From: Salinimicrobium catena
GTDB taxonomy: Bacteria; Bacteroidota; Bacteroidia; Flavobacteriales; Flavobacteriaceae
Length of the DNA: 37,273 nucleotides
Direction: 5' to 3'
Assembly (NCBI RefSeq): GCF_900102915.1
Contig: NZ_FNGG01000013.1
Span: 1-37,273 of the forward strand
The position numbers and the translations under genes are program-made. Positions 1-37,273 of the stretch are shown here, piece after piece (the stretch's first letter is position 1; the number at the start of each line of letters is the position of its first letter). The notes under the pieces were generated by a model. That model saw only the letters and a list, made by a program, of their open reading frames with translations, was not told the origin of the DNA and did no database searches.

Positions 1-1
1 A

Positions 2-271
2 GAATTTTTAAGCATTACCAGAGGATTATTACGAAATAGTATGTGTGATAATGTGTATGAAAATCCACATGCAGAAAGGATCAATGGGACCATAAAAAAT
101 AGCTACTTGAAAGGCTATAATCCCATTGATTTTAATAGTCTAAATAGAAAATTAAGTAAGGCTGTCTATATGTATAACCATGAAAAACCTCATAGCTCTA
201 TAAATCATTTTACTCCGGTAGAATATGAAATTAAAAAGAAAAAAGAATTAATAACTTTAAACTTCCATTAA
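2..271 (+). CDS. IS3-family transposase OrfB, C-terminal end only (5' end outside window)
   Basis: This is the last 89 codons of an IS3-type DDE transposase; the frame is already open at base 2 and the start lies outside the window. The segment NPHAERINGTIKNSYL matches the region around the catalytic glutamate of the integrase core, followed by NHEKPHSSIN and TPVEYE, the usual end of IS3 OrfB proteins. The stop TAA is at 269-271. About 40 bases after it lies a sequence matching, in inverted form, the DNA in front of the OrfA at the right edge of the window, so both probably belong to closely related elements. The two earlier catalytic aspartates are not visible, so activity cannot be judged. 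Confidence 0.9.
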   Translation, partial: EFLSITRGLLRNSMCDNVYENPHAERINGTIKNSYLKGYNPIDFNSLNRKLSKAVYMYNHEKPHSSINHFTPVEYEIKKKKELITLNFH

Positions 272-290
272 ATAGGATTCATAATCAACT

Positions 291-320
291 TCGAAAATGG
301 TCAACCCTATTTAGGACTCC
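291..320 (+). repeat. Right terminal inverted repeat of the IS3-family element
   Basis: The reverse complement contains TAAATAGGGTTGACCATTTT, which matches TGAAATAGGTTGACCGTTTT in front of the OrfA at 36990-37009. It lies just after the OrfB stop. The element probably ends near base 313, where the expected terminal CA reads TA. Confidence 0.75.
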
Positions 321-325
321 ACAAA

Positions 326-360
326 CCGACAACCGAGAACCGACAACCGACAACTGAGAA
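326..360 (+). repeat. Heptad repeat tract, word ccgacaa (5 units)
   Basis: Five consecutive 7-base units: ccgacaa, ccgagaa, ccgacaa, ccgacaa, ctgagaa. The tract begins directly after the IS end and before the end of the first wzi gene. It is one of many 7-base-period tracts in the spacers of this locus. Confidence 0.85.
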
Positions 361-392
361 CAGTCATCTGCCCACTCTCTACTCACTACTCC

Positions 393-1730
393 CTACTCAA
401 TTCTATATACTAAATGCAGCCCCGCTCCATATACCGGCGCCTTGTAGTTATCATACTCGGCCGCGAACTGCAGGTTTAATTCAACCTCTTTTTGCAGCAG
501 TTTGACATCGTAGAGCGCGTAAAAAACATCCTGTTTAGGCTCAAATCTAACCGGTCGTGTCCCGTCATTCTGGGCGTAACTCAGGAGTAGACGGTACCGG
601 TGATCCCCAAGTGTAGAAGAGAAGTTACCGCTAATTCCCAGATGGTGGGCGGTGAATTTGTTGTTGATCACCCTCGTTTCATTTTCATTAAGTGAAAAGA
701 AAGGAGCACCTACAACGTTTCCAAAATAAGCCCATCCTCCGTAATTTCCGTTGAAGTAGTTATCGTTCTTATGGGGTCCGCTGGTTGTGTGGCTTTGATG
801 ATGGGTAGTATAAAATTCGTACATCAGGGAATTGACAAGGTGATCTTTCTGTGTACTTGTTACAAAGAGACCGTATCTACCATCTGGAGTGTTTCCTAAT
901 CTGCGACCGGAACCGTCTTCGAACAGGTGCTGGTAAAACAGTTCAAGTTCAAAAGTTGAGAACTGTTTATAAGCAGAAAGTTCATATCCACCCAAATGAT
1001 TACCCAGGGCATTTTGTTGATCCCAGGCCCCTGCAGTTTCGCCACCCTGCATCCCGGTAATAATTCGAATGTAATCTTCAAGACTCTCAGGCTGTTCTCC
1101 TCCAAGATCATTGCTGCCTCCCCACTGAGCAAAATGCTGCAGTCCGGCCTTAAAAGTAAAATTACGGTTTGAGGTGCTATAGACGAAATGAAAGCTCTTG
1201 TGATGCAGTTTTACTTTTTCTAAAAAATCATCATCCATTAAATATTCTTCCCAGGCGGCTTCAAAGCCGAAGTTCTTAAACAGAAACACCGGACGGGTGG
1301 TTTGCAGTTGGAGTCCGGGCAGGGGTCGTGCATTTAGCGACCACAGGATGCTTTCATTCGAGGCGCTGAGTCCGTTGTAGGCCTCTGGGCGTTGTTTGCG
1401 GCCGACGGTAAATTCCAGCCAGTTTTTTTGATAAGTTAAATACAATTCATCGGTGAAGAAATCGTCAGAACTAGCATCTCTGCCCAGGAAGCCCGCGCCT
1501 GCTTCCAGTCTACCGGTGTTGCCAAGATCATAATAAGCTTTTCCGGAGACCCAGGAGGCGAAGTTGGTTTCCTTTTCTGTCCTTCCCCGCTGGTTATGAT
1601 TCATCCAGAAGGGCAGGTGCTCCTCTTCGGTAGAGGCCATGCCCTGCAGGTTGAGCTCGGCATTCCAGGAGAATTGGGCGGTTACTGTTTGAAGGGAGAG
1701 TAGAAGTAGTAGGGTGATTAGGGGTTTCAA
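393..1730 (-). CDS. wzi: Wzi-family outer-membrane capsule assembly protein, copy 1
   Basis: A 445-residue protein with a Sec signal peptide (about residues 1-18, cleavage after VTA) followed by alternating-polarity segments typical of an outer-membrane beta-barrel, ending in the aromatic LVYRIE. The segments SILWSLNARPLPG, FGFEAAWEE, HHKSFHFVYS and HFAQWGG are characteristic of the Bacteroidota Wzi family. Wzi proteins help tether group 1-type capsule to the cell surface. The start codon is TTG (1728-1730), with an in-frame TAA two codons upstream, so no longer start exists. It is the last gene of the locus and a tandem partner of the gene at 2433-3833. By eye the two proteins share somewhat over half their residues. 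The family assignment is firm; the role in this organism is inferred. Confidence 0.85.
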   Translation of the reverse strand: MKPLITLLLLLSLQTVTAQFSWNAELNLQGMASTEEEHLPFWMNHNQRGRTEKETNFASWVSGKAYYDLGNTGRLEAGAGFLGRDASSDDFFTDELYLTYQKNWLEFTVGRKQRPEAYNGLSASNESILWSLNARPLPGLQLQTTRPVFLFKNFGFEAAWEEYLMDDDFLEKVKLHHKSFHFVYSTSNRNFTFKAGLQHFAQWGGSNDLGGEQPESLEDYIRIITGMQGGETAGAWDQQNALGNHLGGYELSAYKQFSTFELELFYQHLFEDGSGRRLGNTPDGRYGLFVTSTQKDHLVNSLMYEFYTTHHQSHTTSGPHKNDNYFNGNYGGWAYFGNVVGAPFFSLNENETRVINNKFTAHHLGISGNFSSTLGDHRYRLLLSYAQNDGTRPVRFEPKQDVFYALYDVKLLQKEVELNLQFAAEYDNYKAPVYGAGLHLVYRIE

Positions 1731-1844
1731 TTGTTAATTGTTTAAATCGGTTGTCAGTTGTGGGTTGCCTGCCCACCGAAGCTTTTTAGAAGCGCAGGAG
1801 GGTCAGTTGTCGGTTTTTGGGTTGCGGGACAACTAGTATTTACC

Positions 1845-1908
1845 GTCTTTGCGAGCGAAATTCGTGAATATTTAATGATAAGTAATTTTGATTGAGCGCG
1901 GCAATCTG
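1845..1908 (+). repeat. REP-like element, family A
   Basis: Begins gtctttgcgagcga and ends gagcgcggcaatctg. The same ends recur at 3913-3976, 7996-8057, 8228-8291 and 32364-32421. Confidence 0.75.
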
Positions 1909-2012
1909 TTCTGGGTTTTGTCAGATTCCCTGTTTCTGGTTGCGAGTTTCGGGTACGGGCTGCTTATTTTTACCCCCAACCCTCCCTCAATAATTCGGGA
2001 CAGGCTCTGAAA

Positions 2013-2032
2013 CCTGCCTGCCGGTAGGCAGG
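2013..2032. repeat. Near-perfect palindrome CCTGCCTGCCGGTAGGCAGG
   Basis: The 20-base word recurs exactly at 4081-4100 and 32394-32413, with looser relatives near 32530-32550 and 34723-34738. It can form a short GC-rich stem. It sits inside the duplicated wzi spacer. Confidence 0.85.
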
Positions 2033-2189
2033 GGGACTGTAAGTTTTGGTCTTTCAGGATGAGGTTCTAAGCAATTGAACTGAAAACAGTAAACCGAAAA
2101 CGAGTTTTGCGCAAAGGCCGCAAAGCCGATTGCTATCGGATCGCAGAGAACGCTAAAATCTTTTTCTGCAGATCTCGGGACTTACTTCA

Positions 2190-2243
2190 GTCATCTCGAC
2201 AGAGCTGCATTGAGCGGTAGCGAAAAGGAGCGACGAGAGATCT
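2190..2243 (+). repeat. REP-like element, family B
   Basis: Begins gtcatctcgacagagctg and ends gcgacgagagatct, an imperfect inverted repeat. Relatives lie at 4259-4310, 4452-4491, 8634-8688, 26881-26935, 30493-30540, 32639-32691 and 35283-35320. Confidence 0.75.
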
Positions 2244-2337
2244 ATAAAGGTTTAAGGTTTAATGTTCCAAGTTTAAAGTTCTAATTTTGGCGTTTTCTGT
2301 TTACCGTTTTGTGTTGTGAAGCTACTTAACATTAAAG

Positions 2338-2366
2338 ACCGTCAACCCTATTCAGGACTCCACAAA
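2338..2366 (+). repeat. Solo IS3-type terminal repeat
   Basis: Contains gtcaaccctattcaggactc and continues into cacaaaccgacaaccgac, like 299-332 after the left IS fragment. The terminal CA is intact at 2353-2354. No transposase lies next to it, so it is either an IS remnant or a copy of the 3' flank carried along with the wzi duplication. Confidence 0.7.
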
Positions 2367-2432
2367 CCGACAACCGACAACTAAAAAAAGCAACAAAGGC
2401 TAACGGCAAACAGCCAACAGCCGATAAACTCG

Positions 2433-3833
2433 CTACTCAATACTATACACTAAATGCAACCCCGCACCTCCTGTAAAACCTTCTGATGAAAAATCTGCAC
2501 TTAATTGAAGGTTTAAACGGAATGGAGATTGGATTATTTGTAAATCTAAATAGGAAGAAAGAATTTCAGAAGGAAGTATATATTTGCCAAGAGGATCGTC
2601 TGTGGTGAAGTAATCAACAATTTTGTTTCCCGCAATTCTTTTATGGCCGTAATTCTTCACATAAGCGGATAAAAATTGGAATGGAATTCTATCAAAAGCT
2701 AATCCTTCTATTCCTAGATGATGGGCTACGAAAATATTGTTGCCTATACGTACAAAACCTCGGCCATAATTTTCATCATAATAATTGATAAGAAAAAATG
2801 GAGCTCCTATCACCTGATTATTATAAGTCCAGCCGGAAACATAAACTCCGTTGTTGAAGTAGTTATCTGAAATATGTGCTCCAGAAGTGGTATGACTTTG
2901 GTGTTTTGTATAATAGAACTCGTATATTAAACTGTTGATCCACTGATCCTTTTCAATAAAATCTATGAAAATACCATATCTGCCATCGGGGGTATTCCCG
3001 AGTCTGGTACCGGAACCATCTTCGAAAAGATGATTGTACAATAATTCAATTTCGTAATTTGAAAACTTCTTGGTGATGAATAATTCGTAACCTCCAAGAT
3101 GATTCCCTAATGCATTTTTTTGATCACCTCCTACTGCATTAGTACCTCCTTCTCGTCCGGTGAATATTCGTAGGTAGTCATTGATCCCTGTAGGTTGTTT
3201 TCCGAAGACGGGGGATTCTCCTCCCCACTGCACAAAATGTTGTATTCCGGCTTTAACCTGAAAATCCCTTACGGCTGAGCTGTAAACCAGGTGAAAGCTC
3301 TTGTGGTGCACACGTGCGTTGTCCACAAATCGTGTATCATCCATTAAGTGCTCTTCCCAGGCGGCTTCAAATCCGAAGTTCTTCAGCAAGAAAATCGGTC
3401 TGGTAGTTTCCAGTTGCAGTCCGGGCAGCGGACGAGCATTCAATGACCACAGGATGCTGCGGTTGGAAACACTGAGTCCGTTATAGATTTCCTCCTGCTG
3501 TTTCCTTCCGGCAGTAAAGGACCAGAATTTTGTTTCGTAATGGGCGTAGAGTTCATCGACAAACAAATTGTCCCCGCTTCCCTCACGGCCCAGGAATCCC
3601 GCACCGACTTCCAGTACGGAGTTGTTATTAAAGGTATACTGACTCCTTCCGGTGATCCATCCGGCAAAGTTTGAATCTTCCAAAATTCGTCCCCGCTGGT
3701 TGTGCACCATCCAGAAGGGTAGTTCATCTTCTGTGCCGGCCATGGTTTTCAGGTTGGCTTCCGCGTTCCAGGAGAATTGAGCGGTGGCTGTTTGAAGGGA
3801 GAGTAGAAGTAATAGGGTAATAAGGGGTCTCAA
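2433..3833 (-). CDS. wzi: Wzi-family outer-membrane capsule assembly protein, copy 2
   Basis: A 466-residue paralogue of the 393-1730 product, with a nearly identical signal peptide (MRPLITLLLLLSLQTATAQ) and the same family segments, including SILWSLNARPLPG, FGFEAAWEE, HHKSFHLVYS and HFVQWGG. It ends in LVYSIE, typical of an outer-membrane barrel. The start is TTG (3831-3833), as in copy 1, again behind a close in-frame stop. It is about 20 residues longer than copy 1, mainly through insertions near the C-terminal quarter. Its role is probably surface attachment or display of the polysaccharide. Two copies could bind different glycans or act as alternates, but nothing in the sequence decides this. 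Confidence 0.85.
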   Translation of the reverse strand: MRPLITLLLLLSLQTATAQFSWNAEANLKTMAGTEDELPFWMVHNQRGRILEDSNFAGWITGRSQYTFNNNSVLEVGAGFLGREGSGDNLFVDELYAHYETKFWSFTAGRKQQEEIYNGLSVSNRSILWSLNARPLPGLQLETTRPIFLLKNFGFEAAWEEHLMDDTRFVDNARVHHKSFHLVYSSAVRDFQVKAGIQHFVQWGGESPVFGKQPTGINDYLRIFTGREGGTNAVGGDQKNALGNHLGGYELFITKKFSNYEIELLYNHLFEDGSGTRLGNTPDGRYGIFIDFIEKDQWINSLIYEFYYTKHQSHTTSGAHISDNYFNNGVYVSGWTYNNQVIGAPFFLINYYDENYGRGFVRIGNNIFVAHHLGIEGLAFDRIPFQFLSAYVKNYGHKRIAGNKIVDYFTTDDPLGKYILPSEILSSYLDLQIIQSPFRLNLQLSADFSSEGFTGGAGLHLVYSIE

Positions 3834-4191
3834 TTGTTAATTGTTTAAATCGGTTGTCAGTTGTGGGTTCTCAGTTGTCGGTTTTTTGGTAGCGGGACAA
3901 CTAGTATTTACCGTCTTTGCGAGCGAAATTCGTGAATATTTAATGATAAGTAATTTTGATTGAGCGCGGCAATCTGTTCTGGGTTTTGTCAGATTCCCTG
4001 TTTCTGGTTGCGAGTTTCGGGTACGGGCTGCTTATTTTAACCCCCAACCCTCCCTCAATACTTCGGGACAGGCTCTGAAGCCTGCCTGCCGGTAGGCAGG
4101 GGGACTGTAAGTTTTGGTCTTTCAGGATGAGGTTCTAATCACTTGAACTGAAAACAGTAAACCGAAAACGGATTTCACGCAAAGGCCGCAA
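3834..4191 (-). repeat. Duplicated spacer upstream of wzi copy 2
   Basis: Near-identical partner of 1731-2122. The similarity starts at the shared TTG start and runs past the palindrome at 4081-4100. The homologous family B element follows at 4259-4310, so the duplicated unit extends at least that far. Confidence 0.9.
3913..3976 (+). repeat. REP-like element, family A
   Basis: Identical in layout to 1845-1908 and part of the duplicated spacer. Confidence 0.75.
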
Positions 4192-4258
4192 TAAGATAGT
4201 TATCGGAATCGCTAAGCGCACGAAGGAATTTCTCGCAGATTGTCGCAGACTTACTCCA

Positions 4259-4310
4259 GTCATCTCGACAGAGCAGCTTGAACCTTAGTGAAAGCTGCGA
4301 CGAGAGATCT
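4259..4310 (+). repeat. REP-like element, family B
   Basis: Begins gtcatctcgacagagcag and ends gcgacgagagatct. It holds the same relative position as 2190-2243 in the wzi duplication but has a different loop. Confidence 0.75.
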
Positions 4311-4571
4311 CATCTTGGTTACTCTTTCTCCTTGTTTCACACAAAGCTCACTAAGTCGAAAAAAAGAGCACAAAGAGATTAACCTTCAAACTTTTTTCTC
4401 CTCCTGAAGCGTCGGGATAGGGGCAAAACGGAAAATGATTTATCTCTGCCTGAGATCCCTCGTCGCCCTTACCACGGCTCTGTCGGGATGACAAAGAGCT
4501 CCAAACTGACAACAGAGAACTGACAACCGACCACTGTCCTCTGCCCACTAAAGAAGCATTCTGCTCAAAAG

Positions 4572-4618
4572 CGACTTCGACTATTCCTCCCTCCGGTCGG
4601 GCTCAGTCTGACAATCCG
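4572..4618 (+). repeat. REP-like element, family D
   Basis: Runs from cgacttcgactatt to gggctcagtctgacaatcc. Relatives lie at 35127-35176 (same strand), and at 34704-34759 and 32271-32333 (opposite strand). Confidence 0.65.
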
Positions 4619-4693
4619 TTTTTAAAAACCGACCCACCTCCGCTAAAGCTGCGGCAGGCAAGCAACCGACAACCGACAACTCACAACTGAGAA

Positions 4694-7096
4694 CTACCAA
4701 AACGCCGCCTTATCCTTGATCTTATCCCAGAAGCTAATTTGCTCCTCACCATAAGCGTAACCGTATTTGTTCCCGTAACCAAAGTTAGCGGTCTTTACAT
4801 CATTGAGGACGAAACTCACATTCTTCAGCTTACCATCATTTCGGGAATCTACCGCGAACTGGATCAGTTTCTTTTCGGTGTAACCTGCGCGGGATACGTA
4901 CAGGGTCAGGTCCGCGTAATGGTTGATCAGGAAGGTGTCGGTCACCAGTAGTGACGGCGCGGTATCTACCACCACGTAGTCGTACATGCTTTCCAGCTCC
5001 GCGAACAGCTCCGGGGTCTTTTTGCCTCTCCAAAGTTCGGAGGGGTTGGGAGGGATGGTACCCGAAGGCAGCATGTCCAGGTTGGGATGGAAAGCCGACT
5101 TGTTGATGAGATCTTTTAATTCCAGGTCGTTGTTCACCAGGTAATCACTTACCCCCTGGTACTGCCGTGCGTCGGTCTCGTAGCGTTGCAGCTGCGGATT
5201 CCGAAGGTCGGCGCCTACGATCAATACTTTTTTGCCGGTGTTCGCTAAAGTAAGAGCAAAGTTGTAGGCCACAAAGGTCTTTCCTTCTCCTTTGACAGTA
5301 GAGGTGACACAGATGGAATTTCCACCGTCTTTATCGGCAGCTCCCGCCAGCAGGTACTGTAAGTTGGTGTGCAGGATCCGGAAGGATTCTCCTAAAACCG
5401 AACGGTCATTTTCCAGCACCATCTCGCTGTCTTTTTTCCCGATGCTTGGGATCTCTCCCACGATAGGGATCTCCGTGGTGACCTCCTCAATATCAGCACG
5501 GCTCTGGATCTTGTTGTTGAGGAGTTGCTTCAGGTAGATGTAAAGGAAGGGGATCAGCAGTCCCAGGATAAGGGCAGCCAGTAAAATGATCTTTGGTTTC
5601 GGGGAAATGGGTTCATTCGTGCTGTAGGCCGCATCGACGATCTTTGCCTTTGGCGCGGTCACCGCTAAAGAAAGGGAGGTTTCCTCGCGTTTCTGCAACA
5701 GGAAGAGGTATAAAGCTTCTTTGATATTCTGCTGGCGTTCGATGTTCCTGAATTCTTTTTCCTTGGAGGGCACCGTGGCGATCTGCGCGTCTATCTTCGC
5801 CTCCTGGGCGTTCAGGTCATTGCGGGCGATCTGCAGGGAAGTGCGCAGGTTCTTAAGACTCTGCAGCACGTTCGCGCGAATTTGCGCGATCTGGTTGTTC
5901 AGGTTGACGATCACCGGGTTTCTTTCCGTAGAACCGGCCAGGATGCGGTCGCGCTCCAGCACCAGCTGATTGTAGGACTGGATGATCTCTACCACCCCTT
6001 CTTCTTTAAAACCAAGATTGGAAGGCAGTAGCCCGTCATCTTCCTTCAGGTAATCGATCATGGTGTTCGCCAGCTCCAGCTGGGTCTCCACCTCCAGTTG
6101 CCGGTTTCGGAAATCGCTAACATTCTCAATGAACAGCTCGGATTCAGCTTCGATATTGGTCAGTTTGTTCTCTTTTTTGAACTGTTCCTTCCCGGTCTCT
6201 ACCGAATCAAGTTCCTCGGTGATAATAGCAAGACGGTCCTCGATGAAGTTCGCGGTGTTAAGGGAGACCAGGTTCTTGTCCTCGATGGCTTCCCGGTTGT
6301 ACTGGTAGATGAGCTGGTCCAGCAGGGTCCTGGCTTTGGACGGCGACTGGTCTTCCAGGCTGAGTTCAATGAGGCTGGAGTTCTTATCGGTAAGGTTCAC
6401 CTGCAACTTTTGGCGGTAGGCCGCAGCCATGGCGTCTACGGTGCTGAAGGTGACTTTAATTTGCCCCTTCTTAAGAGAACTTTCAATTTCTTCTACAGAA
6501 TTAAAATTCGGCGTCACCGAAATTTCCGCATAGGGTAGGGTAAAGGCTTCCCCGAAATTCATTTTTTTCCGGAACTCTCCATCTTCGGTCTTTACCACAT
6601 AAGTAGAATCTGAAAGGATCTCGAAGAATAGCGGTTCGGGATCGTCCTCCTCATAAATTTTCAGGAAGCGCTCGGTGTCAAAGGCTAAAAGTTGAACGTT
6701 GAATGGCCGGTCTTCAAATAATTCAGGAGTTCGAATCACTCCTTCCTGGAAATAGCGCACATGCAGGTGCAGCTCTTTGACCACATTGGTCATCAGCCGT
6801 TTGGAACGCAAAATACCGATCTCATTCTCGATGGAGTTGGTGCCCATTCCGGAGAACATGCCCATATCGGCAAAGGCAGCAAGTTCCGAAGCCATGCCGC
6901 CGCCTTTTTTCTCATCCTTGATGATGATGGTGGCCAGCGAGTTGTAGGTAGGGGTAGCGTAGCGCAGGTACACGAAAGCCCCTGCCAGGCACACCGCCAC
7001 GCCAATGGCGAACAGCGGCCAGCGGCGCAGGTATTTTTGCAGTTCCTCCCGCAGGTCTAGTTCTTCTTCCTGGTGTGGATTAGGGACGTTTGCCAT
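4694..7096 (-). CDS. wzc: Wzc-like polysaccharide co-polymerase with BY-kinase domain, copy 1
   Basis: An 800-residue inner-membrane protein. The N-terminal Wzz-type region has one membrane segment near residues 30-50 and a long coiled-coil periplasmic part; a second membrane segment lies near residues 500-525. The C-terminal bacterial tyrosine-kinase domain shows Walker A (GEGKT at 603-607), a second motif in VLIVGADLRNPQ and Walker B in YDYVVVDTAP. The usual tyrosine-rich tail is present as FGYGNKYGYAYGEE (about 772-785). Wzc controls chain length and export through cycles of autophosphorylation. The gene follows wza by 4 bases, the classical wza-wzc order. Base composition is clearly more GC-rich than the biosynthetic genes upstream. 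A second Wzc lies at 27186-29570. Confidence 0.93.
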   Translation of the reverse strand: MANVPNPHQEEELDLREELQKYLRRWPLFAIGVAVCLAGAFVYLRYATPTYNSLATIIIKDEKKGGGMASELAAFADMGMFSGMGTNSIENEIGILRSKRLMTNVVKELHLHVRYFQEGVIRTPELFEDRPFNVQLLAFDTERFLKIYEEDDPEPLFFEILSDSTYVVKTEDGEFRKKMNFGEAFTLPYAEISVTPNFNSVEEIESSLKKGQIKVTFSTVDAMAAAYRQKLQVNLTDKNSSLIELSLEDQSPSKARTLLDQLIYQYNREAIEDKNLVSLNTANFIEDRLAIITEELDSVETGKEQFKKENKLTNIEAESELFIENVSDFRNRQLEVETQLELANTMIDYLKEDDGLLPSNLGFKEEGVVEIIQSYNQLVLERDRILAGSTERNPVIVNLNNQIAQIRANVLQSLKNLRTSLQIARNDLNAQEAKIDAQIATVPSKEKEFRNIERQQNIKEALYLFLLQKREETSLSLAVTAPKAKIVDAAYSTNEPISPKPKIILLAALILGLLIPFLYIYLKQLLNNKIQSRADIEEVTTEIPIVGEIPSIGKKDSEMVLENDRSVLGESFRILHTNLQYLLAGAADKDGGNSICVTSTVKGEGKTFVAYNFALTLANTGKKVLIVGADLRNPQLQRYETDARQYQGVSDYLVNNDLELKDLINKSAFHPNLDMLPSGTIPPNPSELWRGKKTPELFAELESMYDYVVVDTAPSLLVTDTFLINHYADLTLYVSRAGYTEKKLIQFAVDSRNDGKLKNVSFVLNDVKTANFGYGNKYGYAYGEEQISFWDKIKDKAAFW

Positions 7097-7100
7097 AACT

Positions 7101-7886
7101 TTATCTGATTATTACAATGATGAGTGAGATCAATACTGAGGCGATGGAGATGTAGACCGAGGCGTTACGGTTGTAACTGGCACCCTGCATCTGGGCAGAG
7201 TTGGGTTCTACATACACCACGTCGTTCTGTTGCAGGTAGTAGTAGGGGGAAGTGAGGAAATCACTTTGGGTGAGGTCCACGTATTTGTATTCTTTGGTAT
7301 CGCCGGTTTCCCGCAGGATCATGACATTGTCCCTGCGCCCATAAATGGTAAGATCGCCCGCCAGGCCAAGGGCCTTGGTCAGGCTCAGGCGTTCATCGGG
7401 CACAGTATAGGTCCCCGGACGGTTAACTTCTCCCAGGACGGTCACCTGGAAGTTGATCAATTTTATATTGACAATAGGATCCTGCACATAGGCAGCGATC
7501 TGTTTTTTCAGTTTTTCGGTCAGTTGTTGGCGCGTTAATCCGGCGACATGAACCGTACCCAGCACCGGGAATTCGATGTTCCCGTCACTGTCCACTAGGT
7601 AACTCTGCAGTTGCATGTTTCCCGAAACACTGCCAGGTTCACCTACACGTGGAGCTGAGGTCACCGGCAGGTTGAACGGCTGTACTGCTTCTATGTTGGC
7701 TGCCGAAACAGTGATGGTCAACAGGTCATTTGGCTGTATCTCCAGTTCGGTCTTAGATTCATCCACTGCCGATTTCAGCTCTTCCATGTTCTGGAAGTAG
7801 GCCATTTTCTTTCGGGATACACAGGACCCCATTAGTAGTAGTGATAAGATTCCCAGGAGGATAGGTGAGGTAGATCTGGTTTTCAT
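7101..7886 (-). CDS. wza: Wza-like outer-membrane polysaccharide export lipoprotein
   Basis: A 261-residue protein with a lipoprotein signal ending LLLMGSC (Cys22). A polysaccharide export domain follows (about residues 45-130), then an SLBB-type segment containing VTVLGEVNRPGTYTVP (about 150-165). A hydrophobic helix sits at the very C-terminus (ISIASVLISLIIVIIR), as in other Bacteroidota members. Wza forms the outer-membrane export channel that works with Wzc. The ATG start is at 7884-7886. A plausible promoter at 7906-7937 is the only one I see near this wza-wzc pair. It is the only wza in the window, although there are two wzc genes. Confidence 0.93.
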   Translation of the reverse strand: MKTRSTSPILLGILSLLLMGSCVSRKKMAYFQNMEELKSAVDESKTELEIQPNDLLTITVSAANIEAVQPFNLPVTSAPRVGEPGSVSGNMQLQSYLVDSDGNIEFPVLGTVHVAGLTRQQLTEKLKKQIAAYVQDPIVNIKLINFQVTVLGEVNRPGTYTVPDERLSLTKALGLAGDLTIYGRRDNVMILRETGDTKEYKYVDLTQSDFLTSPYYYLQQNDVVYVEPNSAQMQGASYNRNASVYISIASVLISLIIVIIR

Positions 7887-7905
7887 GATTGATTTTAAGA
7901 GGATG

Positions 7906-7937
7906 CGAATTTAGTATTTTATGATTTGGTTAACAAC
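7906..7937 (-). promoter_or_regulatory. Candidate Bacteroidota-type promoter of wza
   Basis: On the minus strand GTTG (7937-7934) is followed after 20 bases by TAAATTCG (7913-7906). This is close to TTTG-N19-21-TAnnTTTG, with one mismatch in each box. It would leave a very short leader before the wza ATG at 7886. Confidence 0.45.
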
Positions 7938-7995
7938 CTTTTGTTGGTGCATTAGTTGTTAAAGTCGGTTGGTTGTTACAAATTTTCTTGCAGTT

Positions 7996-8057
7996 GTCAT
8001 TGCGAGCGAAAGTGGAATTACAATTTTTAAACTTGTTGTGTTGAGCGAAGCAATCTG
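7996..8057 (+). repeat. REP-like element, family A
   Basis: Begins gtcattgcgagcgaa and ends gagcgaagcaatctg. Confidence 0.75.
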
Positions 8058-8227
8058 TTTTTGGTTACCTGTTGCGGGTTCTTTTGTCACATTGAGCCCG
8101 AGTCCAGCGCACGAGGAAGGTCGAAATGCTTGTTTACCCAAATTTTGTGCGGAAGGTTATGTCTTCTTTCTATTTACCCCTAAATCCCCTAAAGGGGACT
8201 TTCTGAATATTTTCTTTATCAAAGAAC

Positions 8228-8291
8228 GTCATTGCGAGCGAGCCACGTCTGTAGAAAGACTGGTATGAATTTGATCGAGCGCGGCAATCTG
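8228..8291 (+). repeat. REP-like element, family A
   Basis: Begins gtcattgcgagcgagc and ends gagcgcggcaatctg, about 170 bases from the previous copy in the same orientation. Confidence 0.75.
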
Positions 8292-8349
8292 TTTCTATAA
8301 TCACTCCGTTCTCCCTACGGTCGTTCATAATCCGCCATTGATTTAAATT

Positions 8350-8405
8350 GTTCTTTTTTGCTGTGCATTCCTCTCACTCCGTTCGTCGGATGCAGGCAAA
8401 AGAAC
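8350..8405. repeat. Imperfect inverted repeat gttctttttt / aaaagaac
   Basis: GTTCTTTTTTGC (8350-8361) pairs with GCAAAAGAAC (8396-8405). It resembles the tighter hairpin at 27144-27172 and appears to be part of a larger dispersed repeat. Confidence 0.6.
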
Positions 8406-8455
8406 CAAAAAACGCTAGGCTTCAGTTTCTTTTTCACCCATTACGGTTCGAAGCT

Positions 8456-8505
8456 AAAAAAATTGCACTCTCCCGATAGCCATCGGGATCAGACAGCAAT
8501 TTTTT
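8456..8505. terminator. Compound hairpin with flanking T-runs, possible terminator
   Basis: The outer arms AAAAAAATTGC (8456-8466) and GCAATTTTTT (8496-8505) enclose a perfect inner stem CCCGAT/ATCGGG (8472-8477 with 8482-8487, loop agcc). Read on either strand the hairpin ends in a T-run, so it could terminate transcription coming from the wecA-like gene. It may instead simply be part of a dispersed repeat. Confidence 0.45.
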
Positions 8506-8633
8506 CTGACGCCTTCTTCACCTATGGGGCCCGAAGTCGAAACTGAGGCCATTTGAAATTCTGCTTCAAAGCTTTTCTAAATTCCTTTATAAAAACCAAA
8601 AAGGTGAACAGCAAACCGAAAACAGACTCGTTT

Positions 8634-8688
8634 GTCATCTCGACAGAGCTGATGCGACCGGAAGGGAGAAGCAGCGACGAGAGGTCTC
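8634..8688 (+). repeat. REP-like element, family B
   Basis: Begins gtcatctcgacagagctg and ends gcgacgagaggtctc. Confidence 0.75.
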
Positions 8689-8771
8689 TTTTTTAAAGTG
8701 ATGCTGTGACGAGGTGATGAAGTGATCATGGTAGATATTTGAGATACAGAAAAGAATTTTACCAATTAACC

Positions 8772-8813
8772 ATTCCCCATTCCCCATTCCCCATTCCCCA
8801 TTCCCCATTCCCC
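8772..8813 (+). repeat. Perfect heptad tract, attcccc x 6
   Basis: Six identical 7-base units followed by a diverged seventh (aatccca). It ends two bases before the stop codon of the minus-strand wecA-like gene. As a perfect short tandem repeat it is likely to vary in copy number between strains. Confidence 0.95.
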
Positions 8814-8822
8814 AATCCCATA

Positions 8823-9986
8823 CTACACTTTAACCTCCTCAGCAACATCCGACCCCACAGAAGCATGCGCTGAACTCGCTTTCGCTCTCCCAATCGCCTT
8901 TAATTTAGCGAACAGTAAAAAAGCGGCAGCATACATGAACACCACCAGAAACAACAGCCACAGCTGATCAAGTTTATTGGAAAAGTAGAGGTAGATGCTA
9001 ATTATTAACAGGTTCAACAAGCCGAAACAAGCACTTGCTTTGAAATGGGAAAGGCCAAGATCTAAAAGCACATGATGGGCGTGGTTGCGGTCTGCGGAAA
9101 AGGGGCTGGTGCCGTTGATCTTGCGAATGATGATCACCCGCAGGGTATCGAATACAGGAATGAATAGAACGCAGCCAAGGAATAATAAACGATTTCCGGG
9201 ATCATAGCCTTGGGTCATAAGCGGCACATTTGGCTCCATCACCAGGTGACGGATGCTCAAGAAGGCCAGAAGCAGGCCAATGATCAGGCTGCCGGAATCT
9301 CCCATGAACATTTTCTTACGCCTTCCGAAATTGTAGCGTAAAAAGGCTGTTAATACCCCTGCTACACTCAAACTTACCAACACATAATACGGCTGCCCGG
9401 TACCGTAGAAAACCCAGGCATAGACCCCGCTGATGATGATGCCCGTTATTGCTCCCAGCCCGTCGATCCCGTCAATCAGGTTATAGGCGTTTATCAAAGC
9501 GATGACAAAAAATCCTTTCAGAAAAATACCGATCAGCGGATGGATCTCATGGATCCCCAGAAATCCGTACAGGTTTGTCAGATCTAGCTCCGGAGAGAAA
9601 ATTACAAAGAGTGCCGCCGTGATCTGCCCTACCAGCTTCACCTTCGCGGTAGAGATCACCAGGTCATCTTTAAGCCCTACCATAAAAAGTATGGTGATGG
9701 CCGCGATGAGATGGTTCCCTACGAAAGTAAGCCGCATGCTCTGCAAAATGGACAGTACCAGGATTAAGGTGATGTAAAAGGCCACTCCCCCAAAAGAAGG
9801 TATCGCCGTGGAGTGGGCGCTGCGTTCATTCACACTTGCCATTAAATTTCGTTCTTTACTTACCCATAATACCTTAGGGATAAGATAAAATGTAACGGCA
9901 AAAGTTCCGAGGAAGACGCAGGCCATGAACAGCTCGTAGTTGGCGCGGAAGAATTCCAGGATGATCTGCTGGTCAAGGATGTTCAT
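8823..9986 (-). CDS. WecA/MraY-family undecaprenyl-phosphate sugar-1-phosphate transferase, copy 1
   Basis: A 387-residue polytopic membrane protein of the PNPT family. Such enzymes move a sugar-1-phosphate from a UDP-sugar to undecaprenyl phosphate and so start the repeat unit. Visible family motifs are VGLKDD (Asp107-Asp108), NAYNLIDGIDGLG (Asp172 and Asp175), FMGDSGS, and a histidine motif in DRNHAHHVLLDLGLSH. About ten or eleven hydrophobic segments can be seen. The UDP-sugar cannot be read from the sequence; UDP-GlcNAc or a derivative is usual. It lies 126 bases after the GT4 gene and 936 bases before wza. A close paralogue is at 30593-31732, sharing even the first residues MNILDQ. Confidence 0.9.
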   Translation of the reverse strand: MNILDQQIILEFFRANYELFMACVFLGTFAVTFYLIPKVLWVSKERNLMASVNERSAHSTAIPSFGGVAFYITLILVLSILQSMRLTFVGNHLIAAITILFMVGLKDDLVISTAKVKLVGQITAALFVIFSPELDLTNLYGFLGIHEIHPLIGIFLKGFFVIALINAYNLIDGIDGLGAITGIIISGVYAWVFYGTGQPYYVLVSLSVAGVLTAFLRYNFGRRKKMFMGDSGSLIIGLLLAFLSIRHLVMEPNVPLMTQGYDPGNRLLFLGCVLFIPVFDTLRVIIIRKINGTSPFSADRNHAHHVLLDLGLSHFKASACFGLLNLLIISIYLYFSNKLDQLWLLFLVVFMYAAAFLLFAKLKAIGRAKASSAHASVGSDVAEEVKV

Positions 9987-10112
9987 TGGAAATGACTGAA
10001 GTTTTTTTAAAAATATTATTTTGGAAGGATAGGGGAAGGGGGAATTTTTGTTGTGTTTTTAGAATTACCTTTTTTATCGGATTAATTATAAAGGTAAGCA
10101 GAAATTGTTTTT

Positions 10113-11243
10113 TTATTTATTGTCATTCTTCAAGTTTTTGTATAATTCAATGAAGCTACTCACCATCTTCTCCTTAGTAAATAATTTTTCATATCTGTTC
10201 TTAGCCCCAATAGATAAATCGGCATATAATTTTTTGTTATTAGTCAAAAGGTTTATAGCTGTTGCCAAAGCTATCGGGTTTTTTGGAGGAACCACTAGTC
10301 CTGATATCCCATTTTGGTTTACCCACGGTACCCCAGAGCCTTTAATATTTGTTGATACAACAGGTTTTCCATAAGCCATGGCCTCTATTTGAGATACTCC
10401 AAAAGCTTCCGATTTTTCTGTTGAGGGAAAACAAAATATATCACATTGTGTAAAATAGTCCGGTAACTCTTCATCGCTAATTCTTCCTACCAAAAAAACT
10501 TTTTCCTGAAGATGATGGGTGTCTATAAATCTTTGTAAGTTCTGCCGTAAAGGACCTGTTCCTCCAATAATTATTATAGCTTCATCATTGATTTGTTGTG
10601 CGGCTTCCAAGAGATATGAAAAGCCTTTATAATATACCAGTCGACCAAGAGCAAATATTATTTTTTTATTCGATTTACCTGCTATTATTTTAGTTAAGGT
10701 GTTGCTTTTATATTTATTTTCTGCTGGGGTAATTCCAATTGGTATATTTTTTATTTTAGATTGAAACTTTTGAAGATCTATTGATTCTTTTCCATAATTA
10801 GCTGATGTAGTAACAATTGAATCGGCTTTTTTAAGAACCATATTTTGAATTGGTTTGTAGAAAAACTTTAAAACCTTTTGTTTAACTATATCAGAGTGCC
10901 AGTGAAGGACTAATTTAAATTTCCTTTTCGAAATTAAAATAAAAGGAAGTGTAGCCAAGGGATTAGGCAAATGTAAATGGACAATGTCATAGTTATCCGC
11001 GCACTGAAAAATTTTTTTCAGATAAGAAATAGAAATTGGTTGAGATGAGATAGTAATATTTTTTTGAGCTCTAAAAAGATATGTTTTAGAAGAATCAGAA
11101 GAAAATTTTTCTTTTCTGTGATTAACGACCAAAACATCGGTTTTTATGTTTTGCTTATGTAGACCTTCTACAAGGTCGTAATTAACTGTTTCTATTCCGC
11201 CAAGGAATGGGGGGTAAAATTTCCCAATATGTAAAATTTTCAA
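10113..11243 (-). CDS. GT4-family glycosyltransferase
   Basis: A 376-residue GT-B enzyme. The N-terminal MKILHIGKFYPPFLGGIE is typical of GT4. The C-terminal donor domain has FALGRLVYYKGFSYLLEA and the E-x7-E motif (Glu279 and Glu287, in SEAFGVSQIEAMAYGKPVV). It probably adds one sugar of the repeat unit on the cytoplasmic face of the inner membrane. As manC is in the same run, GDP-mannose is a reasonable donor guess. The gene lies 10 bases after wzx and is AT-rich like its upstream neighbours. Confidence 0.88.
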   Translation of the reverse strand: MKILHIGKFYPPFLGGIETVNYDLVEGLHKQNIKTDVLVVNHRKEKFSSDSSKTYLFRAQKNITISSQPISISYLKKIFQCADNYDIVHLHLPNPLATLPFILISKRKFKLVLHWHSDIVKQKVLKFFYKPIQNMVLKKADSIVTTSANYGKESIDLQKFQSKIKNIPIGITPAENKYKSNTLTKIIAGKSNKKIIFALGRLVYYKGFSYLLEAAQQINDEAIIIIGGTGPLRQNLQRFIDTHHLQEKVFLVGRISDEELPDYFTQCDIFCFPSTEKSEAFGVSQIEAMAYGKPVVSTNIKGSGVPWVNQNGISGLVVPPKNPIALATAINLLTNNKKLYADLSIGAKNRYEKLFTKEKMVSSFIELYKNLKNDNK

Positions 11244-11253
11244 TCGTAAAATT

Positions 11254-12591
11254 CTAGAGGATTAATGATGTGAAAAAGAAAAAAAAACCAATTATACTTT
11301 GAGTTATCAGGGACTTTTTATATACAATTGCATTTTTCCAAAGAATGAATTGTTGACCAAAAAAAAGTAGGAAAATGATTAAAGTATTCATCCAAACAAG
11401 ATTTTCTAGGGTTATTAGATTTAGTAACTCCAGTAAGCTAAACCCTAAAAAAAGTAAAAAAAGGAATCCTGCTAAAAGAACTAGAAATGATTTCATCTGA
11501 TTTTCCCGCTGGAGAATAGGTTCGAATAATGAAGTATTTATCCAAAAGACAATTTGAAAAAAGCAAATAAGAAATAGTCCGGAATATTTTTCATATGTAT
11601 TATCAAATTGAGGGAAATTATTTTGTAACAGGACTGGAAGGATCCAATAAATCAGGATACTTAATAAAAATAAAAAGGTCATTGCAGAGCTATAATATTT
11701 ATCCAGAACCTTGTGACTACTGACAAACATTCTTTTTAACAGTAAGATGCCAATTACCCTAGAAAAAATCAGCACAAAAGATGCTAGCCGAAAATAGAAT
11801 GAATAAATCCCCACCTTTTCTAGGGTTGAAAAATGCTCTATAAATAAACGCGTACTACTTGTTATTAGAACCAATAGGGGGCCAGCTAAAACAATCAATC
11901 CTCCAAATTTGTATATTTCGTGAAATTCAGATCGATTTATTTTAAGCACTCCTTTAATGTGTCTCCAATGGTAAAAGAGGCTAAGTAATAGTAAAAATAC
12001 TAAAATGGACGAAAACCAAATTTCCATTGAAAAAGTGAAAATATGGAAGAAGGAAAAAACTAAAACAATAGACAAAACTATATAAACGGAAGAATCAATA
12101 ATAACGGCAGTTTTATTCCTACTCGAAAATTTTAACACCGCTGATAAAAACATTTGTTCAGCAAAGGCTGTTCCTATAAGTATTGCACCAAAATATATAT
12201 TGTTCAATAAGCCAGGAAATAATACGGCTGCTATAAATAATGCTAAAGTGATTATGATAAAGTGAAGGTGAAAAACTGGTTGGAGTTCAAGACGTTTTTG
12301 TTTAAAGATAAAGAACGCATAGGCCCCGGCTAATCCCATAGAAAAAACACCGGCAACTGTTTGGCCTAGATTCAGAGAATATTCGAAGATTCCGAATTTA
12401 TTAACGGAATTAACTACCTCATTAACTCCTAAAGGAGCGAAATAAACTAAGGATTTAACAAAGCCAAAAACAAGAAACAGAAGAAAAACCTGTTTTAATA
12501 GGATGCTTTTATTACGTAATCTAGGAAAAATTTTCTTTGTAAGATATAGAAAAATTAATGATACATTATTTTTAACCATTCCTAATTTCAT
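11254..12591 (-). CDS. Wzx-type oligosaccharide flippase
   Basis: A 445-residue protein with about twelve hydrophobic segments and short loops. Its length and layout fit the polysaccharide transporter (MOP) family that moves the lipid-linked repeat unit across the inner membrane. No catalytic motif is expected. The location between the transferases and near the polymerase supports the call. It is very AT-rich with many Leu, Ile and Phe residues. Sixty-one bases separate it from the acetyltransferase upstream. Confidence 0.75.
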   Translation of the reverse strand: MKLGMVKNNVSLIFLYLTKKIFPRLRNKSILLKQVFLLFLVFGFVKSLVYFAPLGVNEVVNSVNKFGIFEYSLNLGQTVAGVFSMGLAGAYAFFIFKQKRLELQPVFHLHFIIITLALFIAAVLFPGLLNNIYFGAILIGTAFAEQMFLSAVLKFSSRNKTAVIIDSSVYIVLSIVLVFSFFHIFTFSMEIWFSSILVFLLLLSLFYHWRHIKGVLKINRSEFHEIYKFGGLIVLAGPLLVLITSSTRLFIEHFSTLEKVGIYSFYFRLASFVLIFSRVIGILLLKRMFVSSHKVLDKYYSSAMTFLFLLSILIYWILPVLLQNNFPQFDNTYEKYSGLFLICFFQIVFWINTSLFEPILQRENQMKSFLVLLAGFLFLLFLGFSLLELLNLITLENLVWMNTLIIFLLFFGQQFILWKNAIVYKKSLITQSIIGFFFFFTSLIL

Positions 12592-12652
12592 AAGCCGTAG
12601 TAAAATTTAATTTTCACAACTTGAAAAATGAGTGAATTTATAAAAGGCTATA

Positions 12653-13156
12653 CTATTTTAGATTCCGATTTCCTAAACCTACAATAATGGAGTTTGCGGG
12701 AATATCTTTTGTGACAACCACTCCGGCACCGATGATAGAATTTTTTCCTATTGTAATTCCACTTAAAACAGAACTATTTGTTCCAATCCAGACCCCATCT
12801 TCAATAAAAATGGGTTTTGCTATATGGTGGTTATAGGGAGGTCCTTCTGCTAAATCCAAACCTGCTGTTTCTATTGTAACAAACTTTGATAAAACAACAT
12901 TTCTTCCAATAGTTATTCCTCCTTTTCCTCCCAAGGTGCAATTTTTTCCTATTCTTGTATCTTTACCGACTTTTATGTTTTCACCATATTTTATTTCTGT
13001 CGTAAAATGACAAATACTGTTTGAACACTCATGTACTAAGGCACGATATTTTATGTTTGACCATATGCGTTCCAAAAAACCTATAGTGTATAAAATTAAT
13101 TTGCTAACGGGGCGAATTAACTGAGAAGAGCTAAAAATCTGTAATAATCGTTTCAA
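12653..13156 (-). CDS. Hexapeptide-repeat (left-handed beta-helix) O-acetyltransferase
   Basis: A 167-residue protein of the WbbJ/maa type. Imperfect [LIV]-G-x-x hexapeptides run from about residue 58 onward (IKVGKDTRIGKNCTLGG, ITIGRNVVLS, VWIGTNSSVLSGITIGKN, IIGAGVVVTKDIP), including the GAGVVVTKDIP motif near the C-terminus. Such enzymes use acetyl-CoA to acetylate sugar hydroxyls. The likely target is a sugar of the repeat unit. The start overlaps the dioxygenase stop by 4 bases (ATGA), indicating translational coupling. Confidence 0.87.
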   Translation of the reverse strand: MKRLLQIFSSSQLIRPVSKLILYTIGFLERIWSNIKYRALVHECSNSICHFTTEIKYGENIKVGKDTRIGKNCTLGGKGGITIGRNVVLSKFVTIETAGLDLAEGPPYNHHIAKPIFIEDGVWIGTNSSVLSGITIGKNSIIGAGVVVTKDIPANSIIVGLGNRNLK

Positions 13157-14025
13157 TTTTTTAATAATAATCTATTAATATATGAGTTATAGTTATTCGA
13201 AATTTTAACAGGTTTGTAGTTTTCAATTCCAACAGGATTAATAGAATATTGGATTTGTAATAATAATCTGTCATTTTCAATAGGTAAAGTCCCTTTATGA
13301 AAACCATAAGTATCTACCAAAAAACAACTCCCTTTAGGTCGGGTAAAGCTAATTATATTGTCTTCACCAAATTGCTCAATAACTTCTGAATCTTGGTACC
13401 TTCTAATTGTGGTAAGTTTATTTGTAGAAGAGGAGCCCTTCACATAAGTATGTGGACCATCATTAGTGCCCACATCGGTTAAATAAATGAACAATTTGCA
13501 AAACTTTAAATCATCAACATCTCTGTGAAATAATTGAGCATCTTTGGCCTGTTCTTTTCCAGCTTTCGACCACCACATATTTACATTACTTATAGTAGGG
13601 GTACATCCCAAAAAATCCTGAACAATTCTTAAAATTCCTGGATCATTTGCAATATTCATTATCTCAGTGCATTTTATGAGATCTTGCCGGCTGAAATTTG
13701 CAACATGTGTTTTATTAGGGATAGTTGAAAATTCAAAATGTCCTAGTTTGCGGTCGAAGGGATCGAACAGTGGGAGTTTTGAGGAATAGTCTTTAATTTC
13801 TTTTAAATCCTTAGGGTCAAGCAGGTGATCCAATTCTACATAGCCGTCTTTAGATAGAATATTTGTAAACTCAGATTCATTATTCTGATCTACAAATTTT
13901 GACAGGCCAGTGATTTTAATTTTACCTTTTTTATGGGCCTGAATTTTCGTTATAGAGGTTCTTAATCCATAAGATTTGATGGTCCTTTGGCCGTAAAAAA
14001 ATATTTTTTTAGAAAAGTTTTTCAT
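13153..14025 (-). CDS. PhyH-like Fe(II)/2-oxoglutarate-dependent dioxygenase
   Basis: A 290-residue protein with the jelly-roll iron-binding triad HRD (His167, Asp169) and distal His243 (GFHKGT), plus Arg253 in a position suited to bind 2-oxoglutarate. PHTYVKGSS matches the phytanoyl-CoA dioxygenase family. These enzymes hydroxylate or otherwise oxidise C-H bonds. The gene overlaps wzy by 17 bases and the acetyltransferase by 4, so it belongs firmly to the polysaccharide operon. It could create a hydroxyl that the neighbouring acetyltransferase then acetylates; this is an inference. The substrate is unknown. Confidence 0.82.
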   Translation of the reverse strand: MKNFSKKIFFYGQRTIKSYGLRTSITKIQAHKKGKIKITGLSKFVDQNNESEFTNILSKDGYVELDHLLDPKDLKEIKDYSSKLPLFDPFDRKLGHFEFSTIPNKTHVANFSRQDLIKCTEIMNIANDPGILRIVQDFLGCTPTISNVNMWWSKAGKEQAKDAQLFHRDVDDLKFCKLFIYLTDVGTNDGPHTYVKGSSSTNKLTTIRRYQDSEVIEQFGEDNIISFTRPKGSCFLVDTYGFHKGTLPIENDRLLLQIQYSINPVGIENYKPVKISNNYNSYINRLLLKN

Positions 14026-15292
14026 ATTTATAAAATCTGTTAGATATAATTGAGAAAATTAAAAGACTCGTAAGAATAAAGATTCCTCCTGCACCGTTTA
14101 CAAAATTGAAAACTGGGGCAAACATAAGAACGATGAAAAAATAAAATAGCATTATAATAGCCCAATCGCTTCCTTTTTTAGATTTTTCATAAATATTTCT
14201 AGTGACTTTCCCAAATAATAACATAAATACGATAGTAAGCCACCCAAAATCGAGATATAAAGGACCAAAAAAAGTAGTATAGACACCTTCTCTAGGGGCT
14301 AACTTTTGAAGTTTTTCTTGATCAAAATTGGTTCCCATGATTTTAGAGAAAAATCTGTCATACACAGCAAATGTATATCCCCCTAATGAGTGTTCTTTGT
14401 GAAAGTTATCATATAAATAAGAAAATTCAATCATTCCGTGGGTAAAGTACTGGATAGTAGTTATATAAGTAAATGAAATTGTTTGGGAAATCGAATTCAT
14501 ATTACGGAAGTTATTTTTGAATTCTTTATTAGATGTTAGGGTATAATTAACATTAGACTCGTTTAAAACAATTTCATAAGTTTTATTCCCTGCGAACTCC
14601 CTAGTTCTTTCTAAAAAAATAAAATTCATTAAAAATAAGAAAGCAAGAAACGCAAATAGGACGATTATTGATTTTCGGAAAGTGAATCGAATTTTTTTAA
14701 AAAAGGCCATATAAAGGCCAAATAAAATAAAAAGAATAAATAAAATTGACCTCGACCCTAATAGAATAGCATCAAAGATTTGGGCAAAAAATAAAAGGAA
14801 AATAGCTCCTTTATAAAATCTATTAAATTTCAGGTTATATTTTAGGAGTAGAAACAATGGAATTATTCCTAAAGGTGAAAGAACTGCACTAAAAATAGCA
14901 AACGCATTTCCGCCTGCCCCTTCCATTAATTCACGATTATCGAAATAACCTGCTCCAATTGTAATTCCTCTTATAAAGAAACGGTCAAAAATTTTAACTG
15001 TGAGACCTAAAAGGGCTAAATTAAAAATGATTCTAAAAAGCTTTATTAAATGTTTATTACTTTTTGGAATTATGTAAAAATTAGTTTTGTTTTTATATAA
15101 TAAAGTTCCAAAAATAAAAGCAAGAATGTTTAAAAATAATAAAATATAAGCATCAAAATTTAATTTAATCTGAACTGACAATGGTGAAGTAATGAATAAG
15201 GCAATCCAAGTTAAGAAAGCTAGTAATATAACTTTGATAGGATGAATCTTCTTGAGAAAATCAATATTATTATAATGTGGAAACACGATCAT
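14009..15292 (-). CDS. Wzy-type oligosaccharide repeat-unit polymerase
   Basis: A 427-residue membrane protein with about ten to eleven hydrophobic segments and one large loop (roughly residues 225-345) between two membrane blocks, the usual layout of Wzy polymerases. Wzy joins lipid-linked repeat units on the periplasmic face. Sequence conservation in this family is low, so the call rests on topology and on being the only such protein in a locus with a flippase, Wza and Wzc. It overlaps the upstream transferase gene by 23 bases and the downstream dioxygenase by 17. It is strongly AT-rich. Confidence 0.75.
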   Translation of the reverse strand: MIVFPHYNNIDFLKKIHPIKVILLAFLTWIALFITSPLSVQIKLNFDAYILLFLNILAFIFGTLLYKNKTNFYIIPKSNKHLIKLFRIIFNLALLGLTVKIFDRFFIRGITIGAGYFDNRELMEGAGGNAFAIFSAVLSPLGIIPLFLLLKYNLKFNRFYKGAIFLLFFAQIFDAILLGSRSILFILFILFGLYMAFFKKIRFTFRKSIIVLFAFLAFLFLMNFIFLERTREFAGNKTYEIVLNESNVNYTLTSNKEFKNNFRNMNSISQTISFTYITTIQYFTHGMIEFSYLYDNFHKEHSLGGYTFAVYDRFFSKIMGTNFDQEKLQKLAPREGVYTTFFGPLYLDFGWLTIVFMLLFGKVTRNIYEKSKKGSDWAIIMLFYFFIVLMFAPVFNFVNGAGGIFILTSLLIFSIISNRFYKYEKLF

Positions 15293-16601
15293 TAACTACT
15301 TTTGAATAAGCATTTTTTAAGTTCAGTAAATTTTCTGGATCATCTAAATATCTTTTGTTATGGAGCCCATCACCATTAGTACCTTGAAAACTGGTAGAAA
15401 TTAATTGATTCAAAAATGATATTTTGTCATCCTCCTCAAGTTGGGGGAATTTACTTGTTTTCACAAGATCTATGGCATAATTTATATTTATTTCCTTCTC
15501 TTTGGTAAGGCAATTTTTTTGAAATCTTTGAATTCCCTGACCCAACAAAAAGACCGGTTTATTATCAAAAATACACTCGATTGAAATTGTGCCAGTAACG
15601 GTGACTACTAGATCAATATGTTCCCACACTTCGTCCATTTTACAGGAATGTTTTAAGGGAATAACTCTATCTGGATTGTCTTGGATAAATTTTATTACTT
15701 CTGGACAAATTTCATATTTCGATTTAGGATTAGGTTTGATAATTAACTTTTCATCTTCCCCTAAATTATCTAATATATCCTGGAGGACTTTAGCTTGATT
15801 ATTAAAAGGGAACCCCCAGACATCAATATTCGCTTCTGGCTGCATTTGCATAGGATACATTACATAAAATTCTTTTTTCAAAGCCCCAATTCCTACTGCA
15901 AGTTCTTCCCATTCCTTAATTAATTGAGAATAAAATCTGTTGATTTTCCATTTTCTGAAAGGGGATGGGGTGTTGTATTTTTCTCCTAAATAGTATCCGA
16001 AGGTTAAACGAATTTTATCTTTAATTAGATCAATTTTGGATGGTTTGAACTTCGAAACTTCCATGTAGTCGGGTAATGCTAGTCGTTTTCCTATCTTAAA
16101 AGCTGTTTCTTTTGCTTCTTTTTCCGGCAGTTTTTCATTTGAAGAACCATAAGGTTCCAGAGTATCATATTTGTAAAAGGAAAACCTATTTTTGGGATAT
16201 CTGCAGGAAGAAGGATGTAAATAAAGAATACCTCTTTTTTTACATCCTTTTATTACTAATAATTCATGGAAAAGAGTTGATTCTCCAAAAACCAGGTCAG
16301 GTTTCAGTTCATCTAATTTTTTTTCGATTTCATTTTCATACCAAAATATAAAATCATCTTTTTTTATTCCAAAATAGTTTAAGCCTCGATTCCCTTTTAT
16401 TATTTTGTTGAGGGACCGTGTGTAAAACTTCTTCTTTTTAAACTTTTTGGGAAAAGGTAGTATATGAACTTCCCCAAAAGAAGGTTTGAAAATTGGGTTT
16501 TGTACTATCCATTGTACTTTATGTCCGTCTTTTTCATATTCTCTTCCAATCGACTCCCAAAGGGAAGTTTTATAGCGATTTTCAATAAATAAAATAGTCA
16601 T
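15270..16601 (-). CDS. GT-B-fold transferase, candidate nonulosonate transferase
   Basis: A 443-residue soluble protein without membrane segments. The C-terminal half contains LVVTVTGTISIECIFDNKPVF followed by LGQG, the glycine-containing donor-site pattern of capsule synthesis proteins (KpsC/KpsS-like) and CDP-activated-group transferases. The central part has MYPMQMQPEANIDVWGFPF, and EKLIIKPNPKS resembles the KxHP segment of that group. It starts 2 bases after the pseI stop, so I infer that it transfers the CMP-activated nonulosonate made by the neighbouring genes. It does not show the N-terminal pattern of PseG hydrolases. The family is clear only at fold level. Confidence 0.6.
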   Translation of the reverse strand: MTILFIENRYKTSLWESIGREYEKDGHKVQWIVQNPIFKPSFGEVHILPFPKKFKKKKFYTRSLNKIIKGNRGLNYFGIKKDDFIFWYENEIEKKLDELKPDLVFGESTLFHELLVIKGCKKRGILYLHPSSCRYPKNRFSFYKYDTLEPYGSSNEKLPEKEAKETAFKIGKRLALPDYMEVSKFKPSKIDLIKDKIRLTFGYYLGEKYNTPSPFRKWKINRFYSQLIKEWEELAVGIGALKKEFYVMYPMQMQPEANIDVWGFPFNNQAKVLQDILDNLGEDEKLIIKPNPKSKYEICPEVIKFIQDNPDRVIPLKHSCKMDEVWEHIDLVVTVTGTISIECIFDNKPVFLLGQGIQRFQKNCLTKEKEININYAIDLVKTSKFPQLEEDDKISFLNQLISTSFQGTNGDGLHNKRYLDDPENLLNLKNAYSKVVNDRVSTL

Positions 16602-16603
16602 AA

Positions 16604-17644
16604 CTATTCAGCTATAAGTGAGAAATCCATTCTCGTACCTTTTTCAATAGAAATGTTTGCATGTTTTCCCAGAATTTGCGGAAGATATTTCGGATGCATT
16701 CCGAATCCCGGCCTAATACTTTTTACTTTTTCGTCAGTAATCACTTCTCCTTCCTTAATATCTTCAACCACATAAAGTGACCTGCTAAAATCCTTTCCTT
16801 TTTTTTGTTTTTCAGAGAGTGTATAATCCACTTTTCCGATAGCTTTTTCTGCTTCCCTAACGGCTTTGACCATTTCAGAAAACTCCTGTTCATCCATCGA
16901 GAAGGAGGCATCAGGTCCTCCCACAGATTTATTCAGAATAAAATGTTTTTCTATAATTTTGGCGCCTAAACATGTTGCAACTATTGGAACAGTAGAACCA
17001 ATTGTATGATCTGATAATCCGGAAATTACATTATAACGATCAGCCAGATCCTTAACCATTACCATATTTGCTTCTTCAATTGGAGCAGGATATGATGAGG
17101 TACATTTTAATAGGGCAATTTCATGGTTCCCCATACGACGACAAGCATCTAAGGCTAACTCGATGTCATTTTGATCAGCAATTCCAGTGGAAATGATTAT
17201 TGGCTTTCCTTTAGATGCTGCATATTCAATTAATGGGATATCCGTAATTTCAAAGGAGGCAATTTTATAGGCTGGAGTGTTCAATTCTTCTAAAAAATCT
17301 ACCGATGTTTTGTCAAAGGGGGATGAAAAACAAATTAATCCTTCCTCCTGTGCAGCTTCAAAAAGTGCCTGGTGCCATTCCCATGGAGTATAAGCTTCCT
17401 TATACAAATCGTAAAGATTTCTCCCTTCCCAAATGGTTCCTTTAATAAGGAAATCATCCTTTTGAGAATCAATGGTAATGGTGTCTGGAGTATATGTCTG
17501 CAATTTGATGCAATCTGCCCCCGCTCGTTTTGCCGCCTTGATCGTTTCCAAAGCAGTATCTAGATTCCCGTTATGATTGGCAGAAAGCTCTGCTATAATA
17601 AAAACCGACTCTTCTCCTCCTATCGTTCTATTTCCTATTTTCAT
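16604..17644 (-). CDS. pseI: Pseudaminic acid synthase-like NeuB-family enzyme
   Basis: A 346-residue NeuB-family protein. NeuB enzymes condense a six-carbon amino sugar with phosphoenolpyruvate to give a nine-carbon nonulosonic acid. The barrel domain has IAELSANHNGN, AGADCIKLQTYTPDT and ISGLSDHTIG. YDLYKEAYTPWEWH followed by GLICFSSPFDKTSVDFLE is characteristic of the PseI branch rather than NeuB or LegI. The C-terminal SAF antifreeze-like domain spans about residues 290-346. The start overlaps the stop of the double GNAT gene by 4 bases. With pseB and pseC in the same run, a Pse-type (L-glycero-L-manno) precursor is likely; later modification is suggested by other genes here. Confidence 0.92.
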   Translation of the reverse strand: MKIGNRTIGGEESVFIIAELSANHNGNLDTALETIKAAKRAGADCIKLQTYTPDTITIDSQKDDFLIKGTIWEGRNLYDLYKEAYTPWEWHQALFEAAQEEGLICFSSPFDKTSVDFLEELNTPAYKIASFEITDIPLIEYAASKGKPIIISTGIADQNDIELALDACRRMGNHEIALLKCTSSYPAPIEEANMVMVKDLADRYNVISGLSDHTIGSTVPIVATCLGAKIIEKHFILNKSVGGPDASFSMDEQEFSEMVKAVREAEKAIGKVDYTLSEKQKKGKDFSRSLYVVEDIKEGEVITDEKVKSIRPGFGMHPKYLPQILGKHANISIEKGTRMDFSLIAE

Positions 17645-18648
17645 TTCAGCGTTTTTTCAAATTTAAATTCCGATGATTCTTTAACAGCCTTCTTATAATC
17701 AAGCTTTTCAAAAATCTTTATTGAAGCTATATTATCAGGTAATACCCACCCATAAACTTTTTTAACTAATGGTCTATTGATCTTAAGGAAATTCACTCCT
17801 TCTTCCAATAAATAGGTTCCTAATCCTTTGCCAGTAAAGTTTGGGTCCAACAAATAATTAATTTTGGCCAATTGTTCATTATCAAAATCGAATCTAATAG
17901 ACCCTGCTGCCACCCCGTTCACTTCTAATATGTAATATTCCCTGCCCGGGTTTTCGAGAGTATTGAAAAACCAGACTGCATGATCTTGAAGAGTTACTGA
18001 GTCCTTATTAAAAGAATACATTCTAATATTTGGATCATTGATCCATGAATATGTTTTTTGCAAATCAAAAGTATTTACTTTTCGAATTTTCGGTTCATTA
18101 TTCAATTTTGAATGAATCTTCACATCTATGAATTTATTCTCAAAACAGCAATGTTCTTTTAGCACTGAATCAAGTCCAAAACCTGCTTTTTCTAATGCAA
18201 CATATAATCTGGGTCTGAGATCAAATGCATAGGTATATATCTTATGTAAATTCAAATCTTCCCAAGCCACCTTTTCTAACAAGGTTAAATAATTAGTCCA
18301 ATGAAATTCGAAATGTTCTTTCTCTAAACTTGTATCCATGATAAAAGAAATTTCAGCATTCTTGTCTATCCAGTTAATATGAACCAGTCCCCCGTACCCA
18401 ATGCATTTATCATCCTCTAAATAGGAAAACAAAATTTGGGATGGCTCCTTCTTTTCAAAAAGATCTGAAATAACCGTATCAAAATAGGTATCCTGGTTTT
18501 CTCTTGTCAAAGGTTTAACCTGTCGCAAATGATACATTTGGTCATTGCGCCAGTTCATAATCTCATAGCGATCCTCCATTCTAATTGGGACTATAGAGTA
18601 TCTTCCTTCAGAAATGGATTGCATTTTCAGGGCCCTATAGAATTGCAT
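17641..18648 (-). CDS. Tandem GNAT N-acetyltransferase (two domains)
   Basis: A 335-residue protein made of two GNAT folds, about residues 10-165 and 170-335. The first has IGYGGLVHINWIDKNAEISF. The second has AAGSIRFDFD and the acetyl-CoA loop GKGLGTYLLEEGV, and resembles the PseH-type domain found alone or fused to PseG. PseH acetylates the C4 amine made by PseC. The first domain lacks a clear Q/R-x-x-G-x-G/A loop, so it may be diverged or have a different substrate. The gene begins one base before the upstream aminotransferase stop. A start at internal Met9 is also possible. No hydrolase domain is present. Confidence 0.82.
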   Translation of the reverse strand: MQFYRALKMQSISEGRYSIVPIRMEDRYEIMNWRNDQMYHLRQVKPLTRENQDTYFDTVISDLFEKKEPSQILFSYLEDDKCIGYGGLVHINWIDKNAEISFIMDTSLEKEHFEFHWTNYLTLLEKVAWEDLNLHKIYTYAFDLRPRLYVALEKAGFGLDSVLKEHCCFENKFIDVKIHSKLNNEPKIRKVNTFDLQKTYSWINDPNIRMYSFNKDSVTLQDHAVWFFNTLENPGREYYILEVNGVAAGSIRFDFDNEQLAKINYLLDPNFTGKGLGTYLLEEGVNFLKINRPLVKKVYGWVLPDNIASIKIFEKLDYKKAVKESSEFKFEKTLK

Positions 18649-19965
18649 TTAATTCAACCTTTTAAATCCGGAATGACACACAGGACCTTCCAGTAAATTC
18701 TCTATCTTTAATTCCCCTCTTTCACATTTACTGATCCTATCGAATACCTCATTTAAATTTTCAAAATATGCACTCAAATGCTTTTCTTCATGAGCAACAC
18801 TGGCATAGAACAAGGTGCTGGCAAGAAATCCTTTTTTAAGCATTTCCTGAGTTACATAAGTTTTATAATATAATGTCTTATCACTATTGAAGGAGTACGT
18901 GCTTAAGGCGGGAATTCCCGAAATACTGATGGATACGTCATTTTCTTCCGCGAGCTTTTTCCAACCCTTCTGCATGTTTTTTCCTGTTTCAGTAATAATT
19001 TCCCATGACCGGATCTTTTCCATTTCATCCAGGGTAGCAAGTGCTGCCACAGAACCAATTCTTTCTGTCCAGAAAGTACTGCTAATAAAAGTGGTTTGAG
19101 CAGCTTCCATCACAGATTGTTTTCCAACGACCGCGGTAAGTGCGTATCCATTACCAATAGTTTTGCCATACATGATCATGTCTGGCTCCACATCATATTT
19201 TTGATATATCCCTCCGAAAGTTTCACGAAATCCTGAAGTACATTCATCAAAAATCAAAACTATTCCACGATCTGTGGCAAGTTTTCTGACCTTTTTCAAA
19301 AAGTCATTTTCCGGTCCAAAATTTCGTACCACCTCCATTTTTATCACTCCTATATTCTCGGCATTCACAATGGACTCTAATTCTTCATAATTGTTATATG
19401 AAAATGGGTATACGGTATTTTTTAAATCCTTTGGAACCCCCTTAGGGCTTAGACCTGGAATTAAATGATTAGACAGATCATCTCCACCATTATGATTAGC
19501 CGAAAGATACCAATCATGCCAGCCATGGTAACCACAAATAGCGACCTTATCTTTTCCAGAAGCTGCTCTGGCGATTCGAATTGCAATTGAGTTAGCCTCT
19601 CCTCCTGTTCTGGCAAAACGAACCATATCCGCCCATGGGTTTAATTCAATTAACCTCTCAGCCAGCAGAACTTCTTCTGGACAGTTAAGTGTAGACATAT
19701 TCCCTTTACGAACAGCTTCCATAACAGCAGCATCCACTTTCTCGTTTCCATAACCAAGCGTGTTGGTTCCAATTCCCATTATCGACATATCGATAAGCTC
19801 CCTACCGTCAAGATCCCTTACCATACAACCCTTTGCCTCATCATAATAAGATGGCCACTCATCGGGAAGGAACATTTCGGGGCGCTTTGACAAAAGCATT
19901 GTCCCTCCCGGGATTAGCTTTTTAGCTTTTTCATAAAGCTCCTGTCCAGTTCTTAATTTAGTCAT
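18649..19965 (-). CDS. Class III (glutamate-1-semialdehyde type) PLP aminotransferase
   Basis: A 438-residue fold-type I PLP enzyme similar to HemL. Visible features are RTGGEANSIAIRIARAASG, GYHGWHDWY, the cofactor aspartate in LIFDECTSGFR (Asp240) and the Schiff-base lysine in MYGKTIGNGYA (Lys268). True HemL is a housekeeping haem enzyme. The location inside a nonulosonate cluster argues for a sugar aminotransferase here. It overlaps the cytidylyltransferase gene by 8 bases. Pseudaminic acid needs only one aminotransferase (PseC), so this second one suggests an additional amino group. The target carbon is unknown. Confidence 0.85.
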   Translation of the reverse strand: MTKLRTGQELYEKAKKLIPGGTMLLSKRPEMFLPDEWPSYYDEAKGCMVRDLDGRELIDMSIMGIGTNTLGYGNEKVDAAVMEAVRKGNMSTLNCPEEVLLAERLIELNPWADMVRFARTGGEANSIAIRIARAASGKDKVAICGYHGWHDWYLSANHNGGDDLSNHLIPGLSPKGVPKDLKNTVYPFSYNNYEELESIVNAENIGVIKMEVVRNFGPENDFLKKVRKLATDRGIVLIFDECTSGFRETFGGIYQKYDVEPDMIMYGKTIGNGYALTAVVGKQSVMEAAQTTFISSTFWTERIGSVAALATLDEMEKIRSWEIITETGKNMQKGWKKLAEENDVSISISGIPALSTYSFNSDKTLYYKTYVTQEMLKKGFLASTLFYASVAHEEKHLSAYFENLNEVFDRISKCERGELKIENLLEGPVCHSGFKRLN

Positions 19966-20725
19966 TTAATAAAGATTTTATATAGCCTTCGTTTCTTTGA
20001 ATATTCTGATTTGAAAATTGAGAAGAATTCTCGACAATGTACCTTGTATAGGTTTTCCAGTTCTCATCTGGGCCCAGGGCTTTTAGCAAAATTCTAATAG
20101 TTTCAAGGTCAACCGGTTCATCAACGGTCATGCGGATATCACTGTAGTTGCCCGGAACAGCGTAGTTATCAGACCTGAACATCTCTTCATTAAAATAAGA
20201 TGAATTCTTCCGGATAAAAGGCGTAACATGTTCCCTGTCTGAATTTAACCGGGCACCCTTCCATGCTTTCTCCAGAGCAGAAAACTTAAACACTTCGATG
20301 TCCTGACCATCTGGAAATTCCTGTTTTAAAACATTCGAACCATAATCCAGATCGTTTGCAACAGTCATTTCAACAACATCATCGATCAAAGTTGGATCTA
20401 TCAGTGGACAATCTGATGTTACTCGCACCACATAATCCGGATTTGGATTGAAACCGGATGCAGCCTTGTAAAATCTATCGAGTACGTCTGTAGTAGACCC
20501 TTGATATACCCGTACATTCATAAAATCGGCAATATTGATTATTTGTTCTACTCCCTCTTCTTTTGTGGTAGCTACCGTAATGTTATCTCCATAACGCGAC
20601 CTCTTAAGACGATATAAATGCAACCCCAGCATGGTATGCCCATTGACTTTTTGAAGGACTTTCTCAGGAAATCTACTGCTTCCTATCCTCGCTTGTGTGA
20701 TAATATTTACTTTTATATCTGCCAT
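19958..20725 (-). CDS. SpsF-like cytidylyltransferase, probable CMP-nonulosonate synthetase
   Basis: A 255-residue nucleotidyltransferase of the SpsF type (related to spore-coat SpsF and to PseF). The N-terminal ITQARIGSSRFPEKVL is the CTP-binding pattern R-x-x-S-x-R-x-P-x-K. VVRVTSDCPLIDP and SDIRMTVDEPVDLE follow. It probably activates the nonulosonic acid with CMP. The 13-base overlap with the aldo/keto reductase gene and 8-base overlap with the aminotransferase gene show tight coupling. In some genomes SpsF and an aldo/keto reductase are adjacent or fused, as I recall; this was not checked here. Confidence 0.85.
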   Translation of the reverse strand: MADIKVNIITQARIGSSRFPEKVLQKVNGHTMLGLHLYRLKRSRYGDNITVATTKEEGVEQIINIADFMNVRVYQGSTTDVLDRFYKAASGFNPNPDYVVRVTSDCPLIDPTLIDDVVEMTVANDLDYGSNVLKQEFPDGQDIEVFKFSALEKAWKGARLNSDREHVTPFIRKNSSYFNEEMFRSDNYAVPGNYSDIRMTVDEPVDLETIRILLKALGPDENWKTYTRYIVENSSQFSNQNIQRNEGYIKSLLND

Positions 20726-21582
20726 TCTGAAGGGTTTAAAAGAAAGGGGTCTTTAACCTTAATGTTATCGATTTCATTCAAAATTGCCTCTGGAATCATA
20801 TTCTCTGCCCAATATATATTTTGCTCTAATTGTTTAACCGAATCTACTCCAAAAAGAACTGCATCAACATATTCCTTATTTACAACATATTGCATTGCCA
20901 AATGACCTTTTTCCAGGTTATAGTCAAGAGCTAAATTCTTGATTTGTTCCAAATAGGGTTTCAAAGGTTTTAAATTACCGGGCAGATTTTTTTCATCCAT
21001 AAAAAATAAACCTTGCAGAAAGCAGGAGCGGGTATGAATTTCCTTTCCTGTCTCTTTTAACTCCCTTAATTTCTGCCCTCTTTGTTGTTCATTGTCCAGC
21101 ATATTAAAGGGCAATTGTATTACATCTACCTCATCTTCATCTTTCAAGGCCATTACCTCCCTGTTGGTATAGACTGAAACTCCCAATTTTTTGTACAACT
21201 TGTCTTTGGTGTTTATTATATCCTTCAAGTTGTCTTTGTTTTCCTGATAGGCATCAAAAGAATGAAACATAATAGTTTCCAGTCTTTCTAATTTTAGTTT
21301 TCCCAGACTTCGATTAAGAGATAATGCCCAGTTATCCTCAGAATTTTTACTGAACTTTGAAATTATTTTAAAACCTTTATCATGTTTCTGGTGATAAGAG
21401 CCAATTCTGCGCTCTGCCTCGCCATATGCTGCTGCTGTGTCGAGGGTTTCAATTCCCATTATGGCAGCCCTGTTTAAAATTTCATATACTTCAGCTTCGG
21501 GAAGTAAACCTGTTTGATTATTTATCCCGTATGGCAAACCAAATTGGACTGTTCCCAGAACTAATCTTTTACTCGTATTCAT
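20713..21582 (-). CDS. Aldo/keto reductase
   Basis: A 289-residue TIM-barrel oxidoreductase with the AKR tetrad Asp48, Tyr53 (LDTAAAYGEAE), Lys76 and His107 in place. It uses NADPH or NADH to interconvert a carbonyl and an alcohol. It lies 3 bases after the formyltransferase gene and overlaps the cytidylyltransferase. Such an enzyme is not part of the standard pseudaminic acid route. Paired with the class III aminotransferase two genes downstream, it could oxidise a side-chain hydroxyl to a ketone for amination. Reduction at another step is equally possible from sequence alone. Confidence 0.85.
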   Translation of the reverse strand: MNTSKRLVLGTVQFGLPYGINNQTGLLPEAEVYEILNRAAIMGIETLDTAAAYGEAERRIGSYHQKHDKGFKIISKFSKNSEDNWALSLNRSLGKLKLERLETIMFHSFDAYQENKDNLKDIINTKDKLYKKLGVSVYTNREVMALKDEDEVDVIQLPFNMLDNEQQRGQKLRELKETGKEIHTRSCFLQGLFFMDEKNLPGNLKPLKPYLEQIKNLALDYNLEKGHLAMQYVVNKEYVDAVLFGVDSVKQLEQNIYWAENMIPEAILNEIDNIKVKDPFLLNPSEWQI

Positions 21583-21585
21583 AAG

Positions 21586-22563
21586 TTATTTTAAAAATTT
21601 TCCTAACCGGAAAATTTTATTTTGTTGAGTTGATTTTCCATTAACCTCAATCTTCTTAACCAATAAATATCCGTCTTTCAAAGCTACTTTATACATTCCC
21701 AGTGAATTTTTACCAAATATCAATCCTTTAGCATGAGGGTGCAATTTTATAGTATTTACAAACTCTGCTTCCAGTATATTGATTTTTTTACCCTCCAGGT
21801 AACAGCATGCTCCTTCATGGGGATAACCAAATGCATGAATAAAACGAATTAAATCCTCTCCTGAAAAATTCCAGTTTATAATTCCATCAACTGGAGTACT
21901 TAGACGGGGAAAAGTCGTAGCATCCTCCATATTTTGTTTTAATCCTTTAAAACTAGGGTCTTGTAATGCTTTAATGGTCTCGGGCAGCAATGACTTAAAA
22001 GTATTCATCCTTATTTTAAACAAATCAATTGGATAGCATAAATCAGGAATTTTGTAATAGCTTTTAGCTATAATATTACCAGTGTCAATACCTGTATCAA
22101 TGAAATGAACACACCCATATAGTTTTTTTCCCCATTCACCATTTAGTATCATCCAAGAATCACTGGCAGCACCTCGGTATTTAGGTAACGGAGTAGTATG
22201 AATATTAAAAACTTTTTTTTTGAATTTTTCCAAAAAAGGTTGTTTAATTATATTTCTACAACCTATGCTAATAATGTACCCTGGATTAATACTCTCTATC
22301 CATTTGACTGCTTCTTGGGAGTTTACATCACGGCTTTCTAGAAGAGGAATGTTGTAATCTTCTACAACTTTAAAAACATTATAAGCATGATCTCCATAAA
22401 TTTCTTTCCTATTTTCCATCATTTGAAGATCATGAGTGTGCTCTTCTTTAGGATGAGTTATAACTCCACCTACTTCATAGCCTAGAGTAGAATTTTCTAA
22501 TAAAGATTCTATTGTAAATTTCACTCCAACTCCATGACCTAACAGAACAATTTTTTTATTCAT
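21586..22563 (-). CDS. Sugar N-formyltransferase (Fmt/ArnA-like)
   Basis: A 325-residue protein with the formyltransferase catalytic set: Asn120-x-His122 in FNIHTTPLPKYRGAAS and an aspartate in FIDTGIDTG (Asp156, Asp160). An Fmt-type C-terminal domain begins near residue 220 (PRLSTPVDGIINW). The donor is normally N10-formyltetrahydrofolate. It overlaps pseC by 8 bases, so the likely acceptor is the amine that PseC makes on the UDP-sugar, giving an N-formyl in place of the usual N-acetyl. A role on the second amine is also possible. It is clearly not housekeeping methionyl-tRNA formyltransferase by context. Confidence 0.87.
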   Translation of the reverse strand: MNKKIVLLGHGVGVKFTIESLLENSTLGYEVGGVITHPKEEHTHDLQMMENRKEIYGDHAYNVFKVVEDYNIPLLESRDVNSQEAVKWIESINPGYIISIGCRNIIKQPFLEKFKKKVFNIHTTPLPKYRGAASDSWMILNGEWGKKLYGCVHFIDTGIDTGNIIAKSYYKIPDLCYPIDLFKIRMNTFKSLLPETIKALQDPSFKGLKQNMEDATTFPRLSTPVDGIINWNFSGEDLIRFIHAFGYPHEGACCYLEGKKINILEAEFVNTIKLHPHAKGLIFGKNSLGMYKVALKDGYLLVKKIEVNGKSTQQNKIFRLGKFLK

Positions 22564-23740
22564 AAAAAGCTCTAATTTTTTTTATTACAAAATCTATCTC
22601 TAAATCTGTTAATGTTGGAAACATGGGTAAACTAATACATTTTATATAATAGTTTTCGGCATTCGGCATATCTCCTTCCTTCCAACCCAAGTCTCGATAA
22701 TATGGCATTAAATGGCAAGGGATGTAGTGGATTTGAGCAAATATTTTATGATCTCTTAAATGGTTATAAAGACCTAACCGATCTTTAACCTCGAGAATGT
22801 AAAGATGATATGCATGACCTTCAATAACTCCTGTCTGTCCCAGAATGAAATCTTCATTTTTTAATTCATTATAGTAAATATCTGCAATTTGCCGTCGGCG
22901 GTTCAAACCTTCTCCTGCTCTCCTTAACTGGCTAATTCCCAAGGCGGCCTGAAAATCTGTTAACCTGTAGTTAAACCCTAGATCCTGCATTTCCATATAC
23001 CAGCCAGGATAATTATGATTACCACCCGCAAATTCAATTGAGTTACTATACAGTTCATCATTTTTAATTATACCATGCGTGCGAAGCTGAAGTAATTTTT
23101 GGTATAATTCTTCATCATTAGTAGTAATCATGCCTCCTTCCCCGGAAGCAATATGTTTCACCGGATGAAAAGAAAATATTGCTAGGTCTGCAAAGTTACC
23201 ATTTCCGCAGAATTGTTTTTGACCTTTAGAGTCAGTGAAAAATCCTCCAGGGGCATGACAAGCGTCCTCAATGAGCCAGAGGTTATATTCTTTAGCCAGA
23301 ACTTTATATTCTTCTAAATTCACTGCGCGTCCAGCAAAATCCACGGGAATTATGCCGCTATATGTTCCTTTGGGAGCTTCTTCAAGAAGTTTTTTCACTG
23401 AACTGATGTCCAGGAGATAAGTTTCGGGATCAATATCAGCGAATACAACTTCACCACCACAATATCTTACACAGTTCGCTGATGCGGCAAATGTGATAGG
23501 AGTGGTAATTACTTTATCGCCTTCTTGTACGCCAAGCGCAAGTGTGGAAAGATGGAGAGCCGCCGTGCCATTCGCAACTGCCACTGCATACTTACTTCCT
23601 GTATAATCAGCAAAAGCTTTTTCAAATTCAGCAATCTTTGGTCCCTGAGTAAGATAATCTGATTTTAAGGTTTCAATAACCGCTTGTATGTCTTCCTCAG
23701 TAATATTTTGCCTCCCGTAAGGTATAGAGTTATTCGTCAT
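22556..23740 (-). CDS. pseC: UDP-4-amino-4,6-dideoxy-N-acetyl-L-altrosamine transaminase
   Basis: A 394-residue DegT/DnrJ/EryC1 aminotransferase. PseC puts an amino group on C4 of the keto sugar made by PseB, using glutamate. The N-terminal IPYGRQNITEEDI and DYLTQGPKIAEFE are typical of PseC, as are LIEDACHAPGG (Asp159) and the PLP lysine in FHPVKHIASGEGG (Lys195). I chose the ATG at 23738-23740, leaving 7 bases after the pseB stop. An in-frame ATG at 23777-23779 would add 13 non-family residues and overlap pseB. It is followed by the formyltransferase with an 8-base overlap. Confidence 0.92.
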   Translation of the reverse strand: MTNNSIPYGRQNITEEDIQAVIETLKSDYLTQGPKIAEFEKAFADYTGSKYAVAVANGTAALHLSTLALGVQEGDKVITTPITFAASANCVRYCGGEVVFADIDPETYLLDISSVKKLLEEAPKGTYSGIIPVDFAGRAVNLEEYKVLAKEYNLWLIEDACHAPGGFFTDSKGQKQFCGNGNFADLAIFSFHPVKHIASGEGGMITTNDEELYQKLLQLRTHGIIKNDELYSNSIEFAGGNHNYPGWYMEMQDLGFNYRLTDFQAALGISQLRRAGEGLNRRRQIADIYYNELKNEDFILGQTGVIEGHAYHLYILEVKDRLGLYNHLRDHKIFAQIHYIPCHLMPYYRDLGWKEGDMPNAENYYIKCISLPMFPTLTDLEIDFVIKKIRAFYE

Positions 23741-23747
23741 AATTTGG

Positions 23748-24764
23748 TTATTGTACAACTTCGAAAGTTTCATCCACATGCTCTTTTATTAAAGAACGCA
23801 GTGACTCCACAGTTTCCCATTCTGTATTTTCTCCCGAATTGTATTTGAAGCCTAACGGTACTTTTTTGGCATCAAATTCTCCAATGAATTCTTCTAAACT
23901 CCATCGGGGATTTGACGGTAGTATTGCGTAATACCTTCCTAAGTCATAAGTATAAAATGAATCTGAAGGAGTGATCATTTCTTCATGAACTTTTTCTCCA
24001 GGTCTGATTCCAACTATTTTCTTTTCACAATCCGGACCGATCGCTTCTGCTACATCCATTATTTTATAAGAAGGAATCTTTGGAACAAAAAGTTCCCCTC
24101 CCCATGCATGTTCCAGGGCGTGCATTACCATATCAACACCTCCTTGTAATGAAATATTAAACCTAGTCATTTCTGGGTCGGTGATGGGTAATACTCCTTC
24201 CTTCTGTTTATTAATGAAGAATGGGATGACCGAACCATTTGAACCCATAACATTTCCATAACGCACTACTGAGAATCGGATTGGGTTCCATCCTTTAATG
24301 TTGTTGGCTGCAATAAAAAGTTTGTCTGAAGTAAGTTTTGTTGCACCATATAAATTAATTGGAGCACAAGCTTTATCTGTAGATAATGCAACTACTCTTT
24401 CAACTCCAGTTTCCAAAGAGGCATGAACTACATTTTCAGCTCCACCAATATTCGTTTTTATACATTCATCCGGATTGTATTCGGCTATAGGCACATGTTT
24501 CATGGCTGCAGCATGAATGACGTAATCTACATCTTTAAAGGCTCGTATTAATCTTTCCTTATCGCGAACATCTCCAATTAAAAATCGTAATTGAGGATAC
24601 TGATGTTGGGGATATTCCTGAGCCATTTGAAATTGCTTCTGTTCATCCCGAGAGAAAATTACTAGCTTTTTTACGTTTGGATACTTATTCAGTATGTGAT
24701 TGGTTAAAGCCTTTCCTAAAGACCCTGTTCCGCCTGTAATTAAAATTGTTTTTCCGTTAATCAT
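23748..24764 (-). CDS. pseB: UDP-GlcNAc 4,6-dehydratase (inverting)
   Basis: A 338-residue short-chain dehydrogenase-fold protein. PseB turns UDP-GlcNAc into the 4-keto-6-deoxy-L-arabino sugar, the first step to pseudaminic acid. The NADP site is GGTGSLG (11-17). The catalytic residues match the FlaA1/PseB pattern: Asp130 and Lys131 in LSTDKACAP, then Tyr139 and Lys143 in LYGATK. VRYGNVMGSNGSVIPFF is also family-specific. The start lies 3 bases after the cupin stop, showing that the pathway is transcribed together with manC and the cupin gene. Confidence 0.94.
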   Translation of the reverse strand: MINGKTILITGGTGSLGKALTNHILNKYPNVKKLVIFSRDEQKQFQMAQEYPQHQYPQLRFLIGDVRDKERLIRAFKDVDYVIHAAAMKHVPIAEYNPDECIKTNIGGAENVVHASLETGVERVVALSTDKACAPINLYGATKLTSDKLFIAANNIKGWNPIRFSVVRYGNVMGSNGSVIPFFINKQKEGVLPITDPEMTRFNISLQGGVDMVMHALEHAWGGELFVPKIPSYKIMDVAEAIGPDCEKKIVGIRPGEKVHEEMITPSDSFYTYDLGRYYAILPSNPRWSLEEFIGEFDAKKVPLGFKYNSGENTEWETVESLRSLIKEHVDETFEVVQ

Positions 24765-24767
24765 GAT

Positions 24768-25109
24768 TTAATTCCTGTTATAGTCGTCTTCTATTCGTAC
24801 AATATCGTCTTCTCCGAAGTAGGTTCCGTGCTGTACCTCTACGAAAACACATTTTTTATCGGTGGGGTTTTCGATGCGGTGCTTCGCGCCCAAAGGAATG
24901 ATGGCCACTTCTCCCGCTTTATAATCTTTTACCTCTCCGTCTAAAGTGATCCTGCCCACGCCTTCTACAATGGTCCAGACCTCCGCCCGCTTGTGATGAT
25001 ACTGATATGATAAGCGACCACCCGGGTTTACTTCGATTCTCTTTACTTTGTGTGTGGCTGAGTCATCCAAAACCCAGTACTGCCCCCAGGGCCTTACATC
25101 ATGTTCCAT
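24768..25109 (-). CDS. Cupin protein, mannose-6-phosphate isomerase type II-like
   Basis: A 113-residue single cupin. RPWGQYWVLDD, KRIEVNPGGRLSYQYHHKRAE and PLGAKHRIENPT match the C-terminal isomerase domain of bifunctional ManC/AlgA proteins. Here it is a free-standing gene, 89 bases after manC. It may interconvert fructose-6-phosphate and mannose-6-phosphate. The metal-binding residues appear present in the YQYHHKRAE segment. The base composition resembles manC more than pseB. Confidence 0.83.
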   Translation of the reverse strand: MEHDVRPWGQYWVLDDSATHKVKRIEVNPGGRLSYQYHHKRAEVWTIVEGVGRITLDGEVKDYKAGEVAIIPLGAKHRIENPTDKKCVFVEVQHGTYFGEDDIVRIEDDYNRN

Positions 25110-25198
25110 TTTTTAAATAAGATTAAGCTGATTATAGCGGATTACACGGATTATTAAGGTGCGGATTCCATTGATTGATATAGATTCCGCGGATTGAT

Positions 25199-26200
25199 TT
25201 AGTTTATGAGTAAAGATTTCTCTTGTTCGAGTTTCTGATAAATATTTTTCACATCCTGTGAAGCCTCTTTTTGCAGGACCAGGTTAGCATCTTCGGTGAA
25301 GACCAGGATGCTGTTCTTCAATCCTATGAAAGCTGTGAAACTGTCACTCCCGATGACCATATTACCAAATTCATCTACAGCGTGGCCCTGTTCTTTTAGG
25401 TAATCATAGACTGCTTCAAAGCTGCCCATGTCGCTCCATTCAAAAGCTGAGGGAACGACCTTGATACGATCGCTCTTTTCCATTACAGCATAATCTACGC
25501 TAATGGAAGGAATTTCCAGGGATGAAGTTTCTTCCAGATGATGATCCTTTGCGGCTTCAAAAGCTTCCAGGGATTTCTGATAAACTTCAGGAGTATATTT
25601 CTTTAATTCTTCTAGGAAGACTCTTGCTTTAAAGCAGAACATGCCGCTGTTCCAGAGGAAATTTCCTGTGGCTATGAAATTTTCAGCGGTTTTCAGGTCG
25701 GGTTTTTCCCTGAAGGAAAGCACCTCATTTTCCCGGTATTCAATGTATCCAAACCCGGTTTCCGGTTTTGTCGGTTGAATCCCAAAGGTGACAAGGTTAT
25801 CCTGTTTTGCCAGGTCAATGGCTTTTTGCACAGCCATGGAATATTCCGGTCCTTCCTTGATGATGTGATCGGCCGGGGTAACCAGCAAAATATCTTCAGG
25901 TTGTGCTGCAAAAGCGGCAAAAGCGATAGCGGGAGCCGTGTTCCTTGGTGTGGCCTCTACAATATCTGTATACTCAGTGATACCTAGTTTCTCAAGGCCG
26001 ACTTCAGAAAGCTGCCGGTTTCCCTGATTTCCAACTACTATCAACCCATCCGAGAAAGCAGCATTACGTTTCACTGCTAATTGGAATAATGAGTGATCAG
26101 AAAAAATATTCAGATATTGCTTTGGCCGGGATTGCCTGGAAAGGGGCCATAGTCGGCTTCCTACTCCTCCGGTCAATATTACGTGCAAAACTTTTGACAT
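25199..26200 (-). CDS. manC: Mannose-1-phosphate guanylyltransferase
   Basis: A 333-residue nucleotidyltransferase that makes GDP-mannose from mannose-1-phosphate and GTP. The N-terminal signature GGVGSRLWPLSRQSRPKQ occupies residues 11-28. LLVTPADHII, FGYIEY with SFREKP, FLWNSGMFCF and SVDYAVMEKS are further family motifs. Usual bifunctional enzymes are near 470 residues; this one ends after the transferase part and the cupin is separate. It is the first gene of the long biosynthetic run, behind a good promoter (26595-26627) and a leader of nearly 390 bases. No phosphomannomutase gene is in the window. Confidence 0.92.
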   Translation of the reverse strand: MSKVLHVILTGGVGSRLWPLSRQSRPKQYLNIFSDHSLFQLAVKRNAAFSDGLIVVGNQGNRQLSEVGLEKLGITEYTDIVEATPRNTAPAIAFAAFAAQPEDILLVTPADHIIKEGPEYSMAVQKAIDLAKQDNLVTFGIQPTKPETGFGYIEYRENEVLSFREKPDLKTAENFIATGNFLWNSGMFCFKARVFLEELKKYTPEVYQKSLEAFEAAKDHHLEETSSLEIPSISVDYAVMEKSDRIKVVPSAFEWSDMGSFEAVYDYLKEQGHAVDEFGNMVIGSDSFTAFIGLKNSILVFTEDANLVLQKEASQDVKNIYQKLEQEKSLLIN

Positions 26201-26482
26201 AGGTATGGTGCTAAAAAAAGAAACTTAGATCCAGTTGCTGGTTATGTTTGCGGGCGTTCCGCCTTATGATCCCTACACTGCCACAGCACTAAATTCTGTA
26301 GGGAGTGAATTTTTGCTGTGGGGTTTGGAGTGTTGGTTATTTTATGTTTCGTCTTTTCAGCAGGGTAGGGGCTGCTTGAAAATGATTGGTGACTGGTTGA
26401 TCGGGGATTGGTTAATTGGGGATCGGGGATTGGATATTTAGTGATTCTTGTCCAGTCTCTAATCCCTGATCTCCGTTCTCCT

Positions 26483-26513
26483 CCCGCGCCTGCGGCGGGT
26501 ACGGCTTCGCCGT
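26483..26513 (-). promoter_or_regulatory. Paired hairpins in the manC leader
   Basis: Stem CCCGC/GCGGG (26483-26487 with 26495-26499) is followed directly by stem ACGGC/GCCGT with loop TTC (26501-26513). The same arrangement, with some matching sequence, occurs in the leader of wzc copy 2 at 29780-29807. It may be a regulatory RNA structure. Confidence 0.5.
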
Positions 26514-26594
26514 TCCGGGTCCCATTTTTCATGAGAGACGGTCGGTGAAAGCATGAAAAAACCCGATGAACGGAAGCTTTTTCAAAGCCGACTG

Positions 26595-26627
26595 CAAATA
26601 TATTGTTTCACAATTCTTTAACACAAA
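26595..26627 (-). promoter_or_regulatory. Bacteroidota-type promoter of manC and the long operon
   Basis: On the minus strand TTTG (26627-26624) is followed after 21 bases by TATATTTG (26602-26595), a perfect match to TTTG-N19-21-TAnnTTTG. Transcription would start near 26588, giving a leader of close to 390 bases. Confidence 0.75.
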
Positions 26628-26667
26628 TTTTAGAAGTTAAAAACCCTTTGAAGTTATTAACAATAAC

Positions 26668-26707
26668 GAGTGATGAAGTGATCATGTGACCTTGTGATGT
26701 TGTGAAA
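26668..26707 (+). repeat. Octad repeat tract (gagtgatg type, 5 units)
   Basis: Units gagtgatg, aagtgatc, atgtgacc, ttgtgatg, ttgtgaaa. It has the same 8-base period as 36713-36816 and the inverted form at 35426-35457. Confidence 0.75.
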
Positions 26708-26807
26708 GGGGAGCGGTGATTTGCTAAGTGGGGATTGGTTGTTCTGGAGTCAATAAACAATTAACAATGATCAATAATTAGTTTTTCAAATTGGAACTAT
26801 CCTTGAA

Positions 26808-26835
26808 CAACAAACAACAAACAACGAACAGCAAA
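26808..26835 (+). repeat. Heptad tract caacaaa (4 units)
   Basis: Units caacaaa, caacaaa, caacgaa, cagcaaa. Confidence 0.75.
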
Positions 26836-26880
26836 ACACTCCATTCCTTCGTCACTTCCTTACTTCATCACAGCAAAAAA

Positions 26881-26935
26881 GAGATCTCTCGTCGCTGCTT
26901 TTCCCTGCTGGTCAAATCAGCACAGTAGAGGTGAT
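26881..26935 (-). repeat. REP-like element, family B (inverted)
   Basis: Begins gagatctctcgtcgctg and ends with a diverged agcacagtagaggtgat, the reverse orientation of 2190-2243. Confidence 0.65.
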
Positions 26936-26994
26936 AAACCATGTCGAAAGACTTTCTTTTCCATTCATCTGTGTGGGCCTATCGAAAGTTTATC

Positions 26995-27175
26995 GTAAAA
27001 TTTGAGATGAGGCTTCGCGAAATTTTAGGCTGTTTGAGCCAAACGCTTATTTCTAATTAGTAAAAATTAAAAAGGCGAGTTCCTAAAATTTAGAAGCCGA
27101 ATGAAAAATTTAGATACACTTTCGTAAGCCCTAGACTTTTTTGGTTCTTTTTTGGGCGATGCAAAAAAGAACAGG
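26995..27175. repeat. Dispersed repeat with internal inverted arms
   Basis: Holds two opposed segments, one around gcgaaattttaggctgtttg and one around cgagttcctaaaatttagaa, followed by tttttggttc and the hairpin at 27144-27172. Its layout resembles the 8350-8505 stretch in inverted form. It looks like a non-coding element seen in other Bacteroidota genomes, from memory only. Confidence 0.5.
27144..27172. terminator. Perfect 11-bp hairpin just after wzc copy 2
   Basis: GTTCTTTTTTG (27144-27154) pairs perfectly with CAAAAAAGAAC (27162-27172) around a 7-base loop, 13 bases downstream of the wzc stop. There is no clean T-run after it, so termination or mRNA 3'-end protection is possible but not shown. 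Confidence 0.5.
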
Positions 27176-27185
27176 AATAAAAAGG

Positions 27186-29570
27186 TTACAAGCTCCAAAA
27201 CGCTGCTTTTCTCGTTAACCTCTTCCAAAGCGGAACCGTTTCCTCTCCATAGGTGTACCCGTATTTATTACCGTAACCAAATTCGGAGGTATCCAGCCCG
27301 TTCAGGATGAGCCCGATGTTCTCTAATTTTCCTTCTTCCTTAGCGTGGGCTACGAAATCCAGTAGTTTTCGGTCGGTATAATTGGCGCGTACTACATACA
27401 GGTTCAGGTCCACATGTTCGGTGATAAGGAAGGAATCCACTACCGGCATTGTAGGCGCCGAATCGATGATCACGTAATCATACAGGTCTTCCAGTTTTTC
27501 TATGAGGGTTTTCATGGCCGGCCTGTTCAGCAATTCGGTTGGGTTCGGGGGAATGCTCCCCGAAGCCAGGATATCAAAGCTCTCGTGCTGTCCTGATGGT
27601 TTGATCAGTTCTTCCAGGCCAAGTTCAGGGTCTACAAGGTAATCGCTGATCCCTCTGTAGCCGGTGCTTTCGGGAATGAAACGCTGCAATTGCGGATTCC
27701 TAAGGTCGGCTCCCAGCAGGATCACACTCTTCCCGCTGTGTGCGAGGGTGATGGCCAGGTTGAAGGAGGTGAAGGTCTTGCCCTCTCCCTTAATGCTAGA
27801 GGTCACCATGATACAGGTACCGTTGGTTTTACTGCTGCTCTTTACCAGGTATTGTAGGTTGTGCAGCAATATTCTAAATGCTTCTGCCAGCATGGAGCGG
27901 TCATTTCGCTGAATGAGCTCCGGATTATTTTTGGTGATCTTTGGCAGCTCACCCAGGATCGGAAAATTCTTCAGGTCTGTTTCCAGGTCATGACGGGACC
28001 GCACTTTATTGTTCAGTAAATTCTTGAGGTAGATAATTAAAAACGGAACCAGCATTCCTAAAATTAGGGCTGCCAAATACATGATCTTCGGCTTGGGTGA
28101 CACCGGTGCATCTGAGCTTCTGGCGTGATCCACGATCTTCGCTTTAGGGGCAGTGGCCGCCAGGGAAAGCGAATTATCTTCCCTTTTCTGAAGCAGGAAC
28201 AAATACAAACTCTCCTTGATCTGCTGTTGTCTCTCGATATTGCGGTATTCCATTTCCTTGACCGGAACCGCAGCAATCTTTGAGCCTATCAAAGCGGTCT
28301 CCCGGTTCAGGTTGTCCTGGGCTATTTTTAGATTCGCACGCAAGCGGGTAAGGCTGTGGTGAATGTTCTGTTTCAGTTCGGCGATCTGCTCATTGAGGGT
28401 GATGATCACCGGGTTCTTTTCGGTGGAGCCTTTCAAGATGCGGTTGCGCTCCAGGATCAATTCATTATAGCTGTTGATCTCTTCGTTGGCCATATTCTCA
28501 TCGATTCCCAGGTTGGCCGGTAGCAGTCCGGAGGAAGAACCGTTCTGCATGAATTCGAGCATGGCATCGGCAAGCTCGATCTGGGTGGCCAGTTCCTGCT
28601 GACGTTTTTTGTTTTCGGTGGCGCTGGTCAGGAAGACCTGCGACTCAGCCTGCAGGTCGGTAAGCTTATTATTTTCCTTGAATTCCACCTTCCCGGTTTC
28701 CACCGTCGCCAGCTCTTCATTGATGATGCCTAAGCGTTCATTGATGAAGTCTGCCGTGTTCAGGGCCAGCAGATTCTTGTCTTCAATGGCCTCCCTGTTA
28801 TACTCGCGCACCAGTTGGTCCAGGATATCCCGTGCTTTTTCACGAACAGGGTCCTGCAACTGAAGTTCGATAAGACTGGCATTCTTTTCTACTAATTGGA
28901 CCTGGAGTTCCTCCTGGTAAGCGTCGGCTACTTTTTCGGGCAGGTTCAGGCTTAAGAACAAGGCTCCTTCGAGATCTGCAGAGTGTTCATTTCTTCGGAA
29001 GCTCACCGTCGCGAACCCCAGGTTCACAGGTTCATTAAAGTCTGCCTTGTATTTCCTTTCATCTGAAAGCCGGAAGACCTCCAGGGAATTGTCATTTTTA
29101 AGTTCTATTCTGAAGCTGCTCGCTCCTGTATCTTCCAGGTCCATGAACTTTTCCCTGTCCAGGCTTAGCACCTGGGCGGTTACCGGACTAGTGCCGTACA
29201 GCTCTTTGTCCTGGAAAAATCCTTCAGAAAAATAACGCACGTTCAGGTCCAGCTCCTTCACCACGTTTTCCATGAGTCGGTACGACCTAAGGATCCCGAT
29301 CTCGTTTTCAATACTGTTGGTGTTCATCCCGCCCAGCATTCCGAGTTCGGTAAAGGCTTCCAGGCCGCTTGTCGGGTTCTTGTCTTCTTCCTTGATGAGG
29401 ATGGTGGCGGTGGTGGGATATACCGGAGTCATGAACTTAAGCACTACAAAACATGCAGCTACCGCGGCAATTATACAGGCCAGGAACCAGGGCCAGTAGC
29501 GAAGGTATTTTTGTAGTTCTTCTCGCAGGTCTATTTCCGCCTCAGCGGGTGTGTTTTGATGATTGGACAT
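27186..29570 (-). CDS. wzc: Wzc-like polysaccharide co-polymerase with BY-kinase domain, copy 2
   Basis: A 794-residue paralogue of the 4694-7096 product with the same layout: membrane segment near residues 28-50, long coiled-coil periplasmic part, second membrane segment near 495-520, and kinase domain. Walker A is GEGKT (595-599), the second motif is in VILLGADLRNPQ and Walker B is in YDYVIIDSAP. The tyrosine-rich tail FGYGNKYGYTYGEE (about 764-777) is almost identical to copy 1. All kinase motifs are intact, so this is not a decayed copy. It stands alone, with about 1 kb of non-coding DNA on each side and no adjacent wza. It has its own candidate promoter at 29866-29898. Confidence 0.93.
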   Translation of the reverse strand: MSNHQNTPAEAEIDLREELQKYLRYWPWFLACIIAAVAACFVVLKFMTPVYPTTATILIKEEDKNPTSGLEAFTELGMLGGMNTNSIENEIGILRSYRLMENVVKELDLNVRYFSEGFFQDKELYGTSPVTAQVLSLDREKFMDLEDTGASSFRIELKNDNSLEVFRLSDERKYKADFNEPVNLGFATVSFRRNEHSADLEGALFLSLNLPEKVADAYQEELQVQLVEKNASLIELQLQDPVREKARDILDQLVREYNREAIEDKNLLALNTADFINERLGIINEELATVETGKVEFKENNKLTDLQAESQVFLTSATENKKRQQELATQIELADAMLEFMQNGSSSGLLPANLGIDENMANEEINSYNELILERNRILKGSTEKNPVIITLNEQIAELKQNIHHSLTRLRANLKIAQDNLNRETALIGSKIAAVPVKEMEYRNIERQQQIKESLYLFLLQKREDNSLSLAATAPKAKIVDHARSSDAPVSPKPKIMYLAALILGMLVPFLIIYLKNLLNNKVRSRHDLETDLKNFPILGELPKITKNNPELIQRNDRSMLAEAFRILLHNLQYLVKSSSKTNGTCIMVTSSIKGEGKTFTSFNLAITLAHSGKSVILLGADLRNPQLQRFIPESTGYRGISDYLVDPELGLEELIKPSGQHESFDILASGSIPPNPTELLNRPAMKTLIEKLEDLYDYVIIDSAPTMPVVDSFLITEHVDLNLYVVRANYTDRKLLDFVAHAKEEGKLENIGLILNGLDTSEFGYGNKYGYTYGEETVPLWKRLTRKAAFWSL

Positions 29571-29581
29571 TTGTTAATTGG

Positions 29582-29640
29582 TAGTCGTTAGTCTGTAGTC
29601 GGTAGTCTGTAGTCAGTAGTAGTCGTTAGTTTGTAGACGG
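29582..29640 (+). repeat. Heptad tract tagtcgg type (8 units)
   Basis: Five units (tagtcgt, tagtctg, tagtcgg, tagtctg, tagtcag), a 3-base slip, then tagtcgt, tagtttg, tagacgg. It lies in the leader of wzc copy 2, close to its start codon. Confidence 0.85.
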
Positions 29641-29660
29641 TATTTTTAAAGCTGTGAATC

Positions 29661-29705
29661 GGTGATTGGTTAATTGGTGATTGGTTAAATGGTGATTGGT
29701 TAATC
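29661..29705 (+). repeat. 15-base tandem repeat (3 units)
   Basis: Three units of ggtgattggttaatt with single changes. A related 15-base unit occurs at 33341-33400. Confidence 0.85.
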
Positions 29706-29713
29706 ACTTTTAT

Positions 29714-29775
29714 CTATTCTCCATTCTCCATTCTCCGATCCCCGTTCTCCGGTCCCATTCTCCGATCCCCGTTCT
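29714..29775 (+). repeat. Heptad tract ccattct / ccgatcc type (9 units, one short)
   Basis: Units ctattct, ccattct, ccattct, ccgatcc, ccgttct, ccggtcc, cattct (6 bases), ccgatcc, ccgttct. Confidence 0.85.
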
Positions 29776-29779
29776 CCTT

Positions 29780-29807
29780 CCGCGCTTAGCGCGGCACGGC
29801 TTCGCCG
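29780..29807 (-). promoter_or_regulatory. Paired hairpins in the leader of wzc copy 2
   Basis: Stem CCGCGC/GCGCGG with loop TTA (29780-29794) is followed by stem CGGC/GCCG with loop TTC (29797-29807). The surrounding 29764-29820 aligns with 26468-26526 in the manC leader, including a shared downstream tcccat. It is a candidate structured leader RNA. Confidence 0.5.
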
Positions 29808-29865
29808 CCCCGACTCCCATAAGGAGCCAGATGAAAAAGCATAGAAGATCGATAAAAAGCGCCGA

Positions 29866-29898
29866 CAAAGATACCTGCTCTTCAGCCTTTTACGCAAC
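29866..29898 (-). promoter_or_regulatory. Candidate promoter of wzc copy 2
   Basis: On the minus strand GTTG (29898-29895) is followed after 21 bases by TATCTTTG (29873-29866). This is one mismatch from TTTG-N21-TAnnTTTG and has the same spacing as the manC promoter. It gives a leader of about 290 bases. Confidence 0.6.
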
Positions 29899-30120
29899 GA
29901 TTAACTGTTAAAAATTTAGGGAATTTTTCTGCAGTATTAAAGCATCTGCAAAAATAAGGTAGATAATCTAATTATATTACGGAAAACCATGATAATTATT
30001 ATATGAATGTAAGAAAAAATTGTTAAGTAAATGTTATAGAAATATGAATTACAGGAGATTAGCCGAAAGAAAAATCTGTAGGAATTGATTTGAAATTTTT
30101 ATCAACAATGACTGACTCGT

Positions 30121-30155
30121 GTTGCGGGTTGCCGGCTGCGGGATGCGTGTCTCGG
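30121..30155 (+). repeat. Heptad tract gttgcgg type (5 units)
   Basis: Units gttgcgg, gttgccg, gctgcgg, gatgcgt, gtctcgg. The same words recur at 32156-32197. Confidence 0.8.
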
Positions 30156-30220
30156 GTTACTGGGAAATGACTAATCGGAGATTGGTTAACTGGGGAATGG
30201 TTAATCGGGGAATGGAAGTT

Positions 30221-30248
30221 CGGTTCTCAGTTCTCGGTTCGCCGTTCT
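30221..30248 (+). repeat. Heptad tract cggttct type (4 units)
   Basis: Units cggttct, cagttct, cggttcg, ccgttct. The word recurs at 32052-32086 and 32225-32259. Confidence 0.75.
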
Positions 30249-30492
30249 TAGTTTCAGCGCCCGTCGTAGGGTAAGTTAAGGAAAGTCATCTTTTTCAATT
30301 CAGCGGATATCTGCGAGATCTGCGGGAATTGAATGTTGCCTGTTCCGGGTTGCCTGTTGCGGGAATGGTTGGTCCGGGATGGTTAACTTATTTGTTTTTG
30401 ACCTTTTACGATTTATGACTTCTAATCTCCAACTTCTAACTTCCAACTTCAAGCTTCACTCCGTCGCTCGATCACAACGTTACTGGAAAGAG

Positions 30493-30540
30493 GAGATCTC
30501 TCGTCGCTGATTTTTCCTTTCGGTCAATCAGCTCGACGAT
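30493..30540 (-). repeat. REP-like element, family B (inverted)
   Basis: Begins gagatctctcgtcgctga and ends tcagctcgacga. It is followed by the gtcccctttaaggggattta repeat. Confidence 0.7.
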
Positions 30541-30592
30541 TAAAGTCCCCTTTAAGGGGATTTAGGGGTTAAACCACAAACAACAAACAGCT

Positions 30593-31732
30593 TTACTCCG
30601 TGACCACCTTGGAAGTAACTGCCATTTTTCTAACAGCGATATTCTTCAGAATAGCAAAAAGCCCAAAGGCTGAAGCATAAAAAGAAAATACCAGCCCAGC
30701 CAGCCACAGGTGCGGAAGCATTCTAGAGAACTGAAGGAAGAAAACGATCACCCCTAAATTCATTAAGCCCATTACTAAAGAAGCTTTTCGATGGGAAAGT
30801 CCCAGATCCAGCAACACATGGTAGGAATGATTTCTGTCGGCTTTGAAGAGTCGGCTACCGTTTTTTACTCTGACCGCGACCACCCGCAGGGTATCAAAGA
30901 TCGGTATAAAAAGAATGCAGGCCAGGAACAGGAGTCGGTTTGCCGGACTGTATCCTTCAGCCATCAGGTTGGCCTGGGGCTTCATTCCGATGAATTTAAC
31001 ACTCAAAAAAGCCAACAGCAGGCCTATTACCATGCTGCCGGAATCGCCCATGAAAATTTTCTTCTTCCGGGAGAAATTGAATCGCAGGAAAGCTGCCAAA
31101 ACCCCCAGAATGCTGATGCTCACAAGCAGGTCAAAGGAATGTCCGGTAGTATAGAAGATAAAACCGAAGGTAGCGGAGATGATCATTCCTGTCGCCCCGG
31201 CCAGTCCGTCAATTCCGTCAATCAGATTGTACGCATTGATCAGGGCGATGACTATGAATAACTTTATGAAAAGTCCCATGAGAGGGTGAATTGCATGTAC
31301 TCCTAAAAAGCCGTGCAGGTTTTCCAGCGCAAGGGCAGGGGAAAAGATGAGGAACATGGCCGCCGTCATCTGCCCCAGCAGTTTCACTTTGGCCGATGAC
31401 TCTACCATGTCATCCCTAAGGCCTACCATGAACAGCAGGGTAATGGCAGCGATAAGGTGGTTGCCTTCAAAACTTAGCCTCATGGTCTGCACAATGGAAA
31501 GCACCAGCATGAGACTGATGAAGAATGCCACTCCGCCAAAAGCAGGCACCGCCGTTTTATGTACGCTGCCGGCATTCACAGTCGCCATTAGGTCTTTTTG
31601 GTTGCTTACCCAGATCACTTTGGGGATGAGATAATAAGTGAGGGCAAAAGTGATAAGAAACACACTGCCGATAAATAATTCGTAGTGGGAGCGGAAAAAC
31701 TCTAGGATCACTTCCTGATCGAGGATGTTCAT
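30593..31732 (-). CDS. WecA/MraY-family undecaprenyl-phosphate sugar-1-phosphate transferase, copy 2
   Basis: A 379-residue paralogue of the 8823-9986 product, with the same motifs: VGLRDD, NAYNLIDGIDGL, FMGDSGS and DRNHSYHVLLDLGLSH. Where copy 1 has His-Ala-His-His after Asn, this copy has His-Ser-Tyr-His, so one histidine of the conserved cluster is a tyrosine. Roughly ten hydrophobic segments are visible. It stands alone between two spacers of about 1 kb with its own candidate promoter. It may prime a second polymer or use a different UDP-sugar; this is inferred from the duplication only. Confidence 0.9.
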   Translation of the reverse strand: MNILDQEVILEFFRSHYELFIGSVFLITFALTYYLIPKVIWVSNQKDLMATVNAGSVHKTAVPAFGGVAFFISLMLVLSIVQTMRLSFEGNHLIAAITLLFMVGLRDDMVESSAKVKLLGQMTAAMFLIFSPALALENLHGFLGVHAIHPLMGLFIKLFIVIALINAYNLIDGIDGLAGATGMIISATFGFIFYTTGHSFDLLVSISILGVLAAFLRFNFSRKKKIFMGDSGSMVIGLLLAFLSVKFIGMKPQANLMAEGYSPANRLLFLACILFIPIFDTLRVVAVRVKNGSRLFKADRNHSYHVLLDLGLSHRKASLVMGLMNLGVIVFFLQFSRMLPHLWLAGLVFSFYASAFGLFAILKNIAVRKMAVTSKVVTE

Positions 31733-31794
31733 AACGGGTACATTAGGTTAGGATCCGATCGGGTAGGGGGCGATGGGTTAATTATAACTGACTG

Positions 31795-31827
31795 CAAATA
31801 TCTGCCTTAACATATCTTTAAGACAAA
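31795..31827 (-). promoter_or_regulatory. Candidate promoter of wecA-like gene 2
   Basis: On the minus strand TTTG (31827-31824) is followed after 21 bases by GATATTTG (31802-31795), one mismatch from TAnnTTTG. The bases after the -7 box (CAGTC) and around the -33 box match the manC promoter. It gives a leader of about 55 bases. Confidence 0.65.
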
Positions 31828-31928
31828 TTTTGTTTGTTAAAAAATTATTCTTTTTTTCAACAAGTTGAGTTCTGAGCAAAAATATAGTAGTTCCTGAGAA
31901 GGTCTTTACGGGAAAACGTAATTTTTAG

Positions 31929-31991
31929 AGGACAGAGGACAGAGGACAGAGGACAGAGGACAGAGGGCAGTGGGCAGAGGACAGAGGAAAG
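31929..31991 (+). repeat. Heptad tract aggacag (9 units)
   Basis: Nine consecutive 7-base units: five identical aggacag, then agggcag, tgggcag, aggacag, aggaaag. This is one of the longest uninterrupted tracts in the window. Confidence 0.95.
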
Positions 31992-32051
31992 TGGGGATGG
32001 GTTAATTGGGGAATTGTTAATCGGGGATTGGTTAACTGGGGATTGGAAGTT

Positions 32052-32086
32052 TGGTTCGCAGTTCTCGGTTCTCAGTTCTCTAGTTG
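32052..32086 (+). repeat. Heptad tract cagttct / cggttct (5 units)
   Basis: Units tggttcg, cagttct, cggttct, cagttct, ctagttg. Confidence 0.8.
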
Positions 32087-32155
32087 CTTACCCACCACAG
32101 CGTAGGTTTATCTTATTAATTAATCCGATATCCACGAGATCAGCGGGGAAACATG

Positions 32156-32197
32156 GTTGCCGGTTGCGGGTTGCCTGTTGCGGGTCTCGGGCTCTTG
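32156..32197 (+). repeat. Heptad tract gttgcgg type (6 units)
   Basis: Units gttgccg, gttgcgg, gttgcct, gttgcgg, gtctcgg, gctcttg. It shares words and unit order with 30121-30155. Confidence 0.85.
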
Positions 32198-32224
32198 GAG
32201 AATGATTAATTGGAGAATGGATTG

Positions 32225-32259
32225 CAGTTGTCGGTTGTCGGTTCTCTGTTGTCGGTTAT
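32225..32259 (+). repeat. Heptad tract cggttgt type (5 units)
   Basis: Units cagttgt, cggttgt, cggttct, ctgttgt, cggttat. This is the reverse-complement word of the ccgacaa tract at 326-360. Confidence 0.8.
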
Positions 32260-32270
32260 GGAAGGGTATC

Positions 32271-32333
32271 TCAGACTGAGCCCGACTGAAAAGAGGAAAG
32301 GCCTGTCCTGAGCCTTGTCGAAGGGTCGAAGTT
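32271..32333 (-). repeat. REP-like element, family D (inverted, diverged)
   Basis: Runs from tcagactgagcccgact to gtcgaagggtcgaagttgc. Confidence 0.55.
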
Positions 32334-32363
32334 GCTTCTGAGTGAACATTTCCTTTTGTTCTT

Positions 32364-32421
32364 GTCATTGCGAGCGTAACGCAGTGAAGCGTGCCTGCCT
32401 GCCGGTAGGCAGGGCAATCTG
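32364..32421 (+). repeat. REP-like element, family A, with embedded palindrome
   Basis: Begins gtcattgcgagcgtaac and ends gggcaatctg. The CCTGCCTGCCGGTAGGCAGG palindrome occupies 32394-32413 inside it. Confidence 0.75.
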
Positions 32422-32477
32422 CCGTAGTTTTGCTGAATAGGGTCGGGTAGCAAATGAACATCCTGCAATTCAACGTG

Positions 32478-32560
32478 AGATTGCTTCGCTCGGTAATTAT
32501 TTGGTTTCAAGAAAGTATCGTTTACTCGCCTGTCTGCCGATAGGCAGGCTCGCAAAGACG
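32478..32560 (-). repeat. REP-like element, family A (inverted, long loop)
   Basis: Begins agattgcttcgctcgg and ends ctcgcaaagacg, enclosing a degenerate copy of the palindrome. Confidence 0.6.
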
Positions 32561-32638
32561 GTTTTAATGACATTTTTATCTAGAAACCACAAACCCCGTG
32601 GTCACTTGTTCACTTCATCACAGCATCACATCACAAAA

Positions 32639-32691
32639 GAGATCTCTCGTCGCTGCTTTCCCCTTCGGTCCAGCAGCTCTGTTGAGATGAC
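32639..32691 (-). repeat. REP-like element, family B (inverted)
   Basis: Begins gagatctctcgtcgctgct and ends agcagctctgttgagatgac, one of the best-paired copies in the window. Confidence 0.75.
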
Positions 32692-32725
32692 AATGAACCA
32701 CAAACCATAAACAACTAACAACAAA

Positions 32726-33202
32726 CTACTCCAGCGCCTCCGAAACCTTGACGCTCACCACGCATTCCAGGCTTTTTAGTACCAGCCTAAGGCGTTTTCT
32801 TCCAACCTTGTCAATGATGGCTTCCTGTCCTTTAAAGCTGCCGCTTGAGATAGTGATCTTGTCGCCGGGGGTGAGGTGGCCTATCTCCACGTCTTCCACC
32901 CGGTCATCCTCCAGCCAGCGTTTGATGGTCTCGATCTCCACATCGCGGATGATTGCCGGTTTTCCCAGCCAGAAGATATACTGTACGACTCCCGGAACAT
33001 CAAAGACCCTGGCGCGTTCTTTTTCCGTAAGCCTGACAAAAACATAGGATTTAAAAAGGGGAGTGGTGACCTTCTTTTTGCGGTCGCTCCACTGGCGGAC
33101 CTCAGTAACCGTAGGACAGTAACATTCTATGCCGTTCTCTTCCAGTTCCTTCGCCACCTTCTTTTCCCATCTGGGTTTGGTGTACAGCGCATACCAGTTC
33201 AT
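32726..33202 (-). CDS. UpxY-like NusG-family transcription antiterminator
   Basis: A 158-residue NusG paralogue. The N-terminal NGN domain starts MNWYALYTKPRWEKKVAKEL and includes PLFKSYVFVRL. A KOW domain follows (about 108-158, PGDKITISSGSFKGQEAIID). In Bacteroides, UpxY proteins bind RNA polymerase at capsule leaders and prevent early termination in their own long operon. I chose the ATG at 33200-33202 because family similarity begins there; a further in-frame ATG at 33295 lies inside the likely promoter. It precedes the whole biosynthetic region, the usual UpxY position. No UpxZ-like partner is visible. Confidence 0.9.
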   Translation of the reverse strand: MNWYALYTKPRWEKKVAKELEENGIECYCPTVTEVRQWSDRKKKVTTPLFKSYVFVRLTEKERARVFDVPGVVQYIFWLGKPAIIRDVEIETIKRWLEDDRVEDVEIGHLTPGDKITISSGSFKGQEAIIDKVGRKRLRLVLKSLECVVSVKVSEALE

Positions 33203-33251
33203 AAAGTTCTTTTCGTTTCGCAATTTTTCGATCTGATCTCCGTAGGGGTAT

Positions 33252-33288
33252 GCACTCTGAAGTGCCGGGAGTCGCAGCCTTCTGCTGC
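33252..33288 (-). promoter_or_regulatory. Two short hairpins in the UpxY-like leader
   Basis: Stem GCAGC/GCTGC (33274-33278 with 33284-33288, 5-base loop) would lie at the very 5' end of the transcript. Stem GCACT/AGTGC (33252-33256 with 33261-33265, 4-base loop) comes next. Both are perfect 5-bp stems. This may be a recognition site for a specialised NusG protein. Confidence 0.4.
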
Positions 33289-33292
33289 TGAA

Positions 33293-33324
33293 CAAAAGTA
33301 AGGATTTGAGGTTGGAAATGGAAA
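33293..33324 (-). promoter_or_regulatory. Candidate promoter of the UpxY-like gene
   Basis: On the minus strand TTTC (33324-33321) is followed after 20 bases by TACTTTTG (33300-33293). The -7 box is perfect for TAnnTTTG, and the -33 box has one mismatch. Transcription would start near 33287, about 85 bases before the chosen ATG. Confidence 0.6.
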
Positions 33325-33340
33325 TTTTTCGCAGTTGGAG

Positions 33341-33400
33341 AATGGTTAAATGGGGAATGGTTAATTGGGGAATGGTTAATTGGGGAATGGTTAATTCTTT
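33341..33400 (+). repeat. 15-base tandem repeat (4 units)
   Basis: Four units of aatggttaattgggg, the first with one change and the last diverged at its end. The unit equals a 7-base word (ggggaat) plus an 8-base word (ggttaatt). ggggaat is the reverse complement of the attcccc heptad at 8772-8813. Confidence 0.9.
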
Positions 33401-33459
33401 AATTGTTTATTTCAATCCAACTGTCTGATTTTTGTTCTCCAATCCCTAATCTCTGATTA

Positions 33460-33834
33460 CTATTGTTCCGCATTCTGCTTTCTCAGATACCTGATATACC
33501 CATTCAATAGTCGAATGCAGGAATCAGATTTATCCCGAATCTCCTGAAGAGTTTCTTCTGAAATATAGTTCCAGGAATGGGCTTCTAATGAGTGGTCCAG
33601 GATTTCGGCTACAGAGCCTCGGGCATTTAGCAAAAACTTAATATTTTCTTTATAGTGATATCGGCCCCAGCCTTCAGCTATATTCGCGGTTGCCGATCGT
33701 GATGCTCTTAAGATCTGAGAGTAAAGTTCAAAGCGTTCGGTCTTTGGCAGCTTAGGAAGGATCTCCTGCCGAATAAATAGCTTTAGTTCATTACAACTCT
33801 TCCAACATTCTAGCTTTTCGAAGTTTTCTGCCAT
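33460..33834 (-). CDS. S23-type four-helix bundle protein
   Basis: A 124-residue protein of the family first described in 23S rRNA intervening sequences. Features are LECWKSCNELKLFI near the N-terminus, and SRSATANIAEGWGRYHYKENIKFLLNARGSVAEILDH in the middle (about residues 48-84), which is the family hallmark. Predicted to be all-helical and soluble. Its function is unknown; genes like this are often scattered singly in Bacteroidota genomes. It lies 257 bases upstream of the UpxY-like gene, and I see no evidence that it acts in polysaccharide synthesis. Confidence 0.88.
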   Translation of the reverse strand: MAENFEKLECWKSCNELKLFIRQEILPKLPKTERFELYSQILRASRSATANIAEGWGRYHYKENIKFLLNARGSVAEILDHSLEAHSWNYISEETLQEIRDKSDSCIRLLNGYIRYLRKQNAEQ

Positions 33835-33953
33835 TAATTATACAAGTTAAATAGTACTGGGTCATGTTGGACGTGCTTGAAAAAGTCCAATCCCCAGTCA
33901 CAAATCACCAATCCCTTTTCCGAATTTTCCAATCCCCGTTCCCCAATCACCAA

Positions 33954-34631
33954 TCACTCTGTCTTTATCTCAATGCCATCAAAGAAAAGTTCAAAACTCC
34001 CATCCTCATTCCTATGCCTTGTAGCGATCTTGACCCCCTTGAGATCTTCGTACTCTTCCCATGTAGCGGCAAAAGGATTCTCTTCGGAACCACCCGATTT
34101 GTATACCCACTCCTTGATGATATGGTCGTCGTCAAAATAGACCTCATAAACATCTCCCGGAGTATACCCGGCACCTGCCGGATAGGTTACGATTACCCGC
34201 TCCATGGTTTCTCCGCTGATAGGCGCAGTAGCTTCCTCCTCATGCTGCCACTTCATTTCATCCCACACCAGGTGGAAAGGGAACAAAAGCCAGTACTGGT
34301 CATTGATGAACCGCTGATCGACCCACTCGTGGGCAGCGGCCTCTGATTTGTGATTGTAGGTTACTGTGGAATCCGGAGTGGTGAGGGTAACCGTATTGGT
34401 CTTTGGTTCCCACGTCCACGCTCGACTTGTTCTTAAGCTGTCGTTTACCTTTACGTTGAAGGTATATTTGAGCTCGGTTATATTGTCAAAGTTTTCCAGT
34501 CCATTCGCGTTCGCGATCTTTTCAACGACGGTAGGTTCTTTTTCAGGTTCAGAATGTTTTTCTTCAGGTTCATTTTTGCAGCCGGATAGAATCAGAACAA
34601 AGGCTGTTAAGAGAGTGTAGTAGTTTTTCAT
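33954..34631 (-). CDS. Lipoprotein of unknown function
   Basis: A 225-residue protein with a lipoprotein signal (LTAFVLILSGC, Cys18) followed by an acidic linker rich in Glu, Pro and Lys, then a beta-rich body with repeated aromatic and acidic residues. The linker sequence NEPEEKHSEPEKEP suggests a tether to the outer membrane. I do not recognise a firm family; it resembles conserved flavobacterial lipoproteins of the DUF6503 type, from memory only. It lies about 120 bases upstream of the S23-type gene and has no sign of belonging to the polysaccharide operon. Confidence 0.75.
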   Translation of the reverse strand: MKNYYTLLTAFVLILSGCKNEPEEKHSEPEKEPTVVEKIANANGLENFDNITELKYTFNVKVNDSLRTSRAWTWEPKTNTVTLTTPDSTVTYNHKSEAAAHEWVDQRFINDQYWLLFPFHLVWDEMKWQHEEEATAPISGETMERVIVTYPAGAGYTPGDVYEVYFDDDHIIKEWVYKSGGSEENPFAATWEEYEDLKGVKIATRHRNEDGSFELFFDGIEIKTE

Positions 34632-34703
34632 TTGGTGGGAAGGTTTAGGAGACTAAAATAGTGATTTTATGTATCAAACTTTCCTCAGGCTTTGAAACTA
34701 CTT

Positions 34704-34759
34704 TGTCAGACTGAGCCGATTTGCAGGCCGGTAGGCAGTTAATCGAATAGTCGAAGTCC
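34704..34759 (-). repeat. REP-like element, family D (inverted)
   Basis: Begins tgtcagactgagccga and ends aatagtcgaagtcc, with a degenerate gccggtaggcag core. Confidence 0.65.
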
Positions 34760-34792
34760 TTTTGAAAGTGATATTTCATTTTTTGTTTTGGC

Positions 34793-35098
34793 TTACTCAA
34801 GTTTGTTTGAATTATACTTATTTTTTGAATATTCCACCAGTTTCTCCCAATCTTCCTCAATTAGAGCTAATTTTTTTCTGTGACTCCAACCCTTTAATTG
34901 TTTTTCAATAGCAATAGCATGGTTTGGATCGGTGAATTGTTCAACCCATTGAAGTTCGACCGGTCTTCGTTTATAAGTATATGATTCTCGATCATAACCT
35001 TCTTTATGTTGCTGGAGACGTTTATCCAGGTTAGATGTAAATCCTGTATAATAGGTATTATCTGAGCATTTCAATATATATACGAAGTAAAATTTCAT
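34793..35098 (-). CDS. GIY-YIG domain protein
   Basis: A 101-residue stand-alone GIY-YIG nuclease-like domain. The motif appears as FVYILKC and YYTGFTS (the GIY and YIG strands). It continues with NLDKRLQQHKEG (containing the catalytic arginine position) and AIAIEKQLKGWSHRKKLALI with the conserved glutamate, typical of the small UPF0213-like group. Biological function of these single-domain proteins is not known. The start ATG is at 35096-35098. It is flanked by non-coding repeats and is probably transcribed separately. Confidence 0.9.
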   Translation of the reverse strand: MKFYFVYILKCSDNTYYTGFTSNLDKRLQQHKEGYDRESYTYKRRPVELQWVEQFTDPNHAIAIEKQLKGWSHRKKLALIEEDWEKLVEYSKNKYNSNKLE

Positions 35099-35126
35099 AG
35101 TGGAATTACAGGTTTATCTAAAAGAG

Positions 35127-35176
35127 CACTTCGACTAATCCTCCTGCTATCGCAGTCGGGCTCAGTGTGACAATCG
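35127..35176 (+). repeat. REP-like element, family D
   Basis: Begins cacttcgactaatcc and ends gggctcagtgtgacaatcg. Confidence 0.65.
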
Positions 35177-35282
35177 TTTCTATACCATGAACAATAAACC
35201 ATCCTCCTTTGCTTTTTAGCTTCGAAGGACAAGCAAACCACAAACTACATCATCACTCCTTCACATTACCACTATAAAGAAG

Positions 35283-35320
35283 GAGATCCCTCGTCGCCTT
35301 TCAGGCTCCGTCGGGATGAC
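35283..35320 (-). repeat. REP-like element, family B, short form
   Basis: Runs gagatccctcgtcgcc to ctccgtcgggatgac. The same short form lies at 4452-4491. Confidence 0.65.
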
Positions 35321-35425
35321 TTTTTCATACAACAATGATCAATTAGCAGTGATCAGAGAAGTCCCCCTTTAAAGCTTGTCCCGAAGTATTGAGGGAGGAT
35401 TTAGGGGTTAAACCACAAACAACAG

Positions 35426-35457
35426 CATCACTCCATCACTTCATCACTTCATCACTG
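35426..35457 (+). repeat. Octad tract catcactt (4 units)
   Basis: Units catcactc, catcactt, catcactt, catcactg, the reverse complement of the gagtgatg octads at 26668-26707 and 36713-36816. It ends two bases before the stop of the SDR gene. Confidence 0.9.
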
Positions 35458-35459
35458 CT

Positions 35460-36218
35460 TCAAATCGCCTTCACGCTCATTCCTCCATCCACGACAATGT
35501 TCTGCCCGGTGATGTATGAGGATTTATCCATGGCCAGGAAAGCGATCACCGAAGCCATTTCCTCCGGTTGGGCGACCCTCTTTAGCGGAGTCATGTTTAG
35601 AATGGAACGCTTCCGGTCTTCCTGCTGGAGTACGCTGTCGGTTAGCGGAGTGTGGGTGTACCAGGGAGAGACGGCGTTCACGCGGATATTCTCTTCCGCC
35701 CATTCCACGGCCAGGCTGCGGGTCTGTTGCAGTAATGCGGCTTTTGACATGGCATAAGGGGTTCCTGAACCCACGTCTTGTGTGGCGGCAGAGGAGGCGA
35801 CATTGATCACCTTTGCGCGGTGTGCTTTTTTAAGCTGCGGATAAAGATGCATGGAAAGGGCAAAAGGCGCGAACATGTTTATCTCCAGCACTTTTCGGTA
35901 TTCTTCTTCGGAATATTCCAGCGCCTTCTTGCGGATGTTCGTGCCGGCGTTGTTTACCAGAATGGTTAGCGCCTTCCAGTTGTTCTCTATCCAGTGTAGG
36001 ATCTTCTGCCGGTCATCGGCAAGGGTGACATCAGCTATCATTCCTTTTACTTTATGGCCCTTGCCTAAGAGTTCATCTTCCAGTTTAATGATATCCTCCC
36101 CGTTTCGGGCGGTGAACAAAACTTCGGCTCCCAGTTCCAAAAACTCAAGCACAGTAGCCCTTCCTATACCCTTAGACCCGCCGGTTACCAGCGCGGTCTG
36201 TCCTTTTAAATTCCACAT
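35460..36218 (-). CDS. Short-chain dehydrogenase/reductase (tropinone-reductase-like)
   Basis: A 252-residue classical SDR. The cofactor site is TGGSKGIG (about residues 12-19), LVNNAGTN is the NNAG motif, and the catalytic set is serine in NVASSAA with Tyr and Lys in PYAMSKAAL. The C-terminal [14 protein letters not shown] is typical. I chose the ATG at 36216-36218 because the Rossmann fold starts there; an in-frame start at 36302 would add 28 unrelated residues. The substrate cannot be read from the sequence. It is not obviously part of the sugar pathway. Confidence 0.9.
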
Positions 36219-36366
36219 GTCAATCAAATTATGTTTAGAAATCAGTTTTAACAAAGAAGGCCACCCAGGTGACCGAATTCCGAAAATTACAAACCGTGCC
36301 ATACGAGGCAGATCCGGAATTCTCCATCGGTTCCTGAAGGTGACCTGTTACAGTTATCTGGTTTTG

Positions 36367-36522
36367 CTACAGACTTCTGCCTGTAAGCAATTTGTAGATG
36401 ATCAGGATCACTGCGATCACGATCAGTATATGGATAAGGCTTCCAATATCGGGAAAGGCAAAAAAGCCGATCAGCCATCCAATGATCAATAAAACGATGA
36501 TAAGCCAAACTAGATCTCTCAT
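36367..36522 (-). CDS. Small lmo0937-type membrane protein
   Basis: A 51-residue protein starting MRDLVWLIIVLLIIGWLIG and ending KLLTGRSL, with two hydrophobic helices separated by FFAFPDIGSLIH. This matches the small lmo0937 family of membrane proteins. A longer frame (to 36615) adds 31 non-conserved residues, so I start at the ATG at 36520-36522. Function is unknown; such genes are often linked to stress or envelope loci in other bacteria. Confidence 0.87.
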   Translation of the reverse strand: MRDLVWLIIVLLIIGWLIGFFAFPDIGSLIHILIVIAVILIIYKLLTGRSL

Positions 36523-36712
36523 AGGTCGATTATTTATGCAGCCCACGGACTGCTGGTTAGATTTAATTCTTCGGAAGGAATTGAAAACCGAATGATTCTC
36601 ACGCTTCAGTTCCAATTCCGCACCTTTTTATCAGTTTTACTTTAAAACATCTAATAAATGTACGAAAGCTTTTGTTTTCCTGTTGCCCTTTTAACGGAGG
36701 TTTAACCGTTGT

Positions 36713-36816
36713 GTAGTGATGGAGTGATCTAGTGAAGGAGTGATGGAGTTATGTAGTGATGTAGTGAAGGAGTGAACCTGTGACGGAGTAACCCACCGAT
36801 GAAGTGACGAAGTGCT
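36713..36816 (+). repeat. Octad tract gtagtgat / ggagtgat (13 units)
   Basis: Thirteen consecutive 8-base units, starting gtagtgat, ggagtgat, ctagtgaa, ggagtgat and ending gaagtgac, gaagtgct. The tgnxxagtgax pattern holds across most units, although the later ones are more diverged. Confidence 0.85.
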
Positions 36817-36984
36817 CTGTTGAGGAGGTAAAATCAATATCTTTATTCGCCGGAACTCTAGTGAGGGAATCCCCAATCCCCGATCACCGAAGCCTAATCA
36901 AACTCCAAACAATGCTCCTTCGCTCTTTCTGAGCTTCGGAGGACAAGCAAACCCCAAACCCGAATCCACAGCCTTAAACTGTCG

Positions 36985-37014
36985 GGTACTGAAATAGGTT
37001 GACCGTTTTACGGA
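36985..37014 (+). repeat. Left terminal inverted repeat of the right IS3-family element
   Basis: TGAAATAGGTTGACCGTTTT (36990-37009) matches the inverted end at 291-320 after the left OrfB. It lies about 25 bases before the OrfA start. Confidence 0.75.
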
Positions 37015-37034
37015 GTTTAAAACAACTCAGTATT

Positions 37035-37273
37035 ATGGCAAAACCACAAGATTTTTCTAAAGAATCGTCACAACGAGTAAATCGTTATTTTAGTGATAGC
37101 TTTAAGCGTAAAAAAGTTCGGGAAATTGAAAGGAACCTCACCACAGTTTCAGAGGTTAGCAAAGAGTATGAAGTGTCTACAACGGCAGTTTATAAATGGC
37201 TGGACAAATACTCCCGTGATCGCAAAAGAGGTGTAAAACAAGTTGTAGAACTTATGAGTGATACCCGTAAAAT
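37035..37273 (+). CDS. IS3-family transposase OrfA, N-terminal part (3' end outside window)
   Basis: A frame starting ATG at 37035 and still open at the window end (79 codons). SEVSKEYEVSTTAVYKWLDKYSRD is a helix-turn-helix typical of IS3 OrfA proteins that bind the element ends. The preceding terminal repeat at 36985-37014 supports the start. The orientation is the same as the OrfB fragment at the left edge, so the locus lies between two direct copies or remnants of related elements. Activity cannot be judged. Confidence 0.88.
   Translation, partial: MAKPQDFSKESSQRVNRYFSDSFKRKKVREIERNLTTVSEVSKEYEVSTTAVYKWLDKYSRDRKRGVKQVVELMSDTRK

Follow-up and report, generated by a model that had tools for sequence, protein, structure and literature searches.

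A run of eight genes in Salinimicrobium catena is predicted, with a probability that we put at roughly 70%, to make a CMP-activated, N-acylated 5,7,8-triamino-3,5,7,8,9-pentadeoxynonulosonic acid of the pseudaminic type for a surface polysaccharide. In the window, by which we mean the whole 37,273-nucleotide stretch of contig NZ_FNGG01000013.1 analyzed here, an ORF check confirmed eight open reading frames between positions 16604 and 24764, all on the minus strand and with successive gaps of -32, -8, +3, -13, -8, 0 and -4 bases. They are pseB, pseC and the genes for an N-formyltransferase, an aldo/keto reductase (AKR), an SpsF-type cytidylyltransferase (CMPT), a class III aminotransferase (GSAT) and a double GNAT, followed by pseI. 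The original prediction of a single overlapping run in which pseB, pseC and pseI are clear was confirmed, all three products scoring above curated NCBIfam cut-offs: PseB, an inverting UDP-GlcNAc 4,6-dehydratase (23748-24764), gave 506.9 bits on TIGR03589 (cut-off 407.75), the aminotransferase PseC (22556-23779) 449.8 bits on TIGR03588 (cut-off 423.5) and PseI, of the pseudaminic acid synthase type (16604-17644), 522.7 bits on TIGR03586 (cut-off 340.25). The CMPT gene (19958-20725; CTP_transf_3, 102.4 bits) lies in the same run and was absent from the genes first listed.

Relative to the canonical CMP-pseudaminic acid pathway (PseB, C, H, G, I and F), the run shares PseB, PseC and PseI over cut-off and likewise has a PseH-like GNAT and a cytidylyltransferase, but it has no PseG and contains an extra AKR, GSAT and formyltransferase. 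No protein of the run reached the cut-off of the PseH equivalog (TIGR03585), where GNATC, the C-terminal half of the double GNAT (17641-18099), scored 59.9 of 93.1 bits, and PseF was not among the profile matches of CMPT, the sole cytidylyltransferase of the run. PseG was found nowhere in the genome, the best match giving 21.1 bits against a cut-off of 153.55, an absence that had been overlooked. A Capsule_synth protein (PF05159; CapS, 15270-16601, minus strand, 25.8 bits with a cut-off of 20), for which no PDB relative was found at E values up to 1, may possibly be the nonulosonic acid transferase; as a substitute for PseG it is ruled out, its relatives adjoining PseG in L078 and L087.

In the proposed pathway, PseB and PseC would yield UDP-2-acetamido-4-amino-2,4,6-trideoxy-L-altrose, as is established for their families, and PseC would thus be the source of the later C7 nitrogen. 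GNATC, which carries the motif FTGKGLGT and from its sequence is a likely N7-acetyltransferase, would probably acetylate the 4-amine, the later N7; the N-terminal half of the same protein (GNATN) would, less surely, perform the PseG step with release of UDP; and PseI would join the free sugar to PEP, the reaction established for its family. The only free hydroxyls of pseudaminic acid are those at C4 and C8. Because C8 is the former hexose C5, whose oxygen is in the pyranose ring, the C8 hydroxyl is free only after PseI has acted. AKR (20713-21582; Pfam, 91.4 bits), a candidate C8 oxidoreductase, would then convert this hydroxyl to a ketone, and GSAT (18649-19965; Aminotran_3, 133.5 bits), a candidate C8 aminotransferase, would transaminate it on the free or the CMP-linked sugar, beside the cytidylyltransferase. 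The active-site features originally noted in both enzymes were upheld by alignment: AKR residues Asp-48, Tyr-53, Lys-76 and His-107, which we take to be the catalytic tetrad, are invariant in 12 of 12 AKRs, and Lys-268 of GSAT is kept in all 10 aligned homologues and matches the equivalent lysine in an aligned glutamate-1-semialdehyde aminomutase.

AKR, CMPT and GSAT form a real module. Among the 80 nearest GSAT loci, which were picked for resembling the window and are related to one another, AKR was present in 64, CMPT in 65 and PseI in 58; CMPT lay at most 100 bp from GSAT in 64 and was fused to it in 47. The original prediction had proposed looking for the same gene set elsewhere, and the linkage does recur: restricting the count to the 57 of these loci with 5 kb of sequence on each flank gave AKR in 49, PseI in 50, PseB in 41, PseC in 39 and CMPT in 48, with CMPT and GSAT fused in 33. 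The same AKR profile at the same threshold matched 1 of 36 control loci. All profile thresholds were set by us, the PseG profile of this survey was built from three sequences, and off-type rows were left out during profile building (one PseB, two PseC, one AKR, one CMPT and three NeuB); the GSAT threshold was 250 bits in one survey, in which L191 (311 bits) was counted, and 500 bits in the slot comparison described below, from which it was excluded. In a reverse test the AKR profile matched 24 of 398 Pseudomonadota genomes, and all 23 new neighborhoods were read. GSAT was present in 12 of the 14 neighborhoods with an AKR of at least 220 bits and in none of the nine with a lower-scoring AKR; three of these GSATs were close (above 600 bits) and nine more distant (300-334 bits), against 151 bits for the own HemL-like paralogue. 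CMPT is also fused to AKR beside GSAT in three loci (L046, L096 and L101). Of 382 Polaribacter-family genomes, nine had GSAT at E values up to 1e-140; the window genome is of the same family as one of the GSAT-bearing genomes (G226, which is G1206 of the Polaribacter-family search).

GSAT also occurs apart from this gene set. AKR was missing from 16 of the 80 loci, several of which have incomplete flanks; five loci flanked by 5 kb or more on each side have neither AKR nor PseI (L111, L114, L119, L123 and L127), three have PseI without AKR (L091, L100 and L137), and in the first genome search 2 of 11 nearer loci (L044 and L047) had GSAT without AKR. That some loci have GSAT but not NeuB or AKR would suit a scheme in which AKR, CMPT and GSAT make a separate, co-transcribed sugar and the polysaccharide contains ordinary pseudaminic acid together with another residue. 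We consider such a scheme unlikely, as the order pseB-pseC-AKR-CMPT-GSAT-pseI, with inserts, recurs across many phyla, on a plasmid (L216) and in part on phage contigs (L250 and L252), and the run offers CMPT as its only cytidylyltransferase. In 15 AKR+GSAT loci NeuB scored no more than 187-276 bits against the PseI profile, which is expected if the AKR/GSAT step comes after NeuB. The originally predicted oxidation and then amination of a further carbon, perhaps C8, to give a triamino acid is well supported by its context, through the AKR-CMPT-GSAT linkage and the two kinds of fusion, as well as by the EpaA/EpaB precedent at C8 and the Flexibacter maritimus sugar considered below, while the reading itself is still a predicted one.

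The sugar N-formyltransferase that had been recognized in the run (21586-22563; Pfam Formyl_trans_N/C) is of the ArnA type and aligns with ArnA at Asn-120, His-122 and Asp-160, presumably the catalytic triad. PseJ (PDB 6ci2 and others), a formyltransferase named for the pseudaminic acid pathway, is a weaker match (E = 9e-10), the window enzyme being closer to ArnA and having a C-terminal Formyl_trans_C domain. In the slot comparison a GNAT adjoined AKR in 15 of 20 AKR+GSAT loci, against 1 of the 16 loci lacking AKR and GSAT, and the formyltransferase occupies in the window the slot that this GNAT holds in relatives. From this gene slot, the formyltransferase would most likely cap the new C8 amine; action at N7 was downgraded after the slot count and appears less likely. 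The product would be the 5-acetamido-7-acetamido-8-formamido sugar, or the isomer with formyl at N7. The same data bear on whether GSAT, whose nearest characterized families are glutamate-1-semialdehyde aminomutases, could be a HemL-like aminomutase that moves an amine between C7 and C8, with AKR reducing the leftover ketone and only two amines, at C5 and C8, resulting. GSAT falls far under the curated HemL cut-off (197.3 of 527.3 bits). We regard the aminomutase as improbable, since the window has two genes of acyltransferase type whose products, the formyltransferase and GNATC, probably keep a catalytic site, and these, like the slot counts, fit an extra amine, and the known sugar, as the review passages cited below give it, carries amines at C5, C7 and C8.

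The double GNAT contains two Pfam GNAT stretches, as had been predicted, but it is not simply a pair of acyltransferases. In GNAT proteins the CoA-binding loop follows the fourth strand and has the motif Q/R-x-x-G-x-G/A; in the double GNAT this motif is rightly placed only in the C-terminal half. In the corresponding stretch of GNATN (18100-18648) none of 34 sequences, 12 from A2 and 22 from L191-L212, shows the G-x-G/A element; the motif that 3 of 12 sequences have at residue 81 is there by chance and lies outside this stretch. SpeG has the motif in the alignment. GNATN itself has a GNAT fold (AlphaFold2 pLDDT of 91, with matches to SpeG and PseH). Of 75 genomes of the class that carry PseI, 50 have PseG, 23 have GNATN, none has both and two have neither, so that GNATN is present in 23 of the 25 genomes without PseG; both states occur inside six genera. 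GNATN stands where relatives have PseG, and together with this mutual exclusion its position makes it a candidate PseG replacement. It is fused to its PseH-like partner in the window, and PseG is likewise fused in a relative; a fusion with a PseG part lies in L085 of Pedobacter sp. V48. GNATN probably does the job of PseG in releasing UDP, a step of which we are less sure than of the rest of the pathway. The fuller account, which we advance tentatively and at somewhat less than even odds, is of a new nucleotide-sugar hydrolase in which a PseH-derived GNAT fold kept its UDP-sugar site, lost the CoA loop and took over the PseG step in Bacteroidota, feeding a C8-amine cassette with an AKR-CMPT-aminotransferase core that phages carry as well.

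We give very nearly an even chance to a different arrangement, in which UDP is set free by an unrelated hydrolase of the cell, and GNATN helps to bind the substrate or serves another step. We know of no GNAT-fold nucleotide-sugar hydrolase, and some GNATN loci hold beside PseI a metallophosphoesterase (L067, where it also lies beside an ATP-grasp protein) or a HAD hydrolase (L210). The two genomes with neither protein, and 6 of 35 complete module loci with neither at our own thresholds, point the same way. Against an unrelated hydrolase stand the exclusion of PseG and GNATN in the 75 genomes, with its two states inside single genera, and the run of L198, PseB-PseC-PseF-GNATN-GNAT-PseI, which holds nothing else between. 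Two side observations are PIG-L in L037 and a weak PseG-like match of 47 bits in L117. If GNATN does stand in for PseG, a large enzyme fold would have gained a function not expected of it, and many pse clusters of Bacteroidota would need their annotation corrected.

The sugar class predicted here is already in print, and the novelty lies in the genes. Passages of a review (PMC3210612, citing Vinogradov 2003) describe in the O-antigen of Flexibacter (Tenacibaculum) maritimus an N-acylated 8-amino-3,5,7,8,9-pentadeoxy-manno-nonulosonic acid, the acyl groups of which, 3-hydroxybutyryl and acetyl, are placed in two ways. Compared by sugar structure only, this N-acylated 5,7,8-triamino-3,5,7,8,9-pentadeoxy-manno acid is of the product class predicted for the window, whereas its acyl groups differ from the predicted acetyl and formyl. 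Our literature search found no paper giving genes for the triamino nonulosonic acid class and, in the passages retrieved, none linking T. maritimum with nonulosonic acid and no O-antigen gene content; a T. maritimum 16S primer, perhaps inexact in its letters, matched 0 of 12 GSAT-bearing genomes (nine of the Polaribacter family, including G226, and three others), a sample that may lack the species. The run supplies candidate genes for 8-amino nonulosonic acids, a class that the review passages take back to a single O-antigen of a fish pathogen, studied in 2003. With these genes, the biosynthesis of such sugars becomes directly testable.

The original prediction was modeled on KdnB and KdnA of Shewanella, which make 8-amino-Kdo. 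The logic is the same as that proposed here, C8 oxidation and then transamination, but KdnB belongs to the iron-type alcohol dehydrogenases and KdnA to the DegT-type aminotransferases, whereas the window has an AKR and an Aminotran_3 protein, and EpaA/EpaB is the closest precedent. According to passages of the published report, EpaA of Acinetobacter prophages, a fusion of CTP_transf_3 and Aldo_ket_red, acts with the SDR EpaB to invert C8 of pseudaminic acid, giving 8-epipseudaminic acid as determined by NMR (PMC12053666). Judged by this published domain content only, the window AKR and CMPT are akin to EpaA: in both systems a CTP_transf_3 protein goes with an aldo/keto reductase, its neighbor in the window and its fusion partner in the three loci named above, and C8 of pseudaminic acid is the site, in the window by prediction; EpaA/EpaB are phage-borne like some contigs here. 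AKRs usually reduce carbonyls, and the oxidizing direction proposed for the window enzyme is suggested by analogy with EpaA/EpaB, whose oxidizing member the passages leave unnamed. The window AKR had no match in a phage collection, in which the L101 fusion gave three partial matches, to its cytidylyltransferase half only, and viral scans gave L213 and ten AKR loci, none of them identified as EpaA.

The C4 hydroxyl is the sole other free one, and 4-epi nonulosonic acids exist, so AKR and GSAT might act at C4. We hold this to be highly improbable, as the only tested CMPT+AKR system found acts, by the passages cited, at C8, and the review passages describe the triamino sugar known for this type as 8-amino. 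For the preferred C8 reading, the difference from EpaA/EpaB lies in the partner, which there is an SDR and in the window a class III aminotransferase, so that an amine is expected. No EpaB-type SDR lies between pseB and pseI in the window, and the SDR profile matched in 2 of 64 GSAT+AKR loci; in L210, L211 and loci on Priestia, Marinovum and Maritalea plasmids, AKR and CMPT are accompanied by an SDR of the EpaB type and GSAT is missing. One rule may hold for AKR+cytidylyltransferase pairs in sialic-acid-like clusters, in which the partner would set the fate of C8, inverted with an SDR as in EpaA/EpaB and aminated with an aminotransferase as predicted here.

The eight open reading frames proposed for the window proved to be real and form a single overlapping run on the minus strand (16604-24764), which codes for PseB, PseC, a sugar N-formyltransferase (FT), an aldo/keto reductase (AKR), an SpsF-type cytidylyltransferase (CMPT), a class III aminotransferase (GSAT), a double GNAT protein and PseI. 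PseB, PseC and PseI, described as clear in the original prediction, exceed their curated cut-offs. Alignment upheld Lys268 of GSAT (kept in 10 of 10 aligned homologues), the intact AKR tetrad (D48, Y53, K76 and H107 are invariant across 12 AKRs) and the N-formyltransferase (FT residues N120, H122 and D160 align with ArnA). GSAT can be aligned with glutamate-1-semialdehyde aminomutases, yet scores far under their curated cut-offs. Around the run lie two Wzc-type chain-length proteins in one locus (4694-7096 and 27186-29570), a hexapeptide transferase, two glycosyltransferase-family proteins and a polysaccharide export protein; because such genes surround the run, the locus is a surface polysaccharide locus. 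A possible transferase (PF05159, 15270-16601) is also near the run, together with two open reading frames lacking a Pfam match (14009-15292 and 11254-12591), whose sequence character suggests a possible polymerase and flippase, and a PhyH-type protein (13153-14025) with a weak Pfam match (23.0 bits against a cut-off of 22) and no NCBIfam match.

Matches to GSAT were found in 48 of 296 genomes of the phylum (E up to 1e-60), and we read loci of up to 20 kb from 11 genomes at 41-78% identity and from nine more distant ones. Nine of the 11 nearer loci have AKR, CMPT and GSAT as direct neighbors in this order; GSAT occurs without AKR in L044 and L047. L040-L044 and L046 encode a CMPT-GSAT fusion, and in L046 another CMPT is joined to AKR. 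A scan of named contigs gave at least 588 pattern rows and at least 579 GSAT relatives, of which the best 80 were retained; these are the nearest to the window and no random sample, and come from records named Bacteroidota, Proteobacteria, Cyanobacteria, Verrucomicrobia, Spirochaetes and others. Among these best 80 of at least 579 loci, AKR is present in 64, CMPT in 65 (within 100 bp of GSAT in 64, fused in 47), PseI in 58, PseB in 47, PseC in 46 and PseG in 32. The original prediction proposed a comparison of co-occurrence. Of the best 80, 57 have flanks of 5 kb or more on either side, and these contain AKR in 49, CMPT in 48, PseI in 50, PseB in 41, PseC in 39 and PseG in 25; the AKR profile at equal threshold matched one of 36 control loci. 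Searching in reverse with the AKR profile gave matches in 24 of 398 Pseudomonadota genomes, including the one already represented by L075. All 23 new neighborhoods were read, and AKR reached at least 220 bits in 14, of which 12 contain GSAT, three close (above 600 bits) and nine more distant (300-334 bits). By comparison, the window genome has a HemL-like paralogue that reaches 151 bits. In L231 the contig breaks off after AKR, its last gene, and no GSAT was seen; in L227 (9141-10352) a DegT-type aminotransferase follows AKR in the place of GSAT, with CMPT, PseB and NeuB around it. No GSAT was found in the nine neighborhoods with a lower-scoring AKR.

Other arrangements were also seen. In a second group in the phylum (L048-L056), the GSAT relative shares about 33-36% identity and scores 292-340 bits on the profile; in most of the nine loci, CMPT and a short NeuB-type protein (about 290 residues) are nearby. 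Marine alphaproteobacterial GSAT homologues (L111, L114, L119 and L123, at about 10000-11300) have no AKR, CMPT or NeuB nearby, and the open reading frames adjoining the homologue match in size and order between L111 and L119. In L038, genes for GATase, HisF-like and Diphthami_syn_2-like proteins lie within the module (6578-9166), an insert that suggests an amidino group in that strain.

The nitrogens of pseudaminic acid come from GlcNAc at C5 and from PseC at C7; C9 is the methyl left by PseB and C6 is a ring carbon, and hydroxyls are free only at C4 and C8. C8 corresponds to C5 of the hexose, whose oxygen is ring-bound until PseI acts, so a step at C8 must follow PseI. The adjacency of AKR and GSAT to CMPT, and their fusions with it, fit this late timing, and in 15 AKR- and GSAT-containing loci NeuB reaches just 187-276 bits against the PseI profile (close PseI proteins score about 420-650), as expected for a late step. 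A published pair offers a precedent: EpaA (CTP_transf_3 plus Aldo_ket_red) and EpaB (SDR) together convert Pse5Ac7Ac to its 8-epimer, as followed by NMR (PMC12053666); EpaA was compared by this published description, and the available part of the text does not state which enzyme oxidizes. An SpsF-like and AKR fusion followed by a dehydrogenase is also described in the accessible part of a Vibrionaceae/Moritella survey (PMC7371886). Plasmids of Priestia, Marinovum and Maritalea carry AKR and CMPT with an EpaB-type SDR and no GSAT, and in Pseudosulfitobacter, as in the GSAT loci described above, the partner is GSAT. The SDR profile matched two of the 64 loci with GSAT and AKR among the best 80 of at least 579. 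Two Bacteroidota pse clusters, L210 (5480-7983) and L211, have AKR, an EpaB-type SDR adjoining it (272 and 263 bits) and CMPT in a row without GSAT, and are candidate 8-epimerization loci outside prophages. The gene shared between the two kinds of locus suggests that oxidation at C8 is their common step. AKR would produce a C8 ketone and the partner would set the outcome, reduction with SDR or amination with GSAT. The original prediction is thus partly supported: its core, oxidation of a side-chain hydroxyl followed by amination, is strengthened by linkage, fusions and EpaA/EpaB, and its details are corrected.

The acyl groups can be assigned from gene position. A GNAT directly precedes AKR in 15 of 20 Bacteroidota loci with AKR and GSAT (three of these 20 served to build the profile, and the window is not one of the 20), a GNAT of this type is present in one of 16 loci without AKR and GSAT, and in simple clusters the acyltransferase adjoins PseI (a GNAT in L198, a formyltransferase in L206). 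Because of these positions, the acyltransferase before AKR, which is FT in the window, probably serves the new 8-amine and the C-terminal half of the double GNAT (17641-18099) serves N7; the reverse assignment is possible.

The N-terminal half (GNATN, 18100-18648) shows a weak PseH match in 12 of 12 members, and its predicted fold (pLDDT 91) is that of a GNAT, matching SpeG and PseH structures. The double GNAT of the original prediction therefore holds for the fold of this half and fails at the G-x-G/A loop, which, compared with SpeG, is absent after the fourth strand from 34 of 34 GNATN sequences. PseG is absent from the whole genome (3.26 Mb in 26 contigs; best score 21.1 bits, cut-off 153.55) and does not exceed its cut-off in any of 11 GNATN genomes tested (best partial match 23.8 bits). 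Among the best 80 of at least 579 GSAT loci, PseG occurs in 32, GNATN in nine and both in none. GNATN was found in 23 of 395 genomes of the class, taken as Bacteroidia (E up to 1e-20), all within the 75 with PseI over cut-off; PseG is present in 50 of the 75 (E up to 1e-10; over curated cut-off in 33). None of these 50 has GNATN, in contrast to 23 of the 25 without PseG (Fisher p 2.5e-17, relatedness ignored), the two with neither being G629 and G343; in G343 the start of PseI lies at the end of a contig. Both states occur inside six genera, so shared descent alone is insufficient to explain the exclusion.

The 22 new GNATN loci (L191-L212) all contain PseI, 20 contain PseB or PseC (exceptions L201 and L208), none contains PseG at 50 bits, and 16 lack AKR. 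The six with AKR have a class III relative in three (L191, 311 bits; L199 and L203, 206 bits), SDR in two and a weak SDR match in L194 (101 bits). Among the simplest, L198 consists of PseB, PseC, PseF (over cut-off), GNATN, an intact-loop GNAT and PseI. PseI is adjoined by a metallophosphoesterase and an ATP-grasp protein in the GNATN cluster L067 (12569-14219), and by a HAD hydrolase in L210 (12201-12896). In L085, PseG forms the N-terminal part of a fusion with a PseH-like GNAT, as GNATN does in the window, L066, L071 and six of the 22 new loci; in L064, L068 and L135 length or weak scores suggest a fusion. The 35 loci with PseB, PseC, AKR, CMPT, GSAT and PseI divide into 22 with PseG, seven with GNATN and six with neither, the last depending on the profile thresholds used; one of the six, L117, has a weak PseG-like match (47 bits), and the genome of L132 gave no match.

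The simplest reading of these sequence patterns would be that GNATN does the job of PseG. GNATN may instead be a helper, and UDP may be set free by another, unrelated protein such as the phosphoesterase or HAD hydrolase near some GNATN loci, but the absence of any genome with both genes among the 75 argues for replacement. No report of a PseG replacement was found in literature listings and partial texts. In the published Tannerella forsythia cluster, likewise from Bacteroidota, one gene bears the name pseG (PMC6120980), which fits the half that carries PseG.

The cassette is best read as a variant route to nonulosonic acids, and its double GNAT holds a candidate new enzyme. Its predicted triamino product is an already known sugar class: the Flexibacter maritimus O-antigen contains a 5,7-N-acylated 8-amino-3,5,7,8,9-pentadeoxy-manno-nonulosonic acid (PMC3210612; also PMC4052302, both seen as partial texts), of C8 configuration undetermined according to the review, with acetyl and 3-hydroxybutyryl groups on N5 and N7 assigned both ways within it (PMC3210612). 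In titles, abstracts and some passages of open-access literature, we found no report that gives genes for this sugar or that links triamino nonulosonic acids to these gene families. The Legionella serogroup 6 O-antigen cluster, in the accessible part of its description, has adjoining genes for PseG, a glutamate-1-semialdehyde aminomutase and an acylneuraminate cytidylyltransferase, with an aryl-alcohol dehydrogenase nearby, a content that recalls the AKR-CMPT-GSAT module (PMC3694923). Relatives of the module are also carried by phages. A GSAT relative (250-325 bits) is present in seven of 10 viral contig loci retrieved with an AKR alignment; in the IMG/VR contig L250 (5084-8665), which L257 resembles, PseB, AKR, CMPT and the GSAT relative lie between terminase and portal genes. 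The same set with NeuB is found in L252 (1751-7043, IMG/VR), where genes for the terminase small subunit and the portal protein flank it. This carriage parallels that of EpaA/EpaB, which are also phage-borne.
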